DNA from: Cycloclasticus sp. 46_120_T64
GTDB lineage: Bacteria; Pseudomonadota; Gammaproteobacteria; Methylococcales; Cycloclasticaceae
DNA: 64,000 nucleotides
Reading direction: 5' to 3'
Assembly (NCBI GenBank): GCA_002162695.1
Contig: MAAM01000011.1
Coordinates: forward strand, 62,001 to 126,000
A program made the translations under genes and the position numbers. Positions 1-64,000 of this stretch are shown here, piece after piece. The first letter of the stretch is position 1. Each line of letters opens with the position of its first letter. The notes below the pieces were generated by a model, which saw nothing but the letters and a program-made list of their open reading frames with translations, was not told the origin of the DNA and ran no database searches.

Positions 1-34
1 TGATTTTACCGTAAGCCTTATTCGGGAGCGAACG

Positions 35-367
35 ATGGCGATTAAGATAACTGAGCAAAGCGATACGCTAACGCATATTTCGATAGCGGATGAAATGACT
101 ATTTATACCGTCTTGGAGCAAAAAAATGAATTATTAGCGCAGCTGAAGCCAGGTCAACAATTACAACTTGATTTATCGGCGGTGCCTGAGATTGACAGTG
201 CGGGGATGCAATTACTTATCCATTTGAAAAAAAAAGCGAAGCAATTGGATAATGAGTTTAGTTTAACCAATCACAGCCAGACCGTTGTCGAAGTGATCGG
301 ACTGTTTAATTTAACCTCTTTTTTTGGCGACCCTATCGTGATAACCGCCGACAGGAGTGCGTCATGA
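35..367 (+). CDS. STAS-domain protein, first gene of the chemotaxis operon
   Basis: This 110-residue single-domain protein has the STAS fold of anti-sigma-factor antagonists. The conserved D54-S55-A56-G57 motif carries the serine that is phosphorylated in this family. GGGAG at 24-28 lies six bases before the ATG. The stop overlaps the start of cheA by four bases, which implies translational coupling. From its position it probably acts as a small phosphorylatable switch or scaffold in the CheA pathway, but the partner kinase or phosphatase is not visible. Bases 1-34 hold only the tail of whatever lies upstream. Confidence 0.9.
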   Translation: MAIKITEQSDTLTHISIADEMTIYTVLEQKNELLAQLKPGQQLQLDLSAVPEIDSAGMQLLIHLKKKAKQLDNEFSLTNHSQTVVEVIGLFNLTSFFGDPIVITADRSAS

Positions 368-2544
368 CGGGAATAGATTTAGGCCCAGCGCTTATTATTT
401 TCACCCAAGAAGCGAAAGATCTGCTGGAAGAAATGGAGTCCTCATTATTATCATTAGAAGATGAACCTGATGATAGTGAAACGGTTAATAGCGTTTTTAG
501 GGCGATGCACACCATTAAAGGTTCAGCGGGTTTATTTGGTTTTAATCCCGTGGTGTCTTTTACCCACGAGGCTGAAACGGTGTTGGACCATGTGCGAAAT
601 GGCGAGCGAGACATCGATGCGGCATTAATTTCGGTGTTACTCGATTGCAAGGACCATACGGCTGTGCTGCTGGAATTTTGTTTGGAGTCCCCAGATGCTG
701 AGCTGACTGATGAGTTGTCTGCGGCTGGAGATGAATTAGTGAAACAACTGGGCGGAAATGAAACGGCCAGTGAGATACAAACCGTAGACGATGTGAATGA
801 AGGGAATGCCAGCATTGACAGCGAAGGTGATGCGAAGGATATAGCGGATAGTTGGTTGATTTCTTTAGCCTTCAAAAGCGATGCTTTTAGGATGGGGGTG
901 GACCCGCTATCATTTTTCCGTTATTTAAAAACGCTGGGGCAGATTCAGCGGGTGTTATTGATTACCTCTGATATCCCGGAGGGCGATGAATTCGACCCAG
1001 AAAGCTGTTATATACACTGTAAGTTAGCATTTAAGAGTGATGCGGATAAACAAACCATTGAAGATGTATTCGAGTTTGCTGCCGATGATTGTGATATTAA
1101 TATTTTGCCGCCAAACTCAAAGATAGAAACCTACTATTCCTTATTGGATGATTTATCTGAAAGTCATATTCAGCGCTTGGGCGATATTCTTGTTGAGGTG
1201 GGGGCTTTAACGCAAAACGATATTGATAAAGCCATCCAAACCCAGGCTGATGGCGAGCTAAGGGCTGACCAAGATAAAAAACCCTTAGGGGAAATCTTGG
1301 TTGAACAGCAGGTTGTACAAGCAGCGGTTGTTGATAAGGCGCTTGAAAAACAGCAGCAAGTGAAACAAAAAGCGGCGGCTGAAGCCAGTTTTATCCGCGT
1401 CGATTCGAATAAGCTGGGGCAGTTAATCGACCTAGTTGGCGAGTTGGTTATTTCTGGTGCCGCGATGGACTTGATGGTCGGAAAACACGGCTTAGCCGAT
1501 GTTGAAGAAGTGGCTGAAACGATGAATAGTTTGGTCAGCGGTATTCGCGATACCGCACTAGACTTACGTATGGTGCCCATCGGCGAAACATTTTCACGTT
1601 TTAGGCGGGTGGTTCGAGATGTGAGCAAGGATCTAGGTAAAAATATTGAGTTGAAAATTAGTGGAGGCGAAACGGAGCTCGATAAAACGGTCGTCGAAAA
1701 GATTAATGACCCGTTAACCCACCTTATTCGTAATTCACTTGACCATGGTATAGAAACCCCGGAGCAACGGTTGCAAGCGGGTAAATCAGAAAAAGGCCAT
1801 ATAAAGCTCACCGCTAGACACCAATCCGGCCACGTGATTATTCAAATAATTGATGATGGCGCTGGCTTGAATAAAGAACGGATCGTTGCGAAGGCGGTTG
1901 CCAACGGTATTGTGGAAGAAAACCACAATTTAACCGACCAAGAAATTTATAACCTTATTTTTGCTGCCGGCCTCAGTACCAAGGATGAGGCTAGTGATTT
2001 GTCGGGCCGAGGTGTTGGTATGGACGTCGTTAGACGAAATATAGAAGCTCTACGCGGTAGCGTTAATATCGATAGTCGGCCAGGGGAAGGTGCCACGATT
2101 ACCATTCAGTTGCCTTTAACGCTCGCGATCATCGATGGTTTTATGGTTGAAGCTTCAAATGAACGTTACATTATTCCGCTCAGCATGGTTGAGGAGTGTG
2201 TGGAAATGAATGGTGATAATTGGCAGGTGGATGAGGTGCAAAACTACGTTAATTTACGGGGTGTGGCGATGCCGTATTTAAGGCTCGCCGAATACTTTAA
2301 TGCCGCAAAGGTCGAGTCTAATAATAAGAAGAAGGTACGGCAAAGCTTGGTGGTGGTTCGGCTAGGTAAAAATAAGGCGGGGTTTGTGGTGGACGAACTA
2401 CATGGTGAACACCAAACGGTGATTAAACCCTTGGGTAAAATTTTTGAAAACCTAGACGGTTTAACCGGAGCGACTGTATTGGGTGATGGTAACGTGGCGC
2501 TTATTCTTGATGTTCAAGGCCTTATTAAAGCAGCAACGACATAG
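364..2544 (+). CDS. cheA: Chemotaxis histidine kinase CheA
   Basis: This is a 726-residue cytoplasmic sensor kinase that takes signal from MCP/CheW and passes phosphate to CheY and CheB. The N-terminal Hpt domain has phospho-acceptor H49 in the sequence HTIKGSAG. A dimerisation segment starts near residue 350. The HATPase domain has its N-box around 452-461 and a DDGAG loop near 497. A CheW-like domain fills about 575-720. Residues about 271-335 hold two tandem segments beginning RLGDILVE and PLGEILVE, resembling the small MshEN/GspE N-terminal module, between P1/P2 and P3. Every catalytic element expected for an active kinase is present. Confidence 0.97.
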   Translation: MTGIDLGPALIIFTQEAKDLLEEMESSLLSLEDEPDDSETVNSVFRAMHTIKGSAGLFGFNPVVSFTHEAETVLDHVRNGERDIDAALISVLLDCKDHTAVLLEFCLESPDAELTDELSAAGDELVKQLGGNETASEIQTVDDVNEGNASIDSEGDAKDIADSWLISLAFKSDAFRMGVDPLSFFRYLKTLGQIQRVLLITSDIPEGDEFDPESCYIHCKLAFKSDADKQTIEDVFEFAADDCDINILPPNSKIETYYSLLDDLSESHIQRLGDILVEVGALTQNDIDKAIQTQADGELRADQDKKPLGEILVEQQVVQAAVVDKALEKQQQVKQKAAAEASFIRVDSNKLGQLIDLVGELVISGAAMDLMVGKHGLADVEEVAETMNSLVSGIRDTALDLRMVPIGETFSRFRRVVRDVSKDLGKNIELKISGGETELDKTVVEKINDPLTHLIRNSLDHGIETPEQRLQAGKSEKGHIKLTARHQSGHVIIQIIDDGAGLNKERIVAKAVANGIVEENHNLTDQEIYNLIFAAGLSTKDEASDLSGRGVGMDVVRRNIEALRGSVNIDSRPGEGATITIQLPLTLAIIDGFMVEASNERYIIPLSMVEECVEMNGDNWQVDEVQNYVNLRGVAMPYLRLAEYFNAAKVESNNKKKVRQSLVVVRLGKNKAGFVVDELHGEHQTVIKPLGKIFENLDGLTGATVLGDGNVALILDVQGLIKAATT

Positions 2545-2576
2545 TTAGAAAGACATTGATTGAGGAGATAAAGAGG

Positions 2577-2684
2577 ATGAATAAAATTATTAACGATCGG
2601 CTAAGTAGAGTATTGACGGCTTTAATGAATGCTAAGCAGGATTTGCTAACTAAAACTAATATCAAAGGTGTGAGCTATGAATAA
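2577..2684 (+). CDS. Possible 35-residue small protein between cheA and the MCP gene
   Basis: A short ORF encodes 35 residues beginning [12 protein letters not shown] and ending KGVSYE. GAGGAG at 2562-2567 is a good ribosome site nine bases before the ATG. The stop overlaps the MCP start by eight bases, so it may act as a coupling leader as well as, or instead of, making a functional peptide. Residues 1-26 could form an amphipathic helix. I recognise no family. The evidence is the ribosome site, the overlap and its place in an operon. Confidence 0.45.
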
Positions 2685-4341
2685 TATAACAATCAAATGG
2701 CGTCTAATTTTTCTAATGGCCTTTGTGGTTGTGTTGGCGGTATCGGTCATTTTAATCAGCATGAAGGGGATGAAAGATACCAATGATGGTTTGGTGGTGG
2801 TGTATCAGGAACGAACGCTCCCCTTACAGATGGTGGCAACGGTTCAGGGCCTGATGGCGAATAATGTTTTACAGCTGCACTTAGCCAGTAAGCACGATTC
2901 GCGCTTAAAAGAAAGTGTGGAGCATAAGGATCATGACATCGCAAAACATACCGATGCGATCAAAGGCAATATCGCTGAAATCAGCCGAATATCGACGGTT
3001 TATACAAAAAATGTCAGCAATGAGCTGGAAAAGGCCTTGGTGGCAGAATTTGGCACACTACGTACAGACTTCGTAGAGAAAGGCTTGCTGGCTGCTAGCA
3101 AGCTTGCATTGGCTGGTGATTTTTTTGCCCTAAATACCTTTCTATCCACGGGCTTTGCAGATAAAGCAGAATTAGCGATTGCTAAGCTGGCAGAACTTCG
3201 AGACTTCCAAGCAGATGAAGCGACAAAAGATTTTGAAACCGCCAATGCCGTATTTGAAAATGTCTTGACCTTGTCGGCGGTGTTATTGTCGGTAGGGTTG
3301 GTGATCGGTCTTACTGCTATTATCCTGATCATCAAAGGTATCGTGTCTTCACTCGCGGTACTTAATGGAGCCGTGGTGGCGATGGCGAAAGGCGATATGG
3401 CGGCCGAGATCAATCTCGATCAGAAAGATGAAATTGGCCAGCTGATTAATGTGTTTAGAGATATGCGTACTCACTTGGTCAGCGTTATTCAAGTGGTGCG
3501 TAGTGGCGCGGATAATCTAGCCAGTGCCTCACAAGAAGTCAGTGCAACAGCGCAAACCATTAGCCAAGGCGCGGTTGAGCAATCGGCGAGTGTAGAAACG
3601 ACCAGTAGTGCGGTGGAAGAGTTGAATGCATCGGTACAGCAAAATGCAGAAAATGCAGGGGTTACCGAGAAAATGGCGACCTCATCGGCTTCTGAAGCCG
3701 AGCAGGGTGGGGGCGCAGTAACGGAAACGGTATCGGCGATGAAGCATATTGCTAAAAAAATAAATCAAATTGAAGATATCGCTTATAAAACAAATTTATT
3801 ATCACTGAACGCCGCGATTGAAGCGGCATCGGCTGGTGAGCACGGCAAGGGATTCGCCGTGGTAGCGGCGGAGGTGCGAAAACTTGCCGAAAGCAGCCGA
3901 GTAACCGCAGAAGAAATTAGTGAGCTGGCCACCGATAGCGTGGAGATTGCCGAGAAAGCTGGGCAGCTGATCAGTAATGTGGTGCCGAATATTGCTAAAA
4001 CCTCTGATTTGGTGCAGGAAATCAGCGCCTCATCCGATGAGCAAGCCTCCGGTATTCGCCAAATTAGTGACTCGATGGGCGAGCTTGATCAGGCTACCCA
4101 ACAGAGTGCGGCAGCATCAGAGCAGCTAGCAGCAACAGCCGAGGAGTTGAGCGGACAAGCTGAGCAGTTGCAGACAGCGGTTGGCTTTTTCCAATTACCT
4201 AATTCAGCGGCAACCCAGGCGACAGCGCCAGAAAGAAGGGCGCCTGTTGCTCAGCGAAGAACAGCTACGGATGTGCCGGTGGCGCAAAGTGTTGGTGGCG
4301 CAAGCCCTGATTTTAACGATCAAGACTTTGAACGTTTCTAA
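2677..4341 (+). CDS. Methyl-accepting chemotaxis protein
   Basis: This 554-residue inner-membrane receptor has TM1 at about 10-30 and a periplasmic helical domain of the four-helix-bundle type at about 31-190. TM2 is at about 196-220, HAMP at about 218-270, and a long cytoplasmic signalling coiled coil follows. The conserved hairpin tip ([19 protein letters not shown]) is near 366-385. A disordered A/Q/R-rich tail ends in DFERF (550-554), which fits the x-aromatic-x-x-aromatic consensus of CheR/CheB tethering pentapeptides. Being encoded with CheR, CheD and CheB suggests it is the adapted receptor of this operon. Its ligand is unknown. Confidence 0.95.
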
Positions 4342-4355
4342 GTGGGAGTCTGGTT

Positions 4356-4925
4356 ATGAATGACATTGTAGTTAGTACGGCGGAGAACGGAGGAGTTGTT
4401 AGTACCGCCCCGCCATCGCAATACCTAACCTTTCTTGTGAGTAAGGAACGTTTAGGTATTAATATTAATGATGTGAATGAGATCATTGAAATTAGTAATA
4501 TGACCCGAGTTCCGATGACCCCAGATTATATACGTGGGGTGATTAACTTACGGGGGAGCGTGGTGCCTGTTATCGACCTGTCTGCACGGCTTGGGCATGA
4601 CTCAAGTGATATTGGTAAGCGTAGCTGTATCGTATTGGTGGAGGTTTTCTCCGATGATGGCATGCAAAACCTGGGTATGCTGGTCGATCAAGTGGATGAG
4701 ATTTTAGACATACCGGCGGAGCATATTCAAGCAGCGCCGAGTTTTGGTTCACATATTAGAACGGAGTTTATTCAGGCAATGGGGCGGGTAGGAGATGACT
4801 TCATTATCTTATTAGATATAAGTCGTGTCTTATCGGTGACCGAGCTCGCGCAGCTTCAGCAAGTGTCCACTGCATCGCAAAGCGCTCTTATGCTGGATGA
4901 GAAATCAGACGAGCAAGCTGGTTAA
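4356..4925 (+). CDS. cheW: Chemotaxis coupling protein CheW
   Basis: This 189-residue cytoplasmic adaptor joins the receptor tip to CheA. The CheW fold covers about 20-170, with the typical segments NDVNEIIE, VINLRGSVVPVIDL, VDQVDEIL and a closing IILLDISRVL strand. Both ends carry short extra tails without a recognised domain. It starts 14 bases after the MCP stop, preceded by a GTGGGAG ribosome site, so it is in the same transcript. Confidence 0.96.
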   Translation: MNDIVVSTAENGGVVSTAPPSQYLTFLVSKERLGININDVNEIIEISNMTRVPMTPDYIRGVINLRGSVVPVIDLSARLGHDSSDIGKRSCIVLVEVFSDDGMQNLGMLVDQVDEILDIPAEHIQAAPSFGSHIRTEFIQAMGRVGDDFIILLDISRVLSVTELAQLQQVSTASQSALMLDEKSDEQAG

Positions 4926-4963
4926 TGAGTAAATTAAAATCGAACCGATAAGGATCTAACTTT

Positions 4964-5764
4964 ATGCCGACGATGACGGAGGTAGAGTTCAATGATTTTA
5001 AGGCCTTTATTTATCAGCACGCGGGAATCGACCTGGCACCTAGCAAACACGTGATGGTGGCTAGTCGTCTCAATAAACGGCTGAGTTATTACCAGTTAGC
5101 AAGCTACAGCGAATATTTTAATTTGGTGATGGACCCTGATAATAAAGACGAGTTTCAGCTAATGGTCGATTTGTTAACAACCAATGAAACCTATTTTTTC
5201 CGTGAACCAAAACACTTTGAATTTTTGAAACAGGAAATCCTTAAGCGGTGGCGGGGGAGGGAATTCCGTCTTTGGAGTGCGGCCAGTTCGTCGGGGGAAG
5301 AGGCTTATTCTATCGCGATGATATTAGCGGAGAGTTTGGCTGCAAAACAATGGCAGATTTTAGGCACAGATTTAAGCACCAAAGTGTTGTTAAAAGCCCA
5401 GCAAGCGGTATATATGACGGATCGGATTGAGTTGCTCGACCAGCACTTGATGCAGAAATATTGTTTGAAAGGGGTGCGAACACAAGAAAATACTTTTCGG
5501 ATTAATGAAAGAATACGTCAGCGCGTTCGTTTTAAGCAGTTAAATTTAATGAAGCCGCTGCCCCCTAAAATAGGTAAGTTTGACGTGATATTTCTGCGTA
5601 ATGTACTTATTTATTTTGATAATGAAACCAAAAAAAAGGTAGTGGAACGCATTATTTCGGCGCTAAACCCAGGCGGGTATTTCTTTATTAGTCATTCTGA
5701 GACCTTGAGTCGAATTACCGATAAGTTAGACATGGTTAAGCCCTCTATCTATATGAAGAGATGA
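4964..5764 (+). CDS. cheR: Chemoreceptor glutamate methyltransferase CheR
   Basis: This 266-residue SAM-dependent enzyme methylates receptor glutamates during adaptation. It has an N-terminal helical CheR_N domain (about 5-60), then the methyltransferase domain with NETYFFRE, the SAM-binding LWSAASSSGEEAYS near residue 102, and FLRNVLIYF near the C-terminus. The length matches the family norm. The last four bases overlap the start of cheD (ATGA), so the two adaptation enzymes are translationally coupled. Confidence 0.97.
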   Translation: MPTMTEVEFNDFKAFIYQHAGIDLAPSKHVMVASRLNKRLSYYQLASYSEYFNLVMDPDNKDEFQLMVDLLTTNETYFFREPKHFEFLKQEILKRWRGREFRLWSAASSSGEEAYSIAMILAESLAAKQWQILGTDLSTKVLLKAQQAVYMTDRIELLDQHLMQKYCLKGVRTQENTFRINERIRQRVRFKQLNLMKPLPPKIGKFDVIFLRNVLIYFDNETKKKVVERIISALNPGGYFFISHSETLSRITDKLDMVKPSIYMKR

Positions 5765-6378
5765 ATGTACAGCCGTTTAAACATACTCAACGAATAACAA
5801 TTGACCCGGGTGAGTTTTATGTGAGTAATCGGCAAGAGGTTATTTCAACCTTGTTAGGGTCTTGTGTCGCGGCTTGCTTATTTGATCCGGTACATAAAGT
5901 GATAGGGATGAATCACTTTTTATTGGCCTATAAACAGCATTCGTACGATCAACCGATTATTGAGTCGGAAGAAGGTCGTTATGGGATGCAGGCTATGGAG
6001 TTGCTTATTAACGCTATGATGGCAAAAGGTGCGAAGCGACGGAATATCCAAGCGAAGTGTTTTGGCGGCGGCGATGTGTTGAGAATTCAAGGTGAACCCG
6101 GTGGTCGACAAAGTGTCGGCGGGGTTAATATCGACTTTATTCGTGAATATTTACGTAATGAAAATATTCCTCTAGTGGCATCATCTTTGGGTGGTATCTA
6201 CGGGCGTAATGTGCACTTTACGGGGAGTGATAATTCCGTTTTTGTCAGTGTGATTGGTGGGCAACAAAAAGGTCAGGTAGAGCAGGAAGAAAGAACGTAT
6301 TGGAAAAAAAGTATTGATGAACACGAGGCTATTAGCAAAGCGAATGCCTTTGCGGTAAATCAAGATGAATTTTGGTAA
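5761..6378 (+). CDS. cheD: Chemoreceptor glutamine deamidase CheD
   Basis: This 205-residue CheD family enzyme converts specific receptor glutamines to glutamates. The catalytic cysteine is C35 in LLGSCVAACLFDP and the catalytic histidine is H52 in GMNHFLL. Further family blocks are KCFGGGDVL and the GGxxGR-like GGIYGRNVHF. Its start overlaps the cheR stop. The 40-residue C-terminal tail after the core is charged and unconserved-looking. Confidence 0.96.
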   Translation: MNVQPFKHTQRITIDPGEFYVSNRQEVISTLLGSCVAACLFDPVHKVIGMNHFLLAYKQHSYDQPIIESEEGRYGMQAMELLINAMMAKGAKRRNIQAKCFGGGDVLRIQGEPGGRQSVGGVNIDFIREYLRNENIPLVASSLGGIYGRNVHFTGSDNSVFVSVIGGQQKGQVEQEERTYWKKSIDEHEAISKANAFAVNQDEFW

Positions 6379-6396
6379 AGGGATGAGGGCTGAATT

Positions 6397-7479
6397 ATGA
6401 ATGATATTAGAGTATTTCTGGTGGATGATTCTGCGGTTGTTAGACAGGTTTTAGGTAGTGTGATCGATAGTATTCCTGGTTTAAAAGTGATTGGTTCTGC
6501 ACCGGATCCTATATTTGCGATGAAAAAGCTAGAGGAAGACTGGCCTGATGTGATTGTATTAGATATAGAAATGCCGCGTATGGATGGTATTACGTTCCTT
6601 AAAAAGCTGATGAAGGAACACCCGATACCGGTTGTTATCTGTTCTACGTTAACGCTTAAGGGCGCGGAAGTTACGATGGAAGCGATGAGTGCGGGAGCGG
6701 TTGATATTTTGACCAAGCCGACGGTCAATCTGAAAGGCTTTCTAAAAGAGTCCAAGACTTTAATGGCCAATGCTATTAAAGGTGCGGCTCAGGCCAAGAT
6801 GCAGAAGGTAAAATCATTGGCTGCTGATAGTGCTCAGCGGGCCGCTATCGCGCCGGCAAAGCCGCTAATAGCGATGGCGGAAACCACCGATAGGGTGATA
6901 GCAATAGGTACCTCCACTGGCGGAACGCAGGCTTTGGAGGCTGTATTGACGCAATTGCCGAAAACAGCGCCGGGTATTGTAGTGGTACAGCATATGCCCG
7001 AAGCCTTTACTGCAGCCTTTGCTTCAAGGTTAGATGGTATTTGTGAGGTGACGGTGAAAGAAGCAAAAGATAATGATCGGGTGATGCCGGGCATTGTATT
7101 GATTGCGCCAGGGGGGATGCACTTATTATTACGGCGTAGTGGTGCGCAATATCGAGTCGAAGTGAAAGATGGACCCTTGGTAACACGACATAAACCCTCG
7201 GTGAATGTGCTGTTTCGTTCGGTTGCTAGCGCAGCGGGTAAAAATGCCATTGGCATTATTATGACCGGGATGGGTGATGATGGAGCCAAGGGTTTGAAAG
7301 AGTTGCATGAAACAGGGGCTCTAACGGTGGGCCAAGATGAGGCCTCCTGTGTCGTTTATGGGATGCCTAAAGAAGCGTTTAAGTTAGGCGGCGTAGATGG
7401 CGAGGTTTCCTTGTCGGTGATCCCCGAATTGATTGCTACAATGCCGAGTAGGAAGGTGTTTGCAAAAAACTATCAATGA
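6397..7479 (+). CDS. cheB: Chemotaxis response regulator and methylesterase CheB
   Basis: This 360-residue protein removes receptor methyl esters when phosphorylated by CheA. The receiver domain (about 1-120) has the acidic pair D10-D11 and the phospho-acceptor D56 in [14 protein letters not shown] linker at about 125-165 leads to the methylesterase domain with nucleophile S173 in GTSTGGT, the histidine in VVQHMPE near 200, and the aspartate in GMGDDGAKG near 293. It is the last chemotaxis gene. A weak CTATC/GATAG hairpin follows the stop. Confidence 0.97.
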
Positions 7480-7585
7480 TTGTTTAGTGCGGTGTTTGTT
7501 TGATGAGGATGCTATCAGCGTAGACGATAGGAAAAATAGCATAGAAAACTGAGTTTATTAGCTTGAGACGAATTAAAATTAGCGT

Positions 7586-9805
7586 ATGAAAGGTTTAACC
7601 CCAGTTCTTAACGTTATTCGAAATTGTGCTGCTTTTGATCAGTTGGATGAAGCAGCCATAGAGCAACTTGCGCCTTTGTTTTCACGTAAAAATTTAACGA
7701 ATAAGGCGTTTCTGCCGATTAGGCGCGGACAGAATGAACCTTATTTATACCTCGTTAAATCGGGGGTTTTAGATTTTAACCGGGTCGACAGCGATGAGTC
7801 TCAACAAGTTATTATTAATATACCTGAGTATGGTTTAGCGGGCGGGTTTTTATTGTATGCCGTGCATAACTCGGGTGCGTCGTTATCGGCGAATGGCGAG
7901 GTGGAGGTATTGCAAATTCTTTGGAGTGATTTGTTGGGTTTTTTTAACGCTTACCCAGTAGGTTTGAGTCATTTCAACGAAGTATTGCAACAAGTATTTT
8001 ATCAGGCCCAGGCGAGTGTCTTTTTATTATTGAAATTTCAAATCAGTGACCCCCGTTTATTTAAAAAAATTGTCCACGGGGTTCAGTGGCGGAAATTACA
8101 GAACGGAGAAGTCTTATTCGAACAAGGGGATAATTCTGAAGAAATATTTTTAGTACTGACGGGGCGGCTAAAGACACGTTCTTTGTCGATAACAGGAATG
8201 AGTTCTTCCAGTACGGTATATGCCGGTGGGGTGGTGGGTGAAGTGTCGATGTTGACACGAGAGCCAAGGAGTGCGACGGTTCTCGCGATTAGAGACACGG
8301 TGGTCGGCTGCTTTTCTCGAGAGGGCTTTGAGTTAGTTGTACAACACCACCCGCATGCAGCTCTTTATCTGGCGCGTTTACTCGGTAAACGCTTTAACGA
8401 AAAGCATACTCTGGACAGTTTGTCCGAGCAACATGAAACATTTTTATTGGTGTCTCCGCGTTATGATTTTGAGATTAATCAATTTGCCACCGAACTGACT
8501 GGTTTCATGCAGGAGTGGGGAGCAACAACCTGCATAACATCATCCGATATAGAAAAAGCCTTGGGTATCAGTGATATTTCCTTGCTGGCGGATGACCGCT
8601 TGCTGAGCAGTCGTTGTACTAAGTGGCTGGAAGTGCAGGAAAAACGTTATAAACACGTGATCTTGGTGACGGATAACACTTGGACTGACTGGAACGAACG
8701 CGCCTTACACCACTCTGATCATTTATTGGTTATCTCTGATTCCTCGAAGCCGAACAGGGTGAATGAGCGTGAGGAGAAAATTCACCGTGCTGGGCGCTTG
8801 GCGAAGCACTTAACAAAAACGCTGATATTGATCCACCCAACAGAGAGTGGTGATATTGTCGGCACGGAACAGTGGTTAGCCGAGCGAAACTTCGATGACT
8901 GGTGGCATGTGCGTCAAGGAAACCTGAAAGACATGCAACGTATAGCTCGGTTGCTGACGGGGAATGCGAATGCTCTGGTTTTGGGGGGCGGTGGTGCGCG
9001 TGGTTATGCTCACATCGGGGTGATGCGTGCACTGGAAGAACAGGGTATTCCGATTGATAAAATAGCGGGAACCAGTATCGGCGCGATTATTGGTTCGGGT
9101 TTCTGTATGGGTTACGATAGTTCGAGTATCGCCGGCCTGTGCAAAAAACACGTGCGGAAACTTTTTGATTATACCTTGCCAATTTTGTCCTTGGTTAAGG
9201 GGCGAGTGGTGAACCGGGAATTAAATAGGACCTTTGGCGATCAACGTATTGAAGATTTGTTGATCCCTTTCTTTTGTATTTCTACCAACCTCACCCGTGC
9301 GGAGCAGGTTGTGCATGACAGGGGGTCATTAAAAGAAGCGCTTCGAGCCAGCATGTCCTTGCCGGCGATGATTCCACCTGTTTGCAGGAATGGTGATCTA
9401 TTAGTCGATGGTGGTTTATTGAATAATTTACCGATCGACCAAATGCGAAAAATGACCGGCCGAGTTAATATTATCGCGGTTGATATTTCACCAAAACTTG
9501 ATTTGACCAATAATAATGATTTTCCGCCTGATGTATCCGGTTTTAAGTTGTTATTATCACGTTTAAATCCTTTTCAAAAGAGCATCAAGACGCCAAGTCT
9601 GGTCAATGTGCTGGAGCGTTCTATGACGATTGCCGCAGTTAACTATAGTGTGCTATTGCAGGAAAAAAACATGGCAGATTTATACTTAGAGTTGCCGGTA
9701 GAAACGGTGGCTACCCTTGATTACGATAAGGTTGACGAGATTTCAGACTTGGGTTATGCCGCAAGCTCAAGCAAAATTAAAGCCTGGGCGAACCGGCTGG
9801 TTTAG
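7586..9805 (+). CDS. Patatin-like phospholipase with two cyclic-nucleotide-binding-type domains
   Basis: This 739-residue protein resembles the neuropathy-target-esterase family. Residues about 1-140 form a diverged cNMP-binding-type fold. A second and clearer one covers about 150-275, including GEVLFEQGDNSEEIFLVLTG and GGVVGEVSML. A middle domain (about 285-450) is of unknown type. The patatin domain has the oxyanion loop GGGGARG, nucleophile S497 in GTSIG and catalytic D608 in the DGG motif. No transmembrane helix or signal peptide is evident. It is probably a lysophospholipase controlled by ligand binding or autoinhibition. The second cNMP domain keeps a phosphate-binding-cassette-like GEVSMLTREPRSATV segment, so real nucleotide binding is possible. 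Confidence 0.92.
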   Translation: MKGLTPVLNVIRNCAAFDQLDEAAIEQLAPLFSRKNLTNKAFLPIRRGQNEPYLYLVKSGVLDFNRVDSDESQQVIINIPEYGLAGGFLLYAVHNSGASLSANGEVEVLQILWSDLLGFFNAYPVGLSHFNEVLQQVFYQAQASVFLLLKFQISDPRLFKKIVHGVQWRKLQNGEVLFEQGDNSEEIFLVLTGRLKTRSLSITGMSSSSTVYAGGVVGEVSMLTREPRSATVLAIRDTVVGCFSREGFELVVQHHPHAALYLARLLGKRFNEKHTLDSLSEQHETFLLVSPRYDFEINQFATELTGFMQEWGATTCITSSDIEKALGISDISLLADDRLLSSRCTKWLEVQEKRYKHVILVTDNTWTDWNERALHHSDHLLVISDSSKPNRVNEREEKIHRAGRLAKHLTKTLILIHPTESGDIVGTEQWLAERNFDDWWHVRQGNLKDMQRIARLLTGNANALVLGGGGARGYAHIGVMRALEEQGIPIDKIAGTSIGAIIGSGFCMGYDSSSIAGLCKKHVRKLFDYTLPILSLVKGRVVNRELNRTFGDQRIEDLLIPFFCISTNLTRAEQVVHDRGSLKEALRASMSLPAMIPPVCRNGDLLVDGGLLNNLPIDQMRKMTGRVNIIAVDISPKLDLTNNNDFPPDVSGFKLLLSRLNPFQKSIKTPSLVNVLERSMTIAAVNYSVLLQEKNMADLYLELPVETVATLDYDKVDEISDLGYAASSSKIKAWANRLV

Positions 9806-9904
9806 TGAGTTGGGGTTGTTATGGTTTTTGTGCCATATAAGGTGTTTTCTAGCGGGGCTATGCAGTAAGCTTTGAGTTTCAATTAATAATAAGCAGGAAC
9901 GGTA

Positions 9905-10687
9905 ATGGCCGAAGGACTTACGTTTGATACTCAAGTGAGCCATGCTCTAGAGCGGGCTTACCAAACACCCGATATTATTGCGGCGCGGCAGGCTGTGGTG
10001 AAAGCACTTGCGGTTCAAGCGGGACAATCGGTGCTTGATATCGGTTCGGGACCCGGTTTATTGGCGCGAGACCTCGCACCCGTAGTCGGCAATACTGGGT
10101 CGGTGTTAGGTGTGGACTTAGCCGACGATATGGGTGAATCTGCCACCAAACTATGCAGTGACTTCTCTTGGGTGAACTTTGAAAACGCAGATGCCCTGTC
10201 ATTACCTTATGCAGACAATAGTTTTGATCGAGTTGTGTCTACCCAGGTTTATGAATATGTAGCGGATTTACAGTGTGCCGTCGATGAGTTATCACGTGTG
10301 CTGAAGCCCGGCGGTTATGCAGTCATCGTGGACACCGATTGGGAGTTCCCTTATTGGAATGCATCGGATGGTGGTGTACGAGATAGGGTGATCGATGCGT
10401 GGAAAGCGCATTGTGGGCAACAATCGGTTCCCTTACGTCTGCCAGCGGCCATTAAGTCGGCAAACCTTCAGCTGACCAAGGTTCAAGCCTTACCTATCTT
10501 AAATACCTCGTTCGATGAAAACTCGTTCAGTTATTGGTTATCAATGATTATTAGTGACTTTGCTCGGGGGCGTAATGGCTTGACTGAGGCTGAGACGGCG
10601 GTATGGGTAAACGACTTGCGGATTCTAGATGGTAAAGGTGAATACTTTTTTTGTATTAATCGCTATTTATTTGAAATAATAAAGTGA
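9905..10687 (+). CDS. Class I SAM-dependent methyltransferase (UbiE/Methyltransf_11 type)
   Basis: This is a 260-residue soluble methyltransferase. Motif I is VLDIGSGPGLLARDLA, followed by the acidic strand GVDLADDM. The NADALSLPYADNSFDRVVS segment and the post-motif ELSRVLKPGGYAVIVD are standard. AGGAACGG just before the ATG is a weak ribosome site. The substrate is not indicated. Neighbouring genes have no obvious pathway link, so only the general chemistry is supported. Confidence 0.9.
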   Translation: MAEGLTFDTQVSHALERAYQTPDIIAARQAVVKALAVQAGQSVLDIGSGPGLLARDLAPVVGNTGSVLGVDLADDMGESATKLCSDFSWVNFENADALSLPYADNSFDRVVSTQVYEYVADLQCAVDELSRVLKPGGYAVIVDTDWEFPYWNASDGGVRDRVIDAWKAHCGQQSVPLRLPAAIKSANLQLTKVQALPILNTSFDENSFSYWLSMIISDFARGRNGLTEAETAVWVNDLRILDGKGEYFFCINRYLFEIIK

Positions 10688-10852
10688 GACTTGAGGGTAA
10701 CGACTACGCTCGATAGTAGGGAGTCGCCTAAAGCGTCGACGGTGGATACAAAATCATTTAAAAGAGTATTTCGAATGGTTTTGGCTAAAGTTGTGGGTTT
10801 TTTGGCCGATAAGCTGAGTGATAAGCTGGTAATCCAACTTTAGGAGAGTGTT

Positions 10853-11428
10853 ATGGCTATTCATGTGTCGGCGGTAGAGACATCAACGGTGTTTAATCAA
10901 CAAGTTCAAACCCTGGCTAAGAGCGAGACTAAGAAACAAGATGGGCCTATGGGGCGCGAGGTTTCTGATTTGGCGCACGCAAAAAACGCCGCGAGAAAGG
11001 AACTCAACTCGGCGATTATCGAATCAACGGTTAGTGTTAGTGTGGCTGACTCTCCGCAAGCTTTAGTGTTAAAAACGGCTTTAGAGGGTATTAATGATGC
11101 ATTAAAAGCGAGCCTTGGTGATAACGCGATTCAAAGTGCTTATGACTCTGGTTTAGATGTGAGTCCGGAAGCTACCGCTGAGCGTATTGTATCGTTAAGT
11201 ACGGCATTTTTACCTCAGTATCAACAGCAGCACCCAGAGTTAACAGAGGATGAAGCTAGGGTGGCTTTTACCGACATTATTAGGGGTGGTGTGGAGACTG
11301 GATTTGCTGAAGCGAGAGATGTTTTGACGGGTTTGGACGTGCTAAACGGCGATATTGCCAGTAATGTCGATACAACCTATGACTTGGTTCAAGAAAAATT
11401 GAATGCCTTTGCTGAAGGTGTTGGCTAG
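10853..11428 (+). CDS. DUF5610-type protein
   Basis: This 191-residue protein starts with a low-complexity polar N-terminus. Residues about 70-185 resemble the DUF5610 domain of marine gammaproteobacteria, including SPEATAERIVSLSTAFLPQY and GFAEARDVL. AGGAGAG at 10842-10848 is a good ribosome site. There is no signal peptide or membrane segment. The function is unknown. DUF5610 proteins are often found near motility genes, which would fit the chemotaxis operon 3 kb upstream, but that is only an association. Confidence 0.85.
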   Translation: MAIHVSAVETSTVFNQQVQTLAKSETKKQDGPMGREVSDLAHAKNAARKELNSAIIESTVSVSVADSPQALVLKTALEGINDALKASLGDNAIQSAYDSGLDVSPEATAERIVSLSTAFLPQYQQQHPELTEDEARVAFTDIIRGGVETGFAEARDVLTGLDVLNGDIASNVDTTYDLVQEKLNAFAEGVG

Positions 11429-11587
11429 TTTTCTGAGTTTAGTGGACTTGCTTAAGGCTGTTATTATTTTGTAGCATGGCTTATGCAACTATGGATCTCG
11501 GCCGTTTAAAAAAAATCGTGACTTGGCGCTCGATGAATTGTAAGCTTTTTATTCATTCATAGTGTTGCCAAATTCGGCGTAGGGTTC

Positions 11588-12289
11588 ATGCCTATTTTTT
11601 GTCTAAGAAAATTAAGCGTTTTTTTTGTGCTGATTGTTTGCCTGTTTGGCTCGTCGTTGGGTTTTGCACACGGTGTGGATGCAAGTACCGAACGGTTTTT
11701 ATTGGCTAATCAGGGGGTGGCTATTGGGCCATTCTTATATATAGGTGCTAAACACATGGTCACCGGCTACGACCACTTGCTTTTTTTGCTGGGGGTTATC
11801 TTCTTTTTATTCCGTAAGCGTGACGTGCTGTTATACGTTAGCCTATTTACGCTGGGGCATAGCTCAACCTTGTTGTTCGGGGTGTTTAATGATATTGCGC
11901 TTAACCCTTACCTAATTGATGCGGTTATTGCTTTGTCGATTGTCTATAAGGGTTTCGATAATCTGTCGGGTTTTAAGGTGTTTTTTGGGGTTCAGCCTAA
12001 TACCCGAGTTGCGGTGGTGGTGTTCGGTTTATTCCATGGTTTTGGTTTGGCAACAAAACTACAAGATTTTGCCCTGCCGAAAGCTGAACTCTGGAAGAAT
12101 CTACTAGCCTTTAATGTGGGTGTGGAGTTAGGGCAGTTTATCGCGCTAGCGTTTATTTTGATTGGGCTTAGCTTTTGGCGCAGATACCCCAGTTATTACT
12201 CTTTTTCAGCAGTAACGAATACTGTATTAATGTCCGCTGGTTTGGTGCTATTTGGTTACCAAATGTTCGGGTATTCACTAGTCGGTTAA
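11588..12289 (+). CDS. HupE/UreJ-2 family membrane protein
   Basis: This 233-residue polytopic membrane protein has a hydrophobic N-terminal signal or anchor ending near GFAHG and about six further helices. Family signatures are GYDHLLFLLGVIFFLF, TLGHSSTLL and GLFHGFGLA, whose histidines are thought to bind a metal such as nickel or cobalt. The next gene, an anchor protein, starts four bases after the stop, and this pairing recurs in marine gammaproteobacteria. No hydrogenase or urease genes are nearby, so a general metal-permease role is more likely than hydrogenase maturation. Confidence 0.88.
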   Translation: MPIFCLRKLSVFFVLIVCLFGSSLGFAHGVDASTERFLLANQGVAIGPFLYIGAKHMVTGYDHLLFLLGVIFFLFRKRDVLLYVSLFTLGHSSTLLFGVFNDIALNPYLIDAVIALSIVYKGFDNLSGFKVFFGVQPNTRVAVVVFGLFHGFGLATKLQDFALPKAELWKNLLAFNVGVELGQFIALAFILIGLSFWRRYPSYYSFSAVTNTVLMSAGLVLFGYQMFGYSLVG

Positions 12290-12293
12290 TTTT

Positions 12294-12821
12294 ATGAATG
12301 AAATCCATCCCCCCGCCCAATCAGTTAAAACACTTTTTAAAGCGTTGTTGCTTGCTTTGGTATTGGCGTTAATTATTTTGTTAACTGCGGTGCTACCGGC
12401 TGAATACGGTATTGACCCTACTGGCTTAGGTCGGCTGAGCGGCTTGAATAAGTTGGCCGAGCCGATAGAGCCGTTGGCTGTTTGTGATGATAAGGCGTTA
12501 TTGCAACAAAACCGGGTGAAGATTATTGTGCCGGCGGCGAGTGGTATTGAGTATAAATTTCACCTTAATAAGGGGGATGCCTTAGAGTATTCATGGGTCT
12601 CCAGTGGCGGTAGTCTGTATTTTGACTTCCATGGTGAGCCACAGGGTGATACCACGGGGTATTTTAAAAGTTACAAGGAGTCTACGGCGGCTAAAGATAG
12701 TGGCTCGCAGGTGATGCCTTTTGTCGGTTCGCATGGTTGGTATTGGAAAAATGAAAGTTCTCGTGCGATTACGGTTTCCTTGCAAACCAAGGGCGTTTAT
12801 CAAATTTTAGGGCTTAGATAA
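12294..12821 (+). CDS. Single-pass transmembrane anchor protein, HupE partner
   Basis: This 175-residue protein has a cytoplasmic stub, one helix (about 15-34) and an external domain. The external part contains EPLAVCDDKALLQQNRV and the block PFVGSHGWYWKNESS, typical of proteins annotated as transmembrane anchor proteins beside HupE-like genes. It lies four bases downstream of the HupE-like gene with no room for a promoter. The biochemical function is unknown. A periplasmic metal-delivery role is only an inference from the pairing. Confidence 0.8.
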   Translation: MNEIHPPAQSVKTLFKALLLALVLALIILLTAVLPAEYGIDPTGLGRLSGLNKLAEPIEPLAVCDDKALLQQNRVKIIVPAASGIEYKFHLNKGDALEYSWVSSGGSLYFDFHGEPQGDTTGYFKSYKESTAAKDSGSQVMPFVGSHGWYWKNESSRAITVSLQTKGVYQILGLR

Positions 12822-12914
12822 GGGTGCGATTAAGTCATGGTGCTTAGCTATGATGGATAGTGTTAATTATCTTTTTTATAATAGGCTTGGGGCAAGAAGG
12901 ACGTGTTCGGCTGT

Positions 12915-13997
12915 ATGAAAAATAAATCTGCGAGGACTATTCTTTTATTTATCGGCTTGCTTTTCTTGCAAGGCGGCTGTCTTGCAGAAGTTTACAAGTA
13001 TAAGGATGAATCAGGCCGCTGGCAGTTCTCAGATAAACCGAAAAAAGGTAGTCAAGCTGCCTTGCTTGGCGGTTATAAGGCGAAGGCGTCAGCAATTGTT
13101 GATATTGAAAAACAGTTGAATATGAAGTACCAACCCACAAGCTCGGTGCAGCGAGCAACCCTAGCTGTGGTGACGATTAACAGCAAACTGGGTAGTGGTT
13201 CGGGTTTTTTTGTTAGTGCAGACTGTTATTTGATTACCAATAAACACGTAATACGGCCGGCGGCTGGTAAAGCTTGGGATGCAACGCAGCGTAAGTTAAA
13301 GAAGAATGCAGCGGAATTCGAGCGTACACGGCGAAAACTCCAGCATGAGCGGCAACGTCTAGCGCTCTCGAAACAAAAACTCGATGATTTTAAGCGTTAC
13401 CTCGAAGATTTAACCTCGGCTAATAAAAAACAACTCGCGCAACAAGAGTATGCTGTTTATGCCGATAATTATCAGCAGGAGAAACGCTATATTGATGATT
13501 TTGCCAAACGTTTTAATGAAAATGAGCAGGCATTCAATAAACAACGGTCAAATTTTGATTTTTCTAGTAGCCTTGCTAATGTGGCGCGGTCGTTTGAATT
13601 AACCTTAAAAGATAATACGAAGCTACAGGCGAGTTTAATCAAGGTGTCAAGTAGCGATGACTTAGCTTTGCTTAAAGTTAAAGCTTGCAAGTCGCCATTT
13701 CTAGTCTTGTCGGCGAAGCGCTTATCACAAGGTGTCACGGTGCACGCGATTGGTAGCCCCTTGGGTTTGCGTGATCAATTGACGCGGGGAACGGTAACTC
13801 AAGTATTAAGCAATGGGGTGGTCACCGACGCGCAAATTATGCCGGGTAATAGTGGTGGGCCATTAGTGAATGATGAAGGCGAGGTGGTGGCGGTTAATAC
13901 GTTAAAGGTCGCTCAAGGCTCGGCGTTAAACAAGGGCTTTGGCGTTTCTATCCCTGTTGCTCGGCTGCGTGAAAATTTCTCTTTGTTCTTGCGTTAG
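12915..13997 (+). CDS. Secreted trypsin-like serine protease with DUF4124 and a coiled-coil insertion
   Basis: This is an envelope protease of about 360 residues. It has an N-terminal hydrophobic signal, then a DUF4124-like segment (EVYKYKDESGRWQFSDKPKKG). The trypsin fold has H111 in TNKHVI, D249 in DDLALLKV and S313 in GNSGGPLV, so the triad is complete. An extended, strongly charged helical stretch (about residues 122-215) is inserted between the His and Asp. The start is uncertain: GTG at 12903 is in frame but only one base after the AAGAAGGA site, and ATG at 12915 is 13 bases after it. There is no PDZ domain, unlike DegP/DegS. Confidence 0.88.
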   Translation: MKNKSARTILLFIGLLFLQGGCLAEVYKYKDESGRWQFSDKPKKGSQAALLGGYKAKASAIVDIEKQLNMKYQPTSSVQRATLAVVTINSKLGSGSGFFVSADCYLITNKHVIRPAAGKAWDATQRKLKKNAAEFERTRRKLQHERQRLALSKQKLDDFKRYLEDLTSANKKQLAQQEYAVYADNYQQEKRYIDDFAKRFNENEQAFNKQRSNFDFSSSLANVARSFELTLKDNTKLQASLIKVSSSDDLALLKVKACKSPFLVLSAKRLSQGVTVHAIGSPLGLRDQLTRGTVTQVLSNGVVTDAQIMPGNSGGPLVNDEGEVVAVNTLKVAQGSALNKGFGVSIPVARLRENFSLFLR

Positions 13998-14155
13998 GCC
14001 GGCTGGAGGCTTAGCTTGGCTGTGTTGTCGTCAAGTTGCTAGACGGCATATTTAGTGCGCAACCCTTGGTTGACAGTAAGGGTTCCCAGGCAATGGTGTT
14101 GCTAATACCCGGCGTTACGGCTTAAGTTCTGAATCTGCTGTCGAGGCCTTATTGT

Positions 14156-14184
14156 ACCCATTGGCGTAAGGCAGCCAATGGGGT
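14156..14184. terminator. Hairpin between convergent genes
   Basis: The arms ACCCATTGGC and GCCAATGGGGT enclose an eight-base loop, between the protease gene and the oppositely oriented CPBP gene. It has no U-run, so it is at best a weak or bidirectional terminator. Confidence 0.45.
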
Positions 14185-14215
14185 GTGGAGCTAAAAATTG
14201 CATGGTTGACGGCTA

Positions 14216-15091
14216 TTAATGGGGCGATGTTGATGCAGGGTTAGGGTGGTTCTTGCTGAGTATCAGAAACACGATAGTGCAACAGATTAACCAAACAAAG
14301 CTTAACCAACCAATGATGCCATCATAATGGCCAGATAAAAATGACCATTGCGCGGCATTATTACCATCGGTTAAATCTTTGCAAATTTTTATGAGGAATA
14401 CCCAGCTGGCGTGTAGCCCGATACAATAGTTGAGAGATTGGGTTTTGTAACGAACCGTCGCCAATAATATACCGACCGAAAATAATGCTAAAAAATCATC
14501 GGCATGAAGAGCAGATAGTGCACTGAACGCATTAGCAATCACCTCGAAGCCACTCACGATGGATAGCTGGCTTTGGTCAATATGCACGATGGGTTTGATG
14601 AAATGCAATATTGCATAGAAAAAGCTACTGATAAATATCGCGCTAATAGCATTATGCCAGCGCAGGCTGAGTTTGAAGAATAACCCCCTAAAGAGGGTTT
14701 CTTCTATTAGGGCAACGACAAGTCCGGCTAATAAGGCCTTAATAATTAACGAAAGGCTTAGTGTGGCGTCTGCTTCAATAATACGGATATCCAGCAATAA
14801 TAATGGCAAGATAACAATACTTAATATCAATAAGCCTGCAATGAAACCAATACCTATTTGTTTGAATCGAGAATTATCTGGGTTGGTATGGCCAATCAGC
14901 TGATTCGATAAATTAAAGATTTTAAAGCAGGGTATTAAACCAAGAATTAGGAAAATTAAGGCTAAGCGGGTGACCCAGCTTTCAAAGCGAAACGCGTCAT
15001 TACCAAAAAAATGAAATAATGGGTAGCTAATAAGCGCGGCTAATGCTGACGCTAAAAGAAAGTAAAAAATGAAAAAAATGAGTGCTTTCAT
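14216..15091 (-). CDS. CPBP-family intramembrane protease (CAAX-protease-like)
   Basis: This 291-residue membrane protein has seven to eight predicted helices. The CPBP (Abi) domain carries the glutamate pair E130-E131 and R135 in EETLFRG, and a later motif histidine in FFYAILHF. These are the residues expected to hold the catalytic metal or water in Rce1-like enzymes. The gene is read away from tRNA-Leu, and the 92 bases between them must hold both promoters. The substrate is unknown. Bacterial relatives act in peptide maturation or immunity, but no bacteriocin genes are nearby. Confidence 0.88.
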   Translation of the reverse strand: MKALIFFIFYFLLASALAALISYPLFHFFGNDAFRFESWVTRLALIFLILGLIPCFKIFNLSNQLIGHTNPDNSRFKQIGIGFIAGLLILSIVILPLLLLDIRIIEADATLSLSLIIKALLAGLVVALIEETLFRGLFFKLSLRWHNAISAIFISSFFYAILHFIKPIVHIDQSQLSIVSGFEVIANAFSALSALHADDFLALFSVGILLATVRYKTQSLNYCIGLHASWVFLIKICKDLTDGNNAAQWSFLSGHYDGIIGWLSFVWLICCTIVFLILSKNHPNPASTSPH

Positions 15092-15182
15092 AGGGATGGA
15101 TCTTTTTTTGTTAAAATATCAGAAAAGGGGTGCAAAAACGTTCAAAGAGTCGGTATGATACCGCACATATTCACCAACACAT

Positions 15183-15268
<86 letters not shown>

Positions 15269-15313
15269 TCTATTTTTTTGTTAAAAACATTCAATACTTA
15301 CTAGAGAATAAAT

Positions 15314-16618
15314 ATGCAGGTTTCTGTCGAATCCAACTCGGATATTAAAAGAACATTAACAATTGTGGTTCCTCAAGCAGAGGTTGATACCGCAATGAAT
15401 AAGCGTTATGACGATGTGAAACGTAATGCGCGTATTGATGGCTTTAGACCGGGTAAAGTACCCATGAGTGTTATTAAGAAAAAATTTGGCGCTAGCATCA
15501 AGGCTGAAGCCTTAGCTGAATTGACCCAAAGCTTCTTCTATAAAGCAATCATGGACGAAAAGCTTAATCCTGCAAGCGCACCGGTCATTACACCTAATGA
15601 TGAAAGTGCTGAGGGTTATGAATTTTCAGCGAGCTTTGAAGTTTATCCAGAAATTAGCGTTAACCCAATTGAAAATCTAGAGATCAATAGCCCAGTGGCT
15701 GTTATCGCCGATACCGATATTGACGCGATGGTTGAGAAGTTACAATCTCAGAAGTTAGTTTGGAAAGAAGTTAAATTTAAAATCAAAAATGGCAGTCGTG
15801 CAACGCTGAGCTTTGAAGGCAGCGTAAACGGTACCGCTATTTCTGAAGAGCCGATTAAGGATTTCCCGATTGAAATAGGTTCAGGGAATATGATTCCTGG
15901 TTTTGAGAAGAAACTGATCGGTGCCAAAACAGGTGATAAATTAAGTTTTGAAGTGACCTTCCCTGAAGATTATCAACAAAAAGATTTTGCCGGTGAAGTC
16001 GGTAAGTTTGATGTTGAAGTTGTGAAGGTTGAAACTAGTAAAGAACCTAAGGTAGACGAAGCGTTTATCAAAGAATTTGGCGTAGAAAGTGGCAACCTAG
16101 AAGATTTTAGAGCCGACTTAACAAAAAACATGACGCTAGAATTGGATCGTGCTTTAGCTGCAAAGCGTAAAGAAGTAGTGATGGATGCTTTAGTTGAAAA
16201 CAACGAAGTGTCAGTACCTGAAGCTCTGATTGATAATGAAATCGAACAGATGATGGTTTCATTCAAGAAAAAAACTGAGCAAGCACAACAAACTGCTTTT
16301 GACTTGCCGAAAGAAGTATTCCAAGAACAGGCTGCAAAACGCGTTAAGCTTGGTTTGTTGTTATCAGAAGTGATTAAAGTCAATGACATTAAAGCAGATG
16401 ATGAAAAAGTAGAGAAGCGTATCGAAGAATTCTCACAAACATACGGCGATCCAGCTGAAGTTATCAACTGGTATAGCTCAAACCCACAAGAACGCGCTAA
16501 AGTAGAAAGCGTCGTGTTAGAAGACCAATTGGTTGAGTGGGTATTAGAAAAAGCAAAAGTAACGGAAACATCATTGAGCTTCGAAGAGTTAATGAGTCCA
16601 GCTAAAATTAGCGAGTAA
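15314..16618 (+). CDS. tig: Trigger factor, ribosome-associated chaperone
   Basis: This 434-residue protein binds the ribosome exit site and shields nascent chains. The N-terminal ribosome-binding domain has the GFRPGKVP signature near residue 45. The FKBP-type isomerase domain spans about 160-245, and the C-terminal helical chaperone domain follows. The length equals the usual 430-450. It precedes clpP and clpX, the common gammaproteobacterial order. Translation starts at the ATG 45 bases after the tRNA-Leu 3' end. Confidence 0.98.
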   Translation: MQVSVESNSDIKRTLTIVVPQAEVDTAMNKRYDDVKRNARIDGFRPGKVPMSVIKKKFGASIKAEALAELTQSFFYKAIMDEKLNPASAPVITPNDESAEGYEFSASFEVYPEISVNPIENLEINSPVAVIADTDIDAMVEKLQSQKLVWKEVKFKIKNGSRATLSFEGSVNGTAISEEPIKDFPIEIGSGNMIPGFEKKLIGAKTGDKLSFEVTFPEDYQQKDFAGEVGKFDVEVVKVETSKEPKVDEAFIKEFGVESGNLEDFRADLTKNMTLELDRALAAKRKEVVMDALVENNEVSVPEALIDNEIEQMMVSFKKKTEQAQQTAFDLPKEVFQEQAAKRVKLGLLLSEVIKVNDIKADDEKVEKRIEEFSQTYGDPAEVINWYSSNPQERAKVESVVLEDQLVEWVLEKAKVTETSLSFEELMSPAKISE

Positions 16619-16646
16619 TTAATTATAAAAAAGAATGGAGGTTAAT

Positions 16647-17276
16647 GTGGACAGGATAACTGAAGCGAAAGCGCTTGGTTTGGTACCAATGGTGGTTGAA
16701 CAAACTGCTCGTGGTGAACGTTCTTACGATATCTATTCACGCTTATTAAAAGAGCGGGTTATCTTTTTAGTGGGTCAGGTCGAAGACCATATGGCCAACC
16801 TTGTGGTCGCTCAGATGTTGTTTTTAGAGTCTGAGAACCCGGATAAAGATATTCATTTATATATTAATTCTCCAGGTGGGTCAGTAACTGCGGGCATGTC
16901 TATTTATGACACGATGCAGTTTATCAAACCCGATGTCAGCACTATGTGTATAGGACAAGCAGCTAGTATGGGTGCCTTGTTGTTAACAGGTGGTGCGGCA
17001 GGTAAGCGTTTTGCTTTACCACATTCAAGAATGATGATTCACCAACCTTTAGGTGGCTTTCAAGGTCAGGCCTCTGATTTTGATATACACGCTAAAGAAA
17101 TTCTAAATATCCGTGATCGTTTAAATAAGATCATGTCAAAACATACAGGGCAGCCTCTAGATGTTATCGCCAGCGATACTGATAGAGATAATTTTATGGG
17201 TGGAGAGACCGCGGTAAATTACGGTCTAATTGATAAAGTTATTAGCAGTCGTAACGTAGAAGATTCGGAAAAATAA
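16647..17276 (+). CDS. clpP: ATP-dependent Clp protease proteolytic subunit ClpP
   Basis: This is the serine peptidase of the ClpXP machine. The nucleophile is S107 in GQAASMGA and the histidine is H132 in MIHQPLGG. I choose the GTG at 16647 because GGAGG at 16637-16641 sits five bases before it. The in-frame ATG at 16635 overlaps that ribosome site and would add four residues. The N-terminal [20 protein letters not shown] is standard. clpX follows after 114 bases. Confidence 0.97.
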
Positions 17277-17390
17277 AGTCTTAACGGTTTAGCCGGATAG
17301 CAGACCTCGATAATATTATTAAGTGTAATGAAAGATTGAGCGTGTGCAATCTGTCAGATATAGTAATAGTGTTAAAAAAACGAGGTTCGT

Positions 17391-18662
17391 ATGAGTGACG
17401 ACAATAATGAAAATGACGGCAAAATATTAATTTGTTCGTTTTGTGGTAAAAACCAGCATGAAGTAAGGAAATTGATTGCAGGGCCATCTGTTTTCGTTTG
17501 CGATGAATGTGTTGAGCTTTGTAACGATATTATCAAAGAAGAGTTACAAGAAGACGTAGATTCTAATGCGGATAGCGAGTTGCCTAAGCCCGCTGAAATT
17601 AAAGAAGCCTTAGATAAATACGTTATCGGTCAGCAGCAAGCGAAGAAAATTCTCTCGGTTGCCGTTTACAATCACTATAAACGCTTGAGCGCCCCGAAAG
17701 GAAAGGATGAGGTCGAGCTGGCGAAAAGTAATGTATTGCTGATTGGCCCCACTGGATCGGGTAAAACTTTATTGGCCGAAACCTTGGCTAGAACGCTGAA
17801 TGTTCCCTTTACCATCGCAGATGCTACTACCTTAACTGAAGCCGGTTATGTGGGAGAGGACGTTGAAAATATTATTCAAAAGATCCTCCAAAAGTGTGAT
17901 TTCGACGTAGAAAAAGCCGAAACCGGTATTGTTTACATTGATGAGATCGATAAAATCTCACGTAAGTCAGATAACCCGTCGTTAACCCGTGATGTATCGG
18001 GGGAAGGGGTGCAGCAGGCTTTGTTGAAGCTTATTGAAGGTACAGTGGCTTCTGTTCCGCCTCAAGGTGGACGTAAACACCCACAGCAAGACTTCTTGCA
18101 AGTAGATACCTCGAATATCCTGTTCATCGTCGGTGGTGCTTTTTCTGGGCTAGAAAAGGTAATAAAAGACCGTTCGCAAGATAATGTTGGAATCGGTTTC
18201 TCAGCCGATGTGGTCGCTTCCAGTGAGGAACCAGCGGTCGGTGATGTGTTGCAAAATGTTGAACCGGAAGATTTGGTCAAGTACGGCCTGATTCCAGAGT
18301 TTGTTGGTCGTTTGCCGGTGGTTGCAACCCTCGAAGAGCTTGATGAGGATGCCTTGATTGAAATTCTCAGTGAGCCCAAAAATGCCCTAACTAAACAGTA
18401 TAAACGCCTTTTCGAGATGGAGGGTGTCGAGCTTGAGTTCAGGAATGAGGCCTTACGTGAGGTTGCTAAAAAAGCGATGGTTCGTAAAACAGGTGCTCGT
18501 GGTTTACGTACCATTCTTGAACACGTGTTATTGGATACAATGTATGACCTGCCATCGTTAGAAAATGTTTGCAAAGTTGTTATCGATGAGAAGGTTATTG
18601 CTGGAGAGTCGACCCCGATGTTTATTTATGAAAATGGTAAAAAACTAGCTTCATCTGATTAA
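17391..18662 (+). CDS. clpX: ATP-dependent Clp protease ATPase subunit ClpX
   Basis: This 423-residue AAA+ unfoldase feeds substrates to ClpP. The zinc-binding domain has C15, C18, C37 and C40. Walker A is GPTGSGKT near 121, Walker B is VYIDEIDKI, and the GYVGEDVE pore segment and the IGF-type ClpP-contact loop (NVGIGFSA) are present. The start has a GAGG ribosome site (ACGAGGTTCGT). A strong terminator follows at 18679-18707. Confidence 0.98.
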
Positions 18663-18678
18663 TTACTGCTTTTAATTT

Positions 18679-18707
18679 AAAAAAAGGCGCTTTAAGCGCC
18701 TTTTTTT
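18679..18707 (+). terminator. Rho-independent terminator after clpX
   Basis: The stem AAAAAAAGGCGC / GCGCCTTTTTTT encloses a five-base loop and ends in a run of seven T. The A/T symmetry would let it work on both strands. Confidence 0.9.
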
Positions 18708-18783
18708 ATGTTTGGTTGGTTGAAAAATTGCTTTCATGCCCTAATATATAATTATCATATTTATATTATCTGGGCGGTATCCA

Positions 18784-21159
18784 ATGAGCGATGAACTAAA
18801 TCTATTAAACTTACCCGTGCTTCCACTGAGGGATGTCGTGGTATATCCACATATGGTTATCCCATTATTTGTTGGCCGAGATCGCTCAATACAAGCCATC
18901 GATTTGGCGATGGAAGCGAATAAAAAAATTGTGCTGATCGCACAGAAAGACCCAGACGATGATGATCCGAAAGAAGCGGGTCTGTATACGGTGGGTACTT
19001 TAGCGACCATCTTGCAGTTACTTAAGTTACCTGATGGTACGGTAAAGGTACTGGTAGAAGGTGAGCGGCGTGTCGTGATCGATAAAGTGCTAACCGATGA
19101 CAAGTTGTTTACCGCGGATGTTAGTTTGCTTGAGGATGAGCTGGATCTCGATGAGAAAGAGACTGACGTGTTGATTCGTACCGTCACTTCTGCATTTGAA
19201 AGTTATGTGAAGCTGAATAAAAAAGTTCCCCCAGAAGTGCTGACCTCGTTGTCGGGTATTGATGAACCTGGGCGTTTAGCCGATACCATGTCGGCGCATA
19301 TGGTGTTGAAAGTTGAGGGTAAACAGAAAATACTGGAAACCAATAACCTGCGAGAACGTCTCGAGCAGTTGATGTTATTGATGGAAGGCGAGGTTGATAT
19401 CCTTGAAATGGAAAAACAAATCCGTACTCGCGTTAAACAGCAGATGGAAAAAAATCAGCGGGAGTATTACCTCAGCGAACAGATGAAGGCGATTCAAAAA
19501 GAACTCGGTGATATGGATGATGTGCCGAATGAAACTGAAGAGCTGGAAAAACGAATTGCCGACGCTGGTATGTCTAAAGAGGCGAAAGCGAAGGCAGAGT
19601 CCGAACTTAATAAGCTTAAAATGATGTCGCCGATGTCGGCTGAAGCTAGTGTCATTAGGAATTATATTGATTGCATGATCGGCGTGCCTTGGAAAAAACG
19701 TAGCAGAATTCGCCACGACCTTTCTGCCGCACAAGAGGTATTGGACGCCGACCACTTCGGTCTGGAAAAAGTTAAAGAGCGGATCGTGGAATACTTGGCG
19801 GTGCAGCAGCGAGTGAAAAATATGAAGGGGCCTATTCTATGTTTAGTAGGTCCTCCGGGTGTTGGTAAGACCTCGTTAGGGCAATCTATTGCGCGTGCTA
19901 CTAATCGTAAATTTGTCCGTATGTCGCTCGGTGGGGTACGTGATGAAGCGGAGATTAGAGGGCATAGGCGTACCTATATCGGTTCAATGCCAGGTAAGAT
20001 TTTACAGAACCTATCAAAAGTCGAGACGCGTAACCCGCTGTTCTTACTCGATGAAATCGATAAAATGGCGATGGATTTCAGAGGGGATCCAGCGTCTGCG
20101 TTGCTCGAGGTACTTGATCCTGAGCAAAATAATACCTTTAATGATCATTATTTAGAGGTGGATTTTGATCTATCTGAAGTGATGTTTGTGGCGACCGCGA
20201 ACAGCATGAATATTCCTGGTCCCTTGCTCGATCGTATGGAAGTGATTAACCTCTCGGGTTATACCGAAGATGAAAAGATCAATATCACTGAAAACTACTT
20301 GATTGAAAAGCAGTTGAAAAATAATGGCCTCAAGACGAGTGAATTGCATATTAGTCAATCGGCGATTCGCGATACCGTACGCTACTACACGCGTGAGGCG
20401 GGTGTGAGGAATATAGACCGCGAAATGTCGAAGATTTGTCGTAAGGTAGTCAGAGATATACTGCTCAGTAAACCGAAGAAAAAGATCAATGTGACCTCGC
20501 GTAACCTTAATAAGTACTTAGGGGTTCGACGTTATGATTTTGGTAAGGCTGAAGATGCTAATCAAATTGGTCAGGTAACCGGTTTGGCTTGGACTGAAGT
20601 GGGTGGGGAGTTGCTAACTATTGAGTCGGTGTTTACCAAGGGTGAAGGTAAGCTGACCCTGACGGGTATGCTGGGTGATGTGATGAAGGAATCTATTCAA
20701 GCAGCGTTAACGGTCGTCAGGAGCCGTGCAGAGACCTTAGGGATAAAAGCGGACTTCTACCAAAAAAATGATATCCATGTGCACGTTCCCGAAGGGGCAA
20801 CGCCGAAAGACGGGCCGAGTGCGGGTATTGGTATGTGCACCGCTTTGGTTTCTTCGTTTACCGGAATTCCGGTGTTGGCCGATGTAGCGATGACCGGGGA
20901 AATTACCCTGCGTGGTGAAGTGTTACCGATTGGTGGTTTGAAAGAAAAACTATTGGCCGCACTAAGAGGGGGGATTACGACGGTCGTTATTCCGCATCAA
21001 AATGAGAAAGACTTAGTGGATATGCCGGCGAATATTAAGCAAAATTTAAAGATTATTCCTGTGCGTTGGATCGATGAGGTGCTGAAAATTGCACTCGAAA
21101 GCTCCCCTTTAAGCAGTAAGGACGAGCAAGAAAAAATCAAAAAGGTCGTTAATAAATAA
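18784..21159 (+). CDS. lon: ATP-dependent protease Lon
   Basis: This 791-residue single-chain AAA+ protease degrades misfolded and regulatory proteins. It has a LonN substrate-binding domain (about 8-200), a coiled coil, an AAA+ domain with Walker [10 protein letters not shown] near 355, and a peptidase domain with the catalytic serine in PKDGPSAG near 678 and the partner lysine in [10 protein letters not shown]. The length matches the family. It lies between terminator-like hairpins, so it is a separate transcription unit. A clear heat-shock promoter could not be confirmed by eye. Confidence 0.98.
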
Positions 21160-21179
21160 ATGGCTAAATAAGGCTGGAT

Positions 21180-21202
21180 TTACCGCGCTAACAGCGCGGT
21201 AA
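21180..21202 (+). terminator. Hairpin after lon
   Basis: The ten-base arms TTACCGCGCT and AGCGCGGTAA enclose AAC. No long U-run follows (AGTCTGTTT), so termination efficiency is uncertain. Confidence 0.55.
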
Positions 21203-21254
21203 GTCTGTTTATCGGCTTTTATGTTGAAAATAGCTGTTTTATCTGCGGCTAAGC

Positions 21255-21284
21255 TTGACAATAATAGAGCTGAAAGGATATAAA
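21255..21284 (+). promoter_or_regulatory. Candidate sigma-70 promoter for hupB
   Basis: TTGACA at 21255-21260 and TATAAA at 21279-21284 are separated by 18 bases, between the lon hairpin and hupB. It would leave a 5' leader of about 105 bases. Confidence 0.5.
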
Positions 21285-21397
21285 GCATTCTGTTGTTAAT
21301 GCTCGATAGCTTATCGGGCAAAAAAGTCTACAAGTCAGCGGAATGACGAATAATTTATAATTTTTTAATAAAATGAAAATCCTACTGGGGGACATAT

Positions 21398-21670
21398 ATG
21401 AATAAAACAGAACTTATAAACGCAATTGCTGAAGAGTCAGGTCTTACTAAAGCGGATGCTACTCGCGCATTTGATGCAACACTGTCATCAGTAACGAAGG
21501 CACTTACAGAAGGCGATAGCATTTCATTGATCGGCTTTGGTACTTTCTCTGTAAAAGAACGTTCAGCACGTACTGGCCGTAACCCACAAACGGGTGAAGC
21601 TATTCAAATTAAGGCGTCAAAGATTCCTTCATTTAAAGCTGGTAAAACATTAAAAGACGCTGTAAACTAG
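21398..21670 (+). CDS. hupB: DNA-binding protein HU-beta
   Basis: This 90-residue nucleoid protein bends DNA as a dimer. The full HU fold is present: [18 protein letters not shown], the [21 protein letters not shown] arm with its intercalating proline, and the C-terminal [12 protein letters not shown] helix. The lon–hupB–ppiD order is typical. GGGGGA before the ATG serves as ribosome site. Confidence 0.98.
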
Positions 21671-21687
21671 CCGCTCTTTCGAACTGA

Positions 21688-21763
21688 GGGTGCTTAGCTC
21701 AGCTGGGAGAGCGTCGCCCTTACAAGGCGAATGTCGGGGGTTCGATCCCCTCAGCACCCACCA
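21688..21763 (+). tRNA. tRNA-Val (anticodon UAC)
   Basis: The acceptor arms GGGTGCT and AGCACCC pair and CCA is encoded. The stem TCGCC/GGCGA encloses CTTACAA, giving anticodon UAC. The gene starts 17 bases after hupB. Confidence 0.97.
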
Positions 21764-21767
21764 AAAT

Positions 21768-21844
21768 GGAGTGGTAGTTCAGTTGGTTAGAATACCGGCC
21801 TGTCACGCCGGGGGTCGCGGGTTCGAGTCCCGTCCACTCCGCCA
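21768..21844 (+). tRNA. tRNA-Asp (anticodon GUC)
   Basis: The acceptor arms GGAGTGG and CCACTCC pair and CCA is encoded. The stem CCGGC/GCCGG encloses CTGTCAC, giving anticodon GUC. It follows tRNA-Val by four bases, so the two are co-transcribed. Confidence 0.97.
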
Positions 21845-21848
21845 AAAC

Positions 21849-21884
21849 AACCCTAGGACCCTTGCGGTCCTAGGGTTTTTTTTT
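21849..21884 (+). terminator. Terminator of the tRNA-Val/tRNA-Asp unit
   Basis: The arms AACCCTAGGACC and GGTCCTAGGGTT form a perfect 12-base stem with a five-base loop. A run of ten T overlaps its end. Confidence 0.93.
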
Positions 21885-21916
21885 GAAAATTATAATTTGA
21901 ATATTAGGTAATATTT

Positions 21917-23824
21917 ATGTTGGATAGATTACGAGTACACGTTAAAGGCTGGTTGGGCATTGTCATTCTAGTAATGATTTCGATTCCATTTGCATTGTTT
22001 GGTCTACAAAATTATACCAACGGGGGCTCCGAGGCCGCCTTGGCTGAAGTCGGTGGATACAAAATCTATCAATCTGATGTCAATCTAGCTTATCAGCAGC
22101 GAGTAGCAGAATTAAAAGGGCAGTATGGAGAGCGCTACTCCGCAGATATGTTTAATGAAGATAGCCTGCGTGGCGAGGTGTTAAATCGCTTAGTTCAAGA
22201 GAAACTAGTGATGTATACGATTGAAAAGGATGGTTATAGCGTGTCCGATCAAGCCATTTTAGACGTTATTTCATCACTCAATGCGTTTAAGAAGGATGGA
22301 CGTTTTGATAAAAACACCTATGAACAGTTATTGCGTGATAGAGGTTTGACGACACAAGACTTCGTGCAAAAAATTAAAGTCGGTTTGCAACGTGATCAGT
22401 TTATTAATGCCATTATTGATACGACCCTGGTTGATGACAGTGAGATTAATGATTTTTATCGGCTGAATAACCAAACGCGTGATATTCGTTACGCCACCCT
22501 GTCTATTGCTGCTTTCCTAGATGGGATAGAAGTGACGAAGGAAGAGCTTGATATGGATTATGCGCGTAATGAACACTTGTATAAAACGCCTGAACAAGCA
22601 TCGATCGATTATATAGAACTGAGCCTAGCTGATTTACAGTCTACGATTGAATTGACTGAAGCAGAGTTATTGTCTTTTTATGAAGCTGAGCAACAAACCT
22701 TTATCACCAAGGGGCGTCGTAGAGCGAGTCACATCTTATTAGAAGCGCCTGATGGTACTGTCGAAGCTGAGGCAGAAGCTAAACGCGCGCAGGCAGAAAA
22801 AATATTAGCCCGCATTAAAAATGGCGAAGATTTTGCGGAGCTGGCAAAAGAATTTTCGGATGACCTTGGCTCTAGCAAACAAGGCGGTGACTTGGGGCTG
22901 TTGGGCGAAGGTATGATGGGGGGTGTTTTTGAAGAAACCTTGTTATTGCTGAATGAAGGAGACGTGAGTGAGGTTATCCATACCAATTACGGCTTTCAAA
23001 TTATCAAGTTAACGGAAAAGAAGGATGATCAAATAAAGCCTTTTGACAGCGTTAAAGCAGAAGTTGAGGCCTTATATAAAAATAAAGTCTCCAGTGAGAA
23101 GTTCTTCCAATTGGCCGAACGCTTAGCGGAACTTAGTTTTGAAAACCCAGATACCTTATCTCCCATCGTCGAGGAGCTAGGTTTAACGATTAAACATCAG
23201 CCGCTGTTCAATGAGTTGATGGCTGAGGGTATTGCAGAATCTGATAAGGTCCGCCATATGACGTTCAGTGAAGACGTGCGTGCTGGAAATAATAGTGAGG
23301 TCATCGAATTGGCTGCAGAGCACCTCGTGGTATTACGGATTAATGAATACCAAGAAGAGTCTCTAAAATCTTTTGAGCAGGTGCGCAGTTCGCTTGAAAA
23401 TTCGGTGAAAATGGACAAAGCCGGACGCTTAATTGCCGATAAGGCCGATGAGTTATTAGCGCAAGTAAAACTCGCACAATCGATTAATGAGCTTGCTAAT
23501 AACGAGGGCGTTACTATGACTGACCTAGGTCCAGTGGCGAGAAACTCGGATACGGCCCCAGCTCGATTATTAAGGGATGCCTTCAGCATGTCTCACCCAA
23601 AGAACGGTGAGTTGGCGTATAAGGTGAGCACCTTAGACAACGGCGACGTGGCGATTATTGAGTTGAGTCTCATCACCGATGGTGATACGGCCGATATTAG
23701 CGATGAATCCCGTGGTTCATTTAAGCGTTTTTTAACCCAGTTAACCGGCGAAGTCACCCTGGCGGCATCACTGGCTAACCTCAGTGTGGATGCCGAGGTT
23801 AATTTTGCGAATACAGCGGAGTAA
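21917..23824 (+). CDS. ppiD: Periplasmic folding chaperone PpiD (SurA-N/parvulin)
   Basis: This 635-residue protein is anchored in the inner membrane by one N-terminal helix (about 15-33). Its periplasmic part has a SurA-like chaperone region and one parvulin domain (about 265-360), recognisable by RRASHILLEA, FAELAKEFSDD and a closing GFQIIKL. It assists folding of proteins leaving the Sec translocon. It follows hupB and the tRNAs, and ends four bases before the symporter gene. Confidence 0.95.
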   Translation: MLDRLRVHVKGWLGIVILVMISIPFALFGLQNYTNGGSEAALAEVGGYKIYQSDVNLAYQQRVAELKGQYGERYSADMFNEDSLRGEVLNRLVQEKLVMYTIEKDGYSVSDQAILDVISSLNAFKKDGRFDKNTYEQLLRDRGLTTQDFVQKIKVGLQRDQFINAIIDTTLVDDSEINDFYRLNNQTRDIRYATLSIAAFLDGIEVTKEELDMDYARNEHLYKTPEQASIDYIELSLADLQSTIELTEAELLSFYEAEQQTFITKGRRRASHILLEAPDGTVEAEAEAKRAQAEKILARIKNGEDFAELAKEFSDDLGSSKQGGDLGLLGEGMMGGVFEETLLLLNEGDVSEVIHTNYGFQIIKLTEKKDDQIKPFDSVKAEVEALYKNKVSSEKFFQLAERLAELSFENPDTLSPIVEELGLTIKHQPLFNELMAEGIAESDKVRHMTFSEDVRAGNNSEVIELAAEHLVVLRINEYQEESLKSFEQVRSSLENSVKMDKAGRLIADKADELLAQVKLAQSINELANNEGVTMTDLGPVARNSDTAPARLLRDAFSMSHPKNGELAYKVSTLDNGDVAIIELSLITDGDTADISDESRGSFKRFLTQLTGEVTLAASLANLSVDAEVNFANTAE

Positions 23825-23828
23825 ATAA

Positions 23829-25088
23829 ATGAAATTACACTGGCAGATTTTTATAGCGATTGCACTGGCTGTTGCTGCCGGTGTAACAACGGGTGAAACG
23901 GCTGGCATTGGTTCGTTTCTCTTTTATGATGTTTATGTGTTTTTGGGCACACTATTCCTTAATGCACTAAAAATGTTGATCGTGCCGTTGATCTTGTCAT
24001 CGATCATCTGTGGCATCGGTAATATGGGAGAGCTATCGGGTTTAGGGCGATTGGGCGGTAAAACCGTTAGCTATTATCTGTTTACCAGTACGGTGGCTAT
24101 TTTAATCGGCCTGATGCTGGTGAATATCATCGAGCCAGGCATTATCGATGGGGAGCCGGTGCGTGACCGTGTAGGGCTGTCTGCCGATACCAGCGAGATT
24201 ACCGCTAAAATAGAAGGTAGAGGTGCTAGTGACCTGAGTGGAATTTTCTTGCGCATGGTGCCGACCAATATTGTCGCTGCTGCGGCACAAGGGCAAATGT
24301 TAGGGCTGATCTTTTTCGGTTTATTGTTTGGTTATTTTCTTTGTCAATTGGTTGGCCAACGGAAAGAGGTGCTACTAAGCTTTTGGAATGCAGTGCTCGA
24401 TGTGATGATGAAAATGACCGATTTGGTGATGAAGTTTGCGCCGGTCGGGGTATTTGGTTTGGTCGCTAAAGTCGTCGCCAGCAGCGGTTTAGCGGCATTT
24501 TTACCGTTAGCCTACTTCTTCTTTACGGTGTTGTTTGCATTAGCGGTACACCTATTTGTGATTATGCCTTTATTGCTCCGGTTTGTCGGTGGGGTCAAAC
24601 CCTCGCGGCACTTTAAGGCGATGGTGCCCGCCTTATTAACCTCCTTTTCTACCAGTTCGTCTTCGGCGACCTTGCCGATTACCTTGGATTGTGTTGAAAA
24701 CAACGCGGGTGTGTCGAATAAAACCAGTAGTTTTGTATTACCCTTGGGTGCCACTATCAATATGGACGGTACCGCGCTGTATGAATGCGTGGCGGCGATG
24801 TTTATCGCACAAGCGTATGGTTTAGACCTTAGCTACAGCGAACAATTCCTGATCGTTATCACCGCCTTAGTCACCTCAATTGGCGTTGCGGGTATTCCGG
24901 CGGCGAGTTTGGTGGCGATTAGTATTATTCTAACGACCATCGGCTTACCACTTGAAGGCATTGGTTTAATTCTCGCGGTTGATCGAGTGCTTGATATGTG
25001 TAGAACCAGTGTGAATGTGTTTAGTGACTCTTGTGGAGCCGTTATCATCGCCCGAACCGAGGGTGAAGATCAGGTTTTACGTGGCTAA
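23829..25088 (+). CDS. Dicarboxylate/amino acid:cation symporter (DAACS/GltP family)
   Basis: This 419-residue inner-membrane carrier has the family's helices and two re-entrant loops. The serine-rich loop FSTSSSSATLPIT and the cation-site motif NMDGTALYE are both present, as are the second hairpin SIGVAGIPAAS and the DRVLDMCRTSVNV helix. It probably imports glutamate, aspartate or C4-dicarboxylates with Na+ or H+. The exact substrate cannot be read from sequence. It begins four bases after ppiD and may share its transcript. Confidence 0.93.
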   Translation: MKLHWQIFIAIALAVAAGVTTGETAGIGSFLFYDVYVFLGTLFLNALKMLIVPLILSSIICGIGNMGELSGLGRLGGKTVSYYLFTSTVAILIGLMLVNIIEPGIIDGEPVRDRVGLSADTSEITAKIEGRGASDLSGIFLRMVPTNIVAAAAQGQMLGLIFFGLLFGYFLCQLVGQRKEVLLSFWNAVLDVMMKMTDLVMKFAPVGVFGLVAKVVASSGLAAFLPLAYFFFTVLFALAVHLFVIMPLLLRFVGGVKPSRHFKAMVPALLTSFSTSSSSATLPITLDCVENNAGVSNKTSSFVLPLGATINMDGTALYECVAAMFIAQAYGLDLSYSEQFLIVITALVTSIGVAGIPAASLVAISIILTTIGLPLEGIGLILAVDRVLDMCRTSVNVFSDSCGAVIIARTEGEDQVLRG

Positions 25089-25103
25089 CTAAGGTTTAGG
25101 TTA

Positions 25104-27239
25104 GTGGCTAGAGCATGGAAGCTGTTTCGCTTAAGTAGCTTATTGCTATTAGTTTCTGCGTGTACTGATCAGGTCTTAAATAACCCTTATACCGAGGGCG
25201 ATAGCGGTAAAAAAACCATCTATTCGTCATTTTCTGAACGGCCTAAACACCTAGACCCTGCGAAAGCCTATAGCTCGAATGAATACGCCATTATTGCGCA
25301 AATTTATGAACCTTTATTTCAGTATCATTACCTCAAAAAACCATATCAACTCGAACCCTTATTAGCGAGTGATATGCCATCGTTACAGTATTTTGATGAA
25401 AATGGTATGGCCTTGGCCGATACCGCTGCAGAGGGTGATATTGCCTTCACCGAATACACCTTATCGATAAAACAGGGGGTGAAATTCCAGCCCCATCCGT
25501 GTTTTAACCCGCAATTACGGAAGGCATTACCTGCCAGCTGGAATGCGGAATCGCTATATGACTTACCCGTGAAGACTCGCTTGCTCAGTAGTAGTGATTT
25601 TATTTATCAAATTAAACGCTTAGCCGACCCTTCTACCCAATCCCCGGTAGCGGGTTTAATGGCCAACTACATTGTGGGCTTTGGTGAATTTGCAAAACAA
25701 CAGGCGAGTATTAAAAAACTCAACCCAGCATTAGCAAAGCAACAACGTTTACGTGATGCCGATATGTTGGGTTTAAAGAAAATTAACCCGCAGCAATTTA
25801 GCATTCGTATTAAAGGCAAGTACCCGCAGTTTATCAACTGGCTGGCGATGCCATTTTTTGCCCCGATGCCATGGGAGGCTGATGCCTTTTACGCGAAGCC
25901 ATTTTTAGTGAAGAAAAATATTAGCCTCGATTGGTTTCCGGTAGGAACAGGGCCTTACCTGCTAGAAGAAAATGACCCTAATAGGCGGATGGTGTTGCGA
26001 AAAAATCCTAATTTCCACCTTGAATATTACCCCAATGAAGCGGACGAAGAGGCGATGGAGAAGGGCTTATTAGCCGATGCGGGTAAGCAACTGCCATTAA
26101 GCGATAAGGTGGTCTTTTCACTAGAAAAAGAAACCATTCCGTATTGGAATAAATTCCTCCAAGGTTATTACGACGTATCGGGTATTAGTTCAGACAGTTT
26201 CGATCAAGCGGTTAGCTTTTCGTCTATTGGTGATGTGGGTTTAACAGAGGATATGCTCCAACGGGGTATTGGCTTGCAAACGGCAGTGACCACATCGAGT
26301 TATTACCTAGGCTTTAATATGCTCGATAAAGTCGTGGGGGGTTATAGCGAGCGGGCAAAAAAACTCCGTCATGCGATCTCTATTGCGGTGGATTACGAAG
26401 AATATATTTCAATTTTTCAAAATGGCCGTGGGGTACCCGCGCAGGGTATTATTCCACCGGGAATTTTTGGCCACTTATCGGCTGAAGCGGGGATGAATTC
26501 GGCGGCGTATCACTGGGATAGTGCCCCAGTTCGTCGTCCCATAGCAGAAGCAAAGCGCTTGTTGAGTGAGGCCGGCTTTCCCAATGGCATCGATAAAAGT
26601 ACCGCTAAACCATTGGTGCTCTACTTCGATAGCATGGATAGCGGGCCGGATAGTAAGGCGCGGTTAAATTGGTTGCGTAAACAATTTAGTAAACTTAATA
26701 TTCAACTGGTTATCCGTGGAACCGATTACAACCGCTTTCAAGAAAAAATGCGTAACGGCAATGCGCAGATGTTTATGTGGGGTTGGAATGCCGATTACCC
26801 AGACCCTGAGAACTTCTTGTTTCTGTTGTATGGTAAAAATGCGAAAGCATTACACGGTGGTGAGAATGCGGCAAACTATCAGAATGCAAAATTTGATGCC
26901 TTGTTTGAACAAATGAGCAGCATGGAGAACACCGCACAGCGACAAGCGATTATTAATCAAATGGTTGATATAGCGCGTGCAGACGCCCCATGGTTATGGG
27001 GTTTTCACCCGAAGGCATTTAGCCTATACCATGCGTGGTATAAGAATGCTTATCCAAACTTAATGGCCAATAATAAAACTAAATACATTCGGGTGGATGC
27101 CGCGTTAAGAGAGCAGTACCAACAACAATGGAATAAACCCGTTTATTGGCCCTTAGTGGTTAGTTTTATCGTACTGATCATTATGCTGATTCCTGCTTAT
27201 ATTATTTATCGGCGGGTGGAGCGGGCTAAAGCGCTATGA
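25104..27239 (+). CDS. Oligopeptide-type ABC transporter substrate-binding lipoprotein with C-terminal membrane anchor
   Basis: This 711-residue SBP_bac_5-family protein starts at GTG and has a lipoprotein signal ending in LLVSAC, with C20 as the lipid site. The body binds a peptide-like ligand (YEPLFQYHYL, GTGPYLLEENDPNRRMVLRKN, WGWNADYPDPENFLFLLYG). Its last 30 residues form a strong transmembrane helix (about 682-703) followed by RRVERAKAL. A binding lipoprotein of this family normally has no second anchor. The next gene starts four bases before its stop. Confidence 0.93.
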   Translation: MARAWKLFRLSSLLLLVSACTDQVLNNPYTEGDSGKKTIYSSFSERPKHLDPAKAYSSNEYAIIAQIYEPLFQYHYLKKPYQLEPLLASDMPSLQYFDENGMALADTAAEGDIAFTEYTLSIKQGVKFQPHPCFNPQLRKALPASWNAESLYDLPVKTRLLSSSDFIYQIKRLADPSTQSPVAGLMANYIVGFGEFAKQQASIKKLNPALAKQQRLRDADMLGLKKINPQQFSIRIKGKYPQFINWLAMPFFAPMPWEADAFYAKPFLVKKNISLDWFPVGTGPYLLEENDPNRRMVLRKNPNFHLEYYPNEADEEAMEKGLLADAGKQLPLSDKVVFSLEKETIPYWNKFLQGYYDVSGISSDSFDQAVSFSSIGDVGLTEDMLQRGIGLQTAVTTSSYYLGFNMLDKVVGGYSERAKKLRHAISIAVDYEEYISIFQNGRGVPAQGIIPPGIFGHLSAEAGMNSAAYHWDSAPVRRPIAEAKRLLSEAGFPNGIDKSTAKPLVLYFDSMDSGPDSKARLNWLRKQFSKLNIQLVIRGTDYNRFQEKMRNGNAQMFMWGWNADYPDPENFLFLLYGKNAKALHGGENAANYQNAKFDALFEQMSSMENTAQRQAIINQMVDIARADAPWLWGFHPKAFSLYHAWYKNAYPNLMANNKTKYIRVDAALREQYQQQWNKPVYWPLVVSFIVLIIMLIPAYIIYRRVERAKAL

Positions 27240-28213
27240 TTAATTATATTATTCGTCGGTTATTGTATGTATTACCGGTATTAGTCGGGGTTAATATCCT
27301 AACCTTCGTATTATTTTTTGTCGTTAACTCGCCGGATGATATGGCGCGTATGCAATTAGGTGATAAGCACGTCAGCCAAGCGGCTGTAGACAATTGGAAG
27401 CAGCAACGTGGTTATGATTTGCCCTTATTGTGGAATGAGCAGCAGCAGGGTCTACAGCGGCTTGAGAAAACAATTTTCTTCGAAAAGTCAGTAGGCTTGT
27501 TCGTTTTTGATTTTGGCGTGTCTGATAATGGGCGCGATATCATGGCGGATATTTCCCAACGAATGTGGCCGAGCTTAGCGATTGCTATTCCTTCGCTCAT
27601 ATTCGGTGTATTAGCCAATATTACCTTTGCCCTATTGTTAATATTTTACCGGGGCAGTTACTTAGAATCATCCGGTTTGTTTCTCTGCATCGCGTTAATG
27701 TCTATTTCCGGTTTGTTTTACATTATTGCGGGGCAATACTTCGTGGGGAAATTGCTCGCACTAACGCCTATCTCGGGGTATGTGCCGGGATTGGATGCGT
27801 TTAGGTTTATTGTACTGCCCGTGTTTATCGGGGTTGTCAGTGGTTTAGGCTCAGGCGCTCGTTGGTACCGAACCTTGTTTTTGGAAGAAGCGGCAAAGGA
27901 TTATGTGCGTACTGCAAAAGCGAAGGGTTTATCCGAGCTGGAAGTACTATTTAGGCATGTATTGAACAATGCGATGATCCCCATCCTAACCGGCATCGTG
28001 GTGATTTTGCCGTCATTATTTATGGGTAGCTTAATCATCGAATCGTTCTTTGGAATCCCCGGATTAGGCAGTTATACGATTGATGCTATTAGCAGCCAAG
28101 ATTTTGCGATTGTCCGCGCAATGGTTTTCTTAGGGTCCTTTTTATACATCATCGGCTTGTTGCTGACGGATATCTCATACACCTTTGTCGATCCAAGGGT
28201 TAGGTTAGACTAA
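27236..28213 (+). CDS. Oligopeptide-type ABC transporter permease (DppB/OppB type)
   Basis: This 325-residue inner-membrane permease has six helices. It begins with the classical IIRRLLYVLPVLVGVNILTF and carries the ATPase-contact EAA-like loop (DYVRTAKAKGLSELEVLFRHV). It overlaps the binding-protein gene by four bases and shares one base with the next permease, indicating tight coupling. Confidence 0.94.
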   Translation: MINYIIRRLLYVLPVLVGVNILTFVLFFVVNSPDDMARMQLGDKHVSQAAVDNWKQQRGYDLPLLWNEQQQGLQRLEKTIFFEKSVGLFVFDFGVSDNGRDIMADISQRMWPSLAIAIPSLIFGVLANITFALLLIFYRGSYLESSGLFLCIALMSISGLFYIIAGQYFVGKLLALTPISGYVPGLDAFRFIVLPVFIGVVSGLGSGARWYRTLFLEEAAKDYVRTAKAKGLSELEVLFRHVLNNAMIPILTGIVVILPSLFMGSLIIESFFGIPGLGSYTIDAISSQDFAIVRAMVFLGSFLYIIGLLLTDISYTFVDPRVRLD

Positions 28214-29571
28214 TGCTTAGTTTATTGTGGACGGATTACCTGATTTTTGGCTTAGTGATCGGCTGTATCGCATTGGTGTTTAATACGCGTAGCAAGTTAC
28301 ATTTACGCCGCCCTTGGCAAAAAGTATTTAATAGCCGAGTTGGGGTTATATCGTTCACCGTATTACTGATGTTTTTATTGATAGGCTTATTAGATTCCAG
28401 CAGAATTCAATACCAAGCCGTGCTCGAGTCAGGGGAGCCTAGTCAGCAAACAGAGGTGTTAAGCGTTTTAGATATTATGCTGAGCCCATTACGTACGCGG
28501 GTAGAAAAAACCTATTCGGCACCGTTTGCGCATACCGCTTACGCTAAAGAAATGGTCGCGGATGCTCAGGGTAATAAACAATGGGTTTACCCACGTTTGA
28601 AGTTTGCCGGCGCACACCTGACGCAGCCTGAGCTTGAAAAAAGTGCCGATATTACGGCTAAGATATTAAGCGGCCTGTTATATGGTGGTTTACTGTGGCT
28701 GGGGTTATTTTCACTTGTTTTATTGGCCAGTAAAGATTGCTCCTATCGAGCCAGTTCGAAGGGCAAAAAAACGGTTTTATGGAGTTTATTGCTGATGTTC
28801 GGTGTGTTGGGGGTATTGTCGCAATTAGCCCCTTATTATCATGTGTTGGGTACGGATAAAGTGGGCGAAGATGTGCTGTACCAAGCAATTAAAAGTATCA
28901 GAACCGGTTTAGTGATCGGTGTCATTACCACCATCGTGATGCTTCCGATTGCGATTACCTTGGGATTATTAGCCGGGTTTTTCAGCGGCTGGGTGGATGA
29001 CCTTATTCAATATTTATACACTACGCTCAGTTCTATTCCTGGGGTATTGCTAATAGCGGCGGCTATTTTAATGGCGCAGGTCTATATGGCGAATAACCCC
29101 GAATTATTTACCAGCGTAGAAGACCGAGCCGATATGCGCTTATTACTGCTGTGTTTGATCTTAGGCATAACGAGTTGGACCGGGTTATGCCGCTTACTAC
29201 GCGCGGAAACGCTCAAAATACGTGAGATGGATTATGTGCTGGCGGCGCAAGCGGTGGGTGTTAGCCGCTTAAAGATTTTAAAACAACACGTGTTGCCGAA
29301 TGTGATGCACTTGGTAATGATTACCGTGGTACTCGATTTTAGCGGCTTGGTACTGGCGGAGGCGGTGTTGTCGTATATTAATATCGGCGTTGACCCATCA
29401 TCGTATAGTTGGGGTAATATGATCAATAGCTCACGCCTTGAAATGGCGCGTGAACCGATCGTTTGGTGGTCCTTGGTGGCGGCCTTTATTTTTATGTTTA
29501 GCTTGGTGTTAGCGGCCAATTTATTTGCCGATGTGGTACGAGATGCCTTCGACCCAAGAGAAGTCAGTTAA
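28213..29571 (+). CDS. Oligopeptide-type ABC transporter permease (DppC/OppC type), extended
   Basis: This 452-residue permease is longer than the usual 290-300. The extra N-terminal part (about 1-200) has two more hydrophobic stretches and a soluble segment. The C-terminal half is a normal permease with the EAA-type loop MDYVLAAQAVGVSRLKILKQH and a DPREVS end. A terminator follows, before serB. Confidence 0.93.
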   Translation: MLSLLWTDYLIFGLVIGCIALVFNTRSKLHLRRPWQKVFNSRVGVISFTVLLMFLLIGLLDSSRIQYQAVLESGEPSQQTEVLSVLDIMLSPLRTRVEKTYSAPFAHTAYAKEMVADAQGNKQWVYPRLKFAGAHLTQPELEKSADITAKILSGLLYGGLLWLGLFSLVLLASKDCSYRASSKGKKTVLWSLLLMFGVLGVLSQLAPYYHVLGTDKVGEDVLYQAIKSIRTGLVIGVITTIVMLPIAITLGLLAGFFSGWVDDLIQYLYTTLSSIPGVLLIAAAILMAQVYMANNPELFTSVEDRADMRLLLLCLILGITSWTGLCRLLRAETLKIREMDYVLAAQAVGVSRLKILKQHVLPNVMHLVMITVVLDFSGLVLAEAVLSYINIGVDPSSYSWGNMINSSRLEMAREPIVWWSLVAAFIFMFSLVLAANLFADVVRDAFDPREVS

Positions 29572-29577
29572 CCGAGT

Positions 29578-29601
29578 ACGCCACTTAGGGCGTCTTTTTT
29601 T
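29578..29601 (+). terminator. Terminator after the permease genes
   Basis: The stem ACGCC/GGCGT has a six-base loop and is followed by C and seven T. It would separate the binding-protein and permease genes from serB and the ATPase gene downstream. Confidence 0.7.
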
Positions 29602-29625
29602 AATCATAATGTAGTAGATTTAATC

Positions 29626-30453
29626 ATGAATAAATATGTTTTCCATACCGATCATTTATCTGAGCAACAACAGGCATTTATCCAAACACAGTTTTCCCAA
29701 GTGGCGAAACAGCTCGATGGGTTTTATAGCTTAGAATCAGATGAGCCGGTCGATTTAGCGGTTATTCGCCAACAATTAGACTGCGACGTAAACCAATTAC
29801 CGGCAAACTTTAAGGGGAATCAAGTACGCTTATTAGTCACGGATATGGACTCAACCTTAATTTCTATTGAGTGTATTGATGAAATTGCCGATATGTTGGG
29901 CATAAAACCACAAGTGTCAGCCATTACCGAAGCGGCTATGCGCGGTGAACTCGACTTTGCCGAATCTTTAACCCAGCGTGTCGCCTTGCTAAAAGGTTTG
30001 CCAGAAAGCGATTTACAGCGAGTTTACGATGAGCGTTTAAGCTTAAACCCCGGAGCCGAGCAGCTTATTGCGCATTTAAAACAGTCGTCAGTTAAGCTGG
30101 CCTTAGTCTCGGGTGGCTTCACCTTCTTCACCAATAAGCTGAAACAGCGACTAGGGCTTGATTACACCTTAGCAAACACCTTAGAAGTGAAAGATGGCTG
30201 CTTAACCGGTCAGGTAGAAGGCGATATTATCGGTGCGCAAGCGAAGGCCGACTTATTACAACAACTCTCGGCTGAATTATCACTACAGCCCGAACAAGTC
30301 ATCGCCATGGGCGATGGCGCGAATGACTTATTGATGATGGATATAGCCGGTTTAAGTGTGGCTTATCACGCCAAACCAACGGTGCAAGCGCAAACCCACA
30401 CCCAATTAAACCAAACCGGCTTAGATGCGGTTATTGCGCTACTTAAAGCTTAA
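29626..30453 (+). CDS. serB: Phosphoserine phosphatase SerB
   Basis: This 275-residue HAD-superfamily enzyme performs the last step of serine synthesis. Nucleophile D73 and D75 lie in DMDSTLIS, followed by ECIDEIADMLG, the motif II serine in VSGGFTFF, and GDGANDLLMM. The N-terminal 65 residues stand where many SerB proteins have an ACT-like region. It lies between the permease genes and the ATPase gene of the same kind of transporter, and ends three bases before the ATPase start. Confidence 0.96.
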   Translation: MNKYVFHTDHLSEQQQAFIQTQFSQVAKQLDGFYSLESDEPVDLAVIRQQLDCDVNQLPANFKGNQVRLLVTDMDSTLISIECIDEIADMLGIKPQVSAITEAAMRGELDFAESLTQRVALLKGLPESDLQRVYDERLSLNPGAEQLIAHLKQSSVKLALVSGGFTFFTNKLKQRLGLDYTLANTLEVKDGCLTGQVEGDIIGAQAKADLLQQLSAELSLQPEQVIAMGDGANDLLMMDIAGLSVAYHAKPTVQAQTHTQLNQTGLDAVIALLKA

Positions 30454-30456
30454 ATT

Positions 30457-32460
30457 GTGAACACACCCTTACTGTCAGTTCAGGGTTTAAAAACCCATTT
30501 TAAGCAGGCGTCTGGTCTGCTTAACGTGGTTGACGGGCTTAGTTTTGATATTGCCGAGGGTGAAACATTTGCCTTAGTCGGTGAATCGGGTTGCGGTAAA
30601 TCGGTATCGGCTTTATCGGTACTACGGCTGTTGCCGAAGAGTGCAGGCATTAGTGCGGGTAAGGTGCTGTTTCGTGGAAATGATATTTTGCAATTCGAAG
30701 AGCAGCAGATGCGCGCGCTGCGTGGGGTGCGTATCTCGATGATTTTCCAAGACCCGATGACCTCGTTGAACCCGGTGATGAGTATTGGTGAGCAAATCGC
30801 CGAAGCCGTTTCAGCGGTTAAAAAGCGAAGCCGGTCAGCGCTGCAAGACAAGGTGATCGACTTAATAAAACAAGTCGGCATTCCTCAGCCCGAGGAACGC
30901 TACCACAGTTTCCCGCATCAATTATCGGGTGGTATGCGCCAACGCGTGATGATCGCGATGGCGCTGGCTAATGAGCCGGATTTATTGATTGCCGACGAAC
31001 CCACCACCGCCTTAGATGTGACCATTCAAGCGCAAATTTTACAGTTACTAAAAGATTTACAGCAGCAAACGGGGATGGCGCTGTGGATCATCACGCATGA
31101 TCTAGGTATCGTGGCAGACATGGCTGATAAGGTCGCGGTGATGTATGCCGGGCAGCTGGTTGAAGTTGCAACAAAAGATGATTTTTTCAAGCAGGCGGCG
31201 CACCCCTATAGCCGGGCGTTATTTAATGCCTTGCCAAAAATGGCCCAACGAGAGCAAACGCTGATTAATTTACCGGGCATGGTGCCGACACTCAGTAGCG
31301 ATTTTATCGGCTGTCGTTTTGCCGAGCGCTGCGTGGATAAACAGGCAATTTGCACTCAAACACATACGATTAATTGGCAGCCAGTGGCAAACGGGCATCA
31401 AGCACGCTGTTTACGTTTGGCTGAGCTGTCACCACTCAAGCAGGCCGAAACCTCTATTAGCGCCGTTGATTCACGAGAACTCAGCTCTAAAGGCTCATTG
31501 ATTGTTAATAATGTAAAAATTTATTTCCCCATTAAAAAAGGCTTATTAAAACGCACCGTGGGGTATATCAAAGCGGTGGATGATGTGAGTTTTGAACTCA
31601 AACCGGGAACCACCACGGCTTTAGTGGGTGAGTCGGGTTGCGGTAAAACCACCTTGGGTAAAGGCTTGCTCAAGTTACTGCCGTTAACGGCGGGGGAAGT
31701 GCGCTACCAAGGGAAAAATCTAGCCGAATTGTCGGAAAAAGAATTTCGCCCCTACCGAGAACAATTACAAATCATCTTTCAAGACCCGTTCTCGGCGATG
31801 AATCCAAGAATGCTCGTGGGTGCGATGTTAGAGGAGGGGGTGCGTGCATTAAAACCCAATATGAACAGTTTAGAGCTGGAGCTGCTAACGGATGGTTTAT
31901 TGGACAAGGTGGGTTTAGAGCCTACGGTGAAATTACGCTACCCACATGAATTTTCAGGCGGTCAGCGTCAGCGCCTTTGTATTGCGCGCGCACTGGCGGT
32001 GAACCCTTCGGTTATCGTTTGTGACGAACCGACCAGTGCTTTGGACGTATCGGTACAGGCTCAGGTGCTAAACCTATTGCAACAACTGCAAAGAGAGCAG
32101 GGCTTGGCATATTTATTTATCAGCCATGATCTATCGGTAGTGTCTTATTTAGCCGACACCGTGGCCGTTATGTACCTAGGGCGAATCGTTGAATATGGTA
32201 GCGTGCAAGAGGTGCTTAATACGCCTGCGCACCCTTATACCCAAGCACTGATCGACGCCATTCCACAATACGACAACAGCCGGCAGGCTAAATTTATAAA
32301 ACTGCCGGATGATATGCCGTCAGCAGCAAACCCACCGAACGGCTGTCATTTTCACGCGCGTTGCCCCGATGTGATGGCGGACTGCCAACGTTTAAGCCCG
32401 CCAGAAATACAGCTAAGCGGCAGCCACAAGGTGAGTTGTTTGAAGTACCAGCCGCAATAA
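30457..32460 (+). CDS. Fused dual ABC ATPase of an oligopeptide-type transporter (DppD-DppF type)
   Basis: This 667-residue protein carries both nucleotide-binding subunits in one chain. Walker A motifs GESGCGKS (near 45) and GESGCGKT (near 390) pair with signature motifs LSGGMRQRV and FSGGQRQRL and with DEPTTALD and DEPTSALD. Each half ends with an oligopeptide-transporter C-terminal region containing GCRFAERC or [10 protein letters not shown]. The start is GTG, three bases after serB. It most likely powers the permeases encoded before serB. Confidence 0.95.
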
Positions 32461-32467
32461 GCCGTCT

Positions 32468-34069
32468 TTAAGAGCGGGTTACGTCGACGACAATCTTCAG
32501 CGTCTGTCCAGGTTTTAGGTACTTCTTCTGCAGCAGGTTCCATTGCCGTAAATCACGCACACTGACCTTAAACTTCTTCGAAATTAGGTATAGGGAATCG
32601 CCATTACGTACCGTATAACGAATGGTTTGGTTTTTATGTGAGGCGGTTAATAAGGATTGTGAGCTGGCTTGCTTGCTCCAAATGATCAATTTTTGTCGCA
32701 GAGCAAGAGTGTCGCCTGGCGCCATCGCGTTCCACTTGGCTAATTGACGAACGGTCACTTTGTGCTGCTTGGCGATAGACCAGAAAGAATCACCGGCTTG
32801 CACAAAATACTCTAACTTATGGCCACGCTGAGAACGGTTGATAATGGATTTTTTACGCATCCCTTCGCTGCTCGAATACAGCGTATTATTGTAGCTGGCC
32901 GTCGGTATTAGCAGGTGTTTTCCCGCGCGAATGGTGTTATTGCGCAGCTTATTGGCGAGCATTATTTGCTGGCTGGTGGTGTGGTATCGCCGAGAAATAT
33001 GGCCCAGTGTTTCACCTGCTTTGACTTCGTGGCGAATCCATTTTAAACGCTGTGAGTCGGCGAGCGTGGCAAGCTTCAGACTAAACGCTTCGGCTTGTTG
33101 TTGTGGGATTAATAAAAAATGCGGGCCATTCGGGCTGGTCGCCCACTGGTTGAACGCTGGGTTAAGTTGGTATAGCTGTTCAATGCTGATCTCGGCCAAT
33201 TCGGCGGCGCGTGCGAGATCGAGTTGTTTGGTGATATCAACCCGGCTGAAAAATGGGCTGTTCGGGATGTCGCGTAGTTCGACGTTGTACTTATCTGCAT
33301 TGGCCAATATAGTCGCAATGGCGATGAGCTTGGGCACGTAATTTTCGGTTTCTTTACGTAGTTTTAAGGCCCAAAAATCGTGGTTTTTGTCGAGTCGTTT
33401 GTTGCGTCGAATCGCTGATGAAACGGTGCCGCCGCCTGCGTTATAACCGGCCAGAGCGAGTAGCCAATCATTGTCGAAGCGTTTCGATAACTTGGTTAAA
33501 TAACTTAACGCCGCGTGGGTGGAGCGATAAACGTCGCGTCGGCCGTCATACCACCAAGTTTGCTGTAAACCAAAAGCGCGGCCGGTAGAGGGGATAAACT
33601 GCCATAAGCCGGCGGCCCTGCCATGAGAATAAGCGAAGGGTTTGAACGAACTTTCGACCACCGGCAATAAGGCCAGCTCACCGGGTATTTGGCGTTGTTC
33701 AATTTCATTGACGATGAAATACAGATAAGGCTCGGCATTTTTTTGCACACGGGCTAAGTAGGACGGGTGTTTAAGATACCAATTTATTTGTGCCTGAATA
33801 CGCTCATTGTCAACGGCAGGGAATTGATAGAGGGCGAAGAGACGCTGCCACAAGGTTTCCTTGACGGTTAGCTGTGGTTCGGTTTGAGCGATATTCGGCT
33901 CGGCCGTTAGCGCGACAGACTCGCTGTGCTGTTTGAGTGGTACAGGCTTGTTTCCGTTGGGCTCAGCCACCTTCGGCGGGGTCAGGTTTATTGATGAGCA
34001 GGAGAGTAGAACGCTAAGGCTGGCAAATAAAAGGAATTTAAGCATTTTATTTGTGATTGAATATTGCAT
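32468..34069 (-). CDS. mltD: Membrane-bound lytic murein transglycosylase D with three LysM repeats
   Basis: This 533-residue outer-membrane lipoprotein cleaves peptidoglycan glycan strands. The lipobox LLSC places the lipid at C24. The SLT domain has catalytic E139 in PVVESSFKPFAYS and the motif AGLWQFIPSTG. Three LysM modules follow (near 345, 420 and 485). M9 is an alternative start that would leave a cleaner signal peptide. The gene is divergent from the yafS-type methyltransferase, as in Escherichia coli, but no gloB lies between them. Confidence 0.94.
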   Translation of the reverse strand: MQYSITNKMLKFLLFASLSVLLSCSSINLTPPKVAEPNGNKPVPLKQHSESVALTAEPNIAQTEPQLTVKETLWQRLFALYQFPAVDNERIQAQINWYLKHPSYLARVQKNAEPYLYFIVNEIEQRQIPGELALLPVVESSFKPFAYSHGRAAGLWQFIPSTGRAFGLQQTWWYDGRRDVYRSTHAALSYLTKLSKRFDNDWLLALAGYNAGGGTVSSAIRRNKRLDKNHDFWALKLRKETENYVPKLIAIATILANADKYNVELRDIPNSPFFSRVDITKQLDLARAAELAEISIEQLYQLNPAFNQWATSPNGPHFLLIPQQQAEAFSLKLATLADSQRLKWIRHEVKAGETLGHISRRYHTTSQQIMLANKLRNNTIRAGKHLLIPTASYNNTLYSSSEGMRKKSIINRSQRGHKLEYFVQAGDSFWSIAKQHKVTVRQLAKWNAMAPGDTLALRQKLIIWSKQASSQSLLTASHKNQTIRYTVRNGDSLYLISKKFKVSVRDLRQWNLLQKKYLKPGQTLKIVVDVTRS

Positions 34070-34123
34070 TGAGTTAAGCTAGCTAGGGAAAATTAAAGCT
34101 GCCAATTATAGTGTGTTTAAACT

Positions 34124-34912
34124 ATGCCGGATCAATATAATTCTCATAATAAGGCCACGATCGAACTTCGCCATTGGTTTGAAACGCCAATCGGGGCGGT
34201 TTATCGGCACGCGGAAGCCGCTTTATTGAGTAAAAAGTTGAATGAAAACTTTCGTGCAGAGGTGTTGCAGCTCGATTTTGTCGGTTGGGAAGATGAGTTT
34301 CACCAAGCGATGCGTTTTTCTCATTATACGATTCTAGACACACAAAGCTCCGGCAATACCGAGTACACACGGGTGGTGGCGGAGTCGGAGGATTTGCCCA
34401 TTGATACCCACAGTATCGATATTGTGATTATGCCGCATACCCTTGAGTTCGAGAAAAATCCGCACCGTGTGTTGCGTGAAGTGAACCGAGTACTGAAGCC
34501 CGAAGGTATTATCCTATTAACCGGCTTTAACCCCTGGGCTTTCTGGCATTTGCCACGTTTTTTACCGAGGGCAAAAAATAAACTACCGTGGAATGGGCGT
34601 TATATCAGTCGTTACCGGGTGGTCGATTGGCTTGAATTATTAAACTTTAAAATCGAGGTTAGCCAAGGTTGTTGCCTGTTTCCCTTGTTAATTAAAAAGA
34701 AAAATGAACAATGGCAAAAAGTATTTGAGATAATCGGTGCTTGGTTGCCTTTTTTACCGGCAGCCTATTTTGTGATGGGGGTTAAGCGTGTATCGGGTGG
34801 CACGCCACTGTTTCATCGGAAGTATTTGCAAAATAGATTTATCGCCCCACCCTTCGCAAAACCAGCAATACGCAGCATACATGACAACAGAAAACGTACA
34901 AATCTATACTGA
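34124..34912 (+). CDS. YafS-type SAM-dependent methyltransferase
   Basis: This 262-residue Methyltransf_11-like protein has a degenerate motif I ([13 protein letters not shown] lacks the glycine-rich loop) but clear later motifs, [11 protein letters not shown] and [21 protein letters not shown]. Its position between mltD and rnhA identifies it as the YafS-type member. The function is unknown. Its 3' end overlaps the rnhA start by 32 bases. Confidence 0.85.
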
Positions 34913-35318
34913 CGGCGCATGCCGTGGAAATCCTGGCGTTGGTGGCTGGGGGGCAACCCTCAGTTATAACGGCAAACTGAAAGAAATATACGGCGGTGAA
35001 CCAGCAACAACTAATAACCGAATGGAAATGATGGCGGTTATTAAGGCCTTAGGCGCGTTAACCAAAGCCAGTGAGGTGACCCTGCATAGTGATTCAAAAT
35101 ACGTGTTGCAAGGGATTAACGACTGGATGCCGAATTGGAAAAAGAAAAACTGGCAGACTGCGGCGAAAAAGCCGGTCAAAAACGTCGACTTATGGAAACA
35201 AATTGACCAGCTGATGCAGGGGCATAATATAGATTGGGTGTGGGTGAAGGGGCACAGTGGTAACCCGGGGAATGAGCGGGCCGATGAACTAGCTAACCTA
35301 GGTATCGATAAGCTATGA
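34881..35318 (+). CDS. rnhA: Ribonuclease HI
   Basis: This 145-residue enzyme degrades RNA in RNA-DNA hybrids. The catalytic carboxylates are D11 ([12 protein letters not shown]), E49 (NRMEMMAV), D71 (HSDSKYV) and the aspartate in [10 protein letters not shown] choose the ATG at 34881 because the family begins three to eight residues before IYTDG. An in-frame start at 34788 would add 31 unrelated residues inside the previous gene. It overlaps dnaQ by four bases. Confidence 0.95.
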
Positions 35319-36007
35319 GACAGGTCATACTCGATACCGAAACCACCGGGCTTGAACCCAAGCAGGGGCACCGGATTATTGAGGTCGGTTGTGTTGAATT
35401 AATAAACCGGCGGTTAACCGGCAATAACTTTCATTATTACCTGAATCCACAGCGAGATATTGATGAAGGCGCGGTTGAGGTGCACGGTTTAACCAGTGAG
35501 TTTTTGGCTGATAAACCCCTCTACGAAGATATCGCCAGCGAGTTGTATGATTATTTAAAGGGCGCGGAAGTCGTTATCCATAACGCGGCGTTCGACGTAG
35601 GTTTTATTAATCACGAATACCGTTTGATGGGGTTTTCTCAGCCCAATATGCGCGATTGGTGTGAGGTTAGCGACTCGTTATTGATGGCGAGGAAGAAGTT
35701 CCCGGGTCAACGTAATAGTTTGGATGCGCTGTGTAAGCGTTTTGATATCGACAATAGCCAGCGTCAATTGCACGGCGCCTTGCTGGATGCCGAGATTCTA
35801 GCCGACGTCTACCTGATGTTAACTGGCGGCCAACATTCGTTGTTTGCTGAAGAGACCGAGGTGGATGTAACGCTGGAGAAAAAAACGTTTGATGAAAATC
35901 GACCGCGTTTAGCCGTTGTCAAAGCCACGCCGGCAGAAATAGAGCAGCACTTAGTGCGCATCGAGGCGATAAAAAAAGCCTCAGGTGGTGTTTGTATTTG
36001 GCAATAA
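35315..36007 (+). CDS. dnaQ: DNA polymerase III epsilon subunit (proofreading exonuclease)
   Basis: This 230-residue DEDDh exonuclease has D7 and E9 in ILDTETTG, the Exo II aspartate in [11 protein letters not shown] and Exo III residues in [16 protein letters not shown]. The C-terminal tail (about 185-230) is the region that binds the alpha subunit. The start overlaps the rnhA stop. The rnhA–dnaQ pairing is conserved in gammaproteobacteria. Confidence 0.96.
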
Positions 36008-36043
36008 GGCGTATGCTGATGGAAGTAACTAAGGAGTTATTGT

Positions 36044-36631
36044 ATGCGCAAGTCTTTTCTTTATCAGCCCAACATAAGTGTGATTATTTTCCTGCTCAGT
36101 GCAGTCTTTGCTGATTGTTTTGCCGGCGATATTGTAACGACCTTAAACCGCGCGGACCTTGCTAATGATAAACACACTCAGTCGAATAATTATTTAACTG
36201 CCAAGCAAGCCTATCAAGCGTTAACGGTAGATTCTCAACAAGCCCTATTTATCGATGTTAGAACGCGTGCAGAAGCCGAATTTGTCGGTTCGCCGTTGTT
36301 GGTGGATGCGCTGATTCCTTATTTACAGAATGATTTTACCGCCTGGGATGATAAAGAACGGCTTTACCAGAAAACAATCAATGCTAATTTTGCGGTTGAA
36401 CTCGCTCAGGTATTACGGCAAAAAGGCTTGGATCAACAGGCAGTACTGATTTTTATTTGTCGATCTGGATCACGTAGTGCAAAAGCGGCCAACCTAGCCA
36501 CACAATTAGGTTATACGCAGGTTTATACCGTGGTTGATGGTTTTGAAGGTGATACGGTCAAAAGCGGCTCGGCTAGCGGTCAACGTGTGCTTAATGGCTG
36601 GAAAAACAGTCAGTTACCTTGGGTTTATTAG
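36044..36631 (+). CDS. Exported rhodanese-domain protein
   Basis: This 195-residue protein has an N-terminal signal peptide (hydrophobic 12-25, ending near FAGD) and one rhodanese domain. The motif IDVRTRAEAEF and the active-site loop FICRSGSRS with C139 are intact, so persulfide transfer is possible in the periplasm. AAGGAG precedes the start. The next gene begins nine bases later. Confidence 0.9.
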   Translation: MRKSFLYQPNISVIIFLLSAVFADCFAGDIVTTLNRADLANDKHTQSNNYLTAKQAYQALTVDSQQALFIDVRTRAEAEFVGSPLLVDALIPYLQNDFTAWDDKERLYQKTINANFAVELAQVLRQKGLDQQAVLIFICRSGSRSAKAANLATQLGYTQVYTVVDGFEGDTVKSGSASGQRVLNGWKNSQLPWVY

Positions 36632-36640
36632 GCGAAGATT

Positions 36641-37450
36641 ATGGGTGAACATTGGGAGAAATACGATAATTGGGACGCGGCTGAAGAGGCTTGGGATCAA
36701 CGCGCTATTCATTTGCAAAAAACTCAGCCGATAAAGCAGCTGGTATCAATTCCCGAACTGCCGGCGATTCGGCCTAAAACCAAGAAGAATTTACGCTGGA
36801 AGGCATTAAATTACCTGGCTAAATACGACGAAGAAAACTTTTTTATTCGTTATTTTTTCTCCAATCCTTTGAAACACGGCTACAACCTCTTGCGTTCCTA
36901 TTTGACGCCGTTACCCTTTAATCGCGATAAAGACTTTTTTTTCTATGGTCTTAAAGACGAGGATGAGTTTAAAACTATTCTAGCTAAGCCCGATAGTTTA
37001 TTGATTATAGGTTTTTCGTATTGCCATAAACCCTTTGAGTGCCCGTCAAAACGCTTTACCCAAGACTGTATTCACGATCTAAATAACCCCGTTTGCGGAC
37101 AATGTTTCATTGGTAAGTGTGTGCATAGCCTGCCAGCAAAACGGGTATTACCGGTGTTTATTACCACCGTGCATCAAATTGGCGAGGTGATCGTACGCCA
37201 AGTACAAAAACATCCAAAACTAGAAGTGACCTTCCTTATTACCGCCTGTGAGATGACCCTGCAAATGTTTGGTGACTGGGGCAATATGATGCGGGTGAGA
37301 GGCGTAGGGATACGCCTAGGTGGGCAAATTTGTAATACCATGAAGGCCTTCGTAGCTTCGGAGCATGGGGTTAAACCCGGTATGGCGGTGGTGCTGGGTG
37401 AGACAAAAAAACGTGTCTTAGACTTGATCCGCTTTAGGCGAGAGCAATAA
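36641..37450 (+). CDS. Cysteine-rich DUF116-like protein
   Basis: This 269-residue cytoplasmic protein of unknown function has a cysteine pattern in the middle (FECPSKRFTQDC, then PVCGQCFIGKC) and a later ITACEMTLQM. This resembles the metal-binding arrangement of DUF116 proteins (CPA, CGRC and ACE blocks). The N-terminal third is aromatic and charged with no recognised domain. It starts nine bases after the rhodanese gene, so sulfur or metal-cluster chemistry is a reasonable guess but unproven. The first repeat unit starts 38 bases after its stop. Confidence 0.7.
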   Translation: MGEHWEKYDNWDAAEEAWDQRAIHLQKTQPIKQLVSIPELPAIRPKTKKNLRWKALNYLAKYDEENFFIRYFFSNPLKHGYNLLRSYLTPLPFNRDKDFFFYGLKDEDEFKTILAKPDSLLIIGFSYCHKPFECPSKRFTQDCIHDLNNPVCGQCFIGKCVHSLPAKRVLPVFITTVHQIGEVIVRQVQKHPKLEVTFLITACEMTLQMFGDWGNMMRVRGVGIRLGGQICNTMKAFVASEHGVKPGMAVVLGETKKRVLDLIRFRREQ

Positions 37451-37487
37451 AAGGCAATAAAGTTTTTTATTAAAGTTAAAAGATTAT

Positions 37488-37684
37488 GAACCACCGAGGA
37501 CACGGAAAACATAGAAGACTGCTGTTTACCTAGTGATTTTTCTCGGTGAACTCTGTGTTCTCTGTGGTGAGATTTCCTTTGGCTTGAGATCAAAATATTT
37601 TGAACCACCGAGGACACGGAGAACACAGAGTAATGTTGTTTACCTAGTGTTTTTCTCAGTGAACTCTGTTATCCCTGCGGTAAG
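37488..37684. repeat. Two palindromic repeat units upstream of the GxxExxY gene
   Basis: Unit 1 is 37488-37571 and unit 2 is 37602-37684, starting 114 bases apart. Each has a left arm reading approximately ACCACCGAGGACACGGAGAA, a central CTGTTTACCTAGT and a right arm whose complement matches the left at most positions. Each arm also has a nine-base internal period (CACCGAGGA, CACGGAGAA, CACAGAG). The right arm of unit 2 is decayed. Confidence 0.92.
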
Positions 37685-37738
37685 TTTTATTTTGGGTTAG
37701 GTGTGTTTTCAGTGATGAGTGAAACTTAAGGAGGGGAT

Positions 37739-38110
37739 ATGGAAAAGGATTTTCTGTCTCAAAAAGTTATTGGTTGTGCAATTGAGGTGCATAGGGAGCT
37801 TGGACCTGGGCTGCTTGAATCTAGTTATGAGCGTTGTTTAATGTATGAGCTGATTCAAGCGGGTGTTCAAGCGAACTCACAAGTGACGCTTCCTATTAAA
37901 TATAAGGGTGTAGAATTGGATGCGGGGTACCGTTTGGATTTATTAATTCCTGGGCAGCTGATTGTTGAGCTGAAAGCGGTTGATAAGTTTATGCCTATTC
38001 ACACAGCACAAATGATCTCCTATTTGAAACTATCTGGTATTAAAACCGGCTTGTTGATCAACTTTAATGTTGGCAGATTGATCGATGGCATTAAGCGTGT
38101 GGTGGTTTAG
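37739..38110 (+). CDS. GxxExxY protein (PD-(D/E)XK nuclease-like fold) inside a repeat array
   Basis: This 123-residue protein has the signature G24-x-x-E27-x-x-Y30 and a PD-(D/E)XK_3-type core with D67 (RLDLLIPG) and E77-x-K79 (IVELKAVDK). The family is widespread but has no established function. AAGGAGGGG before the ATG is an excellent ribosome site. The gene fills a linker between palindromic repeat units, two before and four after, and its stop is followed at once by the linker sequence CTTTTGAGATCA. The arrangement suggests that gene and repeats form one element. It is 123 residues, close to the family norm, and looks intact. Confidence 0.9.
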   Translation: MEKDFLSQKVIGCAIEVHRELGPGLLESSYERCLMYELIQAGVQANSQVTLPIKYKGVELDAGYRLDLLIPGQLIVELKAVDKFMPIHTAQMISYLKLSGIKTGLLINFNVGRLIDGIKRVVV

Positions 38111-38131
38111 CTTTTGAGATCACAAGACTTT

Positions 38132-38550
38132 GAACCACCGAGGACACGGAGAACACAGAGTAGTACTGTTTACCTAGACATTTTTCTCGGTGAACTCGGT
38201 GTTCTCGGTGGTGAGTTTTCTTTTGGTTGTTAAGGTCAAAATATTTAGAACCACCGAGGACACTGATAACACAGAGTAGCGCTGTTTACCTAGTCATTTT
38301 TCTCGGCGAACTCTGTGCTTTCGGTGGTAAGTTTTATTTTGTCTTGAGGTAAAAAGATTTTGAACCACCGAGGGCATGGAGAACACAGAATACTGCTGTT
38401 TACGTAGTCGTTTTTCTCGGTGAACTCTGTGTTCTCTGTGGTAAATTTTCTTTTGGGTTAAGGTCATAAAACTTTGAAACACCAAGGGCACGAAGTACAC
38501 AGAGTTTATTACGTTTACGTAGTGATTTTTATCAGTGTCGTCTGTGGTGA
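38132..38550. repeat. Four palindromic repeat units downstream of the GxxExxY gene
   Basis: The units are 38132-38215, 38248-38331, 38362-38444 and 38476-38550, with starts 116, 114 and 114 bases apart. They share the arms and the CTGTTTACCTAGT centre of the upstream pair. Linkers resemble TTTTGGGTTAAGGTCA followed by an A/T-rich stretch and TTTGAACC. The last unit is the most decayed, as expected at an array edge. The remaining bases to gltX hold only its promoter region. Confidence 0.92.
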
Positions 38551-38637
38551 TTTGATTGCTTAATACCTCAGGATAATAAACGACCATCTTGAGTTTTTGT
38601 TAGAATATCGAATTCCCTATAAACGCGGTACACATTA

Positions 38638-40047
38638 ATGACAGTTCGAACTCGTTTTGCTCCCAGCCCAACCGGATATTTACACGTAGGCGGCGCACGA
38701 ACAGCCTTGTTTTCTTGGTTATATGCGCAAAAAACCAATGGTCAGTTTGTTTTACGCATCGAAGATACCGATCGTGAGCGTTCAACAGAAGAATCTGTGC
38801 AAGCTATTTTTGATGGCATGCAATGGTTAGGTTTGGCGCATGATGAAGGGCCATTTTTTCAAACGGATCGTTTTCCGCGTTATTTAGAAATTATTCAGCA
38901 GTTGCTTGAGCAAGGCGATGCCTACCATTGTTATTGTTCCGCTGAGGAAGTTGAGGCGATGCGTGAGGAGCAGCGTGCGAATAAACAAAAACCGCGTTAT
39001 AACGGGCGTTGCCGCCACCGTAGCGATGCGGTAGAAGGCGTACAGCCGGTGGTGCGTTTTAAAAATCCAGAGCAGGGTGAGGTGGTGTTTGATGACTTAG
39101 TTCGTGGAACCATTAGCATCAGCAATACCGAACTAGACGATTTAATTATTGCCCGCTCAGACGGCACACCGACCTACAACCTAACCGTGGTGGTGGATGA
39201 TTTGGATATGAATATGACCCATATCATTCGTGGTGACGACCATATCAATAATACCCCGCGTCAAATCAACATCATGAACGCACTGGGTGCAAAGGCACCC
39301 TTGTTTGCCCATGTGCCGATGATTCTAGGTGACGATGGCGCGCGTTTGTCTAAACGACATGGCGCGGTGAGCGTGATGCAGTACCGTGATGAAGGTTTCC
39401 TACCCGAGGCCTTACTCAACTACTTGGTTCGTTTAGGCTGGTCGCATGGTGATCAAGAGTTATTTAGTCGCGAACAAATGATTGAGTTGTTCGATATTAA
39501 AGACGTGAACAAAACCGCATCGGCGTTTAATACCGATAAGCTGTTGTGGATTAACCAGCAATATATCATGAGCGCCGAGCCAGAGCGCCTAGTGGCTCCT
39601 TTAGCCGAACAACTTAAAACTTTAGCTTGCGATGTGGAGAATGGCCCAGATTTGCTAGAAATTGTGAAAACCCAGCAAGAACGGGCTAAAACCTTAAAGG
39701 AAATGGCCGAAAAGAGTCTGATGTTCTATCAGCATTACGACGAATTTGATGAGAAGGCAGCAAAAAAGAACTTCAAAGCGGCGGCCTTAGAACCCTTAGA
39801 AATGATGTTAGCTAAATTTGAACAGCTGGCCGATTGGCATAAAGAATCGTTACATGAGGTGATTTTAGCAACCGCCGAAGCCTTGGATTTAAAATTAGGG
39901 AAGGTGGCGCAACCATTGCGTGTGGCCTTATCAGGTACTTCGGTGTCACCGGCGTTAGACGCCACCTTGTTTTTATTGGGCAAGGAAACTAGCTTAAAAA
40001 ACATCCATAAGGCGATTGATTTTATAAAAGCTAAAATAGTTGCGTAA
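38638..40047 (+). CDS. gltX: Glutamyl-tRNA synthetase
   Basis: This 469-residue class I synthetase charges tRNA-Glu. It has the HIGH-type motif in [14 protein letters not shown], the KMSKS-type motif RLSKRHG near 236, and a zinc-binding pattern [10 protein letters not shown] followed by YNGRCRH. The length matches the bacterial enzyme. tRNA-Ala and tRNA-Glu lie just downstream, an arrangement seen in many pseudomonads. Confidence 0.97.
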
Positions 40048-40098
40048 CAGGGCTAGACAAAACAGCAAAGCTTCCGTAGAATTCGCCACCTGCTCAGA

Positions 40099-40174
40099 GG
40101 GGCCATAGCTCAGCTGGGAGAGCGCAACACTGGCAGTGTTGAGGTCAGCGGTTCGATCCCGCTTGGCTCCACCA
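40099..40174 (+). tRNA. tRNA-Ala (anticodon GGC)
   Basis: The acceptor arms GGGGCCA and TGGCTCC pair with one G-U and CCA is not separated. The stem CAACA/TGTTG encloses CTGGCAG, giving anticodon GGC. Confidence 0.97.
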
Positions 40175-40226
40175 ATTTTATTGGTACCCGTGGTAAGACG
40201 ACCACTTGAGCAAGATGTAGAATATA

Positions 40227-40302
40227 GTCCCCATCGTCTAGAGGCCTAGGACACCGCCCTTTCACGGCGGTAACAGGGGTTCGAACCCCCTTGGGGACGC
40301 CA
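40227..40302 (+). tRNA. tRNA-Glu (anticodon UUC)
   Basis: The acceptor arms GTCCCCA and TGGGGAC pair and CCA follows the discriminator. The stem CCGCC/GGCGG encloses CTTTCAC, giving anticodon UUC. It lies next to gltX, which charges it. Confidence 0.97.
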
Positions 40303-40305
40303 TAC

Positions 40306-40343
40306 AAAAAAAACCACTTACGTTTTGTAAGTGGTTTTTTTTT
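40306..40343 (+). terminator. Terminator of the tRNA-Ala/tRNA-Glu unit
   Basis: The arms AAACCACTTAC and GTAAGTGGTTT enclose GTTTT and a run of ten T follows, with matching A before the stem. Confidence 0.93.
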
Positions 40344-40544
40344 GCCCCGCGAAGGTGCGACCGTTTTTTGTTAGAGTCATTGCTTTACATGTTGCCGATG
40401 ATGAGAGCTCCACAAGGCTGATATTTTTTTAAGCTAGCAGTGTGCTTATGTCATGATAATAAATCTATAGAATATAGATGGCGCTTAAGCCTTTGCTCGA
40501 TAATGTTGAGCGAGGTTTCTAATTCACCACAGGGAGACGTGTTA

Positions 40545-41813
40545 ATGAGGTTTAAAATTGCGGTCATTGGTTTAGGTTATGTGGGTTTGCCCTTGGCCGT
40601 TGAGTTTGGCAAGCAATACCAAACAGTGGGTTTTGACACCAATACATCGCGCATCAAGGAGCTTAATAATGGCCACGATGCGACCTTAGAGATAACAGTC
40701 GATGAGTTGAATTCGGCAAAGTTGCTAAGTTGTAGCTCAGACCCCGCGCTATTACTTGATGCCAATGTTTATATTGTTACCGTACCGACACCGATTGACG
40801 CCAATAAAAGCCCCGACCTGACACCGGTTAAATCAGCATCTCAATTGATTGCTGAGTATTTACAGCAAGGTGATATCGTCATTTATGAGTCAACCGTATA
40901 CCCAGGCGCAACGGAAGAAATTTGCGTGCCGATCCTTGAGGAAGTGTCCGGACTTAGCTTTAACGAAGACTTTTATTGTGGTTATAGCCCAGAGCGTATT
41001 AATCCAGGGGATAAAGAACGCCGGTTAACGACCATACTGAAAATCACATCGGGCTCCACCCCAAGCGTTGCAAACGTGGTCGATGAGCTGTATCAGTCTA
41101 TTATCACTGCCGGTACTTATAAAACGAGTAGCATTAAAGTGGCGGAGGCTGCCAAGGTGATTGAAAACACGCAGCGTGATATTAACATCGCGCTGGTTAA
41201 TGAGTTGTCGCTCATTTTTAACCGAGTGGGTATTGATACGGAAGAAGTTCTTGAGGCGGCGGGTACTAAATGGAACTTCTTACCCTTTCGTCCCGGTTTG
41301 GTGGGTGGGCACTGCATCGGCGTTGATCCTTATTACCTTGTTCATAAGGCCGAAACCTTAGGCTACCATCCACAACTTATTGCGGCCGGCCGCAGAGTTA
41401 ACGACAATATGGGGCATTTTGTTGTGAGCGAAGTTGTTAAATTAATGGCGAGCAAGCATATCAATATCGTGGGGGCGAGGGTACTCATACTCGGTCTAGC
41501 GTTTAAAGAAAATTGTCCTGATTTGAGAAATACTCGAGTTGTAGAAATGGTGAAAGAGCTGAGCGGTACCTACAATGCGCGAGTGGATGTTTACGACCCT
41601 TGGATTGATAAAGAAGAGGCCTTAAGTGTTTGTAACTTGGATCTCGTTGAGCAGCCTCAGCCGAGTGGGTATGACGCGATCATTATCGCGGTGGCGCATC
41701 ATCAGTTTAAGGCGATGGGCCTAGCTGGCGTTAGGGCGTTGGGTAAACGAAACCATGTCTTATATGACATTAAATACCTTTTTTCTGCAAGCGAAGTGGA
41801 TGGGCGTTTGTAA
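40545..41813 (+). CDS. Nucleotide sugar dehydrogenase (UDP-N-acetylhexosamine type, TviB/WbpO-like)
   Basis: This 422-residue enzyme oxidises a UDP-hexose or UDP-HexNAc to the uronic acid for surface polysaccharide. The NAD site is [10 protein letters not shown] near residue 8, the catalytic cysteine is C257 in [12 protein letters not shown], and the C-terminal domain contains [17 protein letters not shown] choose the ATG at 40545, preceded by GGGAG, because the Rossmann strand begins five residues later. An in-frame start at 40440 would add 35 residues with no match to the family. Confidence 0.93.
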
Positions 41814-42447
41814 CATCAGGGAGGGGTAATCAGCTTGATTTACCATATGAGCTACTCCGTAACCGGAGTAGCTAAAACCTCACTATATTATCAGTGTCAC
41901 TGGGCGAAAAAGAAGAAGGTAGGTTTAAGGGCGGTAAATAACTACCTTTGTAAACCGCCGCGTAACGATATTATTATATAATAGCTGCTAGTTATTCCCA
42001 TATGCCGGGTGAAACGAAATAATGCATTGATAGCAGCGGCAGGAATAAGCTGAAGCAGCAGCTGATAATTGCTCGTTCCTCGAAAGTTTTTAAGCACTGA
42101 GGAGTGTTAGGCCCATAGTACGGGCGCTGATCACGCAGTTTTGCTTGCGGTGGGCATGGAGGCATACGGTAATGGATATTTACCGCATTAGTTATTTGGA
42201 TAATAAGGACGATTGGTTAACCCCATTTTTATCGAAACAAACATACCTTAGCTAAGCGCTTAGTGCTACGAGATTTTTATCAGAGCCATGCCTTGAATTT
42301 AATGGCTAGGCTGAGGACTTATAGGATATTTGTTTTGGCTTTGCTGATAAAACAAGCTTTTAGCGGGGTAAAAATTACAGGACTGTAATAACCTAATTAT
42401 GTGCGGCTGGCGCATTTTATATTAACGAGTAGTAAAGGAAAGGAAGC
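41814..42447 (+). promoter_or_regulatory. 634-base non-coding leader before the sugar transferase gene
   Basis: No plausible ORF lies here. A perfect hairpin at 41850-41873 (AGCTACTCCG, loop TAAC, CGGAGTAGCT) probably ends the dehydrogenase transcript, though it has no U-run. Weaker inverted repeats are at 41929-41958 (GGCGGT/ACCGCC) and near 42165-42188 (CGGTAA/TTTACCG). I see neither a convincing JUMPstart/ops element nor a c-di-GMP riboswitch consensus. The rest may hold a promoter, a long untranslated leader or a small RNA. Confidence 0.5.
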
Positions 42448-43854
42448 ATGACGGGGCAGGGCAAAATTAGGCGATATGACTCCAAGATAAACGCCATTTC
42501 ACGATTAATTGATAGCGCAATAATATTTTTGACCTTTGTATCGGTGCTCGCATTTAGTGATGCGGATTGGGCTGGGGCTTATTTACCGATCGTTTTCAGT
42601 GCGGTTATATTATTTAGTTTTTTTGCAGAATCGCAGGATGCTTATCGTTCGTGGCGTGGCACGGGTATGCGTGCTGAAGTTGATGCGGTACTGTTCTCCT
42701 GGGTGGTGTCGGTTCTTTTGTTGGTCGTTGTGGATTTGTTGGTATTTAAGCTCCATGTTTACGAACAGTTTTTCATGCAAGCTTGGTTGTTAATCGTGCC
42801 TATTGAATTAATTTGTTGGCATGCGCTGGTGCGCAGCATATTGCGATACTTTCGATCTAAGGGTTATAACACGCGTCAAGTCGCTATCGTCGGTGCGACT
42901 CCGTTGGGTGATCGTTTAAGGCTGATGTTTCAACGTATGGACTGGATGGGTTTGAAGTTCATCGGTTATTATGACGATAGGGTGAGGGTGTCTGGTGATC
43001 GGCGTTTAGCTGATGATGCGATTGTTATTGGGAATATTGCTCAGTTAGTCGATGACTGTAAAAGTGGTAAGGTTGATACGGTATATATTACCCTAGCTAT
43101 GTCTGCAGAGCAGCGCATTAAACGGTTGATAGATAAGCTAGCTAATAGCACCGCCTCGGTGTACCTTGTGCCAGATTTGTTCACCTTTAAACTACTAAAT
43201 TCGCGCTGGGTTGATTATCAAGGTATCACCGCCATCAGTATTTATGAAACACCCTTTTCTGGTGTGGATAGTTTGTTAAAGCGTTTGGAGGATATTATAT
43301 TTAGCTCAATCATTCTCAGCATAATTGCGCTACCAATGTTGATCATTGCCGGGGGGATTAAATTAACATCGGCAGGGCCTGTTTTTTTCAAGCAAAAACG
43401 TTACGGTGCTGATGGGCGTGAAATAAAGGTTTGGAAATTTCGCTCAATGACCGTTCAAGACGATGGTGCAGATGTAAAACAAGCAACCAAAGGGGATGCG
43501 CGGATTACACCCTTTGGTGCATTTATACGTAAAACCTCCTTAGATGAATTACCGCAGTTTTTTAATGTGCTAACGGGGCGTATGTCTATTGTCGGTCCTA
43601 GGCCGCACGCGGTTGCTCATAACGAGGAGTATCGAGAGAAAATACTGGGCTATATGCTTCGGCATAAAGTAAAACCTGGTATTACCGGCTTGGCGCAAAT
43701 TAGCGGCTTTCGTGGAGAAACGGATACGCTGGATAAAATGGAAGGGCGAATCAAATATGATCTGAAATATATTCAAACATGGTCGATACGTTTGGATTTG
43801 AAAATTATATTTTTGACGATTTTTAAAGGTTTTGTGGATAAAAACGCCTACTAA
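42448..43854 (+). CDS. Undecaprenyl-phosphate sugar-1-phosphate transferase (WcaJ/WbaP-like)
   Basis: This 468-residue membrane enzyme starts polysaccharide repeat assembly by moving a sugar phosphate to undecaprenyl phosphate. It has four N-terminal helices, a nucleotide-binding-like middle domain (RQVAIVGATPLGDRL), one further helix near 285 and the C-terminal bacterial sugar transferase domain with KFRSMTVQDDGADVKQATK, RKTSLDELPQFFNVLTG and GPRPHA. AAGGAAAGGAAGC precedes the ATG. Other polysaccharide genes are absent apart from the nearby dehydrogenase. Confidence 0.95.
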   Translation: MTGQGKIRRYDSKINAISRLIDSAIIFLTFVSVLAFSDADWAGAYLPIVFSAVILFSFFAESQDAYRSWRGTGMRAEVDAVLFSWVVSVLLLVVVDLLVFKLHVYEQFFMQAWLLIVPIELICWHALVRSILRYFRSKGYNTRQVAIVGATPLGDRLRLMFQRMDWMGLKFIGYYDDRVRVSGDRRLADDAIVIGNIAQLVDDCKSGKVDTVYITLAMSAEQRIKRLIDKLANSTASVYLVPDLFTFKLLNSRWVDYQGITAISIYETPFSGVDSLLKRLEDIIFSSIILSIIALPMLIIAGGIKLTSAGPVFFKQKRYGADGREIKVWKFRSMTVQDDGADVKQATKGDARITPFGAFIRKTSLDELPQFFNVLTGRMSIVGPRPHAVAHNEEYREKILGYMLRHKVKPGITGLAQISGFRGETDTLDKMEGRIKYDLKYIQTWSIRLDLKIIFLTIFKGFVDKNAY

Positions 43855-43937
43855 CTAAGGCTTAAAATCGTATGGTCACAGATAAAATATGCCCCTTAAC
43901 TGGGATGTTAAATTTACAGAGAATTTTGGTGCTGGTG

Positions 43938-44441
43938 ATGCGGTTGATTTATAAAAGAATATGTTATGCCTTGTTATTACTTCTTGTCTTGGCTTGTTCT
44001 GATGAGCAGCAGGCAGAGCCCGTGAAAACAACCACTCCGCCGCTGACAGAAAAGCGGGTGCTCGATGTGTTTAAAAGCCCCACTTGTGATTGCTGTGGGA
44101 AGTGGATTAGCCATATTGAAGATCATGGGGTTGGCGCGACAATACATCACCCTGACAACTTGAACCTTGTTAAGCAAAAGCTGGGGATTGCGCCGGTGTT
44201 TCAGTCTTGCCATACCGCTGTTTCAAAGGATGGGTATGTGTTTGAAGGGCATATTCCCGCCGCTATTATGCAGCGATTTTTATCTGAAAACCCCAAAGGC
44301 GCGCTAGGTTTAGCGGTGCCGGGAATGCCGGCTGGTAGCCCCGGGATGGAAATGGCTGATAGGCGCGATAGTTATGATATTTTGTTATTGATGAAAGATG
44401 GTACGGCTAGCGTTTACCAACATATTGCAGGGAACCCTTAA
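43938..44441 (+). CDS. DUF411 metal-related lipoprotein
   Basis: This 167-residue lipoprotein has a signal ending in LVLAC with lipid site C20, then a DUF411 domain with the cysteine cluster C50-x-C52-C53 and a later FQSCHTAVS. DUF411 proteins are linked to copper or other metal handling, and these cysteines are the likely ligands. An in-frame ATG at 43872 would add 22 residues before the signal. I prefer 43938 because it gives a normal lipoprotein signal. Neighbouring genes give no pathway clue. Confidence 0.85.
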   Translation: MRLIYKRICYALLLLLVLACSDEQQAEPVKTTTPPLTEKRVLDVFKSPTCDCCGKWISHIEDHGVGATIHHPDNLNLVKQKLGIAPVFQSCHTAVSKDGYVFEGHIPAAIMQRFLSENPKGALGLAVPGMPAGSPGMEMADRRDSYDILLLMKDGTASVYQHIAGNP

Positions 44442-44547
44442 GCGCCATCAATTGGTGGCTTTAATGAATTCGATCTAGGCGATGCTGTAGTATAGGTAGC
44501 ATACCTTTATAAGCGGCCATGAGCCTGCGCCAGATATAAAAATATTC

Positions 44548-45852
44548 ATGTTAAATATACGCAATAAAGTGGCAGGCAGTTTACTGTTTGCCAGTATCGT
44601 TCTGACCATTATTCTTGGCTTTGATGCCTATTTTCCACGCTGGATACCCGGTGTTTTGGCTTGGTTGTCGGCTTTGCTGTTAATTAATGAGGCAAGCCCT
44701 GAGCAGAAAAAAATATCGCTAATTTTGATGTTAATCGGTGCGTTGGGTTGGTTGGTTGCGTGGCTGGATGGCCTGGCGGTGGATTGGCTGAAAATTGCCT
44801 CGATGAACCAAAGCTTGATTACCTTATTGGTGGGGGTGCACTTTCTTCGCCTAGTGGCGGTGCCGGATGGTCATCAAAACGAACAATTGCCTCGTGGTAA
44901 GGCGGCCTTTTTATCGACGTTTTTAGGCACCCATATTCTCAGCTCGGTGGTTAATATGTCGTCGGTGATTTTTGTCGGTGATCGTATTGCTAATAACGGT
45001 AGGGTGAGTCAGCACCAGGCCGCTTTATTGGTCCGTGCGTTGGCATCGGCGGTGTTTTGGTCACCGTTTTTTGCTGGTTTTGGTGCGGCGATGGTGTTCG
45101 CGGAAAACAGTTCGTTATGGGTGTTGATGGCTTGCGGTATGCTGACGGCATTATTTTCAATGGCTTTTAGTTATGCTGAATTGAATAAGGAAACGGCTAA
45201 GGTGGTCGATGATTTCACCGGTTTTCCGATGCACTTTGATGCCTTTAGAATACCGCTGTTATTAGCGGGCTGTGTCTTACTGGGGCATTATTTATTTCCT
45301 GAATTTAAGGTGATTGTGTTGATCCCTTTACTGGCTTGCCTAATAAGCCTGTTGGTTTTGAGTCACCGCCGAGGCGTGAGGCCAGCGCTAGAGGGTTTTT
45401 CGGCGCATGTGACCACCCAGTTGCCGGGAATGCGCGGTGAGTTGATGTTGTACCTGTGCGCGGGTTTGCTCGGTTCAGGCCTGTCGGTGTTGATTCAAAC
45501 CTTGGATATTAGCCTGCCGATTAGCGAATTAAATGGGCCCAATTCGGTGTTGGTTTTAAGCTGTATGATTTTGGCGTCGCGTATGGGGATTCACCCCGTT
45601 ATCAGTATTGCGGTGGTGGGTGGCTGGTTTGTCTCGTTAGAACCCAACCATACCTTGTTGGCGACGATGTTTTTACTCTCTTGGGGCATCGGTGTGTGTA
45701 TTAACCCGTTTTCTGGGATTAACCTATTGGTGTTTGGCCGCTATCAAGTGAAGGGCCGAGATATTGTGCGTTGGAACACCCCTTATGCGTTGAAAATGTT
45801 TGTCGTGGCGGCGATCATCCTATTGCTGCAAGCGCATTGGCTGGGGCTTTGA
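44548..45852 (+). CDS. Polytopic membrane protein, ion-transporter-superfamily-like
   Basis: This 434-residue protein has about ten to twelve hydrophobic helices and no soluble domain. The pattern of helices with paired re-entrant-like loops (STFLGTHILSSVVNMSSVIF and SWGIGVCINPFSGINLLVF) resembles the ion-transporter superfamily, and some relatives are annotated as tellurium-resistance proteins. That label should not be taken as function. I recognise no specific substrate. Confidence 0.75.
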   Translation: MLNIRNKVAGSLLFASIVLTIILGFDAYFPRWIPGVLAWLSALLLINEASPEQKKISLILMLIGALGWLVAWLDGLAVDWLKIASMNQSLITLLVGVHFLRLVAVPDGHQNEQLPRGKAAFLSTFLGTHILSSVVNMSSVIFVGDRIANNGRVSQHQAALLVRALASAVFWSPFFAGFGAAMVFAENSSLWVLMACGMLTALFSMAFSYAELNKETAKVVDDFTGFPMHFDAFRIPLLLAGCVLLGHYLFPEFKVIVLIPLLACLISLLVLSHRRGVRPALEGFSAHVTTQLPGMRGELMLYLCAGLLGSGLSVLIQTLDISLPISELNGPNSVLVLSCMILASRMGIHPVISIAVVGGWFVSLEPNHTLLATMFLLSWGIGVCINPFSGINLLVFGRYQVKGRDIVRWNTPYALKMFVVAAIILLLQAHWLGL

Positions 45853-45948
45853 TTGGACGAATGGTTGAATGAATAAACGCTTAGCCGCCGTGTTATCGTA
45901 CTTGATCGTGTAAGATCGTGTAAAAATCATAATAAATAAGGTAAACAG

Positions 45949-46974
45949 ATGGCAAGGCGTTACGAAAATATTTTACAAACAATTGGCAACACTCCCGTAG
46001 TACGAATTAATAAACTGGCCCCAGTCGGGGTTAATGTATTCGCTAAAATTGAAGCATTTAACCCGATGGGCTCGGTAAAAGACCGGCTGGCTTTGGGTGT
46101 TATTGAAGATGCCGAGCGCCGGGGTGAGTTACAGCCAGGGCAAACCATTGTAGAAGCGACCAGCGGCAATACTGGGATTGGCTTGGCGATGGTCTGCGCA
46201 CAAAAAGGCTACCCTCTGGTGATTACCATGGCTGAAAGTTTTAGTGTGGAACGCAGGAAACTCATTCGCTTTTTAGGCGCTAAGGTTGTGTTAACCCCAG
46301 CGGCGGAAAAAGGCACGGGGATGGTGAAAAAAGCTGAAGAACTGGCAGCAAAACACGGCTGGTGGCAATCGAAACAATTTGAAAACCCAGCGAATGCAGA
46401 GATGCACGTCAAAACTACCGCAGAAGAAATTTTGGCGGATTTTGCCGATATAAACCTCGATTATTGGGTCACCGGTTATGGCACCGGCGGCACCTTAAAT
46501 GGTGTATCCCGTGTGCTGAAAGCGAAAAGCCCGCAAACAAAGATCATCGTGTGTGAGCCAGCGGCTGCACCCTTATTATCGAGTGGTATCAGCCAGCAGC
46601 AAGGTGTTAGCCATCCTAGTTTTACCCCGCACCCGGTACAGGGCTGGACTCCCGATTTCATCCCAAAATTAACCGAGCAGGTGGTGACGGCGGCAAATAT
46701 CGATCAGCTATTGCCGATTGATGGCCCGCTGGCAATTCGTTGTGCACAAGATTTAGCCGCCAAAGAAGGTATCTTTGTTGGGATCTCCGCAGGAGCAACG
46801 CTGGCGGGTGCATTAAAAATAGCTGAAACGGCCGAACCTGGGGCCAATATTCTGTGCATGTTGCCGGATACGGGTGAGCGTTATTTATCAACACCTTTAT
46901 TTGATGATGTATCCATTGAAATGAACGCTGACGAGCTGGCGTTATCTCAATCAACAGCTAGCTTTCAGTTTTAA
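45949..46974 (+). CDS. cysK: Cysteine synthase A (O-acetylserine sulfhydrylase)
   Basis: This 341-residue PLP enzyme makes cysteine from O-acetylserine and sulfide. The PLP lysine is in NPMGSVKDR near residue 45. The substrate loop TSGNTG, the phosphate loop GTGGT and the C-terminal PDTGERYLST are all intact. A direct repeat of GATCGTGTAA precedes it (45904-45923). GGTAAACAG before the ATG is a weak ribosome site. Confidence 0.95.
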   Translation: MARRYENILQTIGNTPVVRINKLAPVGVNVFAKIEAFNPMGSVKDRLALGVIEDAERRGELQPGQTIVEATSGNTGIGLAMVCAQKGYPLVITMAESFSVERRKLIRFLGAKVVLTPAAEKGTGMVKKAEELAAKHGWWQSKQFENPANAEMHVKTTAEEILADFADINLDYWVTGYGTGGTLNGVSRVLKAKSPQTKIIVCEPAAAPLLSSGISQQQGVSHPSFTPHPVQGWTPDFIPKLTEQVVTAANIDQLLPIDGPLAIRCAQDLAAKEGIFVGISAGATLAGALKIAETAEPGANILCMLPDTGERYLSTPLFDDVSIEMNADELALSQSTASFQF

Positions 46975-47012
46975 TATACGCTATTACTAGCGGCTTTGTC
47001 TGCCTCGTATTG

Positions 47013-47041
47013 ACGCCCAGCCAGTTGAACTGGCTGGGCGT
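47013..47041 (+). terminator. Perfect palindrome after cysK
   Basis: Fourteen-base arms ACGCCCAGCCAGTT and AACTGGCTGGGCGT flank a single G. Because it has no U-run, it may be a repeat-derived hairpin that stalls or protects transcripts rather than a true intrinsic terminator. Confidence 0.55.
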
Positions 47042-47202
47042 AGCTGTGTTCCCTTAACTAAGGAACGAACGGTTTCCCCCTCATTATTAAAACGGCTGGT
47101 TTGTTGAGTGGAATCAATAAAAATAGCTAATACTCTTGTATAAACTCAACTCTCGCCTAGACTTGAATTAATAACAGACTTAGGAACTGGATGAGATGAA
47201 TC

Positions 47203-48894
47203 ATGGATAAGAGCGGGGGAAAAGACTCTAAGCATTGGACTTCATCGTTGGTTGTGGGGGTGGATGCTATTGATGAGGATCATAATAGTTTGTTCAAGCT
47301 ATTCAATGAGGCGCGCCTAATCGCCGAGAATAAGGACTCCGATAAGCTGTTGTTGATTGACTTAGCACAAAAGCTGCTACTTTATACGAAGTCGCATTTT
47401 AGGCGGGAGGAGGTCATTATGGCCGCTTCAGCGTATCCAGGTTATGATGAACACCGAGAAATTCACCAGCGTTTCGTTGAACGGGTGCAGTCGATACTCG
47501 ATGAAACTATACGGGCAGAGGGTTCTCTCGCCGAATTTATTTTTGCACTAGAAGAGCAGTTTGTATCGCATATTAAAGACGCTGATTTAGGCTTGGCAAA
47601 GTATACCGCCGGTTTTGAGAACGAGGTTGGACACGCGCTATTATCTATTGAACCACTGAGTTTGCCGAATAATATTAATATCTACGTGGTGGATGATGAG
47701 CCGCAACAAGTCGAATTGATGATTGAACTGATCGATGTGGCGGGCTTGTCAGCGATAGGTTATACCTCTGCGCTGTTACTCATCGAACAGCGGATATCAA
47801 ACGCGGACATTATTCTATTAGACTTAAATATGCCCGATATCGACGGTATTGAAGTCATGCGGATGTTATATGACAAGGGCTGTAGCCCAACGTTTATCTT
47901 AATAAGTGGTTTTGACGAGCGTGTTTTACACTCGGCTCGGCAATTTGCCGAGGCTAAAAATCTCGAAGTGGCGACGACTTACAGCAAGCCGATTGATAGT
48001 CGAAAGTTTATTGAGGAGATCGGTACTCTATACGCGGAAAAGACACGTGATATCGAAGAGCGACGTGATTCACAACCCGCCACCTCGGTTGATGATGGTT
48101 TGTCGGTCGATGAGCTTAAAACCGCGCTAAAAGAACACCAGTTCGTACTTTATTACCAGCCGCAAGTGGATATAAAAACGGGGGGATTACGAGGTTTTGA
48201 AGCACTGGTCAGACTACAGCACCCGGAGCAGGGGTTGATTTATCCGGACCAATTTATTGGTCTAGCCGAAGCGAATGATATGATGCCTGAGTTAACCCAT
48301 GAGGTTTTCAATTTGGCGGTTGATAATTATCAAGCCTTCCGAAAAATGAATGGTGACCCTAAGCACCAAATGTCGATTAATGTGTCGATTAATGTCTCGG
48401 CGCAGGACTTAGACCTTGAAATGCCCGAGCGCCTAGCTGAGTTATTAATCGCCAGAGATATTCCTGCCGATTTGATCATGATTGAACTGACGGAAACAGC
48501 CTTGCGAACATCGCTATCAGATTCTTTGGACATCTTGAATCGCTTGCGGATGAAAGGTTTTTCCCTCTCTATCGATGACTTTGGTACGGGGTATTCTTCG
48601 CTGGTTCAGCTTTACAAAGCGCCTTTTACCGAGCTGAAGATCGACTTGCAATTTGTTATGCGCATGTTAGAGGATAAAGAGGCCCACGCGATTGTTAAAA
48701 TTTGTATCTTACTGGCGAAGGAATTAAAACTCGAAACGGTGGCTGAAGGGGTTGAAAGCGCAGACGTTTTGAATGAACTGGCTGTACTAGGTTGCGATAT
48801 TGCGCAAGGTTATCATATTGCTAGGCCGATGCCGTTTGCTGAATGCTCGGAGTGGTATATAAAATATCAGCAGCAGCTCGATCTCGATGCCTAG
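47203..48894 (+). CDS. Hemerythrin–receiver–EAL signalling protein (c-di-GMP phosphodiesterase)
   Basis: This 563-residue cytoplasmic protein has three domains. The hemerythrin-like domain (about 10-150) keeps the diiron ligands in DEDHNSLF, SHFRREEVIM, DEHREIHQRF and SHIKDADLGLA. The receiver (about 160-275) has VVDDEPQQ and phospho-acceptor D207. The EAL domain (about 305-550) keeps EALVR, NVSAQDL, ELTET, DDFGTGYSS, AEGVE and QGYHIARPM, so phosphodiesterase activity is expected. It probably joins oxygen or redox sensing with phosphorelay input to lower c-di-GMP. Its stop abuts the convergent flavoprotein gene. Confidence 0.94.
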   Translation: MDKSGGKDSKHWTSSLVVGVDAIDEDHNSLFKLFNEARLIAENKDSDKLLLIDLAQKLLLYTKSHFRREEVIMAASAYPGYDEHREIHQRFVERVQSILDETIRAEGSLAEFIFALEEQFVSHIKDADLGLAKYTAGFENEVGHALLSIEPLSLPNNINIYVVDDEPQQVELMIELIDVAGLSAIGYTSALLLIEQRISNADIILLDLNMPDIDGIEVMRMLYDKGCSPTFILISGFDERVLHSARQFAEAKNLEVATTYSKPIDSRKFIEEIGTLYAEKTRDIEERRDSQPATSVDDGLSVDELKTALKEHQFVLYYQPQVDIKTGGLRGFEALVRLQHPEQGLIYPDQFIGLAEANDMMPELTHEVFNLAVDNYQAFRKMNGDPKHQMSINVSINVSAQDLDLEMPERLAELLIARDIPADLIMIELTETALRTSLSDSLDILNRLRMKGFSLSIDDFGTGYSSLVQLYKAPFTELKIDLQFVMRMLEDKEAHAIVKICILLAKELKLETVAEGVESADVLNELAVLGCDIAQGYHIARPMPFAECSEWYIKYQQQLDLDA

Positions 48895-50082
48895 TTAAGC
48901 CGTTTGTCCGGCGCACCAACCGGATGCCCAGGCCCATTGGAAGTTATAACCACCCAACCAACCCGTAACATCGGTTACTTCGCCGATAAAGTACAGCCCA
49001 GCTACCTTGCTAGACTCCATGTTTTTTGATGAAAGTTCATCACAATCGACCCCACCCAGAGTGACTTCGGCGGTTCGATAACCTTCAGTACTATTGGGTT
49101 TTATTTGCCATTGATGAATTTTCTGGGAAATTTCCTGTCGTTTTTTCTGCGACAGCGATTGTAGCGGGCTGTCACCGAGTTGATCACCGAGTAGCCCACT
49201 AATAAAACGTTTGGGTAGGTGTTTAGCCAAGACGTTTTTTAATAGCGTATTGGCATTGTCAGTTCGTGCTTGTTCTAATACCTCGTCGAGTGCTAGGTCG
49301 GGTAATAAATTAATCGTAATGGATTCACCCGCTTGCCAATACGAGGATATTTGCAAAATAGCCGGCCCGCTTAACCCCCGGTGGGTGAGCAATATATTTT
49401 CACGAAAGCTGCTGTGCTGGTTGCTAACGATGCAATTTATCGCCACCCCAGAGAGTTTAGCGATCCAGGATTTATCACCCTCTTGTAGGGTGAACGGCAC
49501 GAGTCCGGCGCTGGTTGGCCATACCTTATGGCCAAACTGTTGGGCTATTTTATAACCGAATGGCGTTGCCCCCATTTTAGGAATGGAAAGGCCGCCCGTG
49601 GCAATGACCAATGAATCGGCTTGGTAGTTGCCGAAGGATGTTTGTAGCTCGAATTCCCCAGAGGCTGTTTTTTCGACCGTTGAAATATCACAATTGAGTT
49701 GAATCTTTACGCCTGCGTGGGCGCACTCCGATAACAGCATGGTTAAGATGTCTTTCGAGCTGTCGTCGCAAAATAACTGACCGTGATCACGTTCATGGAA
49801 GGGGATTTTATAATCGCTAACGAGGCCGATAAAATCCCACTGGCTGAAGCGGCTTAAGGCCGATTTACAAAAGTGCGGGTTATGTGAAATAAAATGATCG
49901 GCGCTCACCTCATAATTGGTGAAATTACAGCGTCCACCACCCGACATAAGGATTTTTTTGCCCGCCTTGTTGGCGTGATCAAGCACTTGTACCTTGCGCC
50001 CGCGTTTTGCGGCTTCAATCGCACACATTAAACCGGAGGCGCTCGCGCCAATAATAACAACATCGTGGGATTGTGTGGACAT
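48895..50082 (-). CDS. NAD(P)/FAD-dependent oxidoreductase, HI0933/YhiN family
   Basis: This 395-residue flavoprotein has the FAD-binding GASASGLMCAIEAAKRGRKV at the N-terminus, the family block KKILMSGGGRCNFTN, a mid-protein GGLSIPKMGATPFGY and a C-terminal GEVTDVTGWLGGYNFQWAWASG. The physiological reaction of this family is unknown. The gene is convergent with the EAL gene, with no spacer. Confidence 0.93.
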   Translation of the reverse strand: MSTQSHDVVIIGASASGLMCAIEAAKRGRKVQVLDHANKAGKKILMSGGGRCNFTNYEVSADHFISHNPHFCKSALSRFSQWDFIGLVSDYKIPFHERDHGQLFCDDSSKDILTMLLSECAHAGVKIQLNCDISTVEKTASGEFELQTSFGNYQADSLVIATGGLSIPKMGATPFGYKIAQQFGHKVWPTSAGLVPFTLQEGDKSWIAKLSGVAINCIVSNQHSSFRENILLTHRGLSGPAILQISSYWQAGESITINLLPDLALDEVLEQARTDNANTLLKNVLAKHLPKRFISGLLGDQLGDSPLQSLSQKKRQEISQKIHQWQIKPNSTEGYRTAEVTLGGVDCDELSSKNMESSKVAGLYFIGEVTDVTGWLGGYNFQWAWASGWCAGQTA

Positions 50083-50466
50083 AAATAAGGCCGTGCTGAC
50101 TAAGGGGTTTCAACGTGAAGGCTGAATGGGCGTCGATTTTAGCTAATATGTTCGAGCTTGGGTAGCAAACTCGGCTCGATTTTAGTAGTTTATAAGCCGC
50201 TTAATGATGATCTAGCGACGCGCCAGCCTTGAATTATGCTGGGCGTGCCCCTATCTAATAGCTAGGGGTGAGAAAACACCACGATATTAAGAGACCTCGG
50301 GATAACGGCTGCGCTTGACAATACGGCGGTAAAATTAGCTCAAAATGCTCATTTACACGAGTAAATGGCGTTTTTTGGCTGCAATTGCCCTGTTTTTCCT
50401 GCGCTCGCATACGTTCTGCGGAGGCCTCATTAAAACAATAAATTAAAATAAGTAGCAGGATAGAGA
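50083..50466. other. 384-base intergenic region with three inverted repeats, no gene
   Basis: At 50218-50246 an imperfect palindrome (ACGCGCCAGCC to GCTGGGCGT) resembles the one after cysK. Just after it CCCCTA/TAGGGG forms a second hairpin, and CATTTAC-ACGA-GTAAATG at 50350-50367 a third. The region must also hold promoters for the divergent flavoprotein and MoxR genes. I see no ORF. Confidence 0.6.
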
Positions 50467-51450
50467 ATGTCGGAAATAAGTTTGAGCGAACCCCAACAAG
50501 CCCTACAGCGGCTGAAATCTATTATTAACCAGCAAATTATTGGCCAAGATGCTTTAGTGGAACGGATGTTGGTTGCCTTATTGGCGGATGGACATATTCT
50601 GGTTGAAGGTGCGCCAGGGCTGGCGAAAACTCGGGCGATTAATGTATTGAGCCAAGGTATCGAAGCGGACTTTCATCGGGTGCAATTTACCCCGGATTTA
50701 TTACCGTCCGATTTAACCGGCACCGATATTTACCGCCCGCAACAAGCAACGTTTGAATTTCAGCAAGGGCCTTTATTTCATAACTTAGTCTTAGCGGATG
50801 AAATTAACCGTGCGCCGGCCAAGGTTCAGGCGGCGTTATTGGAGGCGATGGCAGAACGGCAGATTACCGTCGGCTCGGCGACCTATCCCTTGCCGAAGTT
50901 ATTTATGGTAATGGCGACACAAAACCCGCTTGAGCAAGAAGGCACCTATGCCTTGCCCGAAGCGCAGTTGGATCGTTTTTTATTACATATAAAAATTGAT
51001 TACCCCAATGCCGAACACGAAAAACAAATTTTACACTTAGCCCGTGCCGAGGCGAGGGGCGAGGGTGTCGAGCAACAGAGTCTGCAGCCGATTAGTCAAC
51101 AATGTATATTCGACGCGCGCCAAGAGGTATTGGCGGTGTATATGAGCGACGAGTTGGAAGACTATTTATTGCAGCTTATTTTGGCGACACGGACACCGGA
51201 AGCCTATGGCGACGACTTAGCGGGCTGGTTGCAATATGGCGCGAGTCCACGGGCGAGCATTGCGCTTGACCGTTGTGCCCGCGCGAAGGCGTGGTTGCAA
51301 GGGCGTGATTTTGTTAGCCCGGAAGATATCCAAGGTATGGCTTATGATGTATTGCGCCATCGTTTGATTTTATCGTATGAGGCAGAAGCCGAAGGCATTA
51401 CCAGTGATCGTTTTATTAAAGAACTGATTGCTCGAGTTGCCGTGCCATAA
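50467..51450 (+). CDS. MoxR-type AAA+ ATPase, first gene of a Bat operon
   Basis: This 327-residue MoxR ATPase has Walker A in GAPGLAKTRA near 50, Walker B LADEINRA, the sensor region MATQNPLEQEGTYALPEAQLDRF and a C-terminal lid. Such proteins are chaperone-like partners of von Willebrand A proteins. The five genes downstream supply DUF58, DUF4381, two VWA proteins and BatD with no gaps, so it probably acts on that complex. Confidence 0.94.
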   Translation: MSEISLSEPQQALQRLKSIINQQIIGQDALVERMLVALLADGHILVEGAPGLAKTRAINVLSQGIEADFHRVQFTPDLLPSDLTGTDIYRPQQATFEFQQGPLFHNLVLADEINRAPAKVQAALLEAMAERQITVGSATYPLPKLFMVMATQNPLEQEGTYALPEAQLDRFLLHIKIDYPNAEHEKQILHLARAEARGEGVEQQSLQPISQQCIFDARQEVLAVYMSDELEDYLLQLILATRTPEAYGDDLAGWLQYGASPRASIALDRCARAKAWLQGRDFVSPEDIQGMAYDVLRHRLILSYEAEAEGITSDRFIKELIARVAVP

Positions 51451-52344
51451 ATGGAGCTGATTGAAGAGCAAAACCCGCGCGTTACGATCAGCCTAAAAAT
51501 GTTACTTGATCTGGCAAAAAAAGCCCCGTTGGTGGACTTGTCGCATAAACGAATTAGAGCCGGGCAAAGTGGTGAGTACCTGTCGCGCTTTAAAGGTCGT
51601 GGTATGGAGTTTGATGAAACCCGTATTTATCAACCGGGTGATGATATTCGCAGCATCGACTGGCGGGTCACCGCGCGTACCAATATCACCCATAGCAAGG
51701 TGTTTCGGGAGGAAAAAGAGCGTCCGGTGTTTATTTCGGTGGATGCTCGGCCTGCGATGCGGTTTGCTACTCGCGGTGTTTTTAAATCGGTACAAGCGGC
51801 TAAACTCGCCGCCTTACTCGCTTGGGCGGCACAATTAAATGGTGATCGGGTGGGCGGTCAAGTTTTTAATGAATACGGCTGTCAGGAGTTAAAACCGGCG
51901 TCGGGTAAACGCGCGGTATTACACTTTTTTAATGCCTTGGTGAAACCAAAACCGAGTACGCAAATTGACGATATCCCCTTTGATCGAGTGTTATTACGCC
52001 TCCTTCAACACGCAAGGCCGGGCAGCCTGCTGTATATCATTAGTGATTTCCGTGGATTGAATGAACAGCATGAAGCCTATTTAGCCAAGTTAGCACGGCA
52101 TTGTGAAATAGTGATGATCCACCTGTATGACCCCCTAGAAAGTCAGTTGCCGGAGCGGGGGCGTTATCGTTTTAGTGATGGCACCCAGGAACTGACGGTG
52201 GATAGTGGCGATAAATCACGAGTACAGGCTTACCATCAGCAGTTTCAGCAACGGCAGGCCTATTTATTAGAACTCTCTAAAAAATGGCGAATGAACCTCC
52301 TGCAATGTACGACCACTGAACAAGCAATCGAGGTGCTGAGCTAA
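51451..52344 (+). CDS. DUF58 protein of the MoxR/Bat operon
   Basis: This 297-residue protein has the DUF58 core GRGMEFDETRIYQPGDDIRSIDWRVTART followed by a VWA-like C-terminal region. It starts one base after the MoxR stop, with no separate promoter. DUF58 proteins are regular MoxR partners but their biochemical role is unknown. Confidence 0.92.
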   Translation: MELIEEQNPRVTISLKMLLDLAKKAPLVDLSHKRIRAGQSGEYLSRFKGRGMEFDETRIYQPGDDIRSIDWRVTARTNITHSKVFREEKERPVFISVDARPAMRFATRGVFKSVQAAKLAALLAWAAQLNGDRVGGQVFNEYGCQELKPASGKRAVLHFFNALVKPKPSTQIDDIPFDRVLLRLLQHARPGSLLYIISDFRGLNEQHEAYLAKLARHCEIVMIHLYDPLESQLPERGRYRFSDGTQELTVDSGDKSRVQAYHQQFQQRQAYLLELSKKWRMNLLQCTTTEQAIEVLS

Positions 52345-52808
52345 TGCCACAACAACTTGATTTACGTGACATTCACCTGCCCGATACCATCAGTTGGTGG
52401 CCACCTGCGATCGGTTGGTGGCTGGTTTTGGTGTTGCTTGTATTGGTGATAGGGGGCGCTTACACGCTGTTTAAAAAATGGCGGCAAGACAGCGCGGCGA
52501 AGGGGGCCAATAAACTGTTGGCGGATATTAAACAACAAGCTCATGACGATAAATTACAGACCATTCGTGCGTTATCGGTTTGTTTGCGGCGATTGCAGAT
52601 CAGTGATGAGCAGCGAGCGGAAGTGGCCAGTTTACATGGGCAGGCGTGGTTGCAATATTTAGATGGGTTTGTTGAAGGCAAACCGTTTAGCGAAGGCATT
52701 GGCCGTTGTTTGGCGGATGCGCCTTATCAGCCAGCACTAACGGTGGATGTCGATATTGAGGCGCTAATCAACTTATGTGAGCGCTGCGTGAAAGGACAAA
52801 CAAGATGA
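52344..52808 (+). CDS. DUF4381 membrane protein of the Bat operon
   Basis: This 154-residue protein has the signature LRDIHLPDTISWWPPAIGWW, then one membrane helix (about 27-45) and a cytoplasmic domain. It shares its first base with the DUF58 stop and overlaps the next gene by four bases. The function is unknown. It is a constant member of these operons. Confidence 0.9.
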   Translation: MPQQLDLRDIHLPDTISWWPPAIGWWLVLVLLVLVIGGAYTLFKKWRQDSAAKGANKLLADIKQQAHDDKLQTIRALSVCLRRLQISDEQRAEVASLHGQAWLQYLDGFVEGKPFSEGIGRCLADAPYQPALTVDVDIEALINLCERCVKGQTR

Positions 52809-53797
52809 TTCAGTTAGCCTTACCGTGGGTCTTATGGGTATTGCCCTTGCCCTTGCTTTTTCGCTACCTGTTACCGGCACAGGCGGTACTGGAACAAGCG
52901 GCGCTGAAGGTTGCGTTTTTAGACGACTTTTCTCAATTTGACAGCCAGCAAGTCAGCCAGCAAAAAAAATGGCCGCTTATTCTAGCGGGTATTGCTTGGG
53001 TTTTATTGGTGCTTGCGAGCGCACGCCCACAGTGGTTGGGCGAGCCGATTGAGCAAGTCATCAGCGGGCGAGATTTGATGATGGCGGTTGATGTATCCGG
53101 TAGCATGAAACAGACAGATTTCGTACTGGATGGTAACAAGGTGGATCGTTTAACCGCGACCAAACATGTCGCGAGTCAATTTATTCAACAACGCAGCGGT
53201 GACCGTATTGGGTTAATTTTATTTGGTACCACGGCGTATTTACAAACCCCGTTGACCTTTGATCGTAAAACGGTGGTCAACTTACTTAATGAAGCCTTTA
53301 TTGGTATTACCGATGATGAGCCCGCGACCTCAATTGGTGACGCGATCGGCTTGGCGGTAAAACACCTGAAAAACACTCAGGCCAATAGCCGAGTACTTAT
53401 TTTGTTAACCGATGGTACCAATACCGCGGGTGAGGTGAAGCCCTTGCAAGCTGCGCAATTAGCGGCTGATCATGGTTTGAAGGTTTATACCATTGGTATC
53501 GGTGCGGATGAAATGTTAGTGCGCAGTTTATTTGGTCATCGTCGTTATAACCCCTCGGGAGATTTAGATGAAAAAACCCTGCGCGCGATTGCTAAAAAAA
53601 CCGAGGGGCGTTATTTCCGTGCGCGTAATAAGGAAGAGCTGGAGACTATTTATCAATTATTAGATGAGCTAGAACCGGTGGAAAAAGATAAACAGTTTTA
53701 TCGACCGATGAGTGATTTATACCACTGGCCATTGGCCTTGGCATTATTGCTAACATCGTTTGTTTCAATATCACGTATGAGTTTCAAATGGACCTGA
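52805..53797 (+). CDS. BatA-type von Willebrand A protein
   Basis: This 330-residue membrane protein has N-terminal helices, a VWA domain (about 90-290) and a C-terminal helix. The metal-binding MIDAS motif is intact: D96-V-S-G-S in MAVDVSGSM, with the threonine in TTAYLQTPLT and the aspartate in LLTDGTNTAG. It overlaps its neighbours on both sides. Confidence 0.93.
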   Translation: MIQLALPWVLWVLPLPLLFRYLLPAQAVLEQAALKVAFLDDFSQFDSQQVSQQKKWPLILAGIAWVLLVLASARPQWLGEPIEQVISGRDLMMAVDVSGSMKQTDFVLDGNKVDRLTATKHVASQFIQQRSGDRIGLILFGTTAYLQTPLTFDRKTVVNLLNEAFIGITDDEPATSIGDAIGLAVKHLKNTQANSRVLILLTDGTNTAGEVKPLQAAQLAADHGLKVYTIGIGADEMLVRSLFGHRRYNPSGDLDEKTLRAIAKKTEGRYFRARNKEELETIYQLLDELEPVEKDKQFYRPMSDLYHWPLALALLLTSFVSISRMSFKWT

Positions 53798-55506
53798 GCA
53801 ATTTTCATTTTATTCGACCTTATTATTTATTAAGTTTAATACCGGCGATTATCTTGGCGCTGTTATTGCTGAAAAATAAGTTGGCGCAAGGGGACTGGAG
53901 CAAGGTCTGTGATGCGGAATTAATGCCGTATGTCTTGCAGCAAAAACCGGTCAAACAAAACCCTTGGCTGTTCCTTAGTGGTTGCTTGGCGGCGTTGTTG
54001 GCGATTATCGCGTTGGCGGGGCCCACTTGGCAGCGCTTAGATTCCCCGGTGTTTAGAAATGATGCCGCCTTGGTGATTGCGCTTAACCTGTCGGTGACGA
54101 TGGATGCAACCGACGTTAAGCCGAGTCGTTTGGTTCGAGCGCGTTATAAAATTGCCGATATTCTTCGCCAGCGGAAGGATGGCTTAACCGCCTTATTGGT
54201 TTATTCGGGGGATGCGTTTACGGTAACCCCATTAACCAGTGATGTCGCGACCATCGATAATATGCTGAGTGCCTTGGAAACTAATATTATGCCCAGTGCG
54301 GGTAATAATACCGCCGCGGCCATACAACTAGCGGTTAAATTATTACAGCAAGCCTCTCAGCAACAAGGTGATATTTTTCTTATTAGCGACGGTATTGGTG
54401 AGCAAGACGCCGATAGTTTGCTTGATTTGTTGGCGGATTATCACTTATCTATTTTAGGCGTGGGCACTGAACAAGGGGCGCCGATTACCCTGTCGCACGG
54501 TGGTTTTTTACAAGATGCGGCCGGTAATATTGTTTTGCCGACCTTATCGAATGCGCGCTTGGCGTCGTTGGCCAGCGCTGGGGAAGGGGTTTACCGGCAA
54601 ATAAGTAGTGATGATAGCGATGTTAACGCCTTACTCGGGCGCTTAGATAGCTTGGGTCGACGGGCTGCGGATAAGCAGAGCAGCGGGCTTATTGAACAAT
54701 GGCGCGATAACGGTGCTTGGTTATTGTTATTAGTATTACCGCTGGTAGCGCTGAATTTCCGTAAAGGTTTATTGAGCATCGCCTTATTATTGATATTGCC
54801 GCTGCCACAAGATGCCTATGCCGTGCAGTGGCAAGAGCTTTGGCAAACTAAAAATCAGCAGGCACAACAGGCATTTGATAATAAACAGTTTAAACAAGCG
54901 GCTGAATTATTCCAATCCCCACAATGGAAGGCGGCGGCGCAGTATAAGGCGGGGCAGCACCAGCAAGCCGCGGAGACGTTAAAGGAAATAGACGAGGCGG
55001 ATGCTTATTATAATAAGGCGAATGCGCTGGCCAAATCAGGACAATTAGACGCTGCGTTAAAAGCTTATCAGCAGGCGCTTAAATTACAGCCCGGTGATGA
55101 AGATACCTTGCATAATTTAAAGCAGCTTGAAGAGGCATTAAAACAGCAGCAAAATGATCAGAAGGAATCGGCGGAAGGAAAAAAACCGCAAGATAATCGG
55201 CAGAGTAGTCAATCTGATAAGTCGGGAGAGTCGCAAGATACGGATCAACAGAACGAACAGCAGCAAGCTTCGCAGGATAAAAAGGCTGAGCAGAAAGAGT
55301 CAACAGAGGCCAATGAACAAGAGGCGGCTTCTAGTGAAGAAGATGGACAACAAGACGAGCCAGAGGAGGCGGCCACGCCAACGAGCAGTTCGGATGAACA
55401 ACAGCAAGCCAATGAGCAATGGTTAAATAAGATTAAAGATGACCCGGCGGGCTTATTAAAACGTAAGTTTAGGTATCAATATGGTCAGCGCCAACGCCAG
55501 CAATAA
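53788..55506 (+). CDS. BatB/BatC-type fusion: VWA domain, TPR repeats and Q/E-rich tail
   Basis: This 572-residue membrane protein has two N-terminal helices, a VWA domain (about 90-285), a further helix near 310 and TPR-like repeats (about 355-450, including YYNKANALAKSGQLDAALKAY). It ends with a long Q/E/S-rich disordered segment before NKIKDDPAGLLKRKFRYQ. The MIDAS start reads N100-L-S-V-T instead of D-x-S-x-S, so metal binding may be lost. It overlaps both neighbouring genes. Confidence 0.93.
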   Translation: MDLSNFHFIRPYYLLSLIPAIILALLLLKNKLAQGDWSKVCDAELMPYVLQQKPVKQNPWLFLSGCLAALLAIIALAGPTWQRLDSPVFRNDAALVIALNLSVTMDATDVKPSRLVRARYKIADILRQRKDGLTALLVYSGDAFTVTPLTSDVATIDNMLSALETNIMPSAGNNTAAAIQLAVKLLQQASQQQGDIFLISDGIGEQDADSLLDLLADYHLSILGVGTEQGAPITLSHGGFLQDAAGNIVLPTLSNARLASLASAGEGVYRQISSDDSDVNALLGRLDSLGRRAADKQSSGLIEQWRDNGAWLLLLVLPLVALNFRKGLLSIALLLILPLPQDAYAVQWQELWQTKNQQAQQAFDNKQFKQAAELFQSPQWKAAAQYKAGQHQQAAETLKEIDEADAYYNKANALAKSGQLDAALKAYQQALKLQPGDEDTLHNLKQLEEALKQQQNDQKESAEGKKPQDNRQSSQSDKSGESQDTDQQNEQQQASQDKKAEQKESTEANEQEAASSEEDGQQDEPEEAATPTSSSDEQQQANEQWLNKIKDDPAGLLKRKFRYQYGQRQRQQ

Positions 55507-55516
55507 CAGGAATAGA

Positions 55517-57223
55517 ATGAAAATTAAACAAACAGTCATGAGTGTTATCTGGGCTCGCTTACCTGCTTTACTGCTGTTGTTAGTCCTTCCGGCAGGCACG
55601 GCGCTAGCGGTTGATATGGTTGCTGCGGTTGATCGTAACCCGGTGAGTATCAATGAATCGTTTAAATTGATTATTCGAGCCAGTGAATCTCCCGATGATG
55701 ATCCTGATTTTTCCCCCTTAACAAGCGACTTTGAGATTCTAAACCAGCAGCAAAGTAGTCGCTCATCGTGGGTCAATGGTCGCTCCAGTAAAGTGATTAG
55801 CTGGGACTTAGACTTGATGGCCAAACGGGTGGGGCATCTGCAAATACCGAGTATTCATTTTGGTGATGATCAAACTAAGCCTATCCCGTTGCAGGTGGTT
55901 GAAGATCAAGCGCAGGCGGCCGTTGGCGCAAATGAGCCGCTATACCTTGATGTCAGCGTATCGGCAGATGAGGTGTATGTGCAGGCGCAGCTGATTTATA
56001 CAGTGCGTTTATTTCAACGTATATCATTGGCGAAAGCGTCTTTAACCGAGCCGCAAGTTGATAATGCGGTTATTGAAAAGCTGGCTGAAGATGCGCAGTT
56101 TAATACCCAGGTGAATGGGGTTAATTACACCGTTGTGGAGCGTAAATACGCTATTTTCCCGCAGCAAAGTGGGCCATTAACGATTGCGCCTTTAACCTTA
56201 ACCGCGCAAGTGGCCAGCTCTAACCGTTCAGCCTATGGCAGTATCTTTAATAGCCAACGCACACAGACCCAGCGTGTTTTTTCAACAGCCGTGCAGTTAA
56301 ATGTATTGCCGATACCGGCTCAGTTTAAGGCAAAACATTGGCTGGTGGCGGAGCAACTACATTTAGAACAAACGTGGTCGAATGATGCGTTAACGGTTAC
56401 CGTGGGTGAGCCATTAACTCGTACCATTACCTTATTAGCGAAAGGGCTGACCGCGAGTCAGTTGCCGGAGTTTACTCAGCACGGTGGCCATTCATCGTTA
56501 AAGGTGTACCCCGATCAAGCGGTGTTAAAAAATCAGCGTAATGGTGATGGTGTGATTGCTTTTCGTGAGCAAAAAATAGCCTTCATTCCGGCTAAACCCG
56601 GGGAGTATCAACTTGAAGCGCTAGAGATTCCGTGGTTTAACAGCCAAACAGGGCAGCAAGCCGTTGCGCGTATTCCTGCAATGACCATTACCGCGGTGGC
56701 TAAGGAAGGCACTATTATTCAGCCGCAGGCTGGCGAGCCAGCAACAACAGGGGCTTTTGTTGAATTGCCGCAAGTGATCGAAAATCCTGTGACGGTGGAA
56801 GTAGATGATCGCTGGAAGTGGCTGGCCGTCGTATGTGCCGTGGGCTGGTTGTTAACATTAATGTATCTCGTTGTTAAGCGCTTTAAGACAGCGGCTGAGG
56901 CAACAATAGCTAAGAACGATGACCTGCCTTTGAAAACGCTTATTAAGCAGTTACAAAAGGCCTGTAAGGCCAGCAATGCTAAACAAGCTAAGTTGCTACT
57001 CAGTCAATGGCAGCAGCTTTTGCTCAGCGAAACAAACTTAGCCGGCAATAACGTCAGCCAGCAATTAAGTGATGAAATACAGCGTTTGAATCAAAGCCTA
57101 TACGCTAAACAAGCGATACCTTGGCAGGGTGAGCGTTTAGCTGTTCTAGTGTTAGCACATATGCGTCAATTGGACGAGCAGCAGAAAAAGCCTGAGGCCT
57201 TAGAACCGCTACACCGTTTGTGA
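55517..57223 (+). CDS. BatD (oxygen-tolerance BatD family)
   Basis: This 568-residue envelope protein has a signal peptide (WARLPALLLLLVLPAGTALA), periplasmic Ig-like BatD domains and one C-terminal membrane helix (near 437-455) with a cytoplasmic tail. I choose the ATG at 55517, five bases after AGGAA and just before a proper signal sequence. The in-frame ATG at 55481 lies within the previous gene. It ends the operon, and a hairpin at 57244-57275 follows. Confidence 0.92.
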   Translation: MKIKQTVMSVIWARLPALLLLLVLPAGTALAVDMVAAVDRNPVSINESFKLIIRASESPDDDPDFSPLTSDFEILNQQQSSRSSWVNGRSSKVISWDLDLMAKRVGHLQIPSIHFGDDQTKPIPLQVVEDQAQAAVGANEPLYLDVSVSADEVYVQAQLIYTVRLFQRISLAKASLTEPQVDNAVIEKLAEDAQFNTQVNGVNYTVVERKYAIFPQQSGPLTIAPLTLTAQVASSNRSAYGSIFNSQRTQTQRVFSTAVQLNVLPIPAQFKAKHWLVAEQLHLEQTWSNDALTVTVGEPLTRTITLLAKGLTASQLPEFTQHGGHSSLKVYPDQAVLKNQRNGDGVIAFREQKIAFIPAKPGEYQLEALEIPWFNSQTGQQAVARIPAMTITAVAKEGTIIQPQAGEPATTGAFVELPQVIENPVTVEVDDRWKWLAVVCAVGWLLTLMYLVVKRFKTAAEATIAKNDDLPLKTLIKQLQKACKASNAKQAKLLLSQWQQLLLSETNLAGNNVSQQLSDEIQRLNQSLYAKQAIPWQGERLAVLVLAHMRQLDEQQKKPEALEPLHRL

Positions 57224-57618
57224 GGGCTAGTTGCTGACCTGTGTTAACGGTTTTTTCAGTGATTCTCACCGTTAAATGGACACTCTTTCAATGAGTGAAT
57301 ACTGCTTTTAGTTGCTTGGAAGTAAGGCCTTATGTCAATGTGTTTTTAGCGCCGCTATTGAATGCTTTAATTGGAGAAGAGATGCCGGTTATTGGTATTG
57401 ACCAGCGGGGTGTTTTGCTGCCTGGTGAAACTTACAAAAAGTCCTTGTATTATGCCAAATATAGTCCCAGCCCTTATTGAATAAGAGTTCTTATGCACAT
57501 TAGAAAAAATCATCTGAATAAAAGCGCCAGTGGCGCCATCGTTGCTAGCTCTGGATGGCTGTTGACTTATCTAAGTCATTGATATTTATTGTTATAAATA
57601 AATTGCGTTAAATTGTTA
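57224..57618. other. Non-coding stretch after batD
   Basis: It contains the batD hairpin and a weak 61-codon frame at 57295-57480 (GTG start, no clear ribosome site) that I do not accept as a gene. I see nothing else recognisable before the DnaA-box segment. Confidence 0.5.
57244..57275 (+). terminator. Hairpin at the end of the Bat operon
   Basis: The arms TTAACGGT and ACCGTTAA flank a 16-base T-rich loop. A weak terminator or processing hairpin is possible. Confidence 0.4.
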
Positions 57619-57705
57619 CAATTTGATGTCAGGCCTTTTTAATCAAGCGATTAGAGCTTGTTTTAAGAGTTAATCCACAAAGTTATCCACAGAAAATGTG
57701 GATAA
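57619..57705. promoter_or_regulatory. DnaA-box cluster, copy A
   Basis: Three 9-mers lie in this segment: TAATCCACA (57671-57679, one mismatch), TTATCCACA (57683-57691, perfect) and TGTGGATAA (57697-57705, perfect, opposite strand). The last two form a perfect inverted pair five bases apart. An AT-rich tract follows (57750-57800). The 87-base block is 85% identical, without gaps, to copy B at 60352-60438. Confidence 0.7.
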
Positions 57706-57936
57706 TAAAAAAACCAGTTGTAGCAAGCATTTAGCTACGACCATTAACCGTACTTTTAAATATTTAAAATTTTGTTAAATATTTATTCGCTGATTTAAAC
57801 TCGCCGTTTAAATCGGTAAATTTCGTCATCATTTTAGAGTTTAGCTACTTGTTGATGTTGTCAATCAATAATCATCTAGCTGTAACCGTCCTGTTACATA
57901 AGCTATTTACTATCGCGGATAAATATTTTCAGCTTA

Positions 57937-58803
57937 ATGGATGCGATGTTTATGAGTAAATTGATGGTACTGCTAGTGATTATTTTCGGATTTTTTATTT
58001 CCGTCTCAATGGCAGGGCAACACAAAATAATCCGATCTACAGGGGATTCGATTGAATTATCTCGATATGAATTAGTGTCTCGCATCGATGTGGAGGAGGT
58101 CGATGATGACCTGTCGGGGCTGACTTTTAACCCCTTGACGGGAAGTTTATTTGCAGTGACCAATGAACCACCACAATTGATTGAAATGTCACTTGAAGGA
58201 CGAGTCATACGACTGATACCCCTGCTTGGTTTTGAAGATACCGAGGGTATTACCCATGTACAAGGAAACCAGTTTGCGTTAGTAGAAGAGCGAAAACGTC
58301 AGGTGGTGTTCTTTTCGGTGGATGAAAGCACGACGAGGATTGAACACGAACGCTGCGAAGTCTACGCCTTAGCGATGAAGGGGGAAAAGAATAAAGGCTT
58401 AGAAGGTATTGCATGGCGTGATGGAAAGGGGCTTCTGCTTGCCAAGGAAGATGAACCGGAACAGCTGTATCAACTTACAGTGAATAGCCAGTTTGAACTG
58501 GGCATGAACGTTTTATTGCGACGCTCGGAGACACCACGGTCATTAGGCGACGTGGCCGGCTTACACAGTTTAGCTAATGGCAATACCCTGTTGTTAAGCG
58601 AGGCCTCAGCTGTGTTGTTGGAACTATCACCGGAAGGCGAGATAGTTTCTGAAAAATCCTTTGCGGGTCTGCGTTACGATTCGTTTGTTATGTTTAAGAC
58701 TATTCGCCAACCTGAAGGGGTCACTGTCGCAGATGATGGACGGTTGTATATTGTATCCGAGCCGAACCAGCTGTTTATTTTTAATAAACCTGAGGTATCG
58801 TAA
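57937..58803 (+). CDS. SdiA-regulated-domain exported protein
   Basis: This 288-residue protein of the SdiA-regulated family (PF06977) has a hydrophobic N-terminal signal and a beta-propeller-like body. Motifs include LSGLTFNPLTGSLFAVTNEP, EDTEGITHV, GLEGIAWRDGKGLL and QPEGVTVADDGRLYIVSEPN. ATG codons at 57937, 57946 and 57952 are all in frame and none has a strong ribosome site. The function is unknown, and no luxR/sdiA-type regulator is nearby. Confidence 0.85.
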   Translation: MDAMFMSKLMVLLVIIFGFFISVSMAGQHKIIRSTGDSIELSRYELVSRIDVEEVDDDLSGLTFNPLTGSLFAVTNEPPQLIEMSLEGRVIRLIPLLGFEDTEGITHVQGNQFALVEERKRQVVFFSVDESTTRIEHERCEVYALAMKGEKNKGLEGIAWRDGKGLLLAKEDEPEQLYQLTVNSQFELGMNVLLRRSETPRSLGDVAGLHSLANGNTLLLSEASAVLLELSPEGEIVSEKSFAGLRYDSFVMFKTIRQPEGVTVADDGRLYIVSEPNQLFIFNKPEVS

Positions 58804-59453
58804 TACGAGGCATTTGGAATGAGCGGCTTAGTGCTGAGTTTTATATGAGTTGGATGTTATCGAGTTCAATGTATGGGGCAGCCCGTTTATGATCGAGAAA
58901 AAAGATCAGCTGCCTGATATTGTGAATATTAAGTTTTCGTTGATGAGAGGTTTTAGGTTGGGTGTAATTGATGCAATAATCCTCCCATTGAGCTGAAACT
59001 ATCAGCTCCCGAGTGCTACTAGAACTACTGTTGAGAGAGGCGTTATCATTAAACCTAATGAGTAACCGGGTTTGTGCGTTGCCAGCTCTTGCTTTAAAAC
59101 ATAAATGTGAATAATCGTGCCAGTCGTATTGAAAAATATTTAAGTGCGCACTAGGCCTGCTTTTATCGATTTTATTTAAACGTAGGTAGTGGATTGTCGG
59201 TGCTATTAACAGGGTGTTCTTGTCGTTCTACGCTGTTTAAGTGTTTGCCAGTTATAGGTCTTAAATCAGGCACAGTACACGCCCTAATAGGTTTTTGAAC
59301 GGGCTACAGAATAACATACGGGGTGATAACTTGATGTAGCAGCCAATGCTGAATTGTTTAGTGCATGCAGCCTGTTAAAACCTTGTTTTGTACGCTAGTA
59401 TCATGGTCGAAATGGCCACTGGAAACCGCATGAAGCGCTCAGCTATAAATAAT
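58804..59453. other. 650-base intergenic region without recognised gene
   Basis: Stop codons occur in all frames on both strands and no frame shows a convincing domain. I see no clear repeat or RNA. It could be decayed coding sequence or a long regulatory leader. I cannot tell which from sequence alone. Confidence 0.4.
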
Positions 59454-60104
59454 ATGACATACCCCATTTTTTATTCCTTACAGCACTGCCCTTATGCGAT
59501 GCGCGCTAGATTTGGCCTGATGTTGGCACAACAAGCGGTGATGTTAAGGGCGGTGGTGATGAAAAATAAACCGCCAGAGATGCTTGAGCTATCAGCAAAA
59601 GGTACGGTGCCTGTTTTGCTGCTTGAGGACGGTCGGGTGATTGATGAAAGCTTAGATATTATGTTGTGGGCATTGGCTCATAATGACCCTGAGGACTTGC
59701 TGTTGCAGCAGGATCAGGAAAAGTCTGTAGCGATGTTTGCTTTAATTGCGCATAACGATAATGAATATATTGATTGGCTGGAAAAATATAAGTACGCCAA
59801 GCGTAAACACCAAGCCGACGAGCTGATGTGCCGCCAGCAGTGTGAGCTATTTATCGCTGAGTTAGAGCAGCGTTTGTCTAAGCACGCTTATTTTTTGGGT
59901 GATAAACCTTGTTTAGCCGACTATGCAATACTGCCTTTTATTCGTCAGTTTGCGCGGGTCGACCGGCAATGGTATTTGCAAGCGCCTTACCCTGAATTAA
60001 GGCGGTGGTTGAACCATCAACTGCAACAGCCGATGTTCACTAAAGTGATGGCGAAATTTCCTTTATGGCTGGAGTGTGAAGAAGCATTTTTGTTTGCCGG
60101 TTGA
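59454..60104 (+). CDS. Glutathione S-transferase family protein
   Basis: This 216-residue protein has an N-terminal thioredoxin-like domain (FYSLQHCPYAMRARFGL, with C12, then KGTVPVLLLEDGRVIDES) and a C-terminal helical domain ending LPFIRQFARVDRQWY. I choose the ATG at 59454, five residues before the first strand. Earlier in-frame starts at 59388 (TTG), 59403 and 59430 would add unrelated residues. It is likely a detoxification or reductase enzyme of unknown substrate. Confidence 0.88.
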   Translation: MTYPIFYSLQHCPYAMRARFGLMLAQQAVMLRAVVMKNKPPEMLELSAKGTVPVLLLEDGRVIDESLDIMLWALAHNDPEDLLLQQDQEKSVAMFALIAHNDNEYIDWLEKYKYAKRKHQADELMCRQQCELFIAELEQRLSKHAYFLGDKPCLADYAILPFIRQFARVDRQWYLQAPYPELRRWLNHQLQQPMFTKVMAKFPLWLECEEAFLFAG

Positions 60105-60628
60105 TGCGTTCGTTGGCGATTACTTGCGGGCATTTTAGTGGATGAGCATGAGGTAAAATAATGCTAAAAAAGGCTTGCTATATTGAAACGATATACGCTG
60201 CGGTCGGGTGTTGAGAAGAGGGTTTATGCACACCATAGAAAATAGCTAAATACAAGCGTAGTAAAATCCCTTGCGTGTGCTTGGTTCTGCTGTTGACATT
60301 TGTTAAGTTGTTGATAATTAAGGTTTCGCTTGTAGTTGGCTTAAATTATGTCAATTTGATGACAGGCCTTTTCAATCAACACATTAGCGACTGTTTGCAG
60401 AGGTAATCCACAAAGTTATCCACAGGAATTGTGGATAATGAAAAACCTTAATGACAGCAAGCAGTTAGTCATAACAATTAATTTTTATTCTGGCTTTAAA
60501 AAAAATTATTAAATAAATCCCGGTTATTTTCTCGGCTTGTTTCTTAGGTGGCTAATCGTGCTGGCTTGAGGGGCTTCTTGGTGTTTTATTTTTATGATTT
60601 GAAGGGGCTAATTTGGTACGCTTAGCGG
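60105..60628. other. 524-base intergenic region with DnaA-box copy B
   Basis: No ORF is credible here. The region holds the second DnaA-box cluster, an AT-rich tract after it (60495-60520) and the promoter region of the nuclease gene at 60629. Confidence 0.6.
60352..60438. promoter_or_regulatory. DnaA-box cluster, copy B
   Basis: It has the same three 9-mers as copy A: TAATCCACA (60404-60412), TTATCCACA (60416-60424) and TGTGGATAA (60430-60438), with identical spacing. It is 190 bases upstream of an AddB-like DNA repair gene. Similarity to copy A extends upstream as far as a shared GCTGTTGAC (57558 and 60289). Confidence 0.7.
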
Positions 60629-63295
60629 ATGAAATTTTCTGACCTATTTAATGCTATAAAGCAGGGTGCGCTTGTTGTCACCGTTAATCAACGCCTTGCT
60701 CGGAAATTAAGCGCTGAGCTGGATCAAGCTTACTTAGCTGAGGCGTCGCAGACTTGGCCAGCGCCACTTGTTTTATCGTTTGATGGCTGGTTATTGAGTC
60801 TTTGGCAACGACGTTTTGATACAGATGAGCCATTAACCGCCAAGCGACAGGGAAAAACCTTATTAAACCCTGAGCAAGCCTTACAAATTTGGCAGCGGAT
60901 CATTAGTGACTCCAGCGCGGGGACCTTATTAAACGTAGCCGCGACCGCGAAGGCCGCGAATAAGGCGCGTCAATTGGCAATACAGTGGGGAATTGATGCT
61001 GAGCGAGAAACCGAGCTTAGTCTGGATGTTGAGAGTTTCCAGCAATGGCAGGCTGCTTATCAGGCCGTATTAGAAAAAAATAACTGGATCGACCGTCCGC
61101 AGCTATTAACGGTGGCGTTGCAGTTTATAGAACAAGGTCAAATCGATTGTCCGCCGCAGATAGTGTTGGCTGGTTTTGATGTGTTTACTGCTCAGCAGAA
61201 GGTTTTATGGGAGTTGTTGGCTAATACGGGTAGCGAAGTAGTACATTACCAGCCATATACTTTAACGGCTAAGGTGCAAGTATTAGCCGCCGCGGATATG
61301 CAACAGGAGGCGCAGTTGATTGCTCAGTGGGCGAGGGAGCAGTTAGAGGCGGATCCAACGCGGCGTATTGGTATTATTTTGCCGGAATTACAAACGCGGC
61401 GTAATGAGTTGGAACACGCGTTTATGAAGAGTTTCTACCCGAGTTTGCAGTACCCCTTAGACCTTCCCCTGCACAAACCCTATAACGTTTCACTCGGTCT
61501 ACCCTTAGTGAGTTACCCCGCGGTACAACAAATGCTGCGCGTTCTTGGTTTTTTTAGTCAACGCCTAGAACTGCTTGATTTAAATAAGTTATTGCGTTCG
61601 CCCTTTATTGCTGGCGGTGAAGCTGAGTGGAGCCAACGCGGGAGTTTAGAGCGGCAATTTAGGCAGCGAGGTTTTCTCAATGTATCCGTTCGGCAATTAG
61701 CTAAAACACTGACCGTTGATGAGGGTGACGATAACCCTTGCCCACAGTTGGCGGCCGCGCTTGCTGAGGTGCTGGTGTTATTACAGGACAAACCGAGCCG
61801 AGCCACCGCCAGTGAGTGGTTACCGTTTATCCGTGATTTGCTCGGGGCGATTAAGGTACAGGGTGACCGGCAGTTGAGTTCATTGGAGTTTCAGGTTTTT
61901 CAGGCTTGGGATAATTTATTACGCAGTTTTATCTTGCTCGATGAAGTCAGTGGCAGAATGAGTTTTGCGGCGGCTATTTCATTGCTTAGGCGCTTGGCAC
62001 ATGACCGTGTTTTTCAGCCAGAAACGCCCACCACACCGATTCAAATTATGGGTTTAATGGAAGCCGCTGGGCATACCTTCGATGCTTTATGGGTGGCGGG
62101 TTTACACGATAAGTGTTGGCCGCCAGTCGCGCAGCCCGAGGCTTTTTTGCCGATTAAGCAACAGCGTCAGCAGGGCTTATTACAAGCATCGGCGCAACGC
62201 CAGCATCAATTGGCGAGTAGCCAGACTGAACAATGGACACGTTCGGCGGAACAATTGGTTTTTAGTTACCCCAGTGCAGAAGCCGGCACTGCCTTGGCGA
62301 TGAGCCCCTTGCTGCAAGATTATCCGCTGGTTGATAGCTCTGAGTTATTACAGCGGCATTATGCGGATGTTTTGGCGCAGCGCATTGACTGTTCTGAGCT
62401 GGAGTATTTAGATGACCAGCAAGCACCGGCGCTTAAGCCTAATTCGCTCAGTCGAGGCGGGGTGGGTATTTTGCAAGATCAAGCGGCTTGCCCGTTTAGG
62501 GCCTTTGTACATCGGCGTCTAGTGGCCACTGATATGGAACAACCGGAACCTGGGATTGATGCGCGGTTACGCGGCAGCTTAGTGCACAGCGCCTTAGAGG
62601 CTGTTTGGTTGCTGCTTAAAGATCAGGCGGCATTATTGGCGATCTCGTTGACTGATTTGCAGGCATTAGTGCAGCAAGCTGTAAACGAAGTGGTTAACCA
62701 ACAAAGCCGCTTTACGCCGATACTACAAACCAGTTTTGCTGGTTTAGAGCAGCAGCGGATCAGGGTTTTAGTCCTGGATTTTTTAGAACTAGACCGTCTC
62801 AGAGAGCCGTTTACGGTGTCCGCGACTGAGCTCAGGAAAACGCTCAGCGTTGGCCCCTTACAGATCAATACCATTATCGACCGGGTGGATGTTTTAGCGG
62901 ATGGCTCGAATGCTATTATCGATTATAAAACGGGAGCCGCTTCACTACAGAGCTGGTTTGGTGAACGCCCTGAAGAACCTCAATTACCCTTATATGGGGT
63001 GTTTTCCGGGATGGATGTGCAGAGTATTAGTTTTGCCCAGCTGAAAAAGGGCGAGTGTAAATATATTGGTATCAGCAACTCAACGGCTAATTTTAGTATT
63101 TTGAAAGACTTACTGAAAGTTAAAGGGGCTGAGGATGATTGGGTGAGCCAGATTTCAAGTTGGCAGCGTATTAATAGCCGTTTGGCGAATGATTTTGTCG
63201 CGGGTGATGCACGAGTCGAACCCACTAGGAAAGCCTGTGAATACTGCGATTTGAGCAGTGTGTGCCGGATTAATGAACACGAAGTAGAGCACTAA
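60629..63295 (+). CDS. AddB-like PD-(D/E)XK nuclease of a helicase-nuclease pair
   Basis: This 888-residue protein looks like the nuclease subunit of an AddAB-type repair complex. The N-terminal part has a degenerate helicase-like fold (VTVNQRLARKLSAELD). The C-terminal PD-(D/E)XK domain has the core VDVLADGSNAIIDYKTG near 750-770. Cysteines in ACPFRAF near 621 and in CEYCDLSSVC near 870-879 could bind a 4Fe-4S cluster, as in AddB. It ends two bases before the helicase gene. Confidence 0.9.
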   Translation: MKFSDLFNAIKQGALVVTVNQRLARKLSAELDQAYLAEASQTWPAPLVLSFDGWLLSLWQRRFDTDEPLTAKRQGKTLLNPEQALQIWQRIISDSSAGTLLNVAATAKAANKARQLAIQWGIDAERETELSLDVESFQQWQAAYQAVLEKNNWIDRPQLLTVALQFIEQGQIDCPPQIVLAGFDVFTAQQKVLWELLANTGSEVVHYQPYTLTAKVQVLAAADMQQEAQLIAQWAREQLEADPTRRIGIILPELQTRRNELEHAFMKSFYPSLQYPLDLPLHKPYNVSLGLPLVSYPAVQQMLRVLGFFSQRLELLDLNKLLRSPFIAGGEAEWSQRGSLERQFRQRGFLNVSVRQLAKTLTVDEGDDNPCPQLAAALAEVLVLLQDKPSRATASEWLPFIRDLLGAIKVQGDRQLSSLEFQVFQAWDNLLRSFILLDEVSGRMSFAAAISLLRRLAHDRVFQPETPTTPIQIMGLMEAAGHTFDALWVAGLHDKCWPPVAQPEAFLPIKQQRQQGLLQASAQRQHQLASSQTEQWTRSAEQLVFSYPSAEAGTALAMSPLLQDYPLVDSSELLQRHYADVLAQRIDCSELEYLDDQQAPALKPNSLSRGGVGILQDQAACPFRAFVHRRLVATDMEQPEPGIDARLRGSLVHSALEAVWLLLKDQAALLAISLTDLQALVQQAVNEVVNQQSRFTPILQTSFAGLEQQRIRVLVLDFLELDRLREPFTVSATELRKTLSVGPLQINTIIDRVDVLADGSNAIIDYKTGAASLQSWFGERPEEPQLPLYGVFSGMDVQSISFAQLKKGECKYIGISNSTANFSILKDLLKVKGAEDDWVSQISSWQRINSRLANDFVAGDARVEPTRKACEYCDLSSVCRINEHEVEH

Positions 63296-63297
63296 TA

Positions 63298-64000
63298 ATG
63301 AACCAAGTCGTCGATAGTGTACAGCGCGAAGAGTCGCTTGATACAAACCATTCTTTTATTGTGCAGGCACCGGCCGGTTCGGGTAAAACCAGCCTGTTAA
63401 CCCAGCGTTACTTGCGATTATTAACAACAGTACGGCAGCCGGAAGAAATTTTAGCGATTACGTTTACCCGTAAGGCGGCGGCGGAAATGCATGAACGTAT
63501 TATCCACTCATTAGCTCTGGCTAAGCAGCCTAGGCCTAGTGATGCCCACGCGGCGGCAAGTTGGGATATTGCTTGCGAGGTGTTACAACACGATGCGGAC
63601 AATGAATGGAATTTATTAACGACGCCGAATAGATTACGTGTGCAAACGATCGATTCCTTATGTGCAAATTTAACACGTCAATTGCCGGTCACATCGCGTT
63701 TTGGTTCGCCGCCATCGATTCAAGCCGATGCGAATCCTTTATATATTGAAGCCGCGCGTAATTGTTTGGCGGAGTTAGAGGGTGATGACGAGGTGGCGGA
63801 AGCAATCAAATTACTGCTACTGCACTTAGATAACCAATTGTCACGCGCGGAGCAGTTAATTTCGGTGATGCTGGCCTCGCGTGATCAATGGATGCGCCAT
63901 CTCGTCTCCGGTCACTCGGAGAGTTTTAATCGACACACCCTAGAAGACGTTTTGCAGCGTTCAATTGAATCGGTATTAAGTCGCTTGGTTGAGTGTTTAG
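63298..64000 (+). CDS. UvrD/AddA-type helicase subunit, cut by the window end
   Basis: An open frame runs from the ATG at 63298 to the end without a stop (234 codons seen). Walker A is APAGSGKTSLLTQ at residues 24-36, and EILAITFTRKAAAEMHERI is helicase motif Ia of UvrD/AddA enzymes. RVQTIDSLCANL matches the AddA/RecB pattern after it. It is partnered with the preceding nuclease gene. The catalytic C-terminal half lies outside the window. Confidence 0.92.
   Translation, partial: MNQVVDSVQREESLDTNHSFIVQAPAGSGKTSLLTQRYLRLLTTVRQPEEILAITFTRKAAAEMHERIIHSLALAKQPRPSDAHAAASWDIACEVLQHDADNEWNLLTTPNRLRVQTIDSLCANLTRQLPVTSRFGSPPSIQADANPLYIEAARNCLAELEGDDEVAEAIKLLLLHLDNQLSRAEQLISVMLASRDQWMRHLVSGHSESFNRHTLEDVLQRSIESVLSRLVECL

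Follow-up and report, generated by a model that had tools for sequence, protein, structure and literature searches.

Two Candidate DARS-Type DnaA-Reactivating Sites in a Cycloclasticus Genome and the Geometry Shared with Their Relatives

Twin Elements in the Window

The window, a stretch of 64,000 nucleotides from Cycloclasticus sp. 46_120_T64, contains two related blocks which lie 2.7 kb apart among batD, SdiA-regulated, GST, and AddB-like genes. Both fall outside the listed open reading frames of at least 80 amino acids and are intergenic. They had been described in the initial annotation as a duplicated cluster of DnaA boxes with the same architecture, and the duplication is real: when the 87 columns of the ungapped alignment between 57619-57705 and 60352-60438 were recounted, 74 were identical. 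A repeat search gives a longer ungapped match (57603-57712 and 60336-60445, 110 nt at 83%) and an additional block of 28 nt in the same register, at offset 2733 (57483-57510 and 60216-60243, 75%). The boxes TAATCCACA, TTATCCACA, and inverted TTATCCACA start at 57671, 57683, and 57697 in the first copy and at 60404, 60416, and 60430 in the second; on the minus strand, both blocks read TTATCCACA-N5-TGTGGATAA-N3-TGTGGATTA. The AT-rich tract reported beside the boxes was also borne out: A+T makes up 72% and 73% of the 100 bp that follow in the two copies. A search for RNA families at gathering thresholds returned only five tRNA matches in the window.

Each element has another half, which had been missed earlier and which reaches 180 bp past the core: it consists of a predicted site for the integration host factor IHF and a fourth DnaA box (Table 1). 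A second IHF consensus, 17 bp from the core, was considered as the conserved site and rejected: of the 17 genus elements, just the two in the window match it perfectly.

Table 1: Positions of the two elements and of their parts in the window.
Feature	Position	Strand	Basis or remark
Element 1, whole (core, IHF site, distal DnaA box)	57491..57705	-	Repeat, core and consensus-site matches
Element 1, DARS-type core TTATCCACA-TTTTC-TGTGGATAA-CTT-TGTGGATTA	57671..57705	-	Box pattern
Element 1, core boxes	I 57697-57705, II 57683-57691, III 57671-57679		Numbered by the E. coli rule as described in PMC5742627
Element 1, IHF consensus TATCAATGACTTA	57572..57584	-	Perfect to WATCAANNNNTTR; 86 bp past core
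Element 1, second IHF consensus AATCAAGCGATTA	57641..57653	+	Perfect; 17 bp from core
Element 1, distal DnaA box TTATGCACA	57491..57499	+	171 bp from core
Element 2, whole (core, IHF site, distal DnaA box)	60224..60438	-	Repeat, core and consensus-site matches
Element 2, DARS-type core TTATCCACA-ATTCC-TGTGGATAA-CTT-TGTGGATTA	60404..60438	-	Box pattern
Element 2, core boxes	I 60430-60438, II 60416-60424, III 60404-60412		
Element 2, IHF consensus TATCAACAACTTA	60304..60316	-	Perfect; 87 bp past core
Element 2, second IHF consensus AATCAACACATTA	60374..60386	+	Perfect; 17 bp from core
Element 2, distal DnaA box TTATGCACA	60224..60232	+	171 bp from core

A Third Copy at priA

When positions 57480-57720 were compared with the whole genome, the second copy was recovered at E=2.6e-26 and a third at E=8.3e-17 (G000:C7:320005-320121). 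The box pattern with up to three mismatches occurs at 3 places in 2.21 Mb and the reversed pattern at none; given these E-values and pattern counts, the similarity between the copies is not due to chance. The third copy lies outside the window and was thus invisible from the window sequence alone. The three copies are mutually 51-64% identical over about 237 bp. Many copies scattered over the genome were to have marked the blocks as a dispersed repeat; the whole-genome scan found just these three, all with the distal box, and this objection does not apply in this genome. The predicted IHF site of the third copy has one mismatch to the consensus, whereas those of the window copies are perfect at +86 and +87.

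The third copy sits 313 kb from dnaA. The core was found in 16 of 18 genus genomes and is linked to priA in 15 of the 16 with a match, so that the priA-linked copy looks ancestral. Conversely, the window pair looks like an addition of the lineage. Conservation beside the same genes in relatives had been proposed as a check: with up to seven mismatches, the core is absent from all 14 AddB-like loci outside the genome itself (up to 3.9 kb, reaching the place of element 2 only) and likewise from all six longer stretches (16-20 kb) taken from that set of relatives. With the core absent at the place of element 2, the suggested control of the neighbouring genes by DnaA is not supported. The distribution suggests that the lineage gained the window copies as additional doses on top of the older priA copy. 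In two finished relatives, 43-45% of the genome separates the AddB-like gene from dnaA. The E. coli priA region (6 kb) contains no core with up to nine mismatches.

Conservation of the Geometry

When up to three mismatches are allowed, 248 of the 301 order genomes have the core, as do 225 of the 369 class genomes, the other 144 lacking it at that threshold; the genus, order, and class sets overlap. The reversed-pattern control gave no match in the tabled genomes. When both spacers were freed to vary from 0 to 20 in the 369 class genomes, 5/3 was the spacing of 123 of the 124 matches listed, and because of this the core spacing is, on comparative grounds, under selection. At the level of the phylum, 120 of 299 genomes were matched, many of them from a family outside the class (f205), and the core was absent from four families of that listing, f204, f211, f217, and f221 (0/11, 0/12, 0/13, and 0/14).

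The distal box, TGTGNATAA, is found at 167-171 bp in 17 of 19 genus elements, all but G007b and G014b, and its N takes all four bases, like the DnaA-box consensus. Among the named loci it occurs at 166-171 bp in 38 of 55, or 34 of 51 outside the genus; 9 of the 17 non-genus loci without it keep the IHF match. An IHF consensus with at most one mismatch lies at 85-87 bp in 16 of the 17 genus elements that have the distal box. Outside the genus, the match is present in 26 of 34 loci with a distal box and missing in eight; in a thinned set it is present in 20 of 28, as against a mean of 0.63 and a maximum of 4/28 in 500 shuffles. Outside the genus, the predicted IHF site and the distal box hold their positions at a large number of loci, though not at every one. 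No open reading frame of at least 150 amino acids runs across the core at 63 of 72 related loci.

Comparison with Known Sites

A DARS, as described in PMC5742627, has three boxes, box I being opposite to II and III, with spacing equal at both E. coli sites. The core of E. coli DARS1, between bioD and uvrB, is TTATCCACT ATTCC TGTGGATAA CCA TGTGTATTA, with two mismatches to the pattern used here; its order, orientation, and 5/3 spacing are those of the window elements. The spacer ATTCC is also that of element 2, a likeness of five bases which may be due to chance. DARS1 differs in that the 258 bp after its core contain neither an IHF consensus with at most one mismatch nor a full-consensus DnaA box. 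DARS2, between rppH and mutH, has a three-box core identical in order, orientation, and 5/3 spacing, with the spacer TTTTC of element 1. An IHF consensus (one mismatch) lies past its core on the same side as in the window elements, and it has a full-consensus DnaA box at +176, probably box V; the distal box of the window elements, at +171, runs in the opposite orientation. E. coli DARS2 also includes the Fis-binding sites FBS2-3 and a cluster of low-affinity boxes. The window elements are intergenic and away from oriC; unlike DARS2, they are not near mutH and exist as a pair 2.7 kb apart with a priA-linked third copy.

Several observations count against a DARS reading: the predicted IHF offset (+86/87 versus +74 in E. 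coli DARS2), the distal box, which is reversed relative to that of E. coli, and the location of the priA copy between divergent genes, where promoters are expected. The genus and non-genus loci that lack the distal box or the IHF match, the 144 class genomes without a core, and the locus L107 described below also weigh on that side.

It had been proposed that the cluster is a regulatory site for DnaA, either datA/DARS-like or acting on neighbouring genes. The first part holds for DARS, which was among the options and whose DARS1/DARS2 geometry is matched away from oriC; control of neighbouring genes is not supported. The datA half of the proposal is not upheld. E. coli datA, according to papers describing it, likewise has non-coding DnaA boxes with an IHF site, but its boxes among those listed form no three-box 5/3 core, whereas the window elements have the DARS core.

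Two reviews extend DARS or similar sequences to various Gammaproteobacteria or to many proteobacteria. The reactivation of DnaA at DARS was worked out in E. coli, and the accounts of DARS2 consulted give it IHF and Fis and place it in E. coli-related beta- or gammaproteobacteria. Homologues of DARS2 in Vibrio cholerae and Shewanella denitrificans are reported to carry the core outside Enterobacterales (PMC8682772, Figure 8 legend); Fis sites and either box V or low-affinity boxes belong to their description, and the account consulted mentions neither priA linkage nor a fixed distal box. In what was searched of the open-licence literature, no priA-linked DARS was described. The fixed geometry, the priA linkage, and the tandem pair seem new.

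Proposed Function

Each block is probably a DARS of DARS2-like layout, which would convert ADP-DnaA to ATP-DnaA; on sequence grounds the case is strong. DnaA, Hda, IHF-alpha, and IHF-beta are present in the genome, the last three above the NCBIfam cut-offs. ADP-DnaA would occupy all three boxes of the 35-bp core, in which box I faces the other way from II and III; if E. coli is a guide, a head-to-head pair of DnaA molecules at boxes I and II would loosen the ADP, and apo-DnaA would depart, take up ATP, and become able to fire oriC. A bend made by IHF about 86 bp past the core could bring the distal DnaA box near the core complex. The DNA helix has 10.5 bp per turn, and a distal box at 166-171 bp would stand about 16 turns from the core. 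This box may either take part in building the ADP-DnaA complex or turn the site off when ATP-DnaA occupies it.

A broader proposal is offered tentatively, as somewhat more doubtful than probable. The ancestral gammaproteobacterial DARS, often priA-linked, might have combined the 35-bp core with a bend made by IHF near +85 and, about 16 turns away, a distal box sensing ATP-DnaA; DARS1 and DARS2 would be derived. Extra copies would let lineages adjust initiation, and this Cycloclasticus-related genome would have gained its pair beside the AddB-like gene in this way. Since the same layout recurs in many Gammaproteobacteria, the comparison suggests a replication-timing switch older and more widespread than the E. 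coli examples. The geometry can be expressed as a search pattern, and much of the class retains it together with a fixed distal box. This opens the mechanism to comparative tests: one could ask which spacings are fixed, at what distance from oriC the copies stand, and how their number differs from lineage to lineage.

Alternative Explanations

The elements could instead be a sink or inactivation site, drawing DnaA away from oriC by titration or, as at datA, promoting IHF-aided hydrolysis of DnaA-bound ATP. Clustered strong boxes with IHF consensus sites are the ingredients of datA too, and the pair enriches a box-poor region, as 7 of the 11 TTWTNCACA matches in the 64-kb window fall within 57491-60438. 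However, plain titration needs no set spacing, yet 5/3 is nearly invariant among the listed matches, and the core arrangement is found at the DARS of E. coli, not among the listed boxes of its datA. A sink is therefore unlikely.

More improbable still is that DnaA bound here controls transcription of priA, the ECF sigma gene, or the AddB-like gene. Such control would suit the copy between the divergent priA and ECF sigma genes, and of the 58 named loci 22 have a PriA match in the stretch examined, a figure that becomes 18 of 54 when the genus is left aside. The other 36 gave no PriA match, some examined stretches ending near the core, and the window copies retain the geometry amid other neighbours. 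One neighbour was checked at each of 10 loci without a PriA match, and these vary, which tells against such control: above the cut-off were citrate synthase (twice), HemW, RimO, the ribonucleotide reductase alpha subunit, and Lon; below it were a PhoQ-like kinase, a transhydrogenase subunit, and an SDR enzyme, and one had no match.

The juxtaposition of DnaA boxes and A+T-rich DNA would fit a second replication origin or a part of oriC, and at one of the 58 named loci (L107) the core lies among matches to dnaA-region genes, so that the core arrangement can also occur close to an origin. Nevertheless, an origin is rejected as extremely improbable. In line with the reported absence of dnaA from the window, the best dnaA match of the genome, with box clusters of its own, is on another contig (G000:C7:6938-7420). 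The suggested GC-skew check was run and is not origin-like: each of the 32 10-kb windows of contig C4 has a positive skew, with values near zero at 220-230 kb and at the contig end. In 10 order genomes picked for few contigs, all 29 core matches on the dnaA contig are separated from dnaA by at least about 162 kb.

That the blocks are a dispersed repeat or mobile element with DnaA boxes in it by accident is just as improbable. Although six relatives lack the two copies 2.7 kb apart in their corresponding stretches, the three copies found in the genome share just 51-64% identity over about 237 bp, their functional positions are conserved, and the place at priA is kept across the genus.

Core architecture and copies within the genome

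DnaA-reactivating sequences (DARS) are known as a kind. They have been linked with E. coli-proximal beta- or gammaproteobacteria (PMC5742627), DARS1-like and DARS2-like sequences occur in several E. coli-related species (PMC4585315), and relatives of E. coli retain the DARS2 core (PMC4245941). In the passages returned by a search of open-licence papers, no mention was found of priA-linked DARS or of a fixed-distance distal box, that is, a fourth DnaA box beyond the core; since DARS are known and these two features lack such mention, the elements described here are taken as a probable, novel form of DARS.

The DARS core is defined as three boxes, spaced alike in DARS1 and DARS2, box I being opposed to boxes II and III (PMC5742627). 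Both window copies (elements 1 and 2) read TTATCCACA-N5-TGTGGATAA-N3-TGTGGATTA on the minus strand, and a third copy, on contig C7, has two mismatches to this pattern. They were compared with the DARS1, DARS2, and datA regions of E. coli MG1655. The DARS1 core is TTATCCACT-ATTCC-TGTGGATAA-CCA-TGTGTATTA and the DARS2 core is TTATTCACC-TTTTC-TGTGGATAG-AGT-TGTGAAGAA; box order, orientation, and spacing are identical in these and in the window and C7 cores. The spacer ATTCC is common to element 2 and DARS1, and TTTTC to element 1, the C7 copy, and DARS2, likenesses of only five bases which may be due to chance.

The twin blocks of the initial annotation are borne out: they agree at 74 of 87 bases. 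In a repeat search, the matching stretch grows to 110 nt (83%), and another block of 28 nt lies in register with it some 90 bp beyond. The genome-wide search for further copies which that annotation proposed gives three places only in 2.21 Mb (box pattern, ≤3 mismatches; reversed pattern, 0). With window 57480-57720 as query against the whole genome, the second copy is found at E=2.6e-26 and the third, on contig C7, at E=8.3e-17. Taken alone, the box TTATCCACA has 33 occurrences genome-wide, and its reversed form has 13. Over about 237 bp, the window copies share 64% identity with each other and 59% and 51% with the C7 copy.

Coordinates of features (window positions unless a genome, contig, or locus is named)
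Feature	Position	Remark
Element 1	57491-57705 (-)	
Element 2	60224-60438 (-)	
Element 1 IHF consensus	57572-57584	perfect match
Element 2 IHF consensus	60304-60316	perfect match
Block AAATTGTAACAAA, element 1	57613-57624	
Same-strand ORF run	50467-57223	ends in batD (Pfam BatD)
AddB-like gene	60629-63295	
HU/IHF-type gene	21398-21667	C4:83398-83667
Close core pair	G185:C1:753487 and 753839	
Close core pair	G249:C1:572395 and 572750	
Close core pair	G128:C1:2979541 and 2979892	
Close core pair	L120:162 and 609	
L125 core with distal box	4266-4300	
L125 ribonucleotide reductase alpha gene	4767-7577	

Distal box and IHF consensus

Of 19 genus elements, 17 carry the distal box, TGTGNATAA, at 167-171 bp past the core: the three of this genome plus 14 linked to priA. 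Any of the four bases may fill its N, matching the DnaA-box consensus. No such box was found in the other two (G007b, G014b). L058 and L062 (G014, G007) have a core of another type (TTATCCACGGAATC...); it lies at a non-priA locus and has no distal box. Sixteen of the 17 elements bearing the distal box have an IHF consensus (≤1 mismatch) at 85-87 bp, that of G005 being the lone exception; the C7 copy has one mismatch. Of the 17, the two window copies alone have a second perfect consensus, 17 bp from the core. The block AAATTGTAACAAA, about 45 bp beyond the core, is kept in most genus elements and is weaker outside the genus.

An exact core scan of a named genome collection returned 58 stretches, all titled metagenome-assembled genomes. 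By title, most belong to Gammaproteobacteria or to proteobacteria not further specified; four are Betaproteobacteria, and two bear odd labels. Of the 55 loci that run on for 200 bp or more past the core, 38 have the distal box, always at 166-171 bp; same-orientation boxes elsewhere in the 300 bp beyond the core are only three, all in L107. Four stretches (L078, L094, L108, and L133) align to genomes of the window genus over 1772-3035 bases with 100% identity and are left out of the non-genus counts. Outside the genus, 34 of 51 loci bear the distal box, and an IHF match at 78-92 bp accompanies it in 26; after thinning of similar loci, the match is found in 20 of 28 (shuffle mean 0.63, maximum 4 in 500 shuffles). 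Loci without the distal box retain the IHF match in 9 of 17 cases. In L106, titled Halobacteria archaeon, PriA is matched and the core comes with a distal box; L107, titled Oscillospiraceae, has several DnaA boxes beside matches to genes from the dnaA region in the window genome. Both are perhaps contaminating contigs in those assemblies.

Genomic position

The core adjoins priA in 15 of 16 genus genomes with a match, and an ECF sigma gene lies on its other side in 14 of these 15; for the exception, G003, the surrounding stretch gave PriA alone. Its distance from dnaA is 13.7-14.1% of the genome in four genus genomes with both on one contig, two of them drafts (G000, G002) and the size of G002 rounded. 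PriA is matched in 22 of the 58 named loci (21 of which also bear the distal box) and in 18 of 54 outside the genus. No such core was found in the E. coli priA region searched. For 10 non-priA loci, a single neighbour each was checked. Those scoring above cut-off are citrate synthase (twice), HemW, RimO, ribonucleotide reductase alpha, and Lon; below it come a PhoQ-like kinase, a transhydrogenase subunit, and an SDR enzyme, and one neighbour gave no match. Ten order genomes, picked for few contigs, have 29 core matches on the contig that carries dnaA, each some 162 kb or more away from that gene (sizes rounded; one G068 match on another contig left out). In L125, a ribonucleotide reductase alpha gene lies close to a core that has the distal box; in E. 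coli, DnaA boxes are present in the nrdAB promoter (PMC8682772).

Distribution and fixed spacing

At ≤3 mismatches, the core occurs in 16 of 18 family genomes (all one genus), 248 of 301 in the order, 225 of 369 in the class, and 120 of 299 in a phylum draw, these sets overlapping; the reversed-pattern control gave 0 in the genomes tabled. When both spacers were left free (0-20, 441 combinations, exact search, 369 class genomes), 123 of the 124 matches listed, from 99 genomes, had spacing 5/3 and one had 5/16. The phylum draw also returned near-copies of E. coli DARS1 (e.g., TTATCCACTATTCCTGTGGATAACCATGTGCATTA in G847), which serve as something of a positive control. In family f205 (same phylum, other class; G697 among its members), a genome may have as many as eight core matches, and core pairs about 350-450 bp apart, tighter than the window pair, occur in other genomes.

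The window pair

The pair in the window looks like an addition made in this lineage, perhaps by local duplication, even though a copy in one relative reaches 63% identity to element 1, nearly the 64% between the two window copies. Conservation at the same genes in relatives, raised in the initial annotation, did not hold in the stretches covered: no core (≤7 mismatches) was found around the AddB-like gene in short stretches from the 14 other genus genomes that have it, nor in six longer ones from relatives. The gene itself was found in 15 of the 18 genus genomes, this one included. Upstream of it, batD lies at 3.4 kb here and at about 0.7 (G006), 3.6 (G017), 8.1 (G001), and 10.7 kb (G007); none was found within the 16-kb stretches of G002 and G009. 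In two finished relatives, 43.5% and 44.9% of the genome separate the AddB-like locus from dnaA. Along contig C4, all 32 10-kb windows have a positive G:C skew, which comes close to zero in the 220-230 kb stretch and at the contig end. The ORF run ending in batD is upstream of element 1. The AddB-like protein best matches, within NCBIfam, TIGR03623 'probable DNA repair protein', above cut-off, and AddB models match below theirs.

Proposed function

We infer that the elements regenerate ATP-DnaA. In E. coli, ADP-DnaA molecules on boxes I and II meet head to head and ADP is released (PMC8682772); DARS2 is activated by IHF and Fis (PMC4245941) and shut off by an ATP-DnaA assembly starting from box V (PMC8682772). 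The genome encodes DnaA, and Hda, IHF-alpha, and IHF-beta are found above NCBIfam cut-offs. IHF would bend the DNA between core and distal box, and the latter might either help or inhibit the element. Its orientation is opposite to that of the E. coli DARS2 box at +176, which argues against simple equivalence. An HU/IHF-type protein encoded in the window scores best with HU-beta, below that cut-off.
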